Part shown: one piece after another, positions 1 through 64,000 of the stretch
How the letters are laid out: each line of letters opens with the position of its first letter
Position numbering within the stretch: the first letter of the stretch is position 1
NCBI GenBank assembly: GCA_029834535.1
Contig: JAQMWT010000268.1
Location: 116,745 to 180,744 of the forward strand
Origin: Chrysophaeum taylorii
Taxonomy: Eukaryota; Sar; Pelagophyceae; Pelagomonadales; Pelagomonadaceae
Length of the DNA stretch: 64,000 nt
Direction of reading: 5' to 3'
Notes under the pieces: generated by a model
What the model was told of the DNA's origin: nothing
Databases searched by the model: none
The model's input: the letters and a program-made list of their open reading frames with translations, nothing else
Position numbers and translations under genes: made by a program

Positions 1-1
1 G

Positions 2-595
2 CTACGTCCCATTTGGCGCGGGCCTTACATAGTTACCAGAAAGATCTCTCCGATCGTTTACGAAATTCAGGACGTCAACGACGATGATGCTGACTCGGTT
101 GTAGTATCTGTACAACAGATTGTGCTTTTGAAAGTGCCAACCATCGACACTTCTTCAGCCCCTCTGCATTTACCTTCAGTCCGCGACCGTTTCAAACATG
201 GCAAGTTCGTGATTTTCAGGGTTAAAGGACGATCCAACGCGCGGAAGAAGCGTATCTACGTTGCCGAAGTCTATGAAGAATATGATCATGACAATGATAC
301 AGTTGCGCTTCACTACTATACCGATTTGGGACCGCGCGATGATCCTCGTGTTTTTGATCCTACTAAGCCTCTGGCTGAGCGACGTTTAAGACCAGAATAC
401 AAGGACCCTGATGGAGGTAGCTTCACACGCCTACGACCAAACATGGAGGGCTGTGAACCCTGTGTGACTGATTTTCGCCCGGATGAAATCGACGTCCTCG
501 TCAGTAACTTCGGCCTCCACAGCAACAAAGTTCCTGCTGATGTAGCTGACCGAGCTTATCGTACCATTCGTGAGCGTGACCTTCGTCGCCCTTGA
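2..595 (+). CDS. Ty3/gypsy integrase C-terminal region (5' partial)
   Basis: The frame is open from the left window edge to a TGA at 593-595. It begins in a GPY/F-type integrase module (WRGPYIVTRKISPIVYEI) and continues through a conserved tail (YVAEVYEEY, CVTDF, EIDVLV). The same order of motifs occurs in the gypsy element at 41.7-42.6 kb on the minus strand (WRGPFIIKERLSPVTYRI, YVAEVYEPY, CVTDF, EIDVLI), so the two are diverged relatives of one lineage. The role would be the DNA-binding end of the integrase that inserts retrotransposon cDNA. Only the C-terminal part lies in the window. The stop is followed by a purine-rich stretch and an LTR-like start that also match the second element. 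Confidence 0.75.
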   Translation, partial: LRPIWRGPYIVTRKISPIVYEIQDVNDDDADSVVVSVQQIVLLKVPTIDTSSAPLHLPSVRDRFKHGKFVIFRVKGRSNARKKRIYVAEVYEEYDHDNDTVALHYYTDLGPRDDPRVFDPTKPLAERRLRPEYKDPDGGSFTRLRPNMEGCEPCVTDFRPDEIDVLVSNFGLHSNKVPADVADRAYRTIRERDLRRP

Positions 596-1435
596 AGTCG
601 AGGACGACTTCATCTCAAGTAGGGGGCTCCTGTGGCAGTAACGCCCATCCCCCCACTTGCCTGCCTGCCACTTGACTTACCCTGATTGTTGCCGTGGTAC
701 TGACCTTGCAATTATAGGGGGGGTGTCCCCTTGAGACCCTCACCTGCGCTTCCACTGAACCCAATGTACCAGACATTTGTACTGCTTTCTTGCTGTCTGG
801 TCCCTGCCGCCCTGCCAGTTCCCGTGCTCGCCGCCCGCTACTGCTCAAGCCTCGAACTCTTAGTTTCATTCGCGTTTTGGGGCGAAGGAGGGGTCGTGAC
901 TTGAGTGGGGTATTTCTTCCATTAGATGATGTGAACGACCTCGGTGTCTTCATATTCTTCTTCCTCAACATCCATCTCGGGAGAGTCATCGGGGATGGTG
1001 CTCTCGGTGTTTTCGAACTCGCTCTTGGCGAGGTCGCTGTACTTGATCCGGGCCACCTCCATTAAAAATTCTTGTTCATGCGCAGCAGGGCAACTTTGTC
1101 CGTCTCACCTGCGATGAGCAAGGTGTTTCCCTCGGTCAGTACGAGATTTCCCGCGCTCAAGCAGCGCTCACAGAAGCTCTGGGCGCTATGGGTACAAATC
1201 GAAACCCTTGAGCCTCATCGACATCATCCTCCGCCTCTAAGTACTGCGGCTCCACATACACGTAGACGAGGTACAGGGCAAGCGTCAGACCGTCAGATTT
1301 CAGGCCTCGGTGAAGTGAATGTGAAGTGAATACTAGTTGATAAAATCAAAGTGAAGTGAATGTGAATGTGAATGTGAAGTGATGTGAATTAGTGAAGTGA
1401 GCAAGTGATTGCTTAGTGAATGTGCAACGCTGAAT
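596..1435 (+). repeat. Probable 3' LTR region of the left-edge gypsy element, no gene
   Basis: About 35 nt after the integrase stop the sequence reads AGTAGGGGGCTCCTGTGGCA. This matches the position after the second gypsy pol (AGGGGAGTGAGTCCTGTGGC on the minus strand near 41.68 kb). It is therefore a likely polypurine tract followed by an LTR starting TGTGGC at about 631. Part of this stretch (790-905 and 1,230-1,400) recurs in diverged form at 27,960-28,290. From 1,310 to 1,420 there are runs of GTGAATGTGAAGTGA-like units. The downstream LTR border is not visible, and short open frames here do not look coding. Confidence 0.4.
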
Positions 1436-1497
1436 TCTTGTCTTGTCTTGTCTTGTCTTGTCTTGTCTTGTCTTGTCTTGTCTTGTCTTGTCTTGTC
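1436..1497. repeat. (TCTTG)n microsatellite
   Basis: About twelve perfect units of the pentamer TCTTG. It produces artificial Leu/Ser/Cys/Val or Thr/Arg/Gln/Asp-Lys repeats in all frames and has no coding value. Confidence 0.95.
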
Positions 1498-1754
1498 TTT
1501 CATTCGCGCGTGTCCGGCCGCCCTAACCGAAGGCCACAATACGCAGGTGTGGTCCCAGTAATTATAAGGTATCCCGAACAAAAACATCATTATGAAGGCT
1601 GCTTCCGTCGTGGCCCAGCGGGTGCGGTGAATCCGAGGCTCTTGACCCCAAAAGTATCGGAGGGGCTCCAACGCTCCCAAGCCAGGCGCCTCATCGCGAA
1701 GGCGCGTTGGTGCCAGGGGTCTGAACTGGCGGTGCGTCGCGGAGGCCACGACCT

Positions 1755-2335
1755 GTCTTCTTCGACCGCCTGGCGAATCCCGGCATCGCGGTAATTCTGC
1801 TTCGGCACGTGCTCCGGGGCCGCTTCACTATCCCGGCCACCCAGCAGATGCACCTCGATGCATATTACAGAGCCGAAATTGCGTCTCGGCTGCACGAGCA
1901 CAGCGAGCGCTTGCTTGATGTGCACACGGAGGCTGCGGAGCTCTGGTTCGACAGCCACCTGTAGTTACTCAAGGAGGTCATGGCCGTGAAAAAGGTCGTG
2001 CGGGCCCTTGAAATGTAGTTCAATGGCAACGTGAGATCCTACGTGGGGCGCCCTCGTCTACCGCCAAAGCGCCAGCATCATTTGTCGACGTTGCGGTGCT
2101 AGCGGCATCTTGAGTTGCGCGTGCCACTCTCGAGTCGTTCAGATGCGAGGCGACCCCTTGCACCGGTAGCAACCCGTCGAGACCCTTGACCAGATCCTGT
2201 CGCAGCTTGGTGCGAAGCTGGCCCACTTGCCAACGCCGCTGGCAAGGCCATGTTGCCCGCATTCTCAGGAACCGTGACCTTTAGGAGATGATTTCCTTTT
2301 CGTGCACCTTCAAACGTTCCCACGATGCACATACG
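1755..2335 (+). pseudogene. Decayed reading frame of unknown origin
   Basis: One plus-strand frame reads like protein (for example FDRLANPGIAVILLRHVL, then an amphipathic stretch with EIASRLHEHSERLLDVHTEA). It is broken by a TAG at 1,962-1,964, another TAG near 2,014 and later stops. Its position just after an LTR-like region suggests transposon debris, possibly gag, but I recognise no family. The coding interpretation rests only on residue composition in that frame. Confidence 0.2.
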
Positions 2336-2465
2336 GCCGGTGTCTCAACGAGGCAATCTGTATTGGTTTTTCTCAGACACCCGCCCCTCTTGGCCGGACC
2401 AGGGGCCTCAACAACCCTTTCTCCCAACCCGAACCGCGGGTGAAACCACCACACGCCCGGCGCAC

Positions 2466-2630
2466 GCAGCGTTAAAAGAAAAAAAAAAAAATGTGTTCAC
2501 TTCACTTTACTTCACTATCGCCAAGTAGGTCGACGTGTTCACTTCACATCACTTCACTAGACTTGCTTAGTGAAGTGAGCCGTGTTCACTGGGAGGGCTT
2601 AGTGAATGTGCTACGCTGCAAGAATTGTGT
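2466..2630. repeat. TTCACTTCAC-rich low-complexity tract
   Basis: After an A-run at 2,475-2,490 there are several TTCACTTCAC/TTAGTGAAGTGA units in both orientations. They resemble the GTGAAGTGA units at 1,310-1,420. The tract lies just upstream of the helicase gene and holds nothing that I can call a promoter. Confidence 0.5.
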
Positions 2631-2787
2631 GTCGGCGGATGTATGCCAAAATACATACATGTAACAACAACAACAACAACAACCAGAACAAGAATAACAA
2701 AGGGTGGAGGGTTTCGGGCCATGAACACTGCTTACCCTTTTAACACGACACAAGATTTTCTCGAATTCCGGAAAGTTCTGGTTGAGC

Positions 2788-5499
2788 ATGGAGGATCCAC
2801 GTTACGCACGTTACGTGGCGTCGTGCGAGGATCTCGTATATAATCTGACGGGCAGGCTCGTGCCCGACGGCATCAAGCTGCTGTCGCTGGTCGGGCGCCA
2901 CCGGGACAAGATGCGGCGTGGTCCCGAGAAGTTGGCCCCCCTGAAGACGAAGTGGAAGGACGCGCGATCCTATGCGTGCGCGTTTTTGCCCGGTGTGATC
3001 GACGAGTTCCGCGCCCAGCTGAGCCGCGACCAGGAGGAATCGGTGGAGGTGCGCATTTCGTTTAGCGAAGACGGAGACGGAGCGAGGAGGAGCGAAGACG
3101 AAGACGGAATGACGAGAACGGGGCTCGAGCCGTCGTTGGAAAAGGACGCATTCATGCCGGGGGAGGTATTGATGTGCGCCGACGGGCGCCAGGAAGGCAC
3201 CTTGGGTTTTGTCGTGTCGGTGCCCGAGGAAGACGACGACAAGTGCTACAAGGCTTTATTTTTCGCGTCGGACGCGAGGGCCGGAAGAGCTAGCGTCGTT
3301 CGGATTGGTGCTATCATTCCAACGTGGCGTGTTCTTTGCGCGATTCAGCATATCGCAGCTCAGGGGTCGCCGCTCGTCGACTTGGTCATCGGACCCCCAC
3401 CGCCGCCCATCGCGAACGACGACCGCTTCGAGGCGCGAGAGTTGTACCCGGCGCAACGAGACGCGGTCAGGCGAGCGATCGCGCGTCGAGGGAGGAGAGG
3501 CCCGCAGACACTGTTGCTGCACGGGCCGCCGGGGACTGGCAAGACCACGACCAGTGCGCGCATCGTCTTCGAGCTCGTGCGTCGCCTTGGTGGTGGGGAG
3601 AATAAAAAAATTCTCGTGTGCGCGCCTACGAACGTCGCCGTCGAGAACAACGTCTCAAAGTACATCGAGAAGCACGCGCCCCCTCCTCTTGATGTTCTCT
3701 GGCTCGTCGGCGACGACAAGGACGAGGCCTTTCGAGCGACCACCGAACCGGCGCGCAAAGCGGCGCTGGGTCGTCGCGTCGATCTTTTCGTTCGCGAAGC
3801 ACTCAAAAAACCGGACCACCTCCTTGGAACGTCATCAGAGGAGGACGACGAGGAGAGGAAAAATCTCGGTGTCGTCGCCGCGTTAAAGGACGAGAGGCTG
3901 CGCGCATTCTTGGAGAGGATGCGGTCGCAGCCGTGGGGAAGGAATCTCGTCAAGGCAGCCGAAGCTTTCTTCATAAATCGTGCAAAGGTGATCTTTTCGA
4001 CCGTGTGCGGCGCCGGCCGTCCTCTCCTGAATGGGCTCTCCTTCGAAGACGTGGTCATCGACGAAGCGGCGCAGTGCGAGGAGGCATTGTCGTTGATCGT
4101 GCTTCAGCGGCGCGAAACCCAGCGACTCGTCCTCGTCGGCGATCCAAAGCAGCTTCCGGCGACCGTGTTCTCGTCGCGCTGCCAGGATGCGGGCTACGCT
4201 TCGAGCTTGATGGAGCGGCTGGACTCGCAGGGCTGGAGCCCAGCCCACAGCACCTTTCTAAACATCCAGCATCGCATGCATCCCGAGATATCCTTGTGGC
4301 CGAATCACCGATTCTACGATGGCTGCCTCGTCGACGGCCCCTGCACCCTGGAGAAGACGACGAAGACGAGCGTCTCCTCTCCTTCTTCTTCTTCTTCTTC
4401 TTCTTCGAAGCAGCAGCAGCAGCAGCCGTTCGTCTTCCTTCACGTGGCCCAAGGCAGCGAGACCCGCGACGAAAAATCGCTGAGCCGGCAGAATCGAAGC
4501 GAGGCCGCCGTCGTGGCCGCGTTAGTCAAAAAAATATTTTCGAGCACCAAAAACAGTCGCGCGCCCACTCCCACTCCCACTCCCACTCCCGAGGATGACG
4601 ATCAGATATCAACCGGTGTCGTGACTCCTTATCGTGCGCAGCGCGAGCTCATCAAACGAGAACTCGGAGAGGATCTCGGAGGCAAGATCAACGTCGACAC
4701 GGTCGACAGCTTCCAAGGCCAGGAGAGGGACGTAATTATCGTGAGCGAAGATTCTTTTTTGCGATGTTTTACGAACGAACGAACGAACGACTAGGTGTCG
4801 ACGGTGCGGAGCAACGAGAACGGCGACATTGGGTTCTTGAAAGACGCGCGCCGCATGAATGTCGCGTTGACGCGGGCAAAGCGGCAGCTGGTGGTGGTCG
4901 GGAACAGCGAAACGCTGAGCTTAAGAGACGCGAATTGGCGAAGCCTGGTCGAGAACGCGCGCGAGAGGAAGTGCTTTTTGCATCTCGATGAAACAGGCGA
5001 GCTGCAGAGGACCAAGCCCGTGCGACGAGCCCTCCGTGCAGACAGCATCCAACGCTTCATGCGCGCCGAACCGTCGAAATACTTCGAGGGGCTGCTCTGG
5101 ACCGCGAGTTTCTGCGGTGATTTCGGGACGCAACTGTCGACGAGAATTGGCGACGAAGACGCGCGAGCCAAGGTGCTCGAAGCCATCCACTCGCTCCTCG
5201 AAGGCCACTGGCCACGCCGGGAGAGGAGAGAGTCTTTTCACAACTCGCGCGCGGGCCGCGCCGTTCACGTGCTCCACGTAAACCAGCTCGTCGGCATCTT
5301 CTGGACGGTCGAGCTCCAAGAGCGGGGTCGCCAGGAGATCCGATTTTGGGGGGTGCTTCCTCTGCAGGATTCGTCTGAACGGATGGTGCGTCGGATCGTG
5401 CGGTATCGCGAGAGTTTGAGCGACGAATACGCGCGGAAGACGGAGCGACGCGACTCGTTTGAGATCTCGAGGTTCAAGCCAATCGAGTTTCCACCTTAA
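2788..5499 (+). CDS. Sen1/UPF1-like superfamily 1 helicase
   Basis: Two exons (2,788-4,740 and 4,795-5,499) give about 885 residues. Helicase motifs appear in order: Walker [11 protein letters not shown] (residues about 246-255), [20 protein letters not shown] (motif II), LVGDPKQLP (III), [10 protein letters not shown] (IV), [15 protein letters not shown] (V), and [11 protein letters not shown] (VI, after the intron). The insert before Walker A and the DEAA box fit the Sen1/senataxin/UPF1 (AAA_11/AAA_12) group: ATP-driven unwinding of RNA or RNA-DNA hybrids, usually nuclear. The ATG at 2,788 is the first in frame after upstream stops. A TTC microsatellite encodes a Ser run inside the second RecA domain. 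The TAA at 5,497 is followed in the same frame by a second helicase, so this could be the front half of one larger fusion protein. Confidence 0.85.
4741..4794 (+). other. Spliceosomal intron, 54 nt (GT-AG)
   Basis: Without removal the frame ends in a short Thr/Asn-rich tail at a TAG that overlaps the acceptor. Removing GTGAGC...GACTAG joins ...RDVII to [14 protein letters not shown], which restores the canonical SF1 motif V to VI spacing in phase 0. An ACGA tetramer run lies near the acceptor. Confidence 0.85.
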
Positions 5500-7208
5500 T
5501 CCAACGACGGACCACTCCTCGAGGAGGAGTCTATCGACGAGCAGCCTCTGACCAACGCGAAGGTGATGGAATTACAACCGCACACGCTCCAGCTGTTGGT
5601 TCGAGGAGACTTCTCGGAACAGAAGTGTGGTTTTCGCCTCTCGGCCGAAGAGAAGACTCTTGTCGAAACCGAGGGCAATCTGTGCGTCGTCGCAAAAATG
5701 TCAAGAACGACTCGACACTCGCAGCTTGGTGCTGGCTCGGTCTGGGACTGGCAAGACAAACGTATTGCTCGAGCGAGCTCTGTGGCGGGAGACGCGCGCG
5801 AGAGAGCTGCTCGACGAGGGTGTTGCCCAGATATTCATCACCGCGAGTCCGAGGCTCTCTACGTCTCTGAAAGAGATGTTCGACAGTCGATTTTCTTCTT
5901 CTTCTTCTTCTTCTTCTTCTTCTGGAATTCTGGAATTCTGGAAAATAATCATCGCGTTCGGTTCGTCACCTTCGACGAGCTCGTCCGTAGCCTTCACGCG
6001 AGCGCGTTTGGCCGCGAGTGCGAATTCGCGACATCGAATTTCCATTCTTTCTGGCGCACCTTCGACGACAAGCTGACGCGAAAGTTCTCCGAGCAACTCG
6101 TGCGCTCCGAGATTGTGTCGACGATAAAGGGACGTCGCGAGACCCTCGAGAACCGCGAGCCATGGCTCTCGCGCGAGACTTACGTCGAAATCGTGCGCCA
6201 ATCGCGGCGAGCCGACGAACTGAGCGAGGCCGACGCTCTGTCGGTTTACCGCCTTTTTGAAGCGTACGAGAAAGCCAAGCGAGGAGCCCTCGACACCAAC
6301 GACGTCGCGCATAAGCTGTTTCGCCACTTTTTCCGAGACGACGACGACGACGACAATAATCGTCCTTCTCTACCGGAGAAGTACGACTTTGTCTACGTGG
6401 ATGAAGTGCAGGATTTGACGCCCGTCCAGCTCGCGCTCCTTCGCGTCCTCGCGAAAGACACCAAGGTACCTAGACATAATCATGAAATAGAATCGTTGCA
6501 TTTTGCAGCAGGTCGGGCTCTCGTTCGCGGGCGACTCGGCGCAGACGATTAGCGGAGTTTCGACGTTTCGGTTCGAGGCTCTCAAGGACTTGTTTTACCA
6601 CGTTTTCTTTGCCGCCACCGACGACGGCTTCAGCCGCCGCCAAAAGAGTGCCCGAGCTCAAGACGTCGACCAGCGACTACAGAACGCACTCTCGAATCCT
6701 CGCGCTCGCGAATAAGCTCACGTCTTTCGTTACGACCCACTTCCCAAAAAGTATCGATCGGCTGCAACCGGAGGTCTCGCGCGCGAGCGGACCAAAGCCT
6801 CTCGTCATCACGTCGGGCGGCGCTGCTTACGTTGGGGAATTCTTCCGCGACGGAACGCCCCGCGACTTAGGTGCGGAACAGGTCATTCTGGTGCGTACCA
6901 AATCTGAGGTCGACGACCTCGAGAGGAAGGGCGTAGAAGCACTCACCCTGACCGTCCTCGAGTCCAAGGGCCTCGAGTTCCAAGACTGTCTCCTCCTCAA
7001 CTTCTGGAAGTCCAGCACCTTTGATTACTGGCGCGTTCTGTACGGCGTCATAACGGCTATCTGTGGTTTTATTCGCGAAGTGCTTGAAGATCTCGTCGTA
7101 CACCCTCCGACACAACGCTGGTTCGTCAAACTGCAGGTCTGTTTCGTCCGGGTTGAGCTGATAGGAGAGATGCCACATTCAATAAAGGCATATGTACATA
7201 TCAGTTAG
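5500..7208 (+). CDS. TRANK1-like UvrD-family helicase region, C-terminally truncated
   Basis: Downstream of the TAA at 5,497 the same frame continues (LTNAKVMELQPHTLQLL) into a UvrD/PcrA-type helicase of the TRANK1 kind. Motifs: GFRLSAEEKTLV, Walker A LARSGTGKT, VTFDELVRSL, Walker B VYVDEVQDLTPVQ, LSFAGDSAQTI, DYRTHSRILALANK, AEQVILVRTK, and TVLESKGLEFQD. Three short introns (5,682-5,724, 6,466-6,508, 6,602-6,656) keep the motif order in frame. One further frame change lies at 5,890-5,940, after a TTC microsatellite. The last helicase motif (VALTRA-type) is missing before the stop at 7,206, so the gene looks truncated or its last exon was missed. It may be one gene with the preceding helicase, interrupted by a nonsense codon. 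Confidence 0.6.
5682..5724 (+). other. Predicted intron, 43 nt (GT-AG)
   Basis: Removing GTGCGTCG...CTCGCAG joins ETEGNL to LVLARSGTGKT, so the Walker A motif follows its usual lead-in. In the unspliced frame the P-loop is out of register with both flanks. The length equals that of the next predicted intron. Confidence 0.6.
5889..5940 (+). repeat. TTC microsatellite plus 8-bp tandem duplication
   Basis: About eleven TTC units are followed by two copies of an 8-bp unit (CTGGAATT). The coding frame changes here: DSRFSSS before, RFVTFDELV after. Eight bases is the right remainder for that change, so the duplication alone could account for the break. Confidence 0.7.
6466..6508 (+). other. Predicted intron, 43 nt (GT-AG)
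   Basis: GTACCTAG...TTTTGCAG separates LAKDTK from QVGLSFAGDSAQTI. Splicing is in phase 0 and brings the GDSAQT motif to its normal distance after the DEVQD Walker B. The pyrimidine-rich end TTTTGCAG is a good acceptor. Confidence 0.75.
6602..6656 (+). other. Predicted intron, 55 nt (GT-AG)
   Basis: GTTTTCTT...GCCCGAG separates FEALKDLFYH from LKTSTSDYRTHSRIL. Only this donor-acceptor pair near the break gives the required frame change. The join reproduces the 'LFY ... L..NYRTH' spacing of TRANK1-like helicases. The acceptor is weak (CGAG), so a frameshift remains possible. Confidence 0.45.
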
Positions 7209-7336
7209 GATTGTAAACGACAGCGTTAAATTGCTGTTTTAAGTACGCGACATCGTTAGACGAAATCGTTAGACGAAACAGTTTCATAAAAGCTAAAAGC
7301 AATGAACATGATAGTGCGCGTTTTGTTAGGAAGGTA

Positions 7337-7397
7337 GTGTTCGTTGTACACATTTGTTATGGGTGCCCGTGTTCGTTGTACACATTTGTTATGGGTG
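7337..7397. repeat. 29-bp direct repeat, two copies
   Basis: Two identical 29-bp units (7,337-7,365 and 7,369-7,397; core GTGTTCGTTGTACACATTTG) are spaced 32 bp apart. Just upstream, at 7,250-7,275, CATCGTTAGACGAAAT-type units are also doubled. This lies in the noncoding gap between the helicase and the decayed frame at 7.5 kb. Confidence 0.85.
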
Positions 7398-7495
7398 GCC
7401 AGGCCGCGAGCGCTGGTTTGTTCACACTCTCTTGATTGAAAATGTATACAGGAAAGTTGTATACGTATATTGATAAGTATGCCAGTCAGCATGAG

Positions 7496-8064
7496 TTAAA
7501 GCGAACATGGACACTGGCGCGTTGATTCTGCCGTCAAAGGCAAGTTCACAAGGATGGGTGATGTTAAGGTTACGTTCACCCTCCTTGAAGCGATCGTTGA
7601 TTCGGGGCGAACCGCACGAACTTCATTATCATAGCAGACAGTGGCCAACTGTGCAACTTCGCGATCAAGAAGATGTGGGGACGCTCCAGCAGCGAAATGC
7701 CAGACCTGATATTCAGGAGGCAGATCATCAACTGATCCCAGGTTAAATTCCGCCACTTTGGCGTTTTGCCAATCGAGGAAGACCTGGTCAAGAATCCTGT
7801 TGCGCAAGACTTCATAGTCAGCGCAGGAGCTTGCGTAGGCTTCGTACGAGTCGTACTCGAAGAGGGCGTCCGCGTGATGGAAACGGAACATCTAACGAAT
7901 TTGTCGGATCTGCAACGAAACCTTGCGGCTTTGAAGTTGGAAGTCATTCCCATCATTGAGAAGATCAACAACGGGCGCTTCAAGCTTAAGGATGTCTGCA
8001 CCCGTGACTGCTTTGAACCTGCGGGTTCTGTCAGAGCAGAGTTGAGTTGACTCCTCCTCGACAT
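7496..8064 (-). pseudogene. Decayed minus-strand frame, possibly retroelement gag
   Basis: From 7,891 to 7,496 one frame reads like protein (EYDSYEAYASSCADYEVLRN, LDQVFLDWQNAKVAEFNL, LPPEYQVWHFAAGASPHLLD, RRVNVTLTSPILVNL). The same frame continues upstream with one stop (LLNDGNDFQLQSRKVSLQIRQI). I recognise no domain. The mix of an acidic, Tyr/Leu-rich region followed by 'VNVTL...ILVNL' could be the end of a gag ahead of a protease, but that is only a guess. Confidence 0.25.
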
Positions 8065-8951
8065 TCTAGGGGGCTCTGTCTATCGGGAGTCTATGTACAA
8101 TCATCGGTTAGACGATGGAAGATGCATATCTAGCAGCTGACCAAGCTGTGATTCCAAGCAGTGTGAAGTTCGCACTGACAGGCATTTTCTTTAAGGTTGT
8201 GCTCTCTATATTGAGAGAGAGCTTTTTAGTGCATCATCGTTGAGCGTCCAGGTGCACATACCCAAAATATTCCATAGTGCGCGTGCAATCAGTGCAGTTA
8301 GACAGAATACACGCACACCAACACTATTACGACAATACGAAGACATATAGACAGACACACATAGTCACGCGGTCTTAACGGGTGTGGTGTAGCTATGTAC
8401 AACCCATGTTAATTAAGCGTATATACAAGCGTGTTGCATGGCGAGGCTAGACTGGCGCGGTGACAGTCCAATATCCATTGGTTACGTGCATGCAACACAG
8501 GATTCTTATGGGACCGCTGGGCCTGGGACTATTTGATTTGGTAAAAAGCAAAGAAGAAGGGTAAGGAAGAGATCGCATTCTCAACGGGCGGAATAAGAGC
8601 GGAGTCTGCAGATTTCTCTGCAAAGCCATCTCAGTCATATGCTTGCGCACACATACCACATCATCTGCGCAGGTGTTGAGCGCGATCAACTCACTCTCAC
8701 GAGTAGAAGTAGCAGTGGTGGACTGGAGCTTGGATTTACACTTGACAAGGCAGACAGATAAATTGCAGAGCCAGTCGCACTTTCCCTGTCATGTTCGTAA
8801 GACGGAGCATTATCAGCATCCACGAAAGCGACGAGCGGGTCAAACATCCCAGAACTGACCTGCTCTGTAGTGTAGTCCATCATGGTGGCCATATCAGTGC
8901 GGTTGCCAATAATAGATCGAAGGTGATCCAACATCGCACGAGCTTTGGAGT
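8065..8951. other. No supported gene; possible gag-like fragment at its right end
   Basis: The only frame with protein-like character is minus strand about 8,949-8,780 (KARAMLDHLRSIIGNRTDMA, TTEQVSSGMFDPLVAFVDAD). It lies in the same orientation as the decayed frame at 7.5-8.1 kb and could be a further piece of the same retroelement. The rest (8,065-8,650) is AT-richer and shows nothing I can name. Confidence 0.3.
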
Positions 8952-10164
8952 CTTAACTACTAATCGACAGATGTTTGTTTGTTTGTTTGTTTGTTTGTTT
9001 GTTTGTTTGTCTGTCTGTCTTTAAATGTCGACTGCTAAGAGGGGGGTGTGTGGGGGAGCATGGAGGATGTGGGTGGGTTTGTGGGGTATGAGGGATGTGC
9101 CTGACGGGCGGAGATAAGTTTGTCTGTCTGTCTTTAATGTCGACTGCTAAGAGGGGGGGGTGCGTGTGGGGAGCATAAAGTTGTCTGTCTGTCCCTCGAT
9201 TTAGGGTAAGGAACAGGTAGGCGCGAGAGTAAGGATCAGGTAGGCGCAAGAGCCAGACAGTGATCCTCCAAGCCGTCTACGGCGACCTCGCAGACTATTT
9301 CCACGACCCGCGGCGGCTCTTTCAGCGCGCCATTCTCACGCCCCGTCGAAACGATGTTGTCGATGCTGACAACGCGCGCATGACCGCGGCCTTTTTTCCC
9401 GGAGACGAGGCGTCGGAGTTCTTTTCGGCTGACTAGGCTGGGTCGGAAGACGACGCCTCGCTCTTTACAGTAGAGTTTTCAACTCCCTGACAACCAACGG
9501 GATGCTGACTTTGAGCGCGAGCTTAATGTCTTCGAAACCTCGACCCGTCGCACGGCCACTGCAACGGTACCAGATACGTGATCGATCGTGTCGTTGTCAC
9601 CGAGGCTCCTCCAACCTGTATCCCTTAAGGCCCGCCTACGCCAAACGATCAACAAGAGCCAGGGCCAGACGCCCCGCGAGGTCGGCGTCCTCTTTCCCAA
9701 GCCCGTCTTCTGCCACGTCCAGCTCTACGTGGCTCTCTGTCGATCGGCATCCCCGAGGATATACTCATCTGGGTCGACGACTCCACCCTACCCCACACGT
9801 GCTGCGCAATACCGATAAGCCCCCTCCCGGCGTCTACACGCGCACTATAGGTGAACTTGCTGGGACCACGTGAACTTACTGGGGTTTGAGATTGGGACTA
9901 GGTGAACTGAGTGACCAGGTGAACTAACTGGGACCAGGTGAACATACTGGGGTTTTTAGAGTAAAGGGTTTTTAGAGTAAACTCAAAGGTTGGCGGCGCG
10001 TGCGGATCAAAGCAGCTTAGATTGGCGGAGGCGAGAGCGACGAGCTCAAAGGAGTTGGTGTGAGCTAGGTGAACTTACTGACCAGGTGAACTTATACGAA
10101 ACTTACTGGGGACCAGGTGAACTTACTGGGGTTAGAGATTGGTGAACTTACTGGCCTGCACTTG
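8952..10164 (+). mobile_element. Non-autonomous Helitron copy A
   Basis: It starts with a variant of CCTAACTACTAATCGACAG after a T and ends GGCCTGCACTTG before a T. Next to the 5' end is a TTTG/TCTG microsatellite holding three non-LTR tail fragments (about 9,010-9,210). Then comes a conserved 'CCCTCGATTTAGGGTAAGG' segment and a decayed copy of the last roughly 220 codons of the Helitron helicase (YGDLADYFHDPRRLFQ, ILTPRRNDVVDADNARMTA). The 3' third consists of GGTGAACTTACTGGG-type direct repeats. It is an internal-deletion derivative of the element at 13.5-22.4 kb. Confidence 0.8.
9010..9212 (-). repeat. Nested 5'-truncated non-LTR tails
   Basis: At least two units of the GTCTTTAAATGTCGACTGCT...AAGAGGGGGG tail, of different lengths, each begin within TCTG repeats. 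The longest runs on through GTGCCTGACGGGCGGAGATA. The orientation is opposite to the retroelement coding copy at 14.8-15.4 kb. Confidence 0.7.
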
Positions 10165-10286
10165 TAATTATTAATGGGTTTTAATCCTCGAAAGAGAGGG
10201 TAAGTATCGCTTCAAGATTCGACTTCGTCGCGCGGGTTAGTTGTTGCTGATTGAAGATTTCGGAGAGCCAGGATCTCGTGTTGAAG

Positions 10287-10874
10287 ATGATCCGCGCCAT
10301 TGTGCTCCTATCGCCCGTCGTTGTTGCCTTCGTCGCCCCGCCCCCCACGGCGTCTAGCTCGGCGCTCCGCGCCGTCGACACCGAGCTCGGCGTAACCGCG
10401 CCGTTGGGTTTCTGGGACCCGTTGGGTCTGGCGGCGAAGGGGACAGCTGAAGACTTTGAACGCCGACGCATCACCGAGCTCAAGCACGGGCGCGTCGCGA
10501 TGGCCGCTTTCACGGGCTACCTCGTCCCCGAGGTCTTCAAGTTCCCGGGATACCTCTCGTACACGGCTGACTTGAAGTTCGAGGACGTGCCGAACGGCCT
10601 CAACGCGCTCACGGTGGTTCCTGGTCTCGGCTGGGCCCAGATCATCTGTGTCATTGGCTGGCTCGAGGCGGGACCCTACGCCTCCAGCAAGAGCGAGTTC
10701 GCCGGTGACTTCGGCTGGCCTTACTTCGGCCGCAAGCTCACCGACCCGTCCGAGAAGGCCTTCAAGCTCAACGTCGAGTTGAACAACGGCCGCGCGGCTA
10801 TGTTCGGTATCATGGGTTTGCTCATGCAAGACGCGATTAACGGCGGGGTCTACATCGGGCCCTTTGCCGAATAA
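10287..10874 (+). CDS. Fucoxanthin chlorophyll a/c-type light-harvesting protein
   Basis: The protein has 195 residues. The leader (MIRAIVLLSPVVVAFVAPP) has a signal-peptide core ending in a VAF|VAP motif, the heterokont bipartite plastid signature with Phe at the cleavage site. The mature part has the first LHC helix with ITELKHGRVAMAAFTGYL (chlorophyll-binding E and R) and the third helix with NVELNNGRAAMFGIMGLL. Between them are a middle hydrophobic segment (VVPGLGWAQIICVIGWLEAG) and loops typical of FCP proteins. It binds chlorophyll a/c and carotenoid in thylakoid membranes and passes energy to the photosystems. I chose the ATG at 10,287 because the signal peptide starts there. There are no introns. 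The next gene is convergent. Confidence 0.95.
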   Translation: MIRAIVLLSPVVVAFVAPPPTASSSALRAVDTELGVTAPLGFWDPLGLAAKGTAEDFERRRITELKHGRVAMAAFTGYLVPEVFKFPGYLSYTADLKFEDVPNGLNALTVVPGLGWAQIICVIGWLEAGPYASSKSEFAGDFGWPYFGRKLTDPSEKAFKLNVELNNGRAAMFGIMGLLMQDAINGGVYIGPFAE

Positions 10875-11185
10875 ATTTCCACCACTCTTCGCTTGAAACA
10901 AACTAACAAACAAACCCGCGGAGGAGAAGAAGAGACCGCTGGCGCGCCCTAATTTCATCATCATTCATAATCGCCTCCTCTCGCGACCGCCATGTTGTTT
11001 GTTGCTTTCCGTTCCGTCATACTCTAGATAGAAAAGGAAGTGGTGAAAAGTGGCTCGAGCGTGTAACGGGGGCACGCATATGCACGTGCACGAGAGAGTG
11101 TCGCGCAGCCCACCTCAGGTTGGCCTAGGTCTGTATGAAGAAGAGCACGTCGAGTTACAATAGGATTTGACAACAAAGAAACACA
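10875..11185. other. Convergent intergenic region
   Basis: A 311-nt space between two stop codons, with AACTAACAAACAAAC-type and mixed sequence. It should hold both 3' UTRs. I see no clear poly(A) signal or structured element. Confidence 0.6.
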
Positions 11186-12040
11186 TTAGGTTTTGGATCG
11201 GCGGACGAAGGCATCAAGGGCCGCGTTGAGGCCAGCCTCGCCGGGCGAGGTGATCCCCGCGTCGGTGACCGGGGGTGCGTTGGCGAAGAGGCCCCCAACA
11301 ACCCCCCCGATGATGTCGAAGATGCCGACGACGAGCGCGGCGAAGAGGAAGAGGCTGATAGCAGTAGCGATCCACGGGATTTGTTGTGCCTGCGGGGAAT
11401 TGATGAATGCGTCCAGGAGCTCGTCGTCAGTCATGGCGCCCTTCTCGACCCCCAATTGACGGCGGCACCAATCGGCCGGGTCCTGGCCGAAGGATCGTAT
11501 GCCGTCGGCGAGCTGATTTCGGAGAGATACTTTCGAGAGTTCGTCGAGTTCTCTCTCGAACTCTGCCCAGAGCAGCGAGGTCGCGTAGCGCGTCTCGTTC
11601 GAACCCGCAGCCCTGAGGTCCATCACCGCTTCGATGTCGGTCTTGAGCCACACGGTAAACGGATTTTTTTTAATGGATCCGAGCCACGATTCGAGGTCTT
11701 CGAGCTCGGACTGATACGCTATTACCTCTTCCTCCCAGTGCCCCGAGCTCTTGCGGGGGGCTATCGCGACCTGCCACCGCTCCGCGACACTCGACGCCGA
11801 CAACGTCCGGAACCGCGTCGACTCTACTTGGGTCACCTGCTCGCACCGTGCGTCGAGAGCTTCCAGCACCGGCACCCACATTGCCCCGACCTCCTCCCAG
11901 TACGCCGCGCACTCCAAAGCGCTCGCCTCGTCGACCTCGGCCGAAAATAACCGGTACCCGCGGGGCCACCGCGCGATTGCAGGGAGGAACCGGAATCCCC
12001 CGCTCGTCCCCGCCCAAACCAGCAGCAGCACCCACAACAT
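11186..12040 (-). CDS. Predicted secreted or plastid-targeted single-span membrane protein
   Basis: The protein has 284 residues if started at the second in-frame ATG (12,038-12,040). That start places a signal peptide (MLWVLLLVWAGTSGGFRFLP) at the N-terminus, with a GGF motif resembling heterokont plastid leaders. An earlier ATG at 12,112 would add 24 hydrophilic residues. The middle is a soluble, acidic, helix-rich domain with many Glu/Trp (CAAYWEEVGAMWVPVLEALD, EDLESWLGSIKKNPFTVWL). Near the C-terminus is one strong membrane segment (PWIATAISLFLFAALVVGIF) followed by a glycine-rich stretch. I recognise no family. The neighbours are an LHC gene (convergent) and a transporter gene on the same strand. 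Confidence 0.7.
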   Translation of the reverse strand: MLWVLLLVWAGTSGGFRFLPAIARWPRGYRLFSAEVDEASALECAAYWEEVGAMWVPVLEALDARCEQVTQVESTRFRTLSASSVAERWQVAIAPRKSSGHWEEEVIAYQSELEDLESWLGSIKKNPFTVWLKTDIEAVMDLRAAGSNETRYATSLLWAEFERELDELSKVSLRNQLADGIRSFGQDPADWCRRQLGVEKGAMTDDELLDAFINSPQAQQIPWIATAISLFLFAALVVGIFDIIGGVVGGLFANAPPVTDAGITSPGEAGLNAALDAFVRRSKT

Positions 12041-12241
12041 CTTCTCCTCAACCCGCAACGGAACGTCACTTAGGGTTCTGGATTGATAATTCGAGGTGGG
12101 GGCCTCGCCCATATATTAATGCGCAATATAAAATTCTAAGATTATTAATGGGGGCGCGAGTTGCGCACTCGTCGCGTGGAAGAGGAAATAAAATTAAGAC
12201 CTGCGATCAATCAGATCGTGTGGTTAGGTTCGACGCGAAGA

Positions 12242-13294
12242 TCAAGATGGTCCTTGCTTGGTGGGTAGGGCGTCGTCGAGGAGGCCGTCGTTGAGGGCGC
12301 AGGCGCCAAAAATCGCCGCGCCGCCGAGGGCCTGGGTGAAGGTAAAAGTCTCGCCGAGGAGCGCAAAGGCGAAGAGCGCCGCCCAGAGCGGCTCGGAGGT
12401 GAGGATAATAGACGCGTCCGAGGGCGAGACTTGCTTAAAGGCCACTGCCTGGAGCCAGATGGTAAAGGCGGTGGAAACCACGCTCAACCACGCTATCGAG
12501 GCGAGCGTGGACGGGGAGTGAATCGCCTCACCCCAAAACGGGGTCTCGAGGAGATGCCAGTCGGTGGCAAACCCCGCCGCCACCACAGAGACAGCGGCGA
12601 TCGCGACGCACTGCGCGGCAGCCAGCGGGAGAGCCGCGTCCGGTTCCTCGTCCATGACGGCGCCGAGTTCTACGTAGGACGCGCCGAACCCCACGGCCTG
12701 GCCGAGGGCGACCACCTCGCCCCAGCCGCTCAGGTGAACGTCGGGGCTGAGGGTGAGCATTCCAACCCCGGCGACGGCGAGCGCGACGGCCGCGAGAGGC
12801 CTGCGACAGTCGCCGCCCGAACCGGCAAAGATCGACCACGCGGCCACGACCACCGACTGCAGCGAGCACTCGAACGCAGTGGTCGAGGCCATCGCCCCCG
12901 CGTGGAGAGCGTATGCCTGCGCCGCGTAGCCGAGGGCGCACCATAGACCAATTCTGAACCCCGTCGAAAGGACTTCCTTTCGCGCGCCGACGAGAAACGG
13001 CAACAGGGCGATAGAGGCGACCACGAATCGCGTCGCCACCAAAAGTGCCGCCGCAGCCTCGCTCTGGTCGCTCAACGCCCCCATCGCATGCTTGATGACC
13101 GCGAAGTTCCCACCCCAGCACACCGTGATGCCCACGATGGCTGCCTTCCACGGACCCTCCTCGGGCAATTTCGCAACGCTCTCCGAGCTCTCGAGCGGCC
13201 GAGCAATCCTCAACCGGGCATGCTTGGACGCCGGGGTCACGAACCCGCCGACGCTCACGACCAACGAGATCAGCGATATCAGCGAAAACATCAT
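12242..13294 (-). CDS. EamA/DMT-family transporter, probably plastid envelope
   Basis: The protein has 350 residues. The leader (MMFSLISLISLVVSVGGFVT) ends in GGF|VTP, like heterokont plastid targeting sequences. About ten hydrophobic segments follow, arranged as two EamA repeats. The first starts at WKAAIVGITVCWGGNFAVIK, a typical 'WG.nfv..K' opening. The second ends with IILTSEPLWAALFAFALLGE, a classic EamA signature, then AAIFGACAL. The family moves small metabolites across membranes; the substrate cannot be told. I preferred the ATG at 13,294 over upstream codons because it puts the signal at the N-terminus. Confidence 0.9.
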   Translation of the reverse strand: MMFSLISLISLVVSVGGFVTPASKHARLRIARPLESSESVAKLPEEGPWKAAIVGITVCWGGNFAVIKHAMGALSDQSEAAAALLVATRFVVASIALLPFLVGARKEVLSTGFRIGLWCALGYAAQAYALHAGAMASTTAFECSLQSVVVAAWSIFAGSGGDCRRPLAAVALAVAGVGMLTLSPDVHLSGWGEVVALGQAVGFGASYVELGAVMDEEPDAALPLAAAQCVAIAAVSVVAAGFATDWHLLETPFWGEAIHSPSTLASIAWLSVVSTAFTIWLQAVAFKQVSPSDASIILTSEPLWAALFAFALLGETFTFTQALGGAAIFGACALNDGLLDDALPTKQGPS

Positions 13295-13592
13295 CGATCG
13301 GCGCTGATTGATTCGTGCTTCTTCTTTTGGTTGTATGTTGGCGTGTCCTTGTACTGGGGGCACCTGGCAACCCAGATTGAAGAAACTTCCAACGGCACAA
13401 CCTTCCGTTCACTTCAACTATGACCTCACCCCCCCACAAAGATACGCGACAAAAATTTCCGTAGTCAAGACTTCCTAACTACTAATCGACAGATGTTTCA
13501 CCCATGCTCCCCACACACCCCCCCCTCTTAGCAGTCGACATTTAAAGACAAATGGTTCACCCCCCTCTTAGCAGTCGACATTTAAAGACAGA

Positions 13593-14646
13593 CAAGTGCA
13601 GGCCAGTAAGTTCACCTAGTCCCAATCTCTAACCCCAGTAAGTTCACCTGATCCCGTTAAGTTCACCTAGTCCCAATCTCTAACCTCAGTAAATTCGGCG
13701 TAAACCCACTCGTGCTCACATCCACTCACCCCACTCTCCTTTGAACTCGTCGCTCTCACCCCCGCCAATATAAGCTGCTTTGATCCGCACACGCCGCTAA
13801 CCTTTGAGTTTACTCTAAAAACCCCAGTAAGCTCACTTGGTCTCAGTAAGTTCACCTGGTCACTTAGTTCACATTGTCCCAATCTCTAACCCTAGTAAGT
13901 TCACCTGGTTCCAGTAAGTTCACCTGGTCCCAGTAAGTTCACCTACAGTGCGCGTGTAGACGCCGGGAGGGGGCTTATCGGTATTGCGCAGCACGTGTGG
14001 GGTAGGGTGGAGTCGTCGACTCAGAAGAGCATATTCTCGGGGTTGCCGATCGACAGAGAGCCACGTAGAGCTGGACGTGACAGAAGACGGGCTTGTGGGC
14101 AAGAGGACGCCCACCTCGCGGGGCGTCTGGCCCTGGCTCTTGTTGATCGTTTGGCGTAGGCGGGCCTCAAGGGATACAGGTTGGAGGAGCCTCGGTGACA
14201 ACGACACGATCGATCATGTATCTAGTACCGTTGCAGTGGCCGTGCGACGGGTCGAGATTGCGAAGACCTTAAGCTCGCGCTCAAAGCCAGCATGCCGTTG
14301 GTTGTCAGGGAGTCGAAAACTCGACTGTAAAGAGCGAGGCGTCGTCTTCCGACCCAACCTAGTCTGCCTAAAAGAACTCCGACGCCTCGTCTCCGGGAAA
14401 AAAAGGCCGCGGTCATGCGCGCGTTGTCAGCATCGACAACATCGTTTCGACGGGGCGTGAGAATGGCGCGCTGGCTGAAAGAGCCGCCGCGGCTCGTGGA
14501 AATAGTCTGCGAGGTCGCCATAGACGGCTTGGAGGATCACTGTCTGGCTCTCGTGCCTACCTGATCCTTACTCTCGCGCCTACCTGATCCTTACCCTAAA
14601 TCGAGGGACAGACAGACAAACAAACATCTGTCGATTAGTAGTTAGG
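13593..14646 (-). mobile_element. Non-autonomous Helitron copy B (nested, inverted)
   Basis: It reads CAAGTGCAGGCC at the left and ...CGATTAGTAGTTAGG at the right, so it is the family in reverse. It holds the decayed helicase end (14,000-14,570) and the AAGTTCACC-type direct repeats (13,600-13,950). It has flanking A residues on the plus strand, as expected for T-T insertion on the other strand. Confidence 0.8.
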
Positions 14647-14647
14647 A

Positions 14648-14829
14648 CAGCGCAAGCGGGGCCCGTCCTCTCTTCGCCTGCCCCACGCCTCGGCGATGAC
14701 CCCGACTAGGTCCCGCGTACTTATCTCCGCCCGTCAGGCACATCCTTCATACCCCACAAACCCACCCACATCCTTCATGCTCCCCACACGCACCCCCCCC
14801 TCTTAGCAGTCGACATTTAAAGACAGACA
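14648..14829 (+). repeat. 5'-truncated non-LTR 3' tail
   Basis: It runs from the stop-codon region of the retroelement ORF (CGGGGCCCGTCCTCTCTTCG) through the untranslated tail to TCGACATTTAAAGACAGACAG. It repeats the sequence at 15,268-15,441 almost exactly and is inserted next to the CAGACAAACAAACATC microsatellite of copy B. Confidence 0.7.
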
Positions 14830-15327
14830 GCGCAAGTCCACTCCGAATACCTCGCTCACGCCCGCGGCATCGACGCCATCATCCCCCAGCCGGGTACAGC
14901 ACCACCGCCTGGCTTCTTGGGCCCTGTCGAACAGCGGCTACGTAGCTACGGCACCGTCGCCGGCCTCGTCTTTGGTGCCTTCGGTGAGGCCAGCGCGGCG
15001 TGCCACGCTCTCGCCCAAACATGCGCAGAGCGCATCGCTGCGCGAACCTGGGTGACAAGCGGCTGCGCCAACTTCACAGAGGCAGAGGCGGCCCAAACTC
15101 GCCGCATCTACCGTGAGTGGGGGATCGCCAACGCATTAGGCCGGGCTCGCTGCGCCCTCACCGCCCTCACCCATGTCGCCGCCTCGGGGAACCCCACCCA
15201 GGTCGCCCGATCCCAGCAGGACGTCACCCTTCGTCGCACATACGTCCGGCGGCAGCATGCGTACGACCTACGGGCGGGGCCCGTCCTCTCTTCGCCTGCC
15301 CCACGCCTCGGCGATGACCCCGACTAG
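14830..15327 (+). CDS. C-terminal fragment of a retroelement protein
   Basis: The open frame has no start of its own. It enters from a 5' truncation at 14,830 (AQVHSEYLAHARGIDAIIPQ) and ends at a TAG after GDDPD. Key segments are GPVEQRLRSYGTVAGLVFGA, FGEASAACHALAQTCAERIA and YREWGIANALGRARCALTAL. A second, longer copy lies at 34.4-35.7 kb. The 3' tail and variable truncation points are those of a non-LTR retrotransposon, and I think this is the region after the reverse transcriptase. That assignment is from memory of similar algal proteins and is tentative. The sequence shows no RT motif. Confidence 0.5.
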   Translation, partial: AQVHSEYLAHARGIDAIIPQPGTAPPPGFLGPVEQRLRSYGTVAGLVFGAFGEASAACHALAQTCAERIAARTWVTSGCANFTEAEAAQTRRIYREWGIANALGRARCALTALTHVAASGNPTQVARSQQDVTLRRTYVRRQHAYDLRAGPVLSSPAPRLGDDPD

Positions 15328-15412
15328 GTCCCGCGTACTTATCTCCGCCCGTCAGGCACATCCCTCATACCCCACAAACCCACCCACATCCTCCATGCTC
15401 CCCACACCCCCC

Positions 15413-15488
15413 CCCCCCTCTTAGCAGTCGACATTTAAAGACTGATAAACGTCTGTCAGTCTTTAAATGTCGACTGCTAAGAGGGGGG
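15413..15488. repeat. 33-bp perfect inverted repeat (palindrome)
   Basis: Arms 15,413-15,445 and 15,456-15,488 are exact reverse complements, separated by 10 nt (TAAACGTCTG). The palindrome is formed by two retroelement tails meeting head to head: the plus-strand tail ending GACATTTAAAGACTGA and an inverted one beginning TCAGTCTTTAAATGTC. Confidence 0.95.
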
Positions 15489-15837
15489 TGTGTGTGGGGA
15501 GCATGAAGGATGTGGGTGGGTTTGTCTTTAAACGTCGACTGCTAAGAGGGGGGTGTGTTTGGGGAGCATGAAGGATGTGGGTGTTTGTCTGTCTGTTTGT
15601 TTGTCTATAAATGTCGACTGCTAAGAGGTCTGTTTGTTTGGTCTTTAAATGTCGACTGCTAAGAGGGGGGGGTGTGTGTGGGGAGCATGAAAGATGTGGG
15701 TGGGTTTGTGGGGTATGAGGGATGTGCCTGACGGGCGGAGATAAGTACGCGGGACCTAGTCGGGGTCATCGCCGAGGCGTGGGGCAGGCGAAGTCTGTTT
15801 GTTTGTCTGTTTGTCTTTAAATGTTTGTCTGTTTGTC
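15456..15837 (-). repeat. Cluster of inverted non-LTR tails
   Basis: Four or five units each begin GTCTTTAAATGTCGACTGCT or a close variant and run for 30 to about 150 nt before the next TGTCTG/TTTG stretch. The longest extends to the coding end (CGGGGTCATCGCCGAGGCGT). They sit inside the TTTG/TCTG microsatellite of the Helitron. Confidence 0.75.
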
Positions 15838-15873
15838 CCTCGATTTATGGTAAGGATCAAAAGGATTAGGAAA

Positions 15874-15926
15874 CGACGGTTGCTTTTTTCTGTACCCCAA
15901 GACGACGGTTGCTTTTTTCTGTACCC
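15874..15926 (+). repeat. 24-bp direct repeat ahead of Helitron ORF
   Basis: CGACGGTTGCTTTTTTCTGT plus four more bases occurs at 15,874 and again at 15,903 (spacing 29 bp), immediately before the ATG at 15,928. Confidence 0.85.
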
Positions 15927-15927
15927 A

Positions 15928-18560
15928 ATGTGCTTTGGGTGGGACGCGCACGCGCACGTCGCCGCGAAGAGAGAGGAGCTTCACGAGCTTCGAGCGCGGT
16001 ATCGCCATGCTTTCGGGGTCATGTGCGACGACGCGACATCGAGCGACGTTGACAGGCTCGCGCCCGGGCGACTCGCAGCGTGCTTCGCGATGGAGGCGCA
16101 GAAGGAGGACGAGTGGGACCCTGTACGTCGGGCGCTGACTCGGAAGATCAAGATACGGGAACTCAAGGTGGAGGCGGTGCGAGCGCGGATGGCTGAGCGG
16201 AAACGGGTTGGGGTCAAGAAAAAGCAAGGGCGTGACCTCAACGCTCTTCAGCGAGAGATCGACGCCTTCGAGCAGGAGCTCGCAGGCCTCAAGGCCCGGC
16301 TGGACGACCACCTGGGCGCCGCCGCCGAGCAGCTGCATCAACGCACCGTTTGGTTAGAGATCGAAGGCCCGAACGCACCGTCGACCAGCTTGAAGCCGCC
16401 TACGACATGCGCCAGATGCTCCTCCGTTGCTCTCGACGCCGAGTGTTGGATGTCTCTGGCGCGTTCGCCCATTGGGTCGAGGTGAACACTCGCTCACGTG
16501 GACCTTGGCTGATCTCTCCGTTGCGGGGCAAGGAGCTCGACCGATCGCTCGCCGCCGACGCCGCCGCTCGCGCCATGCGCGTGCTCAACATGTTGCCGAT
16601 CATCGAGGAGGATGACGACGACGACATCGTGGTCCCCGGGCCGCCCGACGACGTATCGATCTGCGAGCGCGGCCAGCACTGTGATGGCGGCTGGGAAGAG
16701 CAGAAAAGTGATGGCGACGGGGTCGGCACTCACACTGCGCCGTCACCCGCAGCTTCCGCCGACCGTATCCGGCCACGAGAGCTCGCTCTAGCCATGCGGA
16801 TCGGGTTCAACGACCTCGGCGCCATCCAGCGCGCCGCCACAATGTTGGTTGCCCGCGTCCCTCAACGACTGAATGTCGACGTAGCGTTCTATAAGCTCAT
16901 AGAGCACGTCCAAAGCCTACCCGTGCGACCACCCAAGCTTCTCGGTGGAGCTCGAACGAGACCTGTGGGCCGAGGCGGTGGTCGAGGTGCGCGAGGCGGT
17001 GGTCGTGGTCGTGTAGCACATGGCGAAGGAAGCGTTGGCGCGCAGGACCGACGCGCCTTGGCGCCCTTGGACAACAACGTGCGACCGCCGGCATTCGACT
17101 ACTCGACTCAGCAGCTACCGCGGGGCGTCAGGATCCCATCCAGGCAACCAGTGGCACACCGGCCCCAGAGTGACGCGCTGAGGATGAAGCTGTGGGCCGA
17201 GCGCGATTTACTGTGCTTGGGCGGCGGAGGAGTCGGCTGTGCCGTCTGCGGACCATGCTCTCCAGGCGCCTGCTGCGGCAGAAGGCTGTGCCCGCATCAC
17301 CCTTCTTACGAAAGCCTCAAGAGGTGGAATCGATTGCATTCCCAAGGTGGTGACCAACGACATGCTCGAGTCAGCGCCCAGGCTGCGCGCCAGCGGACAG
17401 CGCGGGCGCTTGAGGACGGGGACGAGCGAGATGCTCGAGTCCGCGCCGACGCCGCGCGCCACCGGACAGCGCGGGCGCTTGAGGACGGGGACGAGCGAGA
17501 TGCTCGAGTCCGCGCCGACGCCGCGCGCCACCGGACAGCGCGGGCGCGAGAAAACGTCGACCAAAGAAGTGCTCGAATCGGTGCCCAGGCTGCGCGCCAG
17601 CGGTCAGACCGACAAGGTCAAATCAACCGTCGACGCCGAAGCAGTGTCAGTGTCGCCGGCCAGCACACGATCGACGAGTTTGACGAGGGCAAAGTCGAGA
17701 AACACGACTGCGGATACATGTCCAAGCTCTGTTCGCACTGCAACGCGCTGTACTTTGAAGGGGAGGCCACTCAAGCCGTGTTCACGAAGTGCCGCGCCAA
17801 TGGCACTGTGGTGCTGCCGTGGATTCCGGAGCCGCCTAATGAGATCCAGGCCCTCTTCAAAGGCAACACGGCGCAGTCCCCCGACTTCCTCGCCAACATC
17901 CGGTCGTACAACTGCGCGCTGAACTTCGCGTCGCTCAAATGCACGGACGAGCGCCTTATGGCCCGCGGGCAGGCGAACCACCGCTGCCCGATTTCCGCAT
18001 TGCGCATCTCCGGCCAAGTCAACGTCTTTCTCGGTCCAGTCCGCGCCGCCGACGGAGCAGATCCAGTCTGCGCCCAGGTCTACTTGCTTGACCCCCAATC
18101 ACAGTTGGATCATCGTGCCCGTAATGCGCGGCTCGACCGAGAGGTGCTCGGCGTGCTTCAGGATTACATTCTGCGACGCAACCGGTTTTGCCGTGAGTTC
18201 GTCCAGCTCGACCGGGATTTTCGCATCAACCGTGCGAATGTCGCCGACGCGCGGATCGTGTTCCATGCGGAGGAACGTGCCGGCAATGTCCACGAACGCC
18301 GCGCGAACGCGCCGACGGCGGAAGAGGTCGCCTTCGTATACCACGGCGATGCGACCGCAGTCGCCAAGTCGAGGGACATTGTCGTCAAGCACCGGCCGGA
18401 CCATGGCGGTTCCTTGGTCACCATCAGCAATTTGCATCGATGGCGCGACCCTCTCCACTACGTGCTCCTGTACCTCGACGGCGCGACGGAAGGCTTCCAC
18501 CTGGGGATTCGACGCGTCAATCCAGAGAACGGCATTTCGACCGACAAGAAGGTGACCTAG
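15928..18560 (+). pseudogene. Helitron Rep protein, N-terminal part (frameshift and TAG)
   Basis: The first segment (15,928 to about 16,340) is a charged coiled coil (AAKREELHELRARYRHAFG; LNALQREIDAFEQELAGLKA). The frame then shifts to a longer segment. From 17,365 that segment has three copies of a 25-residue repeat (RADAARHRTARALEDGDERD) of the 'EQR..R...R' type often found at Helitron N-termini. Next come a zinc-binding pair (CSHCNALYFEGE, TKCRANG), IRSYNCALNFASL and VYLLDPQSQLDHRARN. The frame stops at a TAG (18,558-18,560) inside KKVT|LDFYAYRIQ and continues in the same frame. In Helitrons this part precedes the HUH domain and is thought to bind DNA. Confidence 0.75.
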
Positions 18561-21500
18561 CTGGACTTCTATGCGTACAGGATCCAAGTGCGTGCCGACG
18601 ACAGCGCTGGCGGAGGAGAGAACGACATGGATGTCGATCAACGCAACCATCCAGCTCGCGAGTTCTCGGCCTTGCACCTCAGCAGGCTCCTCTTTCAGGA
18701 GTACCTCCTCGACGCGCACACGAAGGTGGAGGCCTCGCGCCTCGACTTTCTTCGTAACAACCAGCACCAACTCCGCGCCGATCTCTACCACGGACTCGAA
18801 GATGCGGTGGCGAGCGGCAACGAAAGAGATGCCGGCAAGTTTTTCCTTCTGCCGTCGTCGTTCAAGGGTGGGCCGCGCGAAATGCGGGCGGCGTACCAGG
18901 ATTCCATGGCCATAGTGCGCGAATACGGCAAGCCGGACTTCTTCATCACGTTCACGACCAACCCCAAGTGGGATGAGATCCAGCGCGAGCTCGAACCGAA
19001 CCAGAGCGCGAAGGACCGACCGGATTTGGTCTGTCGGGTGTTCCACATCAAGCTCAAGGAGCTCCTCTCGGACATCTTCGACAAGGGCGTTCTCGGCAAG
19101 GCCGTGGCGTACAGCTACTCGGTCGAGTATCAGAAACGAGGGCTCCCGCACGCGCACATCTTGCTGATTCTGGATCGCGACTCCAAGATATCGCCCGAGG
19201 ACATAGACAAGTACGTGTGCGCCGAGATCCCGGACCCTGCGACGCAGCCTGAACTCCACCGCATCGTCGTCAGCAACCTCATCCACAACCCGTGCTGTGA
19301 GCACGGCGACCGTCAAGCGTCGTGCATTAAGGACGGCATCTGCTCGAAGAGCTTCCCCAAGGATTGTAAGCCGCAGACCACGGTTCCAGAGGACGGGTAC
19401 GCGGTCTATCGGCGCCGCAGCCCCGAGCAGGGCGGCCGCACTGTTACGAAGCAAATCCGCGGCCGAGACGTCCCGCTGGATAACCGTTGGGTTGTCCCAT
19501 ACAACCCTGACCTCGCGAAGAAGTACGAGGCGCATACCAACGTCGAGTTTTGCGCCTCGATCAAATCGGTCAAGTACATCCACAAGTACGTCTACAAGGG
19601 CCACGACGAGGCGACCGTGTCCACCGAGACGCCCCAAGCGCGGGACGAGATCGACGAATTCGTCAACGGTCGGTACGTTTGCGCGACCGAGGCTGCCTGG
19701 CATTTTTCAGCGTCCGCACACGCCCTTCGTGTCGCAGCTCACGAGCTCACGACTATCCCTCGCAGGCGGCTCTACGGCTTCGAGACCCACGGTCATTATC
19801 CGCCGGTCGAGCGCCTCGCCGTGCACCTGGAAAATGGGCAGCGCATCGTTTGGGAGGATTCGGACGACCCTGTCGTAAGAGCGGAGCGGGCGCGAATCGC
19901 GGCCGCGGTGCCTCCGGAAACGACGTTGACGGCGTGGTTCAACATTAACCGCCACTACAAGAATCTCTGGCTCCACTCAGGGGGGGACCAGGATGTTTTC
20001 GACGAATCCCTCGCTCGCGGCGAACGGGATTCACGGAAATATTTTTACCACGAGATGCCGAAAAATTTTACCTTCGAGAAGACGGGGACGACAGCGACGT
20101 GGAAGCCTCGGAAGCAGGGCGACACCCGCCGCCGCGAGCGCCTCGGCTTGGACCTCGACGACTTCTCCTGCGACAAGGTCGCACGCGTCTACTCGGTGTC
20201 GCCCAAGGACCGCGAGTGCTTCTACTTGCGGATCCTGCTCTCACACGTCCAGGGCGCGACCTCATTCGAAGATCTGCGCGAGTTCGGAGGCATCGTCTAT
20301 CCAACGTATATTGCCGCCTGCCGCGCGCGAGGCCTCACACAAGACGACGACGAGTGGGACGAGTGCCTTCGCGAGGCCGCCAACTTTCTTATTGGGGCGT
20401 CGTTGCGACGGCTCTTCGCGACCATCCTCTCGACCTGCGAGCCCTCGGATCCGTTCGGGCTTTGGACGACGCACGCAGAGGCGCTCTGCGATGACATTCT
20501 CCACAGGCGTCGAATGAGCCACCAGAACCCGAACCTCCAGCTCAACGCCGAAATTGAGAACGAGGCGCTGCTCGATGTTGAGTCGATGCTCGACGCCGTC
20601 GGCTGCACGCTTCCGAACGAATTTCCCGAGCGACGACAGGTGGCGAACGTCACTTGCCGACAGGTCGTCGACGAGCTCATCTTCAGCGACTCGACCGAGA
20701 AAAGGCAGGCGCTGTGCAGCCAAGTCATCGCGAACGTCGCCAGCATGCGGCAAAGGAACCCAGACCAATTTCGGCTCTATGAGGAGATCTGTGGGGACAT
20801 CGACAGTGGTACCGGCCGAGTGTACTTCGTCGACGCGCCCGCCGGCACTGGAAAGACCTTCTTGAGCACGACGCTGCTCGCGTACGTCCGCAAGAGCCAA
20901 AACGTCGCGCTCGCGACTGCGGGCTCTGGGATCGCCGCTACGCTTCTTCCCGGCGGACGGACATCGCACTCGCGTTACAAAATTCCACTCGACCCCGACG
21001 AGTTGTCGTTCTGCAACATTACGCAGCGAGTACACGATCAGACGCGGGCCGTCATTGCCGAGGCCAACTTGCTGCTTTGGGACGAGGTTCCGATGACGAA
21101 CAAGCTCTGTTTCGAGGCCCTCGACCGCACGCTCCAGCGCGTGTTCGAGTGCGCCCAGCCGTTCGGTGGCAAGGTCGTTGTCTTTTTGGGCGACTTTCGC
21201 CAATGTCTGCCCGTCCTCAAGCACGCCCGCCAGTTCCAGATCGTGGACGCAACGCTGAAGAAGTCTCGACGGATTTGGCCCCACGTCCGCATCCGCTACC
21301 TTACGAAGAACATGCGCTTCGAGCTTTCGGGTGGCCTCGATGCCAGGCAGCTCGCTGAATTTTCCGACTTTCTCCTCAAGGTCGGAAACGGTTTGGTTCC
21401 TACTGTCCCGAGCTTGGGACGGGACTGGATCAAGATCGACGATTACGTTCGCTGCGTCGAGCGCGAGCCAGAGTTGATCCAAGCCGTCTACGGCGACCTC

Positions 21501-21839
21501 GCAGACAATTTCCAAGACCCGCGGTGGCTTTTCCAGCGCGCCATTCTTACGCCCCGAAACGATGTTGTCGATTCTGTCAACGCGCGCATGACCGCGGCCT
21601 TTCCCGGAGACGAGGCGACGGAGTTCTTTTCAGCCGACGAGGTTGGGAAGGACGACGACCCCTCGCTCTTTCCAGTCGAGTTTCTCAACTCCCTAACAAT
21701 CAACGGCATGCCGCCGCACAAGCTCGCGCTCAAAGTCGGCATGCCGGTGATGTTGCTTCGCAATCTCGACCCGTCGCACGGCCACTGCAACGGCACCCGA
21801 TACATCATCGAGCGTATCGTCTCGCCGAGGCTCCTCTAA
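18561..21839 (+). CDS. Helitron Rep (HUH) and Pif1-like helicase core
   Basis: The frame continues from the previous TAG and is open to a TAA at 21,837. The Helitron_like_N domain starts near FLLPSSFKGGPREMRAAYQD and GKPDFFITFTTNPKWDEI. The HUH motif is QKRGLPHAHILL (about 19,130-19,165). The two catalytic tyrosines are in KYIHKYVYKG (about 19,570-19,600). The helicase follows: VYFVDAPAGTGKTF (Walker A, about 20,830-20,860), ATAGSGIAATLLPGGRTSHS, LLLWDEVPMTNK (Walker B), VVVFLGDFRQCLPV, and NGMPPHKLALKVGMPVMLLR with NLDPSHGHCNGTRY. It nicks and joins the element ends and unwinds DNA during rolling-circle transposition. All catalytic residues visible are intact, yet the two in-frame stops would prevent a full product. 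Confidence 0.9.
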   Translation: MDFYAYRIQVRADDSAGGGENDMDVDQRNHPAREFSALHLSRLLFQEYLLDAHTKVEASRLDFLRNNQHQLRADLYHGLEDAVASGNERDAGKFFLLPSSFKGGPREMRAAYQDSMAIVREYGKPDFFITFTTNPKWDEIQRELEPNQSAKDRPDLVCRVFHIKLKELLSDIFDKGVLGKAVAYSYSVEYQKRGLPHAHILLILDRDSKISPEDIDKYVCAEIPDPATQPELHRIVVSNLIHNPCCEHGDRQASCIKDGICSKSFPKDCKPQTTVPEDGYAVYRRRSPEQGGRTVTKQIRGRDVPLDNRWVVPYNPDLAKKYEAHTNVEFCASIKSVKYIHKYVYKGHDEATVSTETPQARDEIDEFVNGRYVCATEAAWHFSASAHALRVAAHELTTIPRRRLYGFETHGHYPPVERLAVHLENGQRIVWEDSDDPVVRAERARIAAAVPPETTLTAWFNINRHYKNLWLHSGGDQDVFDESLARGERDSRKYFYHEMPKNFTFEKTGTTATWKPRKQGDTRRRERLGLDLDDFSCDKVARVYSVSPKDRECFYLRILLSHVQGATSFEDLREFGGIVYPTYIAACRARGLTQDDDEWDECLREAANFLIGASLRRLFATILSTCEPSDPFGLWTTHAEALCDDILHRRRMSHQNPNLQLNAEIENEALLDVESMLDAVGCTLPNEFPERRQVANVTCRQVVDELIFSDSTEKRQALCSQVIANVASMRQRNPDQFRLYEEICGDIDSGTGRVYFVDAPAGTGKTFLSTTLLAYVRKSQNVALATAGSGIAATLLPGGRTSHSRYKIPLDPDELSFCNITQRVHDQTRAVIAEANLLLWDEVPMTNKLCFEALDRTLQRVFECAQPFGGKVVVFLGDFRQCLPVLKHARQFQIVDATLKKSRRIWPHVRIRYLTKNMRFELSGGLDARQLAEFSDFLLKVGNGLVPTVPSLGRDWIKIDDYVRCVEREPELIQAVYGDLADNFQDPRWLFQRAILTPRNDVVDSVNARMTAAFPGDEATEFFSADEVGKDDDPSLFPVEFLNSLTINGMPPHKLALKVGMPVMLLRNLDPSHGHCNGTRYIIERIVSPRLL

Positions 21840-22193
21840 CTCGCCCATTGGGTGGACGGCGAGAAAAAAACCCTCATGGTCCCGCGCATCACCCTCACCA
21901 CGAAGCAGGGCGACCTCCCCTTCGAGCTGCGCCGACGCCAGTTTCCGTTAAGGCCGGCGTTCGCCATGACGATCAACAAGAGCCAGGGCCAGACGCTTCG
22001 CAAGGTCGGCGTCCTCTTGCCCAAGCCCGTCTTCGGCCACGGCCAGCTCTACGTGGCTCTCAGCCGAGTTGGCAAGCCCGAGGACATCGTCTTCTGGGTC
22101 GACGACTCCACCCTACCCCACGTAGCGCAATACCGACAACGCCACCCTGGCGTCTACACGCGCAACGTGGTTTACCATGACGTCCTCCGGTAG
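21840..22193 (+). pseudogene. Helitron helicase C-terminal end after in-frame TAA
   Basis: This is in the same frame as the preceding core but after a TAA. HWVDGEKKTLMVPRITL, AFAMTINKSQGQTLRKVGVL, GQLYVALSRVGKPEDI and the end PGVYTRNVVYHDVLR match helicase motifs V-VI of Pif1-like proteins. The short Helitron copies in this window retain exactly this stretch plus about 100 upstream codons, in decayed form. Confidence 0.85.
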
Positions 22194-22199
22194 CCGCAC

Positions 22200-22360
22200 T
22201 ACCCTTATTAGGACGAGTGTTGTTCGCGAGGGACCGGGTCGAAGTCAAGGCAGCAGCGCAGCACGAAACTTTGCGGGGTTTGAGAACCAAGTGAATGTGG
22301 CGTTAACTCAAAGGTGAATGTGGGGTTGGAAATCTGAGCAAACTTACTGGCCTGCACTTG
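22200..22360 (+). repeat. 3' noncoding end of Helitron
   Basis: A short 3' region with one AACTCAAAGGTGAATGTGG unit and the terminal CAAACTTACTGGCCTGCACT. It has far fewer GGTGAACTTACTGGG units than the short derivatives, which carry about eight to ten. Confidence 0.7.
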
Positions 22361-23319
22361 TATTATTTTTAGGGAAAAGTCAAGTTTCCAACCACCATAT
22401 AAGTTTGGTCACCGTAAACCTTCAACAAGTTTGGTCACTTAAGTTTGGTCAATCCGTCTCTTGGTTGACTAAACTTGTACTCTTAGAGAGCAAACATACG
22501 GTTCGATGACAAAACAAGGCCCGTCGTGATCAAGCTTTCAGCGGTTCTGCACGTCGCGCTGTGACTCCGGATCGTCCCTTCGACTTCGAAACGAACACGG
22601 TATCGATGCGGGCTTCGCTCAGGTCGAGCGGGAGCGTGGTGGTAACACGCCGACGTCGGTTGACCACGACGCCGAGAAAGAAAACAAGAAGTCGCGTGCC
22701 CAGGCGAAGGTAAACGACTATGAGAGATCGCCGAGTACGCTGTCGCAGCTCAGAGCGCGCAAATACGAGGCTCCACTTTACTCGATCTGACCAAGATGCC
22801 AAGTTCAGCAGGTGTGTTCTCGAGGCCGACTTGCAGCAGATGATGTTCGACATGGGCGGCAAGTTGACGGCGTGTACAACATGGTCTACAGCGCGACAGC
22901 GCTGTCGTTCAAGTGCTATATGCAAGATGCAGCGTTTATGTGCGTGCTGCTCGTTGTGATGTGCAAGTAGAAAATACCGTCACGTGTGCTAAAAGGCACA
23001 CCTGCTCCGAACCTTCTTGCCGACAAAGATCCAGCTATCGCGCGAAGCACTTCTGCGAGGCCGTGTCGGTCCTCATCAAGGGCTTTATGGAGGGCAAGTC
23101 AGGCGGCTCGCTGGCCGGTTAGCACCCGGAAAGTCCGTGTTGGGATGGGGTTCGCTCGGTTGGGCAGAGCGCGACGGACAGGTCGATTGTTCGTGGACCA
23201 ACACGTCCGCGGCCTGCGACGCTTTTGCACGACCTCGCACAAGACCGCGCAGTGGCGGTCCACCATCAACGAGTCCGTCCTCTTCCCTCGCCTCTGCCCC
23301 ACAACCGCGTGATTTGCCT

Positions 23320-23402
23320 CCGTGATTCCGCACCGGCTCCTGCCGGTCCGGCCTGGCTCCCATGCTCGGGAGAGGTCTGAAGTTAGTTAGTTAGTTATTC
23401 AG
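23320..23402 (+). repeat. Dispersed (TTAG)n-tailed repeat, copy 1
   Basis: CCTGGCTCCCATGCTCGGGA, then GAGGTCTGAA and AGTTAGTTAGTTAG. The same block is found at 32,865-32,955 and 56,330-56,420, also ending in TTAG repeats. A simple-repeat 3' end of this kind suggests a non-LTR element or SINE tail. Confidence 0.7.
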
Positions 23403-23866
23403 TCTGTCAGGCGGCTCTTCTCGGCATATGCGTTTGATAGACATCTGCAACAGTGTCATCCGCTAAAGGCACGAGATGACGAACCGGGATCGTTCGCTGT
23501 AGTCTGTCATAAACATCGAACTAATAAGGCGCATCCGAATAATCTTGGGCGACGGAACAGCGTGGTATCAGCGTTGTCTTGCGCAGGCCTTGTTTGTATA
23601 TGTTGCTCTGCGAGTGTTCGCATGTTGATGCGTGTGTATGGTCAAACTTGGAGGCACTCAATTTGGTGTGATCAAATTTCGAACAATCACATCAAACTTG
23701 TCATATTTTAGACTCGTACTGATGACTGGGTTAGAATTACAGGGGTGGTGTCGGCGATCTTCCGGAACGAGGCTGTCGACGTCTTGACATCCCTTCGCGC
23801 CGCAGCTTGTATTTGCCGACTTTCTCGTACAGTGCTCGACGGTGCAGCAGCAGCCCCCGGGGAGAT

Positions 23867-23984
23867 CTTGCGGCAGGGCGGGGTTGTCGAGATGCGCGAG
23901 GAGGAGGAGGATAAGGAGGTGTTCTCTTGCGGCAGGGCGGGGTTGTCGAGATGCGCGAGGAGGAGGAGGATAAGGAGGTGTTCT
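23867..23984. repeat. 59-bp tandem duplication
   Basis: Two identical 59-bp units (23,867-23,925 and 23,926-23,984) beginning CTTGCGGCAGGGCGGGGTTG and containing a GAG run. Confidence 0.95.
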
Positions 23985-24848
23985 CTTACGGTCGTGCGAG
24001 TTGTTTATGCTGGCGTAACGGCACGTGCTCGCGTTGCCGTCCCATGATCAAGCTGGACAGCTAACTCCGGATCGGGTACGCGACGGTGAGGAACTCCTGA
24101 ACGTGATCCTGTACGGTCCCGCACAAGTGTGGGACTACAATCTTTGGGTGCTCGAGGGGCGTTGCTCGCGCATTTTCTCGAGGTCGTCGAGTTTCGCGTT
24201 CTCGACCCCGAGTCGATTATCAAAGACGCGCTCCCTCTCGAGTTTTGGGATGCAGAATGGGGTGATCCGTCTCACGCAGACCGTGTAAGTCTGGTGTCCT
24301 ATGTCCGCTTGTTGTTGAAGAATGACGCACGACCACGGCAACACCACCGTGGTGAGTCGCGGTTTGGGTGGCTTCTACGAACGATGGAAGGTACGAGAAT
24401 GGGCCCAGCTTAAGTACGCCAAGCCGTGGGAATCTGCTCTCGGGGCCGCGTGTCGCTGCCCGCTCTCCTCGCGTATCGCCGTGCTGTCTTAGGACGGACC
24501 TCCTTCTAAGGCGGTCATGGGGGGGTGTCCATGCCGCGCGTGTAACGCCACGGTAGATTCTGCGTAGCTGCAGCACCTAGCTCTCGTTTTTAAAGCATTT
24601 TCGCACCAAAAGCGCTCACGCGCCCCCTTAAAAAGCCTCCTTAAGTTTGATTTTAAAAGCCGAAGTTTGGTCAATACTGTGGAAGTTTGAGGAGTAGTGA
24701 TCAAACTTGTTGACCAAACTTACAAGGAAATTAATCAAACTTGAAGGGTTGATTGATCAAACTTAATGCAACTTCGGAGTGACCAAACTTAACTGACCAA
24801 ACTTCTATGGAAAGTGACCACACATGTGAGTTTTTCCTTAATCATACA

Positions 24849-25857
24849 CAAGTGCAGGCCAGTAAGTTCACCTAGTCTCAATCTCTTACCCCAGTATGTC
24901 CTCCTGGTCCCGTTACGTTCGTCAGTAAGTTCACCTCCCAATCTCTAACCCCAGTAAGTTCAGCGTAAGCCCACTCGTGCTCACACCCACTCACCCCACT
25001 CTCCTTCGAGCTCGTCGCTCTCACCTCCGCCAATCTAAGCTGCTTTGATCCGTACACGCCGCTAGCCTTTGCGTTCACTCTAAAAACCCCAGTAAGTTCA
25101 TTTGGTCCCAGTAAGTTCACCTGGTCACTAAGTTCACCTAGAGCCAATCTCTAACCCCACTAAGTCCACCTGGTCCCAGTAAGTTCAACTACAGTGCGCG
25201 TGTAGACGCCGGGAGGGGGCTTATCGGTATTGCGCAGCACGTGTGGGGTAGGGTGGAGTCGTCGACTCAGAAGAGGATATCCTCGGGGTTGCCGATCGAC
25301 AGAGAGCCACGTAGAGCTGGACGTGGCAGAAGACGGGCTTGTGGGCAAGAGGACGCCGACCTCGCGGGGCGTCTGGCCCTGGCTCTTGGTGATCGTTTGG
25401 CGTCGGCGGGCCTTACGGGATACAGGTTGGAGGAGCCTCGGTGACAACGACACGATCGATCATGTATCTGGTACCGTTGCAGTGGCCGTGCGACGGGTCG
25501 AGGTTGCGAAGACTTTAAGCTCGCGATCAAAGTCAGCATGCCGTTGGTTGTCAGGGAGTTCAAAACTCGACTGTAAAGAGCGAGGCGTCGGCTTCCGACC
25601 CAACCTAGTCGGCCGAAAAGAACTCCGACGCCTCGTCTTCGGGAAAAAAAGGCCGCGGTCATGCGCGCGTTGTCAGCATCGACAACATCGTTTCGACGGG
25701 GCGTGAGAATGGCGCGCTGAAAGAGCCGCCGCGGGTCGTGGAAATAGTCTGCGAGGTCGCCGTAGACGGCTTGGTGGATCACTGTCTGGCTCTCGCGCCT
25801 ACCTGATCCTTACTCTCGCGCCTACATGATCCTTACCCTAAATCGAGGGACAAACAA

Positions 25858-25892
<35 letters not shown>

Positions 25893-25912
25893 TCTGTCGA
25901 TTAGTAGTTAGG
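24849..25912 (-). mobile_element. Non-autonomous Helitron copy C
   Basis: A reverse-oriented family member from CAAGTGCAGGCC to CGATTAGTAGTTAGG, with A24848 and A25913 outside, so it lies between T residues on the other strand. It carries the decayed helicase end (25,230-25,780), AGTAAGTTCACC direct repeats and a clean CAGA/CAAA microsatellite at 25,850-25,890 without retroelement tails. It appears to have split the AAGTTTGGTCA transposon, because that motif resumes at 25,958. Confidence 0.8.
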
Positions 25913-27950
25913 ATCAAAATCGAGCAAACATGAAAGAAATTCACCACACTTTTTGACCAAACTTGACAGATCCCTTATTTTTATTGTCTTCAAGGCGCGC
26001 TTTTTGAGCGAAGCGTTGGATCACTCGTATGGCGTTTGGCGTGAACTCGAGAACGCGGCGGCTTGCCATTCTCGAGTGCCGGGAGCGTCACGGTTGTCGA
26101 CGTTGCGACATCGTTCAAGCATGAGAGCACGCCGCAATGCGTGAGCGAAACATTAACCCAGACACCGTCGCGCTCCCCGTCACAAGTGCCACACCTTTTT
26201 GTGTTGTGCGTCTTCCTGCGGTTGTCTGCTGATGTGACGTCGAGATGCTTTTCTCCCCGATGCTTCTTTCGAGGGAACCTCGGAGGATGATGGCAGGAGT
26301 GCGCTCACCACCGCCGCACGCAGACAATATGATCATTTAAAGCTGTTGAAGCGCCGCCGCAGCCTCGATCGGTTCGCCTCAGAGGTTATCGAGCTGCACG
26401 AGAAGTGTTGCGCACACACTGGGCCATGGTGCCGGCACGTTTTTCGACTCGCGGCAACACAAGGAAGAAGAAATCTTGCTGCAAGGGCTGCGGTGGGCTG
26501 CGCGCCGTAGTACGTGTTCAGCACAATATAAATTCTGATCAACGCGCCAAAAGTGTCATCGCCCACGCCAAAGTAGCTGTTCAGTGGGATTTGCTCGATT
26601 TTCTCTCAACGAACTGTGCTTCTATGCGATCAATGCAATGAAAACTACCTCGTCGGTTTAAAAGGATATTCTACCCCAGAACCCCAGCCTGCGGTTTGCT
26701 CGTGCCGATGTGGCAGAACCGGGAGCAGACCATCGCGTCGGCGCAGGTGCGTGCCCAACTTGCACTCTTCACCTTCGTTATCGCCAAGAAGCTCAAGCGA
26801 GCGCGAGAGCGACAACGTTAGCACTTTCATGCTCTCGGTGCTGCCGGCCAACTGGGTGCCGGGATCCGGCACCCTCGAACGTCTCCGCTCGGTGATAAGG
26901 GTCAGACCGTCGTCGCCGCGCATCCCGAGCTAAGGGTGTGAACCAAGCGTCGCCTATGGACGCGTTAAAGAATTCGAGGGAAGAGTGCACCGTTGTGACG
27001 CGCATAGAACCCAGCAATAATGTTCCAGCCATCGACTTCGCATACAGTCCAGTGCTATGGATCAACGCCGAGGGCTCGAAGAAAAGAGTGTTTAGCCTTG
27101 GATCGAACGCGGCGCTGGCGGCCGTTGTCAAAGGTTTATTATTAAGTGTGGTGAAGGCGCGCGGCAGGCATTTCGCGGCAATGAAGGGCAACCATGGTTT
27201 TCCTTCACGTCCAAGCAGACCTCCTGCGCCGTTAAATCACTGCGGGCGAATACTACAAGGACCTCAACGATGGACGTTCACATTTCCGATATTCGTGCAT
27301 CGATAATGTGTTCAACGCCGTGACAAAAAAAGTCAAGGACATCGCCGAGAAGTACAACCGAGGCTCGCACGCGTGTTCTTGCGCCCAGGTCGACGTCAAG
27401 AATGCCTAATGGTGGTTGATTCTAAACTCGGCAGATAACGTGTAAAATTCGCGTCAACAGTCACCACAACAAATTTTCTCATGAGTACCGCATCGGCGCG
27501 GTGTCGAATGGTCGACGTACAACGCCGCGTTACGAAGGCCGCACTTTGCTTACCTCTATTAGGCTCTCTATGGTCGTCAAGTTTTCAGCGTTACATCTTC
27601 TAGCTTACTCTCCATCGCAGAGACCACCCGCTGGAAACGGTTTGCTTTGCCGACATTCATTTTCCGAGATTTTGATGAATTCTGGTAGCGCCTTTTTGGG
27701 AGGCGGTTCAGCGCCGGATGCAACGAGAATGCGTTTGCTTTTCGCTATCTATTTGAAACCGCCTCGCTTTCGGAATCGAGAGCGTCGGCGACCGAGGCGT
27801 CTCCCATTGTCCGATAGTGCTCAGCGTTTCGTATTAAACAACATCTCCTCGTAAAGACGCCTCACTTCACGACGCGAGTCCTGTGATATCGTTCTAAGTA
27901 AACACATCACTCTTTGTGGCGATTGGTGGAGTAAACGCCACGTAACTGCA
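25913..27950 (+). pseudogene. Decayed transposon-like coding remnants, unidentified
   Basis: Several plus-strand stretches look protein-like but are cut by stops and frame changes. They include 26,340-26,640 (LKLLKRRRSLDRFASEVIEL, CDQCNENYLVG), 26,938-27,200 (DALKNSREECTVVTRIEPSN, VPAIDFAYSPVLWINAEGSK) and 27,510-27,880 (WKRFALPTFIFRDFDEFW; NENAFAFRYLFETASLSE). I recognise no family. Position next to the AAGTTTGGTCA repeats makes a dead transposase plausible. No intact gene is supported. Confidence 0.25.
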
Positions 27951-27954
27951 AGCG

Positions 27955-28290
27955 CTGCGCGCGCCGGTCCCCGCCGCCTCGCCAATTTCCGTGCCCGCCG
28001 TCCGTTACTTTTCAGGTCTTAGGCTCATTCGCGGGTTGGGGCGAAGGAGGGGCCAGTTGCTCGTCGTCCACTTTTTCTTTGGTGTTGTTCACGCCAGCAT
28101 TGGCGTCTCAACCGGCGCGCTCCTCCCCCCCGACGGCGCCTCTCCCCCCCCCTCTTCATCGACACCTCTACATAGTACGGCTCCACCACTTGGGCTCATC
28201 AGAGACTGAATACGGGGTGAAGCGAAGACGTAATGGGTGGAGTGAAATAAAGTGAAGTGAATGAAGGGAACGAGGGTTTGTTGTTGTTGG
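27955..28290. repeat. Diverged copy of the 790-1,400 repeat
   Basis: CGGTCCCCGCCGCCTCGCCA, GGGGCGAAGGAGGGGCC, a CGGCTCCAC stretch and trailing GTGAAGTGAATGAAG units parallel 790-905 and 1,230-1,400 in the same order. If the first is part of an LTR, this is a truncated or solo LTR relic. Confidence 0.4.
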
Positions 28291-29019
28291 GAGAAGACGC
28301 TTTTCGCGAAATGATACAAAGGGTTTGGCAAAAAGCAATAGACCCGGTGGAAAACGTCACACCGAAATATTGGGATTTCAACGGCGACGAGGTCCGTTAA
28401 CAATGTTCTTTTGCTGCTTCTGCCGCGAGCGCGGCGCAAGCGCGCCGGCGACACCGGTAGGTTTGCGTTGGTGTCGTGTTACTTTGGCCGCAGTCGGCGC
28501 CACCTGTGGCAACGCCGCTTCCTGGGGAACAGGAGCAGCCGGAGCGACAAGAAACGACGAAGGAGAGCATTCCGGACGCCGTGGCGCGGCCGGCTCCCGT
28601 GACCCCGACGAGGTACGCTTGGTAAAGCTATGTAACCCCGTTATAGTGCTCGTATCGACAGCCTGGGCTTCGAAGACGAGGGCGAGGACGAGCACGAGCA
28701 CGACACCCCCTCCTAGGCCGGCCTTTCCCTAAAGGGATGACGAAGAAGTCGTCGTTATTTACAGTAGGACTCTTAAATAAATTCGTCGCATCGCTTCTTC
28801 TGTCTCGGAGGTGGCAGGGCCGTTGCGCTCGGAGACAGGGTGGGATTTATCCTCGGCGCGGCTGCTTTTTTTTTCACCCTGTCGTCGTCGTCGTCGTCTT
28901 CGTCGTCCTAAAGGGTCGTCTTTCCAATTAAATTTCATTTCATTTGATTTGATTTGACTTCACTTTTCATTATATTCGTTTTGCGAAGAAAAAAAGTTGT
29001 GTAACCCTCGTGTTGAACG
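28291..29019. other. Gap without supported gene, upstream of ISCA2
   Basis: It contains a GC-rich stretch (28,390-28,730), a CGTCGT run (28,880-28,910) and T/A-rich TTTGATTTGATTTGAC units (28,930-28,975) just before the ISCA2 gene. Frames in both strands lack an ATG-led signal or domain. The T-rich part may be promoter or 5' UTR. Confidence 0.5.
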
Positions 29020-29481
29020 ATGCGGTGCCTGCTGTCTGGAAACAGAGTTCTGACGCTGGTGGCCCTGCGTCAAGCGGCCGTCCAGCGCGCGACGTTGAGC
29101 TCGCAGGCGGCCTTGGCGGACATCGTCGTGACGCCGTCGGCCGCGCGGCGCATCGGACAGCTGCTGAACGCGGACGGCGAAGCCCAGCGGCTGCGGCTCG
29201 GGGTCGACGGGGGCGGGTGCTCGGGGTTTAAGTACACGTTTACGACCGAGCCCGTGAGCCAGGACCTGGGCGAGAGCGATTTTGTGTTCGAGCGCGACGG
29301 CCAAGCCGTGGTCGTGGACGACGCCTCGCTCGAGTTCGTCAAGGGCGCCACCGTCGACTACAAGGACGAGATGATTCGGTCGGCTTTTGTCGTCCTCAAC
29401 AACCCCCAGTCCGAGTCGGCCTGCGGCTGCGGCTCTTCCTTCGCTCTCAAGAACTTCGAGGAGAACCCCGCGATCGACTAA
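29020..29481 (+). CDS. ISCA2: Iron-sulfur cluster assembly protein, ISCA2-like
   Basis: The protein has 153 residues. About 33 N-terminal residues, rich in Arg/Ala and lacking acids, form a mitochondrial presequence-like leader (MRCLLSGNRVLTLVALRQAA). The A-type carrier domain follows (DIVVTPSAARRIGQLL) with all three conserved cysteines: C67 in GGGCSGF, and C135 and C137 in ESACGCGSSF. The 'ESACGCGSSF' form and 'GATVDY' are typical of ISCA2/HesB proteins. The role is late-stage maturation of mitochondrial 4Fe-4S proteins with ISCA1 and IBA57. There is no intron. The stop is a TAA, and the proteasome gene starts 105 nt downstream on the same strand. Confidence 0.92.
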   Translation: MRCLLSGNRVLTLVALRQAAVQRATLSSQAALADIVVTPSAARRIGQLLNADGEAQRLRLGVDGGGCSGFKYTFTTEPVSQDLGESDFVFERDGQAVVVDDASLEFVKGATVDYKDEMIRSAFVVLNNPQSESACGCGSSFALKNFEENPAID

Positions 29482-29585
29482 GACTAAGGCGCCCCCTCCA
29501 CCTTATTATCCCCATACCACCACCACCACCACCTGCCTTCTTAGTTCCTCAACGGATGCACTAACGGGTAAGGAGCTTCCGAGCG

Positions 29586-30425
29586 ATGCGTCTCGAGTCA
29601 ATTCTGGACCTGGGGAAGAAGAAGGTGGCGGCGGCGACGGATGAATTGGGATTCGCCCTCGCCGGCGTGAAGGACCCGGCAGCCTACAGCGCGGCGAACT
29701 TTAGCGCGAGCTACGGGGCCACGCAGGACGTCAAGTTCGCCAAGGGGACGACGACCCTCGCGTTCAAATTTGACGGCGGCGTGATCGTCTCGGTGGACTC
29801 GCGGTCGACGATGGGGAACTACATCGCCTCCCAGACGGTGAAAAAAGTAATCGAGATCAACCCCTTCCTCTTAGGAACGATGGCCGGGGGTGCCGCCGAC
29901 TGTTCGTTTTGGGAGCGGAACCTGGGAACGCAGTGCCGGATGTACGAGCTCCGGAACAAGAAGCGCGTCTCCGTGGCTGCCGCCTCCAAGATGCTCGCGA
30001 ACACCATGTACCGCTACCGCGGCCGCGGCCTCTCGATGGGGACCATGATCTGCGGCTGGGACGCGAGCGGTCCCAAGCTATACTACGTCGACGACGACGG
30101 CACCCGCCTCGAGGGCGACGTGTTCTGCGTGGGATCGGGATCGACTTACGCCTACGGCGTCATCGACTCCCACCTCCGCCGCGACCTTACTGTCGACGAG
30201 GCGGTCGACCTTGGCCGTCGCGCCATCGCCGGCGCCGCGCACCGCGACGCTATGTCGGGCGGCTGGAACAATCTCTACCACGTTACCGAGGATGGCTGGC
30301 GCTTTTTGGGTGCGGTCGACACCAACGATCTCTACTACAAGTACATCTACAAGGCCAATCCGGGCGATGATGTCGTCGTCCAGGAGGAAGAAAAAACACC
30401 CGCCGTCCCGATGGAAGAAGAGTAA
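29586..30425 (+). CDS. PSMB5: 20S proteasome subunit beta type-5
   Basis: The protein has 279 residues. A 54-residue propeptide ends at Gly54, and the mature N-terminus is Thr55 (KG|TTTLAF), the catalytic nucleophile. Asp71 (VDSRST) and Lys87 (SQTVKK) correspond to the catalytic D17 and K33. The sequence through [20 protein letters not shown] and [19 protein letters not shown] is diagnostic of beta-5, as are [12 protein letters not shown] and [12 protein letters not shown]. It provides chymotrypsin-like activity in the 20S core. The C-terminus is acidic ([17 protein letters not shown]). There is no intron. A Helitron copy begins only 19 nt after the stop, so the native 3' UTR is probably replaced by transposon sequence. 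Confidence 0.96.
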
Positions 30426-30444
30426 TGACGCCTCTCGTTATCAT

Positions 30445-31439
30445 CCTAACTACTAATCGACAGATGTTTGTCTGTCTGTTTGTCTGTTTGTTTGTCCCTC
30501 GATTTAGGGTAAGGATCAGGTAGCCGCGAGAGTAAGGATCAGGTAGGCGCGAGAGCCAGACAGTGATCCTCCAAGCCGTCTACGGCGACCTCGCAGACTA
30601 TTTCCACGACCCGCGGCGGCTCTTTTAGCCAGCGCGCCATTCTCACGCCCCGTCGAAACGATGTTGTCGATGCTGACAACGCGCGCATGACCGCGGCCTT
30701 TATTTTCCCGGAGACGAGGCGTCGGAGTTCTTTTCGGCTGACTAGGCTGGGTCGGAAGACGACGCCTCGCTCTTTACTGTAGAGTTTTCAACTCCCTGAC
30801 AACCAACGGCATGCTGACTTCGATCGCGAGCTTGATGTCTTCGCAACCTCGACCCGTCGCACGGCCACTGCAACGGTACCAGATACGTGATCGATCGTGT
30901 CGTTGTCACCGAGGCTCCTCCAACCTGTATCGCTTAAGGCCCGCCTACGCCAAACGATCAACAAGAGCCAGGGCCAGACGCCCCGCGAGGTCGGCGTCCT
31001 CTTGGCGAAGCCCGTCTTCTGCCACGTCCAGCTCTACGTGGCTCTCTGTCGATCGGCAACCCCGAGGATATCCTCTTCTGAGTCGACGACTCCACCCTAC
31101 CCCACACGTGCTGCGCAATACCGATAAGCCCCCTCCCGGCGTGTACACGCGCACTGTAGTTGAACTTACTGGGACCAGGTGAACTTACTGGGGTTTGAGA
31201 TTGGGACTAGGTGAACTTAGTGACCAGGTGAACTTACTGGGACCAAGTGAACTTACTGGGGTTTTTAGAGTGGACGCAAAGGCTAGCGGCGTGTACGGAT
31301 CAAAGCAGCTTAGATTGGCGGAGGTGAGAGCGACGAGCTCGAAGGAGAGTGGGGTGAGCGGGTGTGAGCACGAGTGGGCTTACACCAAACTTACTGGGGT
31401 TAGAGATTGGGACTAGGTGAACTTACTGGCCTGCACTTG
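30445..31439 (+). mobile_element. Non-autonomous Helitron copy D (array unit 1)
   Basis: CCTAACTACTAATCGACAG after T30444; ends GGCCTGCACTTG before T31440. It has a clean TTTG/TCTG microsatellite, the decayed helicase end (30,570-31,150) and about eight GTGAACTTACTGGG-type units. It is the first of a head-to-tail array. Confidence 0.85.
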
Positions 31440-31440
31440 T

Positions 31441-32500
31441 CCTAACTACTAATCGACAGATGTTTGTTTGTTTGTCTGTCTTTAAATGTCGACTGGTAAG
31501 AGGGGGGGGTGTGTGTGGGGAGTCTGTCTGTCTGTTTGTTTGTCTTTAAATGTCGACTGCTAAGAGGGGGGGGTGTGTGAAGGGAGCATGAAGGATGTGG
31601 GTCTGTTTGTCTGTCCCTAGATTTAGGGTAAGGATCAGTTAGGGGTGAGAGTAAGGATCAGGTAGGCGCGAGAGCCAGACAGTGATCCTCCAAGCCGTCT
31701 ACGGCGACCTCGCAGACTGTTTCCACGACCCGCGGCGGCTCTTTCACCGCGCCATTCTCACGCCCCGTCGAAACGATGTTGTCGATGCTGACACGCGCGC
31801 ATGACCGCGGCCTTTTTTTCCCGGAGACGAGGCGTCGGAGTTCTTTTCGGCCGACTAGGTTGGGTCGGAAGACGACGCCTCGCTCTTTACAGTCGAGTTT
31901 TCAACTCCCTGACAACCAACGGCATGCTGACTTTGATCGCGAGCTTAAAGTCTTCGCAACCTCGACCCGTCGCACGGCCTCTGCAACGGCACCGGATACA
32001 TCATCGATCGCGTCGTGTCACCGAGGCTCCTCGAACCTGTATCCCTTAAGGCCCGCCGACGCCAAACGATCGACAAGAGCCAGGGCCAGACGCCCCGCGA
32101 GGTCGGCGTCCTCTTTCCCAAGCCCGTCTTCTGCCACGTCCAGCTCTACGTGGCTCTCTGTCGATCGGCATCCCCGAGGATATACTCATCTGGGTCGACG
32201 ACTCCACCCTACCCCACACGTGCTGCGCAATACCGATAAGCCCCCTCCCGGCGTCTACACGAGCACTATAGGTGAACTTACTTACTACGTGAACTTACTG
32301 GGGTTTGAGATTGGGACTAGGTGAACTGAGTGACCAGATGAAACCGGGACCAGGTGAACATACTCGGGTTTTTAGAGTAAAGGGATTTTAGAGTAAACTC
32401 AAAGGTTAGAGCCAGGTGAACTTATACGAAGCTTACTGGGACCAGGTGAACTTACTGTGGTTAGAGATTGGGAGTAGGTGAACTTACTGGCCTGCACTTG
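31441..32500 (+). mobile_element. Non-autonomous Helitron copy E (array unit 2)
   Basis: It begins one base after copy D, with only T31440 between them, and ends at 32,500. Two non-LTR tails (about 31,478-31,525 and 31,543-31,605) sit in its 5' microsatellite. The helicase remnant shows slightly different decay from copy D, so it is not a recent exact duplicate. Confidence 0.85.
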
Positions 32501-32501
32501 T

Positions 32502-33561
32502 CCTAACTACTAATCGACAGATGTTTGTTTGTTTGTCTGTCTGTCTGTTTGTTTGTCTTTAAATGTCGACTGCTAAGAACCCTTACCCTGATCGCCGACT
32601 GCGGTTGCGATGGAGGACGGTGCCTCTTGAATCCTGAGCCTTGCGAGGGCATCCGCCCTCCCGGCGTAGGTTGGCACCTATTCGCCTCCCGGGCGGGCCG
32701 GTTGGCAGCGGGAACGTTCGCAGTGGGAAGGGGTATGGCCGAGGGGCGAATACGGAAGGTTATCGACGAGTTGGTTGTCAGTCACATTGCGGTCTCCTCG
32801 TCGCATGGCGACAAGCTTGATGGTCACTCTCCGCCGACCGACCTTTCGGCGCTCCTCGTCTACAGGCCCGTGATTCCGGGCTGGCTCCTGTCGGTCCGGC
32901 CTGGCTCCCATGCTCGGGAGAGGTCTGAAGTTAGTTAGTTAGTTAGTTAGCTAAGAGGGGGGGGTGTGTGTGGGGAGCATGAAGGATGTGGGTGTTTGTC
33001 CCTCGAATTAGGGTAAGGGTCAGGTAGGCGCGAGATTAAGGATCAGGTAGGCGCGAGAGCCAGACAGTGATCCTCCAAGCCGTCTACGGCGACCTCGCAG
33101 ACTATTTCCACGACCCGCGGCGGCGCTTTCAGCGCGCCATTCTCACGCCCCGTCGAAACGATGTTGTCGATGCTGACAACGCGCGCATGACCGCGGCCTT
33201 TTTTTCCCGGAGACGAGGCGTCGGAGTTCTTTTCGGCCGACTAGGTTGGGTCGGAAGACGACGCCTCGCTCTTTACAGTCGAGTTTTCAACTCCCTGACA
33301 ACCAACGGCATGCTGACTTTGATCGCGAGCTTAATGTCTTCGCAACCTCGACCCGTCGCACGGCCACTGCAACGGTACCAGATACATGATCGATCGTGTC
33401 GTTGTCACCGAGGCTCCTCCAACCTGTATCGCTTAAGGCCCGCCTACGCCAAACGATCAACAAGAGCCAGGGCCAGACGTCCCGCGAGGTCGGCGTGGAA
33501 CCAGACCTGAACTTACTAGGGTTAGAGATTGGGAGTAGGTGAACTTACTGGCCCGCACTTG
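32502..33561 (+). mobile_element. Non-autonomous Helitron copy F (array unit 3)
   Basis: It is joined to copy E by T32501. Its microsatellite contains a split retroelement tail (TTTAAATGTCGACTGCTAAG resumes after an insert). The insert, about 32,578-32,955, is unrelated and ends in the (TTAG)n-tailed repeat. The helicase part is internally deleted after CCCGCGAGGTCGGCGTG. Confidence 0.8.
32578..32955 (+). repeat. (TTAG)n-tailed repeat, copy 2 (about 375 bp)
   Basis: It interrupts the retroelement tail inside copy F: GACTGCTAAG appears at about 32,568 and GCTAAGAGGGGG again at about 32,951. The right part matches 23,320-23,402 and 56,330-56,420 (GGTCCGGCCTGGCTCCCATG). The apparent duplication of GCTAAG could be its target-site duplication. 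Confidence 0.55.
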
Positions 33562-33562
33562 T

Positions 33563-33630
33563 CCTAACTACTAATCGACAGATGTTTGTTTGTTTGTTTA
33601 TTTGTTTGTCTGTCTGTCTTTAAATGTCGA
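33563..33630 (+). mobile_element. Helitron 5' stub G
   Basis: Only the first roughly 50 nt of the family (CCTAACTACTAATCGACAG plus the TTTG/TCTG tract) and the start of a retroelement tail, cut off by the inverted copy H. It is joined to copy F by T33562. Confidence 0.7.
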
Positions 33631-34403
33631 CAAGTGCAAGCCAGTAAGTTCACCCCAATCTCAAACCCCAGTAAGTTCACATGGTCCCAGTAAGTTCACC
33701 TATAGTGCGCGTGTAGACGCCGGAAAGGGGGCTTATCGGTATTGCGCAGCACGTGTGGGGTAGGGTGGAGTCGTCGACCCAGATGAGTATATCTCCTCGG
33801 GGACGCCGATCGACAGAGAGCCACGTAGAGCTGGACGTGGCAGAAGACGGGCTTGGGAAAGAGGACGCCGACCTCGCGGGGCGTCTGGCCCTGGCTCTTG
33901 TTGATCGTTCGGCGTAGGCGGGCCTTAAGGGATACAGGTTGGAAGAGCCTCGGTGACAACGACACGATCGATCATGTATCTGGTACCGTTGCAGTGGCCG
34001 TGCGACGGGTCGAGGTTTCGAAGACCTTAAGCTCGCGATCAAAGTCAGCATCCCGTTGGTTGTCAGGGAGTTGAAAACTCTACTGTAAAGAGCGAGGCGT
34101 CGTCTTCCGACCCAGCCTAGTCAGCCGAAAAGAACTCCGACGCCTCGTCTCCGGGAAAAAAAGGCCGCGGTCATGCGCGCGTTGTCAGCATCGACAACAT
34201 CGTTTCGACGGGGCGTGAGAATGGCGCGCTGAAAGAGCCGCCGCGGGTCGTGGAAATAGTCTGCGAGGTCGCCGTAGACGGCTTGGAGGATCACTGTCTG
34301 GCTCTCGCGCCTACCTGATGCTTACTCTCGCGCCTACCTGATCCTTACCCTAAATCGAGGGACACACACCCCCCCCTCTTAGCAGTCGACATTTAAAGAC
34401 AGA

Positions 34404-35846
34404 CAGACAGCTCGGGCCACTGCACCCCAGCGCCTTGCGGCCGCCCTTCCCATCACCGAAGCACTTCGAGTAGCGGCGTCCTCATGGGATCGCTTCTCGA
34501 CCACGTTCATCAGCTCGTGGCCCAGCTCTGGCCTTCAAATCCCCAACCGCTGCTGGGTGAGATGCCCCAGTACTTTGGCTACCCCTCGGCAGCCTCGCAT
34601 TTGTGGGCACTGACGTTCTGGGCACTGACGCGTTCGGAAAGGTGCTTCTCACGCAGGCCAACCTTGTCAACCGCGGAGGAGCGCGGACCACCTGGCATGA
34701 CGGCCAGCTCGACTGCGTCCACGGCAGCGTCAAAGAGGCCGGCATCCCAGCCCTGTCCGAGGTTTTCGGCATCTTTGCTGACGTCGTCGCCCCTACCATC
34801 AGGGTCGGATAAGAAAACGAGACTAGCCCGCGCCGCAACGACGGGTCCTACAACGCGTGGGCTTTTTCCTTTTTTTGCGTGAGGGGACGAAAGGATGCCG
34901 ACTTCACTATGGGGACTAATTCCATCGCGACGATCTCGCGGCGTGGCGGCACATACTGCTTGAGTACAAATGAACATAGCTCAGCGATCCGTTGAGTATG
35001 TCTTAGTACAAACTGAAACATAGTTAACGGCTCGTACGAACTTTCTTATCCGACCCTGCTACCATTCGCACGCGCCTCTACGGCCGGTACCGAGGCAATC
35101 TCGCCCGACGTCAAGTCGTCCCAGACATCCTCACCACGCTCGACAACAAGGAGCAACTCTACGACATCGAAACCCTCGCTTGGGGTTCGTTGTACACCGC
35201 CCACGCCCTCCATCCCTCCCACCCGTCGCCTGTCGATCGGCGCGCAGCGCAAGTCCACTCCGAATACCTCGCTCACGCCCGCGGCATCGACGCCATCATC
35301 CCCCAGCCGGGTACAGCACCACCGCCTGGCTTCTTGGGCCCTGTCGAACAGCGGCTACGTAGCTACGGCACCGTCGCCGGCCTCGTCTTTGGTGCCTTCG
35401 GTGAGGCCAGCGCGGCGTGCCACGCTCTCGCCCAAACATGCGCAGAGCACATCGCCGCGCGAACCTGGGTGACAAGCGGCTGCGCCAACTTCACAGAGGC
35501 AGAGGCGGCCCAAACTCGCCGCATCTACCGTGAGTGGGGGATCGCCAACGCATTAGGCCGGGCTCGCTGTGCCCTCACCGCCCTCACCATGTCGCCGCCT
35601 CGGGGAACCCCACCAGGTCGCCCGATCCCAGCAGGACGTCACCCTTCGTCGCACATACGTCCGGCGGCAGCATGCGTACGACCTACGGGCGGGGCCCGTC
35701 CTCTCTGCCTGCCCCACGCCTCGCGATGACCCCGACTAGGTCCCGCGTATATCTCCGCCCGTCAGGCCATCCATACCCCACAAACCCACCCACAAGCTCA
35801 TGCACACACCCCCCCTCTTAGCAGTCGACATTTAAAGACAGACAGA
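34404..35846 (+). pseudogene. Longer 5'-truncated non-LTR-like retroelement fragment
   Basis: The protein-like reading runs from about 34,560 (GTDVLGTDAFGKVLLTQANL; ARTTWHDGQLDCVHGSVKEA) to EVFGIFADVVAPTI, where a MITE interrupts it. It resumes at 35,066 with RTRLYGRYRGNLARRQVVPD and continues through GPVEQRLRSYGTVAGLVFGA to 35,600, where a small deletion shifts the frame. The 3' tail (CTCTTAGCAGTCGACATTTA) follows. The second half duplicates 14,830-15,446. The 'R.TWHD' and 'RRQVVPD' stretches look like the region after the RT in non-LTR ORFs; this is an inference. Confidence 0.5.
34800..35058. mobile_element. 259-bp MITE with 14-bp TIRs and 7-bp TSD
   Basis: The ends are CAGGGTCGGATAAG and CTTATCCGACCCTG, exact inverted repeats. 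The target duplication CTACCAT is present at 34,793-34,799 and 35,059-35,065. Removing the element and one CTACCAT rejoins the host reading (DVVAPTI to RTRLYG), which confirms the borders. Confidence 0.95.
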
Positions 35847-35950
35847 CAGACAGACACATCCTTCATGCTCCCCACACACACCCCCCCCTCTTAGCAGTCG
35901 ACATTTACAGACAGACAAACAAACAAACGTCTGTCGATTAGTAGTTAGGA

Positions 35951-36985
35951 CAAGTGCAGGCCAGTAAGTTCGCCAGTAAGTTCACCTGGTCCCAATCTCT
36001 AACCCCAGTAAGTTCACCTGGTCCCAGTAAGTTCACCTAGTCCCAATCTCTAACCCCAGTAAGTTCGGCGTAAGCCCACTCGTGCTCACATCCACTCACC
36101 CCACTCTCCTTCGAGCTCGTCGCTCTCACCTCCGCCAATCTAAGCTGCTTTTATCCGTACACGCCGCTGCCGATCATCACAAACCCCAGTAAGTTCACTT
36201 GGTCCCAGTAAGTTCACCTGGTCACTAACTTCACCTAGTCCCAATCTCAAACCCCAGTAAGTTCACCTGGTCCCAGTAAGTTCACCTACAGTGCGCGTGT
36301 AGACGCCGGGAGGGGCTTATCGGTATTGCGCAGCACGTGTGGGTAGGGTGGAGTCGTCGACTCAGAAGAGGATATCCTCGGGGTTGCCGATCGACAGAGA
36401 GCCACGTAGAGCTGGACGTGGCAGAAGACGGGCTTCGCCAAGAGGACGCCGACCTCGCGGGGCGTCTGGCCCTGGCTCTTGGTGATCGTTCGGCGTCGGC
36501 GGGCCTTACGGGATACAGGTTGGAGGAGCCTCGGTGACAACGACACGATCGATCATGTATCTGGTACCGTTGCAGTGGCCACGCGACGGGTCGAGATTGC
36601 GAAGACATTAAGCTCGCGATCAAAGTCAGCATGCCGTTGGTTGTCAGGGAGTTGAAAACTCTACTGTAAAGAGCGAGGCGTCGTCTTCCGACCCAGCCTA
36701 GTCAGCCGAAAAGAACTCCGACGCCTCGTCTCCGGGAAAAAAAGGCCGCGGTCATGCGCGCGTTGTCAACATCGACAACATCGTTTCGACGGGGCGTCAG
36801 AATGGCGCGCTGAAAGAGCCGCCGCGGGTCGTGGAAATAGTCTGCGAGGTCGCCGTAGACGGCTTGGAGGATCACTGTCTGGCTCTCGCGCCTACCTGAT
36901 CCTTACTCTCGCGCCTATCTGATCCTTACCCTAAATCGAGGGACAGACAAACAGACAGACAAACATCTGTCGATTAGTAGTTAGG
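35951..36985 (-). mobile_element. Non-autonomous Helitron copy I (array end)
   Basis: A reverse copy joined head-to-tail to copy H with a single A35950 between them (T on the other strand). It has AGTAAGTTCACC repeats (35,960-36,290), the decayed helicase end (36,300-36,880) and a clean microsatellite. Its 5' end abuts the first coiled-coil gene unit. Confidence 0.85.
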
Positions 36986-36986
36986 A

Positions 36987-37874
36987 CAGCGGTGCCGTTA
37001 GAGAGGGTGTTCGTACCGTGCATAATAAAGGGCCACGATGAGGGTGGAGTTCTGCTTCTCGCGGGAGTAAAATCCCGCTCAAGTTCACACCAAGGCCCCG
37101 CCTTGTTGCGGGTGCCACGGCCACTTGTTCTTCTTCGCATTCGCCGCCTTCTCCTCCTTCTTGGCGTCCGCGTAGAGATCAAGGATTTTGGTACCGAAGG
37201 GCACGGCGAGGATCATGTACGTCAGCAGGTCCAGGCGCCTGTCGAGCTTGTTGAGCTCGTCCTTGAGCTCTTTGAGCTCGTCCTTGACCTCGTCGAAGCG
37301 CTTGTCGACCTCGTCCTTGAAATCGTCGAAGCGCGCGTAGACTTCCTTTCGAGAGGGCGGGAGCAATTCTTTGCGTTTCTCCTCCGCGAGCAGGCGTTCG
37401 TACTCGGCCTTTTGCCTGGCTGACTCGAACCCTTCGGCTTTGGACTCGAAAAATGACGTTTCGGAGATGGCGGCGGCGGCCTCCACACCCTGGACAGCCG
37501 ACACCGCCACGAGGCCCGCGATCACCATCGCGCTCGCCGTCTTCGCCGCGCCCTGGCGTACGAGAGGCGCACGACCGACACGAGGCTCGCGCGGTCCTCC
37601 TAGATCGACCGCGGAAGCTAAAGCGAGAGCTAGTAGTGCAACGACCCGCGTCATCGCGCACCTCCTGCCTGCCTACTGTACTACTGCCCCCTGCTTACCC
37701 TGAATCTATTGACCGCCGCCGACATACTATGTTTTGGCTTCTGGTCTGGGGACCCCTAATGATTGTCCTCCACCACCTGTGGCGTAAGGAGAATTTTTAG
37801 GGGCTACCTGGCGTGCCTTCGAATCCTGGCTCGCCGATCGCGTCCGTGCCCTTGGTGGGATCACTGGACGAGGA
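36987..37874 (-). repeat. Duplicated gene unit, copy 1
   Basis: A roughly 0.9-kb block from AGCGGTGCCGTTAGAGAGGG to TGGGATCACTGGACGAGGA holds the coiled-coil gene plus both flanks. Related blocks lie at 40,272-41,440 (with a MITE inside) and 47,085-47,848 (right flank truncated). A hairpin GCGGGA/TCCCGC with a 6-nt loop (37,061-37,078) is conserved in the 3' flank of all three. Confidence 0.85.
37085..37654 (-). CDS. Coiled-coil protein with bipartite leader, paralogue 1
   Basis: The protein has 189 residues. A signal peptide (MTRVVALLALALASAVDLGG) is followed by an Arg/Pro linker and a second hydrophobic stretch ending in small residues (TASAMVIAGLVAVSAVQGVE). That is the order seen in heterokont proteins routed to the plastid, possibly to the thylakoid. 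Next is a charged coiled coil with heptads (DEVDKRFDEVKDELKELKDE), then one hydrophobic segment (LLTYMILAVPFGTKILDLYA) and a Lys-rich tail. I recognise no family. This copy has one VDKRFDE heptad before KDELKEL and ends HPQQGGALV, unlike the other copies, which stop after HPQ. Confidence 0.75.
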   Translation of the reverse strand: MTRVVALLALALASAVDLGGPREPRVGRAPLVRQGAAKTASAMVIAGLVAVSAVQGVEAAAAISETSFFESKAEGFESARQKAEYERLLAEEKRKELLPPSRKEVYARFDDFKDEVDKRFDEVKDELKELKDELNKLDRRLDLLTYMILAVPFGTKILDLYADAKKEEKAANAKKNKWPWHPQQGGALV

Positions 37875-40271
37875 TAGGGTCGGATAAGGAACTCGGGGGT
37901 CCCGCGCCGGGGCCGAAAATCCCCAAGGATTGGCGGGCTTTTTTGTCCGTCGCCAAGTTGACCCAAAATGGTGCCGATTTTATCTTGGAACGAAGTCCGT
38001 AGCTGCCGATTTGGCGAATCTACTTGGGAGTGAGGTATTTTGGCGCCTCGGTGGAGGCGGGGGCCTAGGTGGCTCTACTCTGCACGACGCCATCGGCTCC
38101 AAATACAACAACCGGCGCATCGGGAATGTCCGTAGGCCCAATGAGGGTCGTGTGGGCGCTTAGACGGCGCCTTTTGTTCGCTGGGGCCAGTTCTAGTGTC
38201 CTCGTCTTTCCGGGCGTCCTCGGGAGACCGGCGTCGGGGCCCGCGAACGCAGCTATGCGTAGTCGTCGTCGTCGACGTCCATCGCGTCCTCCTCCTCCTC
38301 CTCGTCGTCGTCGTCGTCGTATTCGTTGTCCTCGGACACGAAGCGCCAGGAAGCCGGCTTGGAGCCGTTGAAGAAGGTGGGGCGGTTCGTGAGGAGCCAC
38401 CCGCTGAAACCGTCGTCATAGGAAACGAAGATCCAACCCAGCCCGAGTTTCTTGCGACCGTCCTTGGAGTTTTCGTCGGATACCGCCTCGATGGTGCCGG
38501 GCATCCAGTAGCAGCCCGGGTGCCCCGACAACTCCCAGAGAACCTCGACGCTTGACCCGACCAACGCCACGTCAATCGTCGGTACCTTCGAGCGGCCACT
38601 CGTCGACGTCACCGTATCCCACGGCGAGGGCGACGGCGGCCTCGTGAAGGACACCCATCTCGGAGCGCAGGTCGCGAATGAAGCGTGCGGACGGGAGCTC
38701 CATGTCGCGCACTCGCTCCGGGCCAACGACCGCCTCGACGACCGAGACCAGGACCTCGGGGATTTCCGCAGGCGCAACCCGCGAGGCGAGCAGTTTCATA
38801 CACAGCACCCTGAGCTTCGAGTCCCACGGAGTACCCTTGCCGGATCCCTTGCCGGACGGCTTCCGCGGTACCCACACTTCGGCGTTCTGCTTCTCGAGGA
38901 CCGCGACCCGCTCCCGCAGCCGCTCGATCTCCTCCTCCCGGGCCTGGACGCGGTCCTCGGCAGCCGCGAGCTTTATCTCCATTTGCTTCGCTTCCTGGTT
39001 GAGGGCGGCGTAATTGTTCTTGAGTTGTCGCATGGCCCGAGGGTCCGATTTCTTCAGTCGGTTCCTCTCCCGAAACTCGGCCGCCGCCGCAGCCTGTCTC
39101 GCCGCCTCGTTCGACTGGGCCTTGGTCGCGTTGAGCTCGTCGATGGCTCGCTGCAGCCTCGCGGCATCGCGGTCGCGCTGCTTCTCATTGGAGGCCTGGT
39201 GGCGTTCGATGCGGACCTGGAGCCGTGCCTCCCGACGTGCGGCATCCCGGACCTCGTCCTCGTACTTCCACTTGGCCTCGAGACGCGCCGCGTCTGCCTT
39301 GGCGGCCGCCATTTCCGCGGCGAAGGCGTCGGCGTGGGCTTCTTTCGTCTCGCGTTCGGCGGTGACAGAGCGAGAGTGCTGAGCCGTCTTGGCCGCCGTG
39401 AGCTTGTCGACCGTGCTCCGGAGTTTCGACACCTCCTTCTCGAGCTCCGAGATCCGCACATTCGAGTCCGACGACGACGACAGTGTGGAGATAACCGATG
39501 ACCCACTCGATCCAAGCGTCGGACGCGCTGGCCGTCCGGGTGGTAGTCGCCGAATCGGGGGTGTCGTTCTCCTTGTCGGGCTTGGCCTTGACGTGGGAGA
39601 ACGGGACGCGGATCTCTCCCTGCTGAATCGTTTTCACGTCGTATGACTCGACCCGACACACAGTGTTGTTGTAGATTAGGCCCAGGACAACGCCGTTGCC
39701 GCCCTGGATGTTGTGCCCCGCCGAGAAGTCGTGCTCGATGAGGACCTCGTCCCCGCTCCGGATGGTTGTCTTGAGAGTCCTAGTTAGCGACGCGGAGATC
39801 CGGGCGAGAACGGCCGTCGCGCCCTTCGTCGTGTGTAGCTTGCTCGGGGTGAAGTCGTCCCGGCACATTTTCGAGCACACGTAGAACTTGTCGGGCAGCT
39901 CGCCCTCGATATTCAGGAGTCGCTCCAGGTCGAGCGGCTGGCCCCTGGCCGTCTCGTCGGCGTCGAGCCTCGCTACGCAGCACACGCACTCTCCCCTCAA
40001 GAGGTTTTTTCGCCGTTGACGTTTGGCAGCGGGTTTTTTCGACACTTTCGTCAACTCAGCCGGGACCGAAGGGTCCACAGGGGTTACAGAAGGACCCGGG
40101 GCCGACTCTTTGCTCGTTTCGGCCGATTCCATGGGCGGAACGCCGATTTTGTGATTTTGCAGGCTATGTTTGAAACATAGCCTAAGACAATCCACTTTTG
40201 AATGAGGGTTTCTCGTTTGGTGTTCGAAATGTAGGCTAGGGCCTAGTTTTGAGCTTTCTTATCCGACCCTA
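37875..40271 (-). mobile_element. 2.4-kb TIR DNA transposon (relative of the MITEs)
   Basis: It starts TAGGGTCGGATAAG and ends CTTATCCGACCCTA, the same terminal repeats as the two MITEs. About 80 nt at the left end (CCCGCGCCG...GGCGGGCTTTTTT) also resemble the MITE interior. It carries a minus-strand coding region. Its flanks (CGAGGA left, GTTAGAG right) are not a target duplication. They come from different ends of the neighbouring gene unit, so the element sits at a rearrangement junction. Confidence 0.8.
38253..40132 (-). pseudogene. Transposon-encoded coiled-coil protein, frames broken
   Basis: Three overlapping frames follow in order. First (from ATG 40,132): a basic region, a Cys cluster (GECVCCVARL ... 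YVCSKMC) and a small SH3/Tudor-like stretch (SGDEVLIEHDFSAGHNIQGG). Second (about 39,510-38,572): a long coiled coil (ISELEKEVSKLRSTVDKL to EEEIERLRERVAVLEKQNAE) and a helical block, LRVLCMKLLASRVAPAEIPE with ELPSARFIRDLRSEMG. Third (about 38,620-38,253): a second SH3/Tudor-like stretch (VEVLWELSGHPGCYWMPGTI) and a very acidic tail. Coiled coil plus 'LL...V....ip.v...V' is reminiscent of some animal transposon proteins, but no catalytic DDE domain is visible, so it is probably an internally deleted copy. Confidence 0.45.
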
Positions 40272-40377
40272 GTTAGAGAGGGTGTTCGTACCGTGCATAA
40301 TAAAGGGGCACGATGAGGGTGGAGTTCTGCTTCTCGCGGGAGTAAAATCCCGCTCAAGTTCACACCAAGGCCCCGCC

Positions 40378-40950
40378 TTATTGCGGGTGCCACGGCCACT
40401 TGTTCTTCTTCGCATTCGCCGCCTTCTCCTCCTTCTTGGCGTCCGCGTAGAGATCAAGGATTTTGGTACTGAAGGGCACGGCGAGGATCATGTACGTCTG
40501 CAGGTCCAGGCGCCTGTCGACCTTGTTGAGCTCGTCCTTGAGCTCTTTGAGCTCGTCCTTGACCTCGTCGAAGCGCTTGTCGACCTCGTCGAAGCGCTTG
40601 TCGACCTCGTCCTTGAAATCGTCGAAGCGCGCGTAGACTTCCTTTCGAGAGGGCGGGAGCAGTTCTTTGCGTTTCTCCTCCGCGAGCAGGCGTTCGTACT
40701 CGGCCTTTTGCCTGGCTGACTCGAACCCTTCGGCTTTGGACTCGAAAAACGACGTTTCGGAGATGGCGGCGGCGGCCTCCACACCCTGGACAGCCGACAC
40801 CGCCACGAGGCCCGCGATCACCATCGCGCTCGCCGTCTTCGCCGCGCCCTGGCGTACGAGAGGCGCACGACCGACACGAGGCTCGCGCGGTCCTCCTAGA
40901 TCGACCGCGGAAGCTAAAGCGAGAGCTAGTAGTGCAACGACCCGCGTCAT
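40378..40950 (-). CDS. Coiled-coil protein with bipartite leader, paralogue 2
   Basis: The protein has 190 residues, nearly identical to paralogue 1 in the leader and in the hydrophobic segment. It has one extra VDKRFDE heptad in the coiled coil (a 21-bp in-frame duplication) and a NKVDRRLDLQTYM variant, and it ends at HPQ with a TAA. The preserved frame despite repeat-number change suggests selection or very recent copying. Confidence 0.75.
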   Translation of the reverse strand: MTRVVALLALALASAVDLGGPREPRVGRAPLVRQGAAKTASAMVIAGLVAVSAVQGVEAAAAISETSFFESKAEGFESARQKAEYERLLAEEKRKELLPPSRKEVYARFDDFKDEVDKRFDEVDKRFDEVKDELKELKDELNKVDRRLDLQTYMILAVPFSTKILDLYADAKKEEKAANAKKNKWPWHPQ

Positions 40951-41058
40951 CGCGCACCTCCTGCCTGCCTACTGTACTACTGCCCCCTGCTTACCCTGAA
41001 TCTATTGGCCGCCGCCGACATACTATGTTTTGGCTTCTGGTCTGGGGACCCCTAATGA

Positions 41059-41319
41059 TAGGGTCGGATAAGAAAACGAGACTAGCCCACGCCGAAACGA
41101 CGGGTCCTACAACGCGTGGGCTTTTTTCCTTTTTTTTGCGTAAGGGGACGAAAGGATGCCGACTTCACTATGGGGACTAGTTCCATCGCGACGATCTCGC
41201 GGCGTGGCGGCACATACTGCTTGAGTACAAATGAACATAGCTCAGCGATCCGTTGAGTATGTCTTAGCGCAAACTGAAACATAGTTAACGGCTCGTACGA
41301 ACTTTCTTATCCGACCCTA
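41059..41319. mobile_element. 261-bp MITE, second copy
   Basis: TAGGGTCGGATAAG...CTTATCCGACCCTA with target duplication CTAATGA at 41,052-41,058 and 41,320-41,326. The uninterrupted target is visible in copy 1 at about 37,757 (CCCTAATGATTGTCC), which proves the insertion. It is about 95% alike to the MITE at 34.8 kb. The outermost TIR base differs (T/A here, C/G there) but is paired in both. Confidence 0.95.
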
Positions 41320-41439
41320 CTAATGATTGTCCTCCACCACCTGTGGCGTAAGGAGAATTTTTAGGGGCTACCTGGCGTGCCTTCGAATCCTGGCTCGCCG
41401 ATCGCGTCCGTGCCCTTGGTGGGATCACTGGACGAGGAT

Positions 41440-41723
41440 GGCCGTTCTCCCGCCACGCGACCACAAACAACTCCCGCGCCTGGTCCTCTAACTTGAGGAC
41501 CGGCTGTTGCTTTATGATCAAGGATATATCGAAAATAGGAAATCAGGGTGACATGCGTCACGGAAAAGGAAGATGATGTCATAGAGAACACTGACATCAT
41601 CGGAACGGAGTAGGGTGCCCCTGATAAGGGGGGGGGCTAGAAGAGGGGTAAGCCTTAGGAGGCGGGAGTTGCCGCCACAGGACTCACTCCCCTGGTAAGA
41701 ATTCGAGCTGCCCCAGCGAGGTG
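41440..41723 (-). repeat. LTR-like region downstream of gypsy pol
   Basis: On the minus strand the pol stop is followed by CCAGGGGAGTGAGTCC, a likely polypurine tract, and then TGTGGCGGCAACTCCCGCCT from 41,679 downward. The start is similar to the LTR start at 631. The LTR's other end and a matching 5' LTR were not found; the right side of the element is cut at 46.82 kb. Confidence 0.5.
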
Positions 41724-43835
41724 CTAGCGCGAGGAGCGCGGCTTCGCCTTACGAGCATCTCGTGAACGAATCTTCTGGTAAACGCGGGTGATGATCGGTT
41801 CAGGAACTCGACCACTGCGTAAAGTAAACTTGGGTATCAACACATCAATCTCGTGCGGAGCGAAATCCGTGACACAAGGAGTTGTGTTGGAGGAAATTCG
41901 GGACTTGTCGGTGAAACTTCGACCTTCAACGTCCTTGAACTCGGGCTTGAGCTTGCGGTGCGAAAGGTGAGAGGTCGGTTTGAAATAAGCGACATCATCG
42001 TTCGGACCCAAATCAGAATAGAAATGTAGAGCAACACGATCATTTTGGTAATCGTAAGGCTCGTAAACTTCGGCAACATAAATCTTCTTGCGCCAATCAG
42101 AGCGCTTCCGGTCAGGAATCCGGAAAACAACAAACTTACCTTGCTGATAATCATCACGGAAGGTTTCTTCGGGTTTGCGGATGGTTTGATTAACGATCGG
42201 AGGTACCATCACCGGCGTGATCTGACTGACATGAGCCCGTCGTTCTTCGGGCGGAGAGTCGAGAGACTCAATCCTATAGGTGACCGGGGAAAGGCGTTCC
42301 TTGATAATAAACGGTCCTCGCCATTCCGGTCGAAGTTTGTTCTGAAGGAAAGGAATGTAGAGCAAAACGTGCGATCCTTCCTTGTATTCAACATCAACAT
42401 GATCAGCATTGTAGGCAAATCGTTGTTTCTTCAAAGCTTTATCACGAGCCTCGCGGACGATCTTTGTATAATATTTCAATCGCTCACGAGTTTCGGCAAC
42501 TGCATCAGAGCGAGTCTTCGGCAATAATCGTGTATCAAAATCCATGAGCGTGTAGTCAGTCGGTAGCATCGGCTGACGGTTCAGGCGCAGCATAAAGGGA
42601 GAAATCTGCGTGCCTGGAATAAACTTGCGGTTGTAGCAAAACGCAATATAATGAGCAAAGTCAGGCCAATCCGTGATGTTCCGGCCTTGAAGGCAAGCAC
42701 GGTGGAAGGCCTTGATAAATCGGCTGACACGCTCAGCCGGGTTCGACTGGGCATGATACGGAATCGTAGTTTGGTATCGTGTGTTGAAGAGATGGAAAAA
42801 CTAGCGCATCAACTTGTTCACGAACTCTTTACCGTTGTCGGTACGAATCATCTGGGGCAAGTAGCCCTTGAGAAGGATGTTAATGACAAAAGACTCGAGG
42901 ACAGACTCAGCAGTCTTATCGTTCAAAACATCCAGAATCAAGAAATGCGAGAACGGATCAAAAAATACTAGAAGATACGTCTCGGGACCAGCGCTGGGCA
43001 AGGGTCCAAATAAATCCATGCAAAGAACAGCACCATCACCGTCGTAGACGGGCTGCTGCAAGAGTCCAGCTCGTTTCGGCTCAGGCGTACGAGCTTTCTG
43101 GCAAACTAAGCATTCAGCAATGAAGACTCCAACTTCGTTCGACATGTGAGGCCACCAAAATCGTTCTTGGATAGCCTGGACGGTACTGTGACGTCCCATA
43201 TGACCACCGTTAACCGGAGTGTCATGATAGAGTCGAATAATGCGCTTGCGCAACGTAGCAGGTGCAACAATCATCGGGTGCGAATCAGCAGAAATGCGGT
43301 AAAGAACATCTTTAACGACTTCGAATCGTTTGTTCGCTCGGGAACGTCGCGGCGTCTGACCTTGGGCCATTCGGTAGCGAATATCCTCGCAAGTAGCATC
43401 AGATTCTTGCTCACGTGCGATCTCAGCGAGCGTCATATTATCGGGTATCTTATCGATATAATCTTTGTAAGCGGCTGCGTCCTTGAAGATCTGTGGCTCA
43501 TCACGCGCACGGTTCTTCCGACGTTGTCTCGTAGCGTGAGACGTAGCCAATTTCATCGGATCCTTTTCAGGGTCTTCGTCTTCGTCTTCCGGCAGTTCGG
43601 TCGTAATAAACGACATTATGAAGTGGCAGCCGGAGACGGGAACTCCTCGGTCATCAACAGGTCGGGGAAGCTCTTGGAACACTAAATACGCGTGGTTCAA
43701 AGGTTCTCCAAACTCGTCAGTCTCGATGACATGATCTATCGGATTGCGGGAGAGACAGTCAGGGATACTCATTCCCGGTGACTTTCCCGGCTTGTAACCA
43801 AGTTCAGGGTAAAATTGGCGAGGCGCATCGCCCAA
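41724..43835 (-). pseudogene. Gypsy integrase with in-frame TAG
   Basis: The frame begins near the end of RNase H (GYKPGKSPGMSIPDCLSRNP, the usual RH-IN junction). The H2C2 zinc region has H..H (YHDTPVNGGHMGRHS) and CLVCQKA. Catalytic residues are D in CMDLFGPLP, D in RTDNGKEF, and E in SNPAERVSRF. A TAG at 42,803-42,801 lies between the second D and the E; the same frame continues on both sides. The C-terminal half has WRGPFIIKERLSPVTYRI (GPY/F module) and a roughly 120-residue tail (YVAEVYEPYD, CVTDFAPHEIDVLI) that is also present in the left-edge element. There is no chromodomain that I can recognise. Confidence 0.8.
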
Positions 43836-44440
43836 CGAGCAAGCTGCCCAGACGAGTGCGTCGCCTTACGTAAAAACGTCAAATTTCGGTGATCGGTCTC
43901 CAAAACAGTACGGTGCCCTTCGATGTAGGCTCGAAAGTGCTCTAGAGAAAGTATAGCTGCCAACAGCTCTAGCCGACGGGGCTCATAATTCCGCATCTCC
44001 TTCGGCACAGCTCGGCTCCAGTATTCAATTACTCGTTCTTCTCGAGTCACTCTTCCGGCATCGTCCTTGACTTCGACAATCTGGAAGAGATATGCTCCAA
44101 GTCCATCCTTGGAAGCATCGGATCGGATCTGAAAAGGCAGATCATAATCGGCGTGGTAGACTCCACGGGAATCAACCAAAGCTTCAATAATCGTATCCCA
44201 AGCTTTCTGACACTCGGGCGTCCACTCGAACTTTACACCTTCGAGGCATAATCGTCTCAACGGTTCCACAATCTTCGAGTAGCCCTTCACATATCGCCGG
44301 CAGTAATTACTCATGCCGATGAAAGAGCGTATCTGGGTTTTCGGGGAAGTATTCGGTAAAGTACCTGGAATCGGCATCTTCTGCAGTGCTTCCAGCGTCT
44401 TCGGATTCGGCTTCAAGCCTTCTGGGGTAAAAAATGTGTC
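43769..44440 (-). pseudogene. Gypsy RT thumb and RNase H segment
   Basis: It starts in another frame than the RT: LKPNPKTLEALQKMPIP and IRSFIGMSNYCRRYVKGYSK are the RT thumb/connection. RNase H has IRSDASKDGLGAYLFQ (catalytic D), ELLAAILSLEHFRAYIEG (catalytic E) and VLETDHRNLTFLR (catalytic D). It ends out of frame with the integrase near 43,795. The frame change from the RT lies at a six-base A-run (plus strand 44,429-44,434). An indel in that run is the simplest cause. Confidence 0.8.
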
Positions 44441-46814
44441 CCGGAAATTCTATATCATCCTTGAGAAGGTGGAACTTCGCGGTTCGAAAGCTGTACCCTC
44501 TCTGTGCCAAATGACACATCACTTCGATCAAAACTTGTAAATGTCGATGAAGATCGTCGGATCCCATCATAATATCGTCAACAAACGCAACCAAGTCTTG
44601 ATACATCCACTTCGAAAGGTCGCTCGCCATTTGCTTGCAGAAGAGAGCTCCGGCCGTCTTCACCCCTAGAGGTAATCGCAAGAAACTATGAGCGCCAAGT
44701 GGGCTAACCATCGTGACAGCGTCCTGCGCTGCCGGATCCAGACGAAGGTTGTGGTATCCCCATCTAATATCAATGCATGTCCGCCATCGTCTCATCGCGA
44801 GAAAGGCTAAAGCATCATCTTGTCGAATGTTTGGCCAACTGTCATTGACCAATTGATCGTTGAGCTGACGTAAGTCAACTGCAGCACGGAACGCGTTTGA
44901 CGTTCCAATCTCAGCTCCTTTCTTCGGAAGCATCAACACAGGAAAGCCCCAAGGTGAGTTGGCCGGACGAATGACTCCATCCCGGCACCACTCGCTGATC
45001 TGCTTGCGGAGACAATCGAGTTTCGCAGGCGTCAATCGGTAGGGCGTCATCTTAATCGGTCGCGGATTCGCGTCTTTGAATCGTAGAGACACAGGAGGCG
45101 AGTCCACAGGTCTCATAATCGGGTCGAAAAAGGCCCAAGAATATTGCACACAGTGACGGAGCATCAATTTCGCCTCGTCATCTAAGTGCGGATTGTCAGG
45201 AATTCCCAGCTCCTGCACAACCTTGTCAACTTCTTCCTTCGTAGGAATTTGAACTTTCATCGCTTCGTTGTCCTTGACATGCTCAGGAGTCTGCGGCAGT
45301 GGTGCACCCTCGGCATCGCGCGGCGCATTTTTCCATGGCACATCGAACTTTTTCTCGTATTTTTGTTTCACTTCCGGGTGGCTTTTGTTGATCCTCTCGC
45401 CTTTGACACGAACACTCGGCTCGCTCTTAATGTTCGGTTCCTGATCTCGCTCAGGATTTGGCGGAACGTCTAAATTTGGTTGTCGGGGGGGGGCAGCAGA
45501 AGAAGCATGAGACGTCCCCGGCTCATCTGTTGCAGGCGGAATGAACGGTACCTCTGGAGGTTTCCATTTGGTGAGATCTTGAAGATCATCATTCGACACC
45601 CATCTTACGACACGTGTGCGCGTGTTTAACAGCGGAACTTGTACGTGACGAAGGGTGGTGTCATCAATTTGTAAAAAATAATCAAACGGTCGGTCTGCAG
45701 GACTCAACGCTGACGGCAAAGCTTCGCCGCTCAGGTGAAATTCCTTGGTCACAGAGTTGTGCAGATCGAGCATTAATAAGGCTATCGTGTCAGGTGGCAC
45801 GACGGACGCCAAGTGTTTCAACGAGGTCGTCTTGGATAAGCCGGCCCAATCAAAACCAGGGGGCATCGTCAGCAACTCCGAAGTCATTTTCATATTCAGA
45901 GGTCTGTAATCGGAACGGTGCGATCCTACGCGAAGCGGGACACGCGTAACGGTGTAAGCTGCGTCTGTCGCGGCTCGTGATGATCCTAAATTGTTCATCT
46001 GAAGTAAATGTCGTTCGTCGGCGTAGCCAAGTGCTGCGGCGAACTCTTGCTGCATATTCTTGCAAGTCTTTGGAACTGCGCGCAAATGGAGCGGATGGCT
46101 GGAAACCAACAATCGCACGCGACAGCTCATCAAACTGGGCGTTATGTCGTAAAAATTGACGACGTATACGTACGGGTGCAAACGTGCAACGTAAGAAATA
46201 ATCGAAGCCTCCTGCTCTATCAACCACATGAAGAAACCTGCCATCTTGCATAATTTCATCGTCCAGTGGGTAGCGGTAACTCCTTTCCCAACATCTCTGG
46301 AGGTCAAGTTGCACAGAGCGGAGTGTACGCAGGGTGGCGACGCGACACACATCGACGACGACCATTCCGCGTAGGGTAAATAGGATTCGATCAACCGCAA
46401 GGTTGTAACATAGCGACCACACAGTGTGTGCTGCACCACAGGAATATTCGTAAAGTTCTTGGGGTGGATCTGGTTGGCGGTGTCCGACGCATCGAGTGCT
46501 AGCACGACTCGAAACGACGTGCCACACGTTTCGTTGGCTCGTTGGAGACCTAAAGTAATGCCTCCGGCTCCACTGAACAGCATCACCACCTTGCGATAAG
46601 TGATTGGAAGCCATTGAACCTTTTCATATCGGCGGCGGATCTCCGCTTCGGTGATCTCGCGGCATTTCTTTTCATCTTCTTCCGACCTTCGAGCGAAATC
46701 GTTGCTGCCTTCAAGTCGTTTGAGGGTGGACTTGTCCGCCATAGCGGTCGTAGCGTCCTTCTGCACCGTGCTCAGCAACATCGGCGGTCTTGGGAGATCT
46801 TTAATCGTGCTCAA
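44307..46814 (-). CDS. C5-DNA methyltransferase domain fused to gypsy reverse transcriptase
   Basis: One frame of 835 residues with no ATG at its front; it is 5'-truncated. Methyltransferase: motif I VVMLFSGAGGITLG (76-89), motif II VLALDAS (104-110), motif IV ASPPCVHS with the catalytic Cys162, motif VIII MSCRVRLLV (229-237), then a recognition region. Motifs IX-X are ELLTMPPGFDWAGLSKT and LKHLASVVPPDTIALLM (313-348). Motif VI, normally ENV, reads YVVNFYD, so the catalytic Glu appears lost. After a linker with Pro/Glu/Lys, the RT has KMTPYRLTP, AAVDLRQLND, CIDIRWGYHNLRL (motif A), LPLGVKTAGALF (B) and LVAFVDDIMM (C, catalytic DD). Retrotransposon-borne cytosine methyltransferases have been described in a charophyte alga and in dinoflagellates. 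The branch to which this one belongs cannot be told here. Confidence 0.85.
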   Translation of the reverse strand: MSTIKDLPRPPMLLSTVQKDATTAMADKSTLKRLEGSNDFARRSEEDEKKCREITEAEIRRRYEKVQWLPITYRKVVMLFSGAGGITLGLQRANETCGTSFRVVLALDASDTANQIHPKNFTNIPVVQHTLCGRYVTTLRLIESYLPYAEWSSSMCVASPPCVHSALCNLTSRDVGKGVTATHWTMKLCKMAGFFMWLIEQEASIISYVARLHPYVYVVNFYDITPSLMSCRVRLLVSSHPLHLRAVPKTCKNMQQEFAAALGYADERHLLQMNNLGSSRAATDAAYTVTRVPLRVGSHRSDYRPLNMKMTSELLTMPPGFDWAGLSKTTSLKHLASVVPPDTIALLMLDLHNSVTKEFHLSGEALPSALSPADRPFDYFLQIDDTTLRHVQVPLLNTRTRVVRWVSNDDLQDLTKWKPPEVPFIPPATDEPGTSHASSAAPPRQPNLDVPPNPERDQEPNIKSEPSVRVKGERINKSHPEVKQKYEKKFDVPWKNAPRDAEGAPLPQTPEHVKDNEAMKVQIPTKEEVDKVVQELGIPDNPHLDDEAKLMLRHCVQYSWAFFDPIMRPVDSPPVSLRFKDANPRPIKMTPYRLTPAKLDCLRKQISEWCRDGVIRPANSPWGFPVLMLPKKGAEIGTSNAFRAAVDLRQLNDQLVNDSWPNIRQDDALAFLAMRRWRTCIDIRWGYHNLRLDPAAQDAVTMVSPLGAHSFLRLPLGVKTAGALFCKQMASDLSKWMYQDLVAFVDDIMMGSDDLHRHLQVLIEVMCHLAQRGYSFRTAKFHLLKDDIEFPGHIFYPRRLEAESEDAGSTAEDADSRYFTEYFPENPDTLFHRHE

Positions 46815-46825
46815 ACGAGCGTAAA

Positions 46826-47068
46826 CTGGGACCAGGTGAACATACTGGGGTTTTTAGAGTAAAGGGTTTTTAGAGTAAACTCAAAGGGTGGCGGCGCGTG
46901 CGGATCAAAGCAGCTTAGATTGGCGGAGGCGAGAGCGACGAGCTCAAAGGAGTTGGTGTGAGCTAGGTGAACTTACTGACCAGGTGAACTTATACGAAAC
47001 TTACTGGGACAAGGTGAACTTACTGGGGTTAGAGATTGGGACTAGGTGAACTTATGGGCCTGCACTTG
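46826..47068 (+). mobile_element. Helitron 3'-end fragment L
   Basis: Only the 3' 243 nt of a short Helitron (GGGACCAGGTGAACATACTG to GGGCCTGCACTTG), followed by T. It is directly abutted to the gypsy methyltransferase frame, so one deletion or recombination event removed both the front of the gypsy element and the 5' part of the Helitron. Confidence 0.8.
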
Positions 47069-47084
47069 TAATTATTATTTTACA

Positions 47085-47848
47085 GCGGTGCCGTTAGAGA
47101 GGGTGTTCGTACCGTGCATAATAAAGGGGCACGATGAGGGTGGAGTTCTGCTTCTCGCGGGAGTAAAATCCCGCTCAAGTTCACACCAAGGCCCCGCCTT
47201 ATTGCGGGTGCCACGGCCACTTGTTCTTCTTCGCATTCGCCGCCTTCTCCTCCTTCTTGGCGTCCGCGTAGAGATCAAGGATTTTGGTACTGAAGGGCAC
47301 GGCGAGGATCATGTACGTCAGCAGGTCCAGGCGCCTGTTGACCTCGTCGAAGCGCTTGTCGACCTCGTCGAAGCGCTTGTCGACCTCGTCCTTGAAATCG
47401 TCGAAGCGCGCGTAGACTTCCTTTCGAGAGGGCGGGAGCAGTTCTTTGCGTTTCTCCTCCGCGAGCAGGCGTTCGTACTCGGCCTTTTGCCTGGCTGACT
47501 CGAACCCTTCGGCTTTGGACTCGAAAAACGACGTTTCGGAGATGGCGGCGGCGGCCTCCACACCCTGGACAGCCGACACCGCCACGAGGCCCGCGATCAC
47601 CATCGCGCTCGCCGTCTTCGCCGCGCCCTGGCGTACGAGAGGCGCACGACCGACACGAGGCTCGCGCGGTCCCCCTAGATCGACCGCTGAAGCTAAAGCG
47701 AGAGCTAGTAGTGCAACGACCCGCGTCATCACGCACCTCCTGCCTGCCTACTGTACTACTACTGCCCCTTGCTTACCCTGAATCTATTGGCCGCCGCCGA
47801 CATACTATGTTTTGGCTTCTGCTGGTCTGGGGACCCCTAATGATTGTC
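47085..47848 (-). repeat. Duplicated gene unit, copy 3
   Basis: It begins ACAGCGGTGCCGTTAGAGAG, as copy 1 does after its Helitron neighbour, and ends at GGGGACCCCTAATGATTGTC, about 100 nt short of the copy 1 end. It also contains a small GCTGGTCTGG duplication near 47,820. Confidence 0.8.
47199..47729 (-). CDS. Coiled-coil protein with bipartite leader, paralogue 3
   Basis: The protein has 176 residues from the ATG at 47,729. The leader and hydrophobic segment are as in the other two copies. The coiled coil has two VDKRFDE heptads but lacks the KDELKELKDELNK block (FDEVDKRFDEVNRRLDLLTY). All changes are in frame. The three copies therefore differ mainly in heptad number. Confidence 0.75.
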   Translation of the reverse strand: MTRVVALLALALASAVDLGGPREPRVGRAPLVRQGAAKTASAMVIAGLVAVSAVQGVEAAAAISETSFFESKAEGFESARQKAEYERLLAEEKRKELLPPSRKEVYARFDDFKDEVDKRFDEVDKRFDEVNRRLDLLTYMILAVPFSTKILDLYADAKKEEKAANAKKNKWPWHPQ

Positions 47849-48240
47849 CGAGAATACATTGGCTTCAGATGCATTGAAATTGAGAACGTGTGAACGCGAA
47901 TTCGCCCTTACCCTACATTGAACCGTGTTGAAGTTCCGAGGAACGGAGAGAGAGTTGGGCAGACCTATGCCCAAGTCGGAGATCCTGCGAACGACTTGAG
48001 AACATTGGTTGCACGATATAATCTTTCTCGTTTTTTGACCCTGCGCGTCCTTCGGGAATGTGACGCGCGGACGATTCTCGCTCCGAGGTACTGCAACGGT
48101 TTAGGTTCGAAGGGTCAACCCGTTCTCTACGGACGCGGATACGAATACGGCCGGAATCTCAGACGGTTCGGTCAAAACGGGCTCTCTCCCGGAACGTATG
48201 GACCACTCGAAATCAGCCCCGTGCAAAGGAAGGCGTAGTC
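47849..48240 (+). other. Unassigned stretch with one ATG-less frame
   Basis: It starts GAGAATACATTGGCTTCAG right after the truncated gene unit. It contains GCGAATTCGCCCTTACC (47,895-47,911) and a 106-codon open frame (47,918-48,238; VGQTYAQVGDPANDLRTLVA, RYCNGLGSKGQPVLYG) without an ATG at its front. I recognise no family. Composition is lower in GC than the neighbours. Confidence 0.35.
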
Positions 48241-48411
48241 GACCGCCACGATGAGAGAAGGGAGAACCGCGAGGCCTCTCCAACGAGTGAGCGCCCAGGC
48301 AGGCTTCGTACGCCGGGCATAGGGAAAAAAGGGAGGGGGTAATAACGACGTGGGTGTCTGATGGGTGGAGCCCCGTCCGTCATCGGAGCAGGCCGGAGGT
48401 TGGTTGGTTGG

Positions 48412-48880
48412 TTAAAAACGAAGAAGGAAGCGAGCGGGGACAGGCGTTGGCCGCGTCGGCCGCGGGATCGAGGAGCTGCTGTTGGAGCTGGTGGTCGCGG
48501 ACCTCGAGCTCGCGGAGGTTGTAGCCGATGACGAGCTGCCACACATGCAGAGCTGGGCCATCGCCTGGCCGGACTGCTGAAGAACGACACCAGGTTCGAC
48601 GGTGGCGGCGTCCATCCCCCGCGTGATAGCGTACGCAAGCTTCTTCATGCCGTCCAAGACGTCGGGGGTGACGTCGTTGGTGAGCTCGCCCAACTGCTCC
48701 TGCGGCATGCTGCGGATGTAGGCGAGAAGGTCGCGTCTCGCCGTGGCCGTCTTCTCGGTGTCGACAAGCGCGAGTGCTCGTCGGAGTTCGGTGACCTCAT
48801 TCCTCTTGCTCGGCCATTCGAATCGACGAAGCTCAAGCCGCGGCGCGTCGTCGACATCTGGACCCACGACACATGAATAA
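48412..48880 (-). pseudogene. DUF760-like (plastid) protein, C-terminal frame change
   Basis: The frame has RRDLLAYIRSMPQEQLGELT, VTPDVLDGMKKLAYAITRGM and GQAMAQLCM. Then, in a different frame, it has WQLVIGYNLRELEVRDHQLQ and QQLLDPA. Together these are the pattern of DUF760 proteins (an 'L..Yi....pe.l..Lt..~s..V...M......', '..A.Ll.W..v.GY.LR..E.R..L' series), which in plants and algae are plastid proteins of unknown function. The frame changes at a CACA on the plus strand near 48,540 (two extra bases). No ATG is seen at the front. A GTCCAG acceptor just ahead (48,862-48,867) suggests that the 5' exon lies further right. Confidence 0.6.
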
Positions 48881-50583
48881 TTGAGATGAATGGGGATACG
48901 TGTAAACCTTTTGAGGAAGGCGTCTCAACCGCCCGCCATAACGTGGTTCGCGTAGTTGGAATAGTTCACCCCTTAGAGAACTCCTACTTTTAAAGAAAGA
49001 ACATCGTGTCTGTCGTCCGGCGGGCGGAGCCCGGCGGGGGCCGGGCGGTAGGGCTCCGGCTCAGCCCGGGTTTCCGCGAGTCGCCGGCCCACCCGCCCTC
49101 GGCCCACGCCGGGTGGGCGAGTGCTCGGCCGAGGCAACCAAAGCCTCTTACTACGCGACTGCGGGTAGCAAGGGCTCGGACAGGGGCTCGGACTCCGACG
49201 TGGGAAGACGCCGAGGGGAGCGCCGCGGCTCTGGAGCGGGCTTAGCCAGCATGCGACGCGGTGCGCACTGTGCTCGGAAGTTCTGGAAGTCCGAGGGATT
49301 CGACGCGTGTTTGAGCTCGCGCTCTCTCGAGCTCTGTTTCGGCGTCGTCTTACGGAGCGACTCTCCATCCGTTCGAAGATGCTGCGTTACCCTCTAGCGC
49401 TTCCGCTTCTAGCCCTTCTTGTCGATTTCCAGAACCTCTGTCAGCACATCAATGCCCAAATCTGGATATGCGGTCCCGAAACGGTCCTAGACCGTCGAGA
49501 GTCGCTCGGTACCGCGTTTTTGCCCGTCGTCCGCGTCAGCGACTCTAATTCTTTCTACGTGGCCATGGCAGCGAACCAGTTGAACATCCGATGAGCGCGG
49601 GTCTTGTCCTGGCTCTTCTTCAAGTTTGCTGGGATGCTGCCACCAAGCCCTGTTCTTCGTACGAGGAACTCCTGGGCGCGCTCGCGCCGCGATCGATTCG
49701 ACGACCGTCGCCGTTGGTGGTCCCCGCGTGGGTATAAGAAGAGCGCGAGGTCGCACTGGTGGAGCTTTTGAAGCCGGGCGATACGGAGCCGCAGCAGCAG
49801 GTGCGGGCGTATTGGCATTGTCCCCTGCAGCCTCTCCGCGCGAGCCGAGCCCGCCGCTACCCGTCGTCGCGCGCGCTCTCGATCCGTCGCTATTGATCGT
49901 CGCGGCCCCGGCGCCGCGGCCGGCGATCTGGTTGGCGACGGTGTGATGGTGTGCTCGCACCTGGGAGCCAGCCTCGGCAAGTGTCGGCCTTGGCGCGGGC
50001 CTAGACAATCTCCTCGACGGGCCAGAGGACGACAGCCTAATCCGCGAGTAGCGAAAACGATACGGACGATGAGGCAGATCCGGAGAAGCCACGCACATTT
50101 TTACTGCTACACAGAGGTACAGGGGTGACACGGGGTTGGGGGACTGAGCTGGATCCTCGCCAATGTCCGGACGAAGATCCCGCGCCGGACGTTCGTTTTC
50201 GCGCCCCGCCACCAGATGCTAGAGTCCGCGCGGGAGTCGCGGTCGAAGCAGGCGAAGAAGAGCCTGGTCTCCGCCGAGCCAATCGCCTTATACTTGACGG
50301 AGGAGAAGAAGGTCATGACGAAGCCGAGTAGTGTTGGTCACGCACGGGGCCAACGCGGAGCCGCTGGCCCGCTGATCTGCAAGGCTAGGTGTGCACAAAA
50401 CTAGACTTCGACGACAAACATTAGCGTGAATTTTGCGAGCGTCCACGGGCTCGATCTCCCTACTTGCATACACGGACTCATGCATGCATGAATGCCGGTC
50501 ACCTCCCATCCCATCCCATCCCATCCCATCCATCCATCGCGCTAGGCGGACGTCGCTCCTCTGCCCGCGCGTCGAGCACAACG
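48881..50583 (-). other. Region with possible unidentified minus-strand exons
   Basis: The best candidate start is the ATG at 50,316 (minus): MTFFSSVKYKAIGSAETRLF, DRDSRADSSIWWRGAKTNVR, RGIFVRTLARIQLS, open to 50,107. It then perhaps splices into Arg/Ser/Pro-rich frames to 49,555. I recognise no domain. The part from 48,970 to 49,560 is GC-rich with no convincing frame. A CCATC pentamer run lies at 50,505-50,540. Confidence 0.3.
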
Positions 50584-51872
50584 TCACGCAGAATGGCTGT
50601 CGTTATCTATACCTCGCCCGCCACTTGTAGGGAGGGCCCTAGGAGGAGGGCTCCGGAGCGAGGCGCGGAGGTGCCAGGCGGCCACGGTGGCCGCTGCCCA
50701 GCAGGTCGCCGCGAGGTAGAATGCAACGTCGTATCCGTCCGACCGGGCGTCGCGGAGCGCACCGGCGACGATCGGACCCACCAAGAGACCGGGGGCCATG
50801 GCGGAGTAGGCGAGGCCCGAGGCCCTGGCGAGCGAACCGCCCTCGAGGCACGCTCTCGCGAGAGGCGTCGTGAGTCCGACGCACGCGCCCGCCGTGGACC
50901 CGACGAGCATGCCGTAGCAATATAGGCCCACCCTCGAGGCTACGATCGACGGAAGGGCTGCGTCCGCAAGAGCGGTGGCGCTGGTCGCACCGAGGAGCGC
51001 GACCGGCAAGCCAATCGCGTCGGCGGCGGCGAGCGCGGCGACGCGGCCCCCAGGCCCCCGACCCCAATGGCCACCACGGCGCCGGCCGCGGCCGCGGGGG
51101 TGTGGCCCCTCTCGCGCGCGTAGGACACGAGATGCACGAACGGAATCTCCCAGCCAAAGGCGTAGAGGGCCGTGCAAGCGACGAGACGACGGACTCCGCG
51201 CGGCGCGTCGCGATCGACTGCTCTTCGCCGTGCCTCGAGCGCGGGTGCTACGAGCTCGACGAACGCAAAGGTCGAGAGCGCAAGGACGAAGAAGGCGAGG
51301 CGCCAGCCCGTTGCCACGAGCCAAGCAGTCAAGAGCCCCAACGCGATCGTCCCAAAGCCCGAGCCGGCCGTCGCGATCCCCGAGGCCAACGCCGCGCGCG
51401 GGTGGCCCTCGAAATGCTGCGCGACGGCCACCGGGCACGGCGGGAAGCAGAACGAGTGGCCGAGGCCCACCAGAACTCCGAAGGTCAGGTAGAGGTGCCA
51501 GGCGCGCGTCGCGACACCCGAGAGCCCGAGCCCGAGCGCCGCGACGCCCGCGCCACCGGCGACCGTGCGCCACGCGCCGGCAGCGTCCTGCGCGAAAGCA
51601 CTGAGCGGCGCGCCGAGAAGCATCAGCCCTGTCGAGACCGAGCCCGCGCCCCCAATGAGTGCTCGCGACGTCGTCTCGAGGCCGTTGGACTCGACGAGCT
51701 CGGCGGCGATGATGCCGTAGCAGTAGTGGAGACCGGGTCCGTGAGCCATCGTCACAAACGAGGCGCCTACGGCGGCCCACCGCCGGCACCCCCTGCTCTT
51801 GTTGTTTGCACAGCACGTGCCCTCATCATCATCATCATCAGGGTCCACTTCGTCGACACCGACAAGTTCCAT
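50584..51872 (-). CDS. Major facilitator superfamily transporter, MCT-like, one frame change
   Basis: From the ATG at 51,872 an acidic N-terminus (DEVDPDDDDDEGTCC) leads into MFS membrane segments. These include RRWAAVGASFVTMAHGPGLH, GSVSTGLMLLGAPLSAF, HLYLTFGVLVGLGHSFCFPP, GWRLAFFVLALSTFAFVELV and ALYAFGWEIPFVHLVSYARE. The opening and loop pattern fit the monocarboxylate/OxlT type. The second half continues in another frame after a C-run (plus strand 51,047-51,051): AIGLPVALLGATSATALADA, VGLYCYGMLVGSTAGACVGL, APGLLVGPIVAGALRD. A decayed inverted copy at 62.7-64 kb has a different run length at the same place. The substrate is unknown. Confidence 0.75.
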
Positions 51873-53070
51873 GTTGCAGTCAGTTCATACATACTCTTTA
51901 AGAAATACAAGTGCAGGCCAGTAAGTTCACCTAGTCCCAATCTCTAACCCCAGTAAGTTCACCTGGTTCCCAGTAAGTTTCATATAAGTTCACCTGGTCA
52001 GTAAGTTCACCTAGCTCACACCAACTCCTTTGAGCTCGTCGCTCTCGCCTCCGCCAATCTAAGCTGCTTCGATCCGCACGCGCCGCCTACCTTTGAGTGA
52101 GTTTACTCTAAAAACCCTTTGCTCTAAAACCCCAGTATGTTCACCTGGTCCCAGTAAGTTCACCTGGTCACTATATTCACCTATCCCAATCTCAAACCCC
52201 AGTTAGTTCACCTGGTCCCAGTAAGTTCACCTACAGTGCGCGTGTAGACGCCGGGAGGGGGCTTATCGGTATTGCGGAGCACGTGTGAGGTAGGGTGGAG
52301 TCGTCGACTCAGAAGAGCATATTCTCGGGGTTGCCGATCGACAGAGAGCCACGTAGAGCTGGACGTGACAGAAGACGGGCTTGTGGGCAAGAGGACGCCG
52401 ACCTCGCGGGGCGTCTGGCCCTGGCTCTTGGTGATCGTTTGGCGTCGGCGGGCCTTACGGGATACAGGTTGGAGGAGCCTCGGTGACAACGACACGATCG
52501 ATCATGTATCTGGTACCGTTGCAGTGGCCGTGCGACGGGTCGAGGTTGCGAAGACTTTAAGCTCGCGATCAAAGTCAGCATGCCGTTGGTTGTCAGGGAG
52601 TTCAAAACTCGACTGTAAAGAGCGAGGCGTCGGCTTCCGACCCAACCTAGTCGGCCGAAAAGAACTCCGACGCCTCGTCTTCGGGAAAAAAAGGCCGCGG
52701 TCATGCGCGCGTTGTCAGCATCGACAACATCGTTTCGACGGGGCGTGAGAATGGCGCGCTGAAAGAGCCGCCGCGGGTCGTGGAAATAGTCTGCGAGGTC
52801 GCCGTAGACGGCTTGGAGGATCACTGTCTGGCTCTCGCTTCTACCTGATCCTTTACTCTCGCGCCTAACCCGATCCTTACCCTAAATCGAGGGACAAACA
52901 GACAAACAAACAAACAGACAGACAGACAAACATCTGTCGATTAGTAGTTAGGAAATCCGTTGGTGTTTTATGATGTCCCGCGCAGGCGGCTGGACACCAC
53001 CACACCTTTAGTAGTAAGGAGGTGTTTTCCGCCGCGCCACCTCCAGAGTTTTGTGGCGGCGATGGCTCCC
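50590..53070 (-). repeat. Arm 1 of a 2.4-kb inverted segmental duplication
   Basis: It contains the MFS gene, Helitron copy J and the 3' end of the channel gene. The partner is 61,580-64,000 (to the window edge) in inverted orientation. Shared features include the Helitron insertion site and family-private variants (GTTAGGCGCGAG, GTAGAAGCGAGAG). Confidence 0.85.
51908..52952 (-). mobile_element. Non-autonomous Helitron copy J
   Basis: A reverse copy from CAAGTGCAGGCC to CGATTAGTAGTTAGG. It sits between the 5' end of the MFS gene and the 3' end of the channel gene. It has the decayed helicase end (52,270-52,830) and direct repeats (51,915-52,240). Confidence 0.85.
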
Positions 53071-55578
53071 ACCACCACCACCGGTATTATTATTAAAGAA
53101 CAAGATTATTATTATTAGTAGTAATACAATTATTATTTGGCGGCGAGGGAAGAATCGAGGGAGGTGGGGTCCCCACGCGGCGGATCTCGTCGTGGAGGGA
53201 TTTGAGATGGGTCGCGATGGCGGGGTGGGCAGCGAGGTAGGCTTTGCGCTGGTCGGGTGGCTTTGCGAGGAGGCCGTGAACGATGAAGAAGGCGAGGGCG
53301 TCGATGATGGACGTCGGGTCAGATACGAACCTCGGGGGAACCTCGGGGGTCTCGGGGACGGGCCAGAAGCGGGAGGATTCGTCTTCGTGGTCGCTCTCGG
53401 CAGCGTCGATGATATTTTGTGCGGGCTGGCGGCGGCGGCCTCTGGTCTTGCGGTTGAGGGTTGCGGGCTCGCCGTTTCCGCCAGACGTCGGCGAGCGGAG
53501 GGAGGCAACCCACGCCCTGTTATTATGACCCCCACCCCGGCGGCGGTGGCGGCGGTGGCGGCGGGAGGAAAAGAAGAGGAAGAAGCGGCGGCCTTGTACT
53601 CGTGGTCGATCATGTGGTCGAGTCGCGCCAATCGGATTATGGAGCGCTTGACGTGCTGATAGCAGCCGTAAACTCTAACGTGGTGGGCGAAGATGGGAAA
53701 GCTGCCGGAATTGACGACGTCGACAAAGCGGCGTCCGCTCAAAACGTGAACCTGGGTGAGGGCGGCGACGATGGCCGTGTAGTGTCGAGGAATGGGCCTC
53801 TTGGGTCCAACCGTGAGCATGCAGATGTCGTCGCCGATGACCTCGTCGATGCCCTTGATCTCGATAGAAGTGAGAACTTCGCGGACGGAATTACGACCAA
53901 AGACAAGACATCTCCCCGAGTGGACGACGTACATGTGAGTATTGAGGGATAAGGAAGCGTGGACGATCGTGTCGCGCGGCATGAACAACTGCGTCTCGAG
54001 CATCGACGCGAGCGTGACGACGAATTCGTCGCGCTCGTGAAGGATGGCTGCTAATTTTCGCTCCGGTCGAAGGATAGATGTCCGCGAGCCGTCCTCTTCC
54101 AAAAGGCCGAGGCGATCGGCGGAAACTTTTGTTTCGAGCTCGCCCGTGTCGTCGTATCGGAGATCGAAAGCTAGGAGATCGGAACCGAACGACGTGACGA
54201 CGGCCGCGCGATACCCCCTCGTGCCCGGCGAGGGTGGCTGGACGATGACCCGCGTTCTGTTCGCGCGCATCGGACACGCCGTGTTGGTGAGGGCGTACTG
54301 GAAGAAGGGCAGACCCTTCACAACCCTCGAGAGCGTGAACTGCGCGACGACGAGCTTCAAGCCGGGCGAGAGCCGCGAGAGGAGCCCGCGATAGTAATTC
54401 TCGCGGAACACCGTCTCCGAAAAGATCATGTACTCGCGCAGCTTTGTGCGGGTTTCGGTGGGCATGTGTTGCTCGTCCAAGTAGTCGTTGAGGGAGTCGA
54501 GCGTCAGCCGAAAGTCGTTGCGCACGGGCTGAAGGTTGGTGATGACGTTGCAGAGGTCGCCGACCAGAAACGCCAGAGTGTAGCAGCCGACGACGCCGAT
54601 CCCGATCGAAAAAATTGCCTCGCTTAGGTTTTCGCTCCGCATGTCCGAGTTGAGGGTCGCCACGGCGAACTCGACGGCCGACGTGTACTGGCCCCAAACG
54701 CCAACGTGCCAGCGAGTGATCGCGACGTTCGGGCACGTCGCGTCGCCGACTCGGTCGCAATCCTCGGCACCCTCGAGTATAATTTCGTCGATAAGCCGGA
54801 GGGCACAGGCCGCCCAATGAAATATCAAGAACAACACCAACACGTACTTGATGATGGCCTGGGTCCCCGCGCGCAGCGTGATCCGCTTCCCGACGCGCGC
54901 CATGATCCTCGGGTTCTTGAACACCCGCAACATCTTCATTAGCCGCACGAGCCGCACGAGCCGCAGATACCCCGCGCGCCGCGTCAGGCCTGGCAACATG
55001 TCGTACGGCAGGATACCCAACACATCCAAAGTCAACCAGCTCTTCGCGTACCGTTTCGCGATCTTTCCGTGGTCCACCACCCACTCGCCCCTCTTCGCGT
55101 CGAAGAAGGCCGTGTTGAACTCCATCACCAAATCCACCACGAACAGCGCGTCCACGATGCGGTTCAAGCTGTAGAGCGCGATGTGCTTCCGGTACACCCG
55201 CGTCTTCGGCCGGCCAAGCTTTTCGACCGGAAATTCGGATACGAACGACAGTTCGAACGGCGTAACGATCAACACGTACAGAATCAACGCCAGCAACACC
55301 AGGTCCCATTTGACGCGCCATCCCGCGTGCGGGTTCAGCACCCCCGTCGTCGCAGGAAACGTCACCTGGTTCTCGGCGAGCTGCTTCTGCGGCTTTCGAG
55401 GTGGCCGAACACGCCACGATTTTCGACGAATCGTGAGGTGGTCCCCTGTGGGCGGCCACTGCCCGTCGTGATGCAGTTCCGACGTCGCACGCTGCACCAT
55501 GGGCGTCAACGGCGAAAACATCGCGCGCCGCCGCATCGATGCGGTCCGTTCCAACGCTAGCTCCGGCCGACGACGCAT
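53008..55578 (-). CDS. CNG/HCN-like six-transmembrane cation channel with unusual pore
   Basis: The protein has about 856 residues from the ATG at 55,578. S1 WDLVLLALILYVLIVTPFEL; S2 RIVDALFVVDLVMEFNTAFF; S3 WLTLDVLGILPYDML; S4 GYLRLVRLVRLMKMLRVFK with Arg/Lys every third residue; S5 YVLVLFLIFHWAACALRLI. The pore helix and filter read EFAVATLNSDMRSENLSE, where the usual T.GYGD is replaced by TLNSD. S6 is IFSIGIGVVGCYTLAFLVGD. A C-linker-like region (YMIFSETVFRENYYRGLLSR) follows. A cyclic-nucleotide-binding-like fold then has HMYVVHSGRCLVFG and GDDICMLTVGPKRPI. The C-terminal 200 residues are Ser/Pro-rich, and the last 45 include an ATT-repeat-derived Ile/Asn stretch. It is likely a plasma-membrane or organelle channel; the ion is uncertain. 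Confidence 0.85.
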   Translation of the reverse strand: MRRRPELALERTASMRRRAMFSPLTPMVQRATSELHHDGQWPPTGDHLTIRRKSWRVRPPRKPQKQLAENQVTFPATTGVLNPHAGWRVKWDLVLLALILYVLIVTPFELSFVSEFPVEKLGRPKTRVYRKHIALYSLNRIVDALFVVDLVMEFNTAFFDAKRGEWVVDHGKIAKRYAKSWLTLDVLGILPYDMLPGLTRRAGYLRLVRLVRLMKMLRVFKNPRIMARVGKRITLRAGTQAIIKYVLVLFLIFHWAACALRLIDEIILEGAEDCDRVGDATCPNVAITRWHVGVWGQYTSAVEFAVATLNSDMRSENLSEAIFSIGIGVVGCYTLAFLVGDLCNVITNLQPVRNDFRLTLDSLNDYLDEQHMPTETRTKLREYMIFSETVFRENYYRGLLSRLSPGLKLVVAQFTLSRVVKGLPFFQYALTNTACPMRANRTRVIVQPPSPGTRGYRAAVVTSFGSDLLAFDLRYDDTGELETKVSADRLGLLEEDGSRTSILRPERKLAAILHERDEFVVTLASMLETQLFMPRDTIVHASLSLNTHMYVVHSGRCLVFGRNSVREVLTSIEIKGIDEVIGDDICMLTVGPKRPIPRHYTAIVAALTQVHVLSGRRFVDVVNSGSFPIFAHHVRVYGCYQHVKRSIIRLARLDHMIDHEYKAAASSSSFPPAATAATAAGVGVIITGRGLPPSARRRLAETASPQPSTARPEAAAASPHKISSTLPRATTKTNPPASGPSPRPPRFPRGSYLTRRPSSTPSPSSSFTASSQSHPTSAKPTSLPTPPSRPISNPSTTRSAAWGPHLPRFFPRRQIIIVLLLIIIILFFNNNTGGGGGSHRRHKTLEVARRKTPPYY

Positions 55579-56869
55579 TATTAATCTTGTGGTCGTCACA
55601 AAACAAGGACCTCTTCACTCTTGCCACACGACACCAAAAAGTTGTGGGGTTTTTAAGGTCTTGATGAAGGGTTTGATGTGCCTTTCCATTCAGGTCTTCG
55701 GGGGGTAAAGCCCAAGCCGAGAGGGCTGCCGGAAAGGCGGGGGTCATCATCGCCGAGCCGCGGCCTAGGAGAAGGGAGTCCCGTCGGTCGCGCGCATTTT
55801 GTTGTTGCCGTCGGACCTATGTGCGACGAAGTGTGCCGTCCTGCTGGGCGCTGGGTTCCAGGGCTGCCCGAGGCGGCGATCCAAGGTGGAGGTTTTTTTT
55901 AATAGACTGCTGCTGAAAAGGGGGAGTGAGGGTTTTTTATTAGTCGAGTTTTATATACTTGTTTAAAACCCACTTCCTTGCTCTCCGACGTCGAGAGCGA
56001 GATCTCCGGAGTATAATTTTTAGCGAGCGATGGCCCCTCCTCCTCCTCCTCCTCCTCCTCCTCCAGGGTCGCTGTTCGATTCCTGTTCGGGCCCTCCTCG
56101 ACTCCCGCCAGCTCCAAGTCACCAGCCTCGAGACATACCCAGGCCACCCCGTCTTGGTGGGGCTTCTCTTCGTGCTCCATTTACGCCCACCCGGCCTCGA
56201 TCCTTGACCGCCTCGTCCCAATAAAGGCCACAATCAAGGCTCAAATCGAGACCGACTTTGGCGCGACACCAACAGCAGCGACTCCTACGGGTTTCCTTCC
56301 TTTTCTCGGGCTTTGTGTTGGGGAGGTGTCCGTCCTCGTCTCTCGCCTCTGCCCCAACTGCCTGGCTCCCATGCTTGGGAGAGGTCTGAAATTGGTTAGT
56401 TAGTTAGTTAGTTAGTTAGTGTGGGGAGGTCACGGCACAGGCGTCGCCGGCTCTCCGTGTCAGCATCTTGCGCGTCTTCGGTGGAGAAGTCGTCGTCGTC
56501 GTCGACGCGGTGTTCTTCTCTTCCGAAAATGACGTGGCGTGACGAGGGTTTTGTGGGATCCGAAGTGTTCCGCATGGGATCCCAAGGCATCCGAACATAA
56601 GAAATTTTGTACATTTCCGAAGACACAGAAAATTTGGCGAGCAAGTTGAACGACGACGCCTCGCGTCTCGGGTGGCTGGGTGGATGTGTAACTCAACTAT
56701 AATCGACGGAGGCGGTGGGTGGTGCGACAGAACAGAACCCAGAGCGAGGGTGTGTACGCACAAATACAAAAGCGACGGCGGCAACGGAAACATAGTCCAC
56801 CAACCGGGTGGTGTATGTTTATAGTCGGAGGAGAACATCGAGAGAAGGAAGGGCGCCAGAGACAATCAA
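55579..56869. other. Gap between channel and HSF genes, no supported gene
   Basis: It holds the channel's 5' flank, a CTC microsatellite (56,037-56,063), the (TTAG)n-tailed repeat (56,330-56,420) and a CGTCGTCGT run (56,488-56,505). Frames through the microsatellite are Glu- or Pro-rich artefacts. Confidence 0.6.
56330..56420 (+). repeat. (TTAG)n-tailed repeat, copy 3
   Basis: GTCCGTCCTCGTCTCTCGCC, then CTGGCTCCCATGCTTGGGAG, AGGTCTGAAATTGG and six TTAG units. The upstream CTCGCCTCTGCCCCA is shared with copy 1 at 23.29 kb. Confidence 0.7.
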
Positions 56870-57382
56870 TCAGGCGCGGAGTTCGTTCATAGCGAGGAGG
56901 CAGCGTGCAGCGTGCGCGAGAGCATCGTTGACGCCGGCGAGCGCGACTTCGTCGGGCTGCTGGAGACCATCGTCGGCGAGGTAGTGCTGCTGGCGATATC
57001 GCGCCACCTTGTCGAAGGCCTTGTCGACGCACAGCAGTCGTTTCCGCGCGATGGGTTCGCGCTTCTTGCGTCGGACGAGCGGACGCAGTGACAGAAGGTC
57101 CTCGACGTCCTCGGACGCTGGAGCGCCAACCACCTTACAGTAGCAGACGCCGCGCCAATTATTGCCGCGGTCGTAGGATCGGTGGTACCCAAAGTTGTTC
57201 AACTGTCGCTGAAAGCTCGAAAATTTGCACGTTCGGTAGTACCGCGGCAGGACGCCTTCGAGGGCGTCCCTATCCCCGATTACGATCGCCCCCCGGTCCC
57301 ACCACACGATCTCGGGGACCTCCTCGAACATCTTCTTCAGCTGCCGCATGAAGCTCGTCGTCGCTCTCCCGTTGTCCTCCAT
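56870..57382 (-). CDS. HSF-type DNA-binding protein
   Basis: The protein has 170 residues. The heat-shock-factor fold fills residues 8-90. TSFMRQLKKMFEEVPEIVWW is helix 1 plus the W turn. AIVIGDRDALEGVLPRYYRT then leads into CKFSSFQRQLNNFGYHRSYD, the recognition helix SF.RQLN.YG.hr. After that comes a basic linker (RRKKREPIARKR) and a short helical end; there is no heptad-repeat oligomerisation region of normal length. Stramenopiles have expanded HSF-like families, so this is probably a small, divergent transcription factor rather than the canonical heat-shock regulator. The ATG at 57,382 starts just before the domain. The GT90 gene is divergent, 556 bp away. Confidence 0.85.
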   Translation of the reverse strand: MEDNGRATTSFMRQLKKMFEEVPEIVWWDRGAIVIGDRDALEGVLPRYYRTCKFSSFQRQLNNFGYHRSYDRGNNWRGVCYCKVVGAPASEDVEDLLSLRPLVRRKKREPIARKRLLCVDKAFDKVARYRQQHYLADDGLQQPDEVALAGVNDALAHAARCLLAMNELRA

Positions 57383-57938
57383 GCTGGCCCGAAACGTCCT
57401 GTTCGGGCTGGATGTGTGACGAATCTCGACCTTGCTGCAGACCACGTCGGCAGGCTGACGAAGTAAGGACCGTTCAACGGATTTATTTGGATTTTCTTTC
57501 TTTGTAAGAAGATCCGTCTTTGTATTCTTACTTTTACTATTCGCCCCAACCAAAAAAAAAAAATAAAATAATACGGCCGCCAATTTTTTTTAATCAGCTC
57601 GGAGAGGAGGAGAGAGAGGCCCGCACCTCCAGGTACTACCTGCCATGCGTTTCTGCGAACGTCGCCGCGGTCCCTATGAACGTTGCGCAGGAAGGAAGCG
57701 GGAGAGGAGGAGGTCGGATGTTGCGCACAGTGGAGAAGACAGTAGTCTGCGCGCTGTTTTTATTGCAAGTGTTGCATGCAGCAGATAATAATGTTTCTCA
57801 TTAGTTTTTCGAACGAGTACAACGAGCGTAACTCGAAGGATAGATCCGAGAAGTCTCGTAATTAAGTTACACTACATTACATTTACATTTCCCCCTTCCT
57901 TTTTTTACACGAAAAAAAAAAAATCGTATTTTATTATC
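57383..57938. other. Divergent intergenic region between HSF and GT90 genes
   Basis: 556 bp with T-rich and A-rich runs (57,480-57,600 and 57,895-57,925). It should contain both promoters. No defined motif is claimed. Confidence 0.5.
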
Positions 57939-59118
57939 ATGATGATGCTAACCGTGGTGCTGTTGCTGGCGTCGGCCGCCGTGGGCGATGAGCTCATTGG
58001 CGCCGTCCACGCCGAGCTGAGACGAAGCATGCAGTTGTACGACGCAGCCAACACCACCGAGCAGGCCGAAGCGGTGTTGGTGGCAATGATGGCCAAGCAC
58101 CAGTCAAGTATCCTTGTGAGCCTGAACGGACGGCTGTTCGCGCACGAAAAATTTCTCGAGTCCGACAAGCGCACGAAGACGGCGAAGATGCTGGCTTCGT
58201 ACGCCGACAAGGTCGGCAGATTGCCAAACGCAGCTGTTCTCGTTAGTAGCAAATCGACGGGCGGATCGACGTCGTGCTCGCCGTGTCTCTTCCCTCAGCT
58301 CGTCATCGCCAAGAAGGAGGGCTACGCACAACCGGGGATCCTGATTCCGAATCCATTTTTTGGAGAGTACGACGAGTGGAGCGCGATGTCCGCGTCACTG
58401 GACGCAGCGCGATTAGAACGCGACTGGGAAACGCGCGAGCCCAAAGTGTTCTGGCGCGGTCGGGTCGCGATGAAGCGGGACCATGTGAGATGCGAAGCTG
58501 ATTCGGGCAACCTCGCGCGGCTCGCGGCGGCCTCCCTCGCTGTCGAGGACGCGAGATTCGACGTAAAAATCACGGCGAACTCCACTTTTCCCGACCTTGT
58601 CGATGCCGAAACGATGCAAGCTGCATGCTCTGACGTCGACCGGGCGATGGTTGACCTCGTCCGCAACCCAGTTATCGACCCCAAATGGTACCGCCGCACC
58701 TACTACGCCCACGCCCAGGTCCTCCTCAATCTCCCCGGGAGCACCCACCTCCTCGCGCAACTTGAATCACCTCTGGTTTATGGGCAGCGTCGTCTTCAAC
58801 TGGGGCCCCGCCGACGTCGTCGAATGGTGCGCGTCAAAATGTTCCGTATTCGAAGTTTGTCCAGGTACTACCCGCGCTCCGACATCGCCACACGCACCTC
58901 GCCGTCAACAAATCCACCGCGCCGCACCTCCTTACCGCGATCCAGCGAGCCCGTCGCTCCCGACCGCGCGCGCGTCCGAGCGTCGAGGATGCCCGGTCGC
59001 CGTCCCTGGCACCATGCGCAAGCTTTCCGCGTCCGCGGGCAGTGCGCGTGACTTCTTGTTCAACTCCAACCCGCACGTGATTCGCGCAGTTAACAACCGC
59101 ACCTGCGAACTGCCATGA
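57939..59118 (+). pseudogene. GT90/CAP10-like glycosyltransferase with frame changes
   Basis: The ATG at 57,939 opens a signal peptide (MMMLTVVLLLASAAVGDELI). The domain shows GILIPNPFFGEYDEWSAM, EPKVFWRGRVAMKRDHVR (the 'W+G....R' donor-site motif of CAP10 proteins), DPKWYRRTYYAHAQVLLNLP, then in a second frame NLNHLWFMGSVVFNWGPADV. In a third frame it has PYSKFVQVLPALRHRHTHLA with NKSTAPHLLTAI. The order matches GT90 proteins (O-glucosyl/xylosyl transferases of the secretory pathway), so at least two single-base changes near 58,760 and 58,845 break it. It ends between 59,051 and 59,118. It could be a recent pseudogene or an assembly problem. Confidence 0.65.
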
Positions 59119-61579
59119 ACACCTGAGTTATTACGCAACGCATTAGCCTCCGACTACGAAACGCACCAACCCTCCGGCGGCATAATCTCGGCGTTCTGTC
59201 GACACCACCGCGCATCGTCGACCTCGTCACATCCCGCCCAGCTGCCACCACCCCGTAGATGAAGTCGACAATGTAATTTTACGTGATAATGAACTGCGCA
59301 CGAGAGTGTTCGGAACGCCTTGTGGGATGCCATATCACAAAACCCTCGTCACGTACTCGAAAACACGTGTCACTACCCGCAGGCCTGAGCCGGCGGCGCA
59401 CCTGGCCTCGGGCCTCTCGCCAACCATGGGCGGGGCAGAAGAGGACCTGTCCCAAAGCCAGCAGGAAGTCGCTGCCGTGTCGTCGCGATAAAAAGTCGAG
59501 CCTTGATCGAGGCGATGGATCGGGCCGGTCGAGCGTATTGGAGCACGAAGCCACCAAGGCTGAGGTGACCTGGGCGAGGCTGACAGAGCTGTCGAGAGAA
59601 CCCCAGCTGGAATCAGCGACCTGGAGGAGGAGGACGAGGAGAGGCCAAGCCGGGATCTCGCGTCGAAGAGGCCCAGGAAATGAGTTTCGCTGAAGTATGC
59701 CCGAACTCATAAAAACATCCACCTCCCTTTTCAGCAGCATTGTAAAACAGCCTCACGTGGATCTTCATCACCCACGCATGGCAGGACATCCAATCGCTCA
59801 TGGCGACAGCCAATGTCCATTGAACCACCTCGCAGGCACGGCTCGGTGTTCACCCTCCGGCGGCCGCCGACACCCAGAGATGAAGCATCAAACCAAATTG
59901 CTCACCCAAGCGGTGGTCGTGTACAAGTGAGAGATCAGCGACCTGGGTACTTCGGCCGGAGAAGCATTTGGAAAACGCATCGCTGTTTCGCCCGTAATTC
60001 CGGCGTTTGGTGCTATCGGCACCGGGCATGGCCGCCCACGGGGACGACGGTGTCCCGACCGGCCACGTCGAAGCCGCAGCTTTCGCCGGTTTCGGGTGAC
60101 CTCGGCTGAGAACAGGCCCACGCAGCAGGAGCTGTGTTGCTGGCACTGCGTGTTAGACAAATCGAAGCTGGTCGCCGGCGACTACCGGAAGGTACCGAGC
60201 TCGCTGCAACTTTGTCAGAACGCGCGTTCATCGGTAGGCTCGACATTAATTCAGCACGGCCCCTTGGCAGCGGCGGCATGAACGCAGCGTCGCGGCCGAC
60301 TACGCCAGATCAGACGACAACTGTATTGAAATATCACCGCACCGTACGGCTATTGTTACCATCGTGGCACGCAGCAGTTATCTACGCTTGTCCCTCGTGC
60401 GGCTGTGTTTGCTTGGTGTTCAAAACCTGGGATAATGGCAGCAGCGTCGAGATCACGCGCGCAGGAGACAGGCCGTCATCAATTGTGTGTTAGTGACGTT
60501 TAGCCTCCATCGACGGGTCCACGAGGGTGCCGAAGACACGACAGTCGGCTGGCGCTGACGTGCACCCGGCAGCGGCTGGCTCAGGCTGTGACCTGGCAGT
60601 CGGCGACTGCCTTCCCGTGCCCTGCGCTCGCTGCTCAGCTCCCGGCAGCTCCACAAGCGTTAACCGGAGACAATGAGCAGAGTGTGGCTCTGACAGATCG
60701 TTCTCAGCGTTGAAAAGTCTGCCCTTCGCACCTTTGGCTTTGATGACATGCGCGCGAACAATCACTGCCGATTCAATACCAACGACGTCATAAATAGACC
60801 GATTCGATCTCCTTTGATCTCGATCTTGCAGGCTCGGCACAAGGACGATCGCCTCGGCGCTGGAAGAGGACAGCTCGCAGACATCAGCCGTACATCCTTC
60901 ACGGCTAGGTCACGCCGTGGTGCAGAGGCGGTATTCATGCCACTCTGACATCACTCGCAGCCTGCCATCCTTGAGAAGATATGCGATCAGTAATCATCAC
61001 TGCATCGAGATCAAGAGCATCGGCGCTCGGCGTCGACATCTGCATATGCCGGTTGAACAGAAGAACGATGCGGCGCGTCACGCCTCAGGATTCCGTTTTG
61101 AGCAGACACTACCCTGTCGGCGAAAATCCGACGCTCGCTGCTGGGCCTGCGATCGGCCGACTGCTATCACGTCAACCTCCGGGAACTGACTCATTCCGTC
61201 GACCACGAGTAAGACGCTGGCTCTGCTCCTCCGCCACCTGCCGCTGCCCGCTTTGAGATGATTTGCCTCCTCCGCTTCACGCCGGCGTCTGGCGAGCCAC
61301 GGCAGAGCCGCCAGCCGCAGCTATGTCATCATTTGCCTGTTCCACAGGCCATATTCTTAACGATCCCAAAACTCCCAAGTTCCCAGTGTATCCTGACGGC
61401 ATCAGCGCCACCTTCTAATTCACAGCCTCCTACTTCGACCAGCAAGCGCCACCTCGCTGCCCACCCCGCCATCGCGACCATATCAATAAATCACGACGAG
61501 ATCACCAGCGTAGGGACCCCCTCACCGATTCTTTGCCGCCAAAAATGACGTTTCGTGCGCTGACGACGGTGATGGCTGG
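59119..61579. other. Unresolved stretch, possible decayed minus-strand frame
   Basis: No intact gene. The most protein-like reading is minus strand about 61,190 to 60,490 (DVIAVGRSQAQQRASDFRRQ, LLIAYLLKDGRLRVMSEWHE, RSIYDVVGIESAVIVRAHVI, KAKGAKGRLFNAEND), interrupted by at least four stops. I recognise no family. Frames at 59,280-60,490 show no consistent coding signal. Confidence 0.35.
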
Positions 61580-61709
61580 CGACCAATACCATTGGTAGAA
61601 CCGCCGCCGCAATGGCTCTGGAGGTGGCGCGGCAGAAAAATACCTCCTTACTACAAAGGTGGTGGTGTCCAGCCGCCTGCGCGGACATCATAGCTACCAA
61701 CGGGACTGG

Positions 61710-62707
61710 CTACTAATCGACAGATGTTTGTCTGTCTGTCTGTTGTTTGTTTGTCTGTTTGTCCCTCGATTTAGGGTAGGGATCAGGTTAGGCGCGAGAT
61801 GAGATCAGGTAGAAGCGAGAGCCAGACAGTGATCCTCAAGCCGTCTACGGCGACCTCGCCAGACTATTTCCACGACCCGCGGCGGCTCTTTTAGCCAGCG
61901 CGCCATTCTCACGCCCCGTTGAGACGATGTTGTCGATGCTGACAACGCGCGAATGACCAGCCTTTTCCCGAAGACGAGGCGTCAGAGTTCTTTTCGGCCG
62001 ACTAGGTTGGGTCGGAAGCCGACGCCTCGCTCTCTGAGTCGAGTTTTGAACTCCTGACAACCAACGGCATGCTGACTTTGATCGCGAGCTTAAAGTCTTC
62101 GCAACCTCGACCCGTCGCAGCCACAGCAACGGTACCAGATACATGATCGATGTCGTTGTCACCGAGGCTCCTCCAACCTGTATCCGTAAGGCCCGCCGAC
62201 GCCAAACGATCACCAAGAGCCAGGGCCAGACGCCCCGCGAGGTCGGCGTCCTCTTGCCTAAGCCGTCTTCTGTCACGTCCAGCTCTACGTGGCTCTCTGT
62301 CGATCGGCAACCCCAGAATATGCTCTTCTGAGTCGACGACTCCACCCCTCACACGTGCTCCGCAATACCGATAAGCCCCTCCCGGCGTCTACACGCGCAC
62401 TGTAGTGAACTTTACGAGGACCAGGTGAACTAACTGGGGTTTGAGATTAGGGATAAGTGAATATGGTGACCAGGTGAGCATGGGGACCAGACATAGGATT
62501 TTGACAAGGGGTTTTAGAGTAAACTCACTCAAAGGTAGGCGGCGCGTGCGGATCAGAAGCAGCTTAGGCGGAGGCGAGAGCGACGAGCTCAAGGAGTTGG
62601 TGTGAGCTAGGTGAAACTGACCAGGTGAACTTATGAACTTACTGGGAACCAGGTGAACTTACTGGGGTTAGAGATTGGGACTAGGTGAACTTACTGGCCT
62701 GCACTTG
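61710..62707 (+). mobile_element. Non-autonomous Helitron copy K (inside arm 2)
   Basis: The same insertion as copy J: identical flanks (TATTTCTTAAGAGTATG on the 3' side) and private variants. The first six bases of the 5' end are lost (starts TACTAATCGACAG). The helicase remnant has extra small deletions. Confidence 0.85.
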
Positions 62708-62742
62708 TATTTCTTAAGAGTATGTGTATGAACTGCTGCAAC

Positions 62743-64000
62743 ATGGAACTTGTCGGTGTCGACGAAATTGGACCCTGATGATGATGAGGGCACGTGCTGT
62801 GCAAACAACAAGAGCAGGGGTGCCGGCGGTGGGCCGCCGTAGGCGCGTTTGTGACGATGGCTCACGGACCCGGTCTCCACTACTGCTACGCATCATCGCC
62901 GCCGAGCTCGTCGAGTCCAACGGCCTCGAGACGACGTCGCGAGCACTCATTGAGGCGCGGGCTCGATCTCGACAGGGCTGATGCTTCTCGGCGCGCCGCT
63001 CAGTGCTCGCGCAGGACGCTGCCGGCGCGTAGCGCGATCGCCAGTGGCGAGGCTGTCGCGGCGGGCTCGGGCTCTCGGGAGGTGTGCGACGCGCGCCTGG
63101 CACCTCTACCTGACCTTCGGGTTCTGGTGGGCCTCCGGCCACTCGTTCTGCTTCCGCCGTGCCCGGTGGCCGTCGCGCAGCGTTTCGAGGGCCACGCGCG
63201 CGGCGTTGGCCCTCGGGGATCGCTGACGGCCGGCTCGGCTTTGGGACGATCGCGTTGGGCTCTTGACTGCTTGGCTCTGGCAACAGGCTGGCGCCTCGCC
63301 TTCTTCGTCCTTGCGCTCTCGACCTTTGCGTTCGTCGAGCTCATAGCACCCGCGCTCGAGGCACGGCGAAGAGCAGTCGATCGTGGCAGCGCCCAGCGCG
63401 GAGTCAGAAGCCGTCTCGTCTTGCACGCCCTCTACGCGTGCGGCTGGGAGATTCCGTTCGTGCATCTCGTGTTCACGCGCGAGAGGGCCACACCCCCGCG
63501 GCCGCGGCCGGCGCCGTGGTGGCCATTGGGGTCGGGGGCCTGGGGGGCGCGTCGCCGCGCTGCCGCGCCAGCGATTGGCTTGCCGGTCGCGCTCCTCGGT
63601 GCGACCAGCGCCACCGCTCTTGCGGACCGCAGCCTTCCGTCGATCGTAGCCTCGAGGGTGGGCCTATATTGCTACGGCATGCTCGTCGGGTCCACAGCGG
63701 GCGCGTGCGTCGGACTCACGACGCACTCGCTGAAGCGTGCCTCGAGGCGGTTCGCTCGCCAGGGCCTCGGGCCTCGCCTGCGCCATGGCCCCGGTCTCTT
63801 GGTGGGTCCGATCGTCCATGATGCGCTCCGCGACGCAGTCCAACGGATACGACGTTGCATTCTACCTCGCGGCGACGCGGCAGCGGCCACGCGACCGCCT
63901 GGCACTCGCATAAGCTCCGGGCCGCCATGCCGAGGCCCTCCCTACAAGCGGGCAGGCGAGGTATAGATAACGACAGCCATTCTGCGTGACGTTTGCTCGA
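62743..64000 (+). pseudogene. Decayed duplicate of the MFS transporter gene
   Basis: It begins at the matching ATG (62,743; MELVGVDEI-like) and keeps recognisable segments in changing frames: LAFFVLALSTFAFVELIAPA, ALYACGWEIPFVHLVF, PVALLGATSATALAD, VGLYCYGMLVGSTAGACVGL. There are numerous indels, so no long product is possible. It continues to the window edge; GAGGTATAGATAACGACAGC matches the region just past the stop of the other copy. Confidence 0.8.

Follow-up and report, generated by a model that had tools for sequence, protein, structure and literature searches.

A divergent cytosine-C5 methyltransferase domain carried by a high-copy Ty3/gypsy retrotransposon family and probably captured once

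The window (the whole 64,000-nucleotide stretch of DNA analyzed) contains what we read as a degraded member of a high-copy Ty3/gypsy retrotransposon family whose Gag-Pol includes a divergent C5-cytosine methyltransferase (MTase), a domain captured once and methylating the element's own DNA copy; we put the probability of this reading as a whole at roughly 0.55. Cytosine methylation commonly silences retrotransposons, which makes elements that themselves encode a methylating enzyme paradoxical.

The MTase, a linker and the reverse transcriptase (RT) of the window copy share one minus-strand frame, which occupies 44307-46814 and has 835 codons counted from the first TTG (848 between stops). The initial annotation, which gave no strand, had described such an MTase-RT fusion frame, and it exists; on the plus strand, frame 1 across the span given there has many stops. 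When the 835-residue frame was checked against Pfam, RVT_1 was clear (44433..44927, minus strand; residues 630-794, E 8.9e-13), with the FVDD of the RT at 44574-44585 (minus), and PF00145 was just over its cut-off (22.1 versus 22 bits), its match being limited to the motif I/II region (residues 75-130). The MTase domain as a whole was delimited at 45780..46604 (minus; P0001 residues 71-345) by a match to a family profile that includes close copies. Motif I (FSGAGG, SAM binding; 46560..46577), motif II, motif IV (SPPC, with the catalytic Cys; 46329..46340), motif VIII (CRVR, Arg-x-Arg; 46113..46124) and a motif X-like SVVPPD (45789..45806), all on the minus strand, lie where the initial annotation had placed them. 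Motif VI, absent from that earlier list, is deviant (LIEQE; 46209..46223, minus), the Glu being retained and ENV replaced; the canonical ENV and the GN-x-VP of motif X are not present in the window copy, which has LIEQE and ASVVPP instead.

Beyond the RT and also on the minus strand are an RNase H (PF17917/PF17919; 43811..44224) in a frame shifted relative to that of the RT, the integrase H2C2 zinc finger and rve core (42813..43262; Pfam), and a C-terminal part of the integrase (41727..42800; Pfam matches under their cut-offs), which an in-frame stop (42801-42803) cuts off from the core. They are followed by a 3′ LTR (TGTGGCGG...TTACGCCACA; 41342..41679, minus) homologous to the 336-bp LTR of a fuller copy, C5. 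This is the only LTR of the copy in the window. At the opposite end, nucleotide homology to nine other copies ends at 46787, so that the 5′ edge of the remnant falls at 46788..46853 (minus) and the copy's 5′ end is missing. A pol query matched the window copy only from query residue 490 onward, and a gag query had no match at E<=0.01 within positions 39000-50000 of the window. With two frame changes and one stop in pol, and with gag and protease missing, the window copy is, to judge from these defects, a decayed remnant of a Ty3/gypsy element and, being broken, is not expected to function as an autonomous element. The window is repeat-rich and gave no Rfam match at gathering thresholds.

The family to which the remnant belongs is abundant in the genome (70.8 Mb). 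At least 57 places matched the 835-residue protein, and the match spanned both MTase and RT in 40 of the 57 places listed, on which ground an artefactual MTase-RT junction was rejected; the MTase query matched at least 133 places. The initial annotation had proposed a genome search for fuller copies, and the C5 copy, with both LTRs and a gag-like region, was duly found. It encodes a gag-like region, a retropepsin-like domain, MTase, RT, RNase H and integrase in a single 3063-codon frame. Its LTRs are direct, 98.2% identical over 341 columns and bounded by TG...CA, and a TGG-starting, primer-site-like stretch follows the 5′ LTR; no matching target-site duplication of 4 to 6 bp was visible by eye in the flanks. 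The gag-like region is a long frame upstream of pol that has no Pfam match at E<=1, and the retropepsin-like stretch was recognized by alignment only (VDGMADVSYI versus VDTGACRSFI of P0015), with no Pfam match. The absence of gag and protease, which the initial annotation thought might define a separate lineage, is confined to the decayed window copy; other copies have parts resembling both upstream in the same frame, and a family lacking them was rejected. The order of an RVT_1-type RT, a gypsy-type RNase H and an integrase (H2C2, rve) is that of Ty3/gypsy elements. By its domain order and copy number, the family is a high-copy Ty3/gypsy LTR retrotransposon with an MTase between the RT and what we take to be a post-protease beta domain.

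Standard profiles recognize this MTase poorly. The longer copy P0003 scored 19.8 bits with PF00145, under the cut-off, and PF00145 reached E<=0.1 in five of nine members of A3; NCBIfam dcm did so in two of nine, its 15.5 bits lying below the 100.65 cut-off. A divergent MTase adjoining another gypsy RNase H match in the same genome (L046) reached 34 bits with PF00145. A six-sequence profile of the domain was more informative: it matched 15 PDB sequences at E<=1 (best E 0.0024), every one named a cytosine-C5 methyltransferase, with several of the matched stretches extending from motif I to motif VI and no DNMT3 entry among the 15. Conserved positions tell a similar story, C656, E694, R726 and R728 (P0003 numbering; the catalytic Cys of motif IV, the Glu of motif VI and both Arg of motif VIII) being invariant in nine of nine elements (A3). 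The surroundings of these residues vary. Of ten aligned rows, seven have Gln after the Glu of motif VI, one has Arg there, and the other two (P0013 and P0014) keep ENV; the residue before the catalytic Cys varies, the Pro not being conserved (SPPC, SPSC, SVDC, SNSC, TPDC). AlphaFold2 models of the gypsy MTase, and of a copia MTase described below, had a mean pLDDT of 30. On the profile matches and invariant residues, the gypsy domain is a divergent C5-cytosine MTase; with its deviant motif VI and the variable Pro of motif IV, its activity or substrate may differ from those of standard DNA MTases.

The RT supports a separate lineage for the family. A tree of 35 RT rows (of 36; P0017 was left out) contained a single clade of 11, with the MTase present in nine, one row cut off, and one relative without MTase; the clade includes elements from other sources (public contigs). 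A larger tree had 107 rows; of the 116 available, nine, among them P0011, P0012 and the MTase-bearing P0015, were left out because their RT stretch was too short or too long. The same three pairs were recovered in the MTase tree and the RT trees (P0013 with P0014, 100/100; P0005 with P0006, 100/99; P0008 with P0009, 92/96), the deeper order being unsettled. The separate lineage suggested by the initial annotation therefore stands on the RT tree and falls on the basis originally given for it, the missing gag and protease. The relative without MTase (L045/L047) is from the same genome and is the nearest sampled RT relative outside the window's family (62% identity). An RT relative of this kind had been named in advance as evidence against the fusion; the one found leaves the fusion standing, since its RT nests within the MTase clade, a position that we read as loss. 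One old capture and one loss is the best reading of the RT clade, and we infer that a single capture, at the root of the clade or close to it, brought in the MTase, which was then inherited together with the RT and lost at least once. The pattern suggests an MTase captured long ago and mostly kept. A protein search of 5005 candidates with the gypsy MTase region of P0003 had no match at E<=0.001, a negative of little weight, since relatives that it missed were found later through the RT; none of 27 pattern matches in viral contigs was a relative.

The same genome carries a second MTase-bearing retrotransposon, the Ty1/copia family B (L009-L028), with a C5-MTase within the LTR-retrotransposon polyprotein. 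As in the gypsy family, the MTase follows a protease-like motif and precedes the next enzyme; unlike in the gypsy family, integrase precedes RVT_2. The copia MTase also differs in keeping PCQ and ENV and in having a degenerate motif I; its dN/dS was 0.137 (seven copies). A single capture for both was rejected, no homology between the two being detected (hhalign aligned their profiles, which are shallow, with a probability of 0.5% and E 0.12), and the copia MTase is apparently an independent capture. A protein search with its MTase region gave none of 3864 candidates, again a negative of little weight, the corresponding gypsy search having missed real relatives. The PF00145 genome search was run exon by exon; 123 of 474 candidates were scored, giving 57 matches, of which the 26 inspected comprised 24 copia-family copies and two host-type genes. 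The 20 PF00145 loci compared were chosen for long open frames, L016 being represented only through a 67-residue fragment. One host gene is DNMT2-like (L001); a chlorophyll-binding-protein gene adjoins it, from which we take the host to be a photosynthetic alga. The other is DNMT5-type (L002/L044), presumably a maintenance type, with PF00145 and SNF2 in one frame. Both belong to the same C5-MTase superfamily as the element MTase, and the element's family profile reached only E 0.8 with L001 and 0.24 with L002/L044, which gives no sign of a recent capture from one or the other.

Selection bears on whether the domain still does something. Over ten copies including that in the window, pN/pS was 0.20 in the MTase (0.18 without the window copy) and 0.14 in the RT (0.08 without it), compared with 0.45 before the MTase, 0.58 after it and 0.28 in the linker. 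Between subfamilies dN/dS was 0.047, with synonymous sites near saturation. These ratios indicate that the MTase is under purifying selection. The domain could nonetheless have kept the MTase fold and SAM pocket while its catalysis was lost or changed, in which case it would be retained within Pol for structure or for binding nucleic acid: ENV is replaced in eight of ten rows, the Pro of motif IV varies among relatives, the window copy scores only 22.1 bits with PF00145, and one relative does without the MTase. With the catalytic Cys, Glu and Arg-x-Arg invariant in nine of nine elements, LENV kept in two distant members, and the MTase under purifying selection, we consider this unlikely.

The most likely mechanism, in our view, is that the MTase, produced within Gag-Pol and co-packaged with the RT, would C5-methylate the DNA copy of its own element while reverse transcription proceeds or afterwards, and new insertions would thus be methylated from the start. 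Such marks could be maintained by the host's DNMT5-type gene, which joins an MTase to SNF2. The element might benefit by escaping recognition as unmethylated DNA, by being shielded from deaminases or nucleases, or by having its expression tempered. The initial annotation had proposed that the element could impose host methylation on its own copies or imitate it, and it may do so. As evidence against methylation of element DNA, no excess of CG to TG/CA changes was seen among the ten gypsy copies, in which the CG/non-CG rate was 0.89 for C>T-type changes and 1.08 for transversions, and a CpG-decay footprint was rejected for them on these values; their observed/expected CpG ratio was 1.16 to 1.24. 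The copia copies gave 1.20 and 0.63, respectively, a modest relative excess at CG, and a noncoding repeat in the window gave 0.81 and 0.73. The missing footprint would suit a DNMT2-like enzyme that methylates RNA (element RNA or primer tRNA) rather than DNA, an activity that has been raised for a LINE enzyme (PMC5890265). The two best PDB matches of a close-copy profile were indeed DNMT2 proteins, at E 0.2 only, but once distant members were included in the profile, 3g7u (a cytosine-specific methyltransferase) and DNMT1 entries ranked above the DNMT2 entries, and we regard an RNA substrate as quite improbable.

Methylation of the element's own DNA, our preferred reading, would be directed inward. 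An enzyme acting outward on host DNA or chromatin, as the genome's de novo writer, would fit the high copy number of the gypsy MTase (at least 133 places) and the yield of the 26 of 57 PF00145 matches inspected (the DNMT2-like and DNMT5-type host genes and 24 copia copies); yet the exon-by-exon search, with 123 of 474 candidates scored and 26 of 57 matches inspected, could miss a host DNMT3, and we think such action very improbable. A fortuitous fusion, i.e., a host MTase gene beside a retroelement or an assembly artefact, might be suspected in a repeat-rich window where the copy ends at 46787, but with the same order in 40 of the 57 places listed and in elements from other sources its probability is close to nil. 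A broader view would join a deep, single-origin gypsy lineage, known from this pelagophyte alga and from public contigs and bearing its divergent MTase through much of its history, and an independent copia capture in a genome whose retroelements would be the de novo 5mC writers of the host, methylating cDNA before integration; with the DNMT5-type gene the only host DNA-methylation gene recognized so far, we entertain this as a possibility while doubting it.

MTase-bearing Gypsy elements have been published before (PMC5890265), and the present case, a photosynthetic alga's Ty3/gypsy element with a C5-MTase inside its pol frame, is, as the initial annotation noted, of the kind reported from a charophyte and dinoflagellates. 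The closest parallel, described by de Mendoza et al. 2018 (PMC5890265), is KnitGypsy-Dnmt3 from Klebsormidium nitens, a Gypsy-type LTR element whose Pol frame likewise includes a C5-MTase. Like the gypsy family here, it has more than one copy and an MTase under purifying selection (Ka/Ks <0.2; PMC5890265). As described there, its MTase belongs to the Dnmt3 group and conserves key residues, whereas ours is barely detected by PF00145, and a figure legend gives its repeats as DIRS-like, whereas the C5 copy has ordinary direct LTRs. The KnitGypsy-Dnmt3 domain produced no methylation in yeast, a result that its authors call inconclusive, and some element-encoded DNMTs do methylate CG de novo in yeast (PMC5890265). 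Those of SymbioDIRS-Dnmt3, which like SymbioLINE-Dnmt are retrotransposon-encoded DNMTs of Symbiodinium, are active on CG in yeast (PMC5890265); these elements belong to other classes (tyrosine-recombinase DIRS and LINE), unlike the gypsy family. Ty3/Gypsy and DIRS elements encoding DAM/DCM have been recorded from Stramenopiles among others (PMC6338049), in an account that, where it mentions them, lumps adenine and cytosine methylases and names no elements, and so may or may not include the present family. For links between MTase and RT, PMC5890265 cites the review of Iyer et al. 2011, which may hold further cases; among the matches listed in the literature, titles and abstract beginnings named no cytosine-MTase LTR element of an ochrophyte. 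P0090 (a public-contig protein; JGI: site-specific DNA-cytosine methylase/transposase InsO) joins a gypsy-type RT to a stretch that is MTase-like by eye and by name, with no PF00145 match at E<=0.01 and none with the family profile at E<=10. Unlike in the gypsy family, this stretch lies between RNase H and integrase, and the RT falls in another clade.

The cases described in PMC5890265, from dinoflagellates and a charophyte, represent captures separate from one another. To these the present data add an MTase family that has apparently diversified alongside the gypsy lineage carrying it, the likely loss of the MTase within that lineage and, in the same genome, an apparently independent copia capture. 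Sister families with and without the MTase in one host make the role of the MTase for the element testable by comparison.

The uninterrupted methyltransferase (MTase)-reverse transcriptase (RT) frame proposed in the initial annotation exists on the minus strand of the window, at positions 44307 to 46814, as a single frame of 835 codons counted from the first TTG (within the span 44307-46825). Pfam confirmed the RT (RVT_1, E = 8.9e-13) but placed the cytosine-C5 MTase at threshold level only, PF00145 scoring 22.1 bits against a cut-off of 22 over profile positions 2 to 51 of 324. Because this match was so weak, MTase identity was checked by other routes. A domain profile built from the window sequence plus five distant relatives and run against PDB sequences retrieved 15 sequences at E ≤ 1 (best E, 0.0024), all 15 of them named cytosine-C5 methyltransferases.

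Mapping with the polyprotein of a fuller Ty3/gypsy copy placed MTase and RT in one shared frame (46832-44412, minus strand), RNase H in a different frame (44428-43799, minus; confirmed by Pfam), and the integrase (43817-41727, minus; zinc finger and core confirmed by Pfam) back in the MTase/RT frame, with an in-frame stop at 42801-42803 (minus) inside it. The 3′ LTR lies at 41342-41679 (minus). On the 5′ side, nucleotide homology with nine other copies stops at 46787, and a gag query against window positions 39000-50000 gave no match at E ≤ 0.01. Together with the frame changes, this identifies the window copy as a frameshifted remnant truncated at its 5′ end. A 294-residue MTase stretch at G000:C6:161813-162694 matches the MTase of the window copy at every residue (100% identity), suggesting that it arose by recent duplication or belongs to an alternative haplotype.

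Three direct repeats of ~0.78 kb, 93 to 96% identical, lie at 36997-37763, 40272-41059, and 47093-47849, two of them flanking the gypsy remnant; an LTR end at 37766-37875 comes after the first. The same 12 bases follow the window 3′ LTR (41330-41341), the LTR fragment at ~37.8 kb (37766-37777), and the 5′ LTR of a fuller element on contig C5. The window also holds an ~1-kb repeat in both orientations in at least eight places between 9181 and 62717 (copies mostly 86 to 98% identical) and, on the plus strand at 18561-21836, a Helitron protein with Helitron_like_N and PIF1 helicase domains.

Across the genome, the 835-amino-acid protein matched at least 57 places (best non-self identity, 95%; open frames up to 3067 codons), the match covering both MTase and RT in 40 of the 57 listed. 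The MTase alone scored in at least 133 places at 80 to 100% identity (from 1000 first-look candidates). The initial annotation had called for a search for full-length copies. The C5 element, read in three pieces, is fuller than the window copy: it carries two LTRs of 336 bp (98.2% identity across 341 columns; ends TGTGGCGG...CGCCACA), a primer-site-like stretch starting TGG just after the 5′ LTR, and a 3063-codon single frame comprising a gag-like region, a retropepsin-like domain, a beta domain, MTase, RT, RNase H, and integrase. The earlier statement that gag and protease are not visible holds for the window copy, whereas the C5 copy has a putative counterpart of each. The gag-like region had no Pfam match, and the protease is a putative assignment from an alignment that sets VDGMADVSYI opposite VDTGACRSFI of the relative P0015. 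No target-site duplication was seen around the C5 copy.

Over ten copies, the window copy among them, the MTase had a pN/pS of 0.20 and the RT one of 0.14; leaving the window copy out gave 0.18 and 0.08, respectively. The stretch before the MTase had 0.45, the one after it 0.58, and the linker 0.28. Between subfamilies, MTase dN/dS was 0.047, with synonymous sites near saturation (pS 0.72). We read these values as a sign that the MTase was held by selection while the family spread. A further check on MTase identity came from L046 (G000:C311:15600-16800), a divergent MTase of the same genome, which matched the family profile at E = 2.6e-82 and PF00145 at 34 bits and shares 37% identity with the window family across 394 aligned positions. 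Because a gypsy RNase H match with an open frame of 2115 codons lies 1.2 kb downstream of it, L046 probably represents a second gypsy subfamily.

A search with the RT-RNase H-integrase part returned 115 proteins at E ≤ 0.001, nine of which bear the MTase. The MTase region of P0003, the polyprotein of a longer gypsy copy, aligned by blastp with P0004, P0005, P0006, P0008, P0009, P0013, P0014, and P0015 (weakest E, 6e-8), extending into the RT for P0005 and P0006; P0007, absent from the MTase profile, matches its C-terminal part (E = 3.9e-17). P0007 is labeled as Chrysocystis, a pelagophyte (taxid 284809), P0004 is an MMETSP transcript, and the remaining seven come from ENA, JGI, or LGN contigs that measure 6.6 to 10.9 kb. 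Aligning eight MTase-bearing relatives with P0003 showed C656, E694, R726, R728, T782, and T784 (P0003 numbering) to be invariant; the Pro before the catalytic Cys is not constant, and motif VI ENV is retained in P0013 and P0014 only.

In a 107-row RT-RNase H tree (P0003 included, P0015 left out), nine MTase-bearing rows and P0010, whose record begins inside the RT and leaves the MTase region outside, formed one clade (SH-aLRT 100); support was 100/100 in a 35-row tree with L047 added. The initial annotation had named full-length relatives with RT but without the MTase as grounds for refuting its proposal. An RT relative without the MTase was found once, as L045/L047 (G000:C335:26200-28990) of the same genome, 62% identical to P0003 across 492 RT-RNase H residues. 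Here protease-like and beta domains are followed by RT, the beta domain passing directly into it. This locus is sister to P0003 (96/94) and nested in the MTase clade, and offers a natural MTase-less comparison. The simplest reading of the tree would be one MTase gain and one loss. The MTase tree repeats three RT-tree pairs, P0013+P0014, P0005+P0006, and P0008+P0009 (the last at 92/96, short of the star mark), the resolution of the MTase tree ending at these pairs.

In a separate RT clade, P0090, a protein of a public contig named cytosine methylase by JGI, has an MTase-like stretch between gypsy-type RT-RNase H and integrase, possibly a further independent capture. Two other gypsy polyproteins from public contigs have a SET histone-methyltransferase domain, after the integrase in P0024 and by precomputed label only in P0039.

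PF00145 itself matched at least 57 places in the genome, including a DNMT2-like locus (L001) and a DNMT5-type gene with SNF2 (L002/L044). Twenty-four of the other 55 were compared (20 loci, L009-L028, plus four more; L004 and L006 duplicate two of the 20), and each of these 24 proved to have sequence in common with a single Ty1/copia polyprotein, whose longest frame, P0002, scores 133 bits for RVT_2, 32 for the MTase, and 17 for rve, the last under its cut-off. The copia MTase lies after a DGGAS protease-like motif and before the integrase, has PCQ and ENV with a degenerate motif I, and shows a dN/dS of 0.137 (7 copies). Direct comparison detected no homology between the gypsy and copia MTases, and we read the latter as a putative second, separate capture. 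The copia family (L009-L028, n = 20; L003-L008) is high-copy, and its C>T-type changes are, in relative terms, modestly enriched at CG.

As to function, we favor the view that the gypsy MTase would methylate the element's own DNA copy inside the particle, because it lies beside the RT in Pol, has invariant catalytic residues, and is under selection, and because some MTases of related retrotransposon systems are reported to be active on CG in yeast (PMC5890265). Against own-copy methylation count the non-canonical motifs VI and X, the gypsy relative lacking the MTase, and the lack of a CpG-decay signal among the gypsy copies.

Among the papers listed in our literature search, we found no account of a divergent MTase family diversified with one gypsy clade, of MTase loss within such a clade, or of a separate MTase-bearing copia family beside a gypsy one. 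MTase-bearing Gypsy elements as such have already been described, as KnitGypsy-Dnmt3 (PMC5890265), and since Ty3/Gypsy and DIRS elements encoding DAM and DCM are reported from Stramenopiles among others (PMC6338049), occurrence in this host group may already be on record. A chlorophyll-binding protein marks the host as a photosynthetic alga; the fucoxanthin-type character of that protein, together with the relatives of the element, suggests an ochrophyte, perhaps a pelagophyte. For streptophytes and dinoflagellates, DNMT3 is reported within LTR Copia and DIRS elements (PMC12344493).
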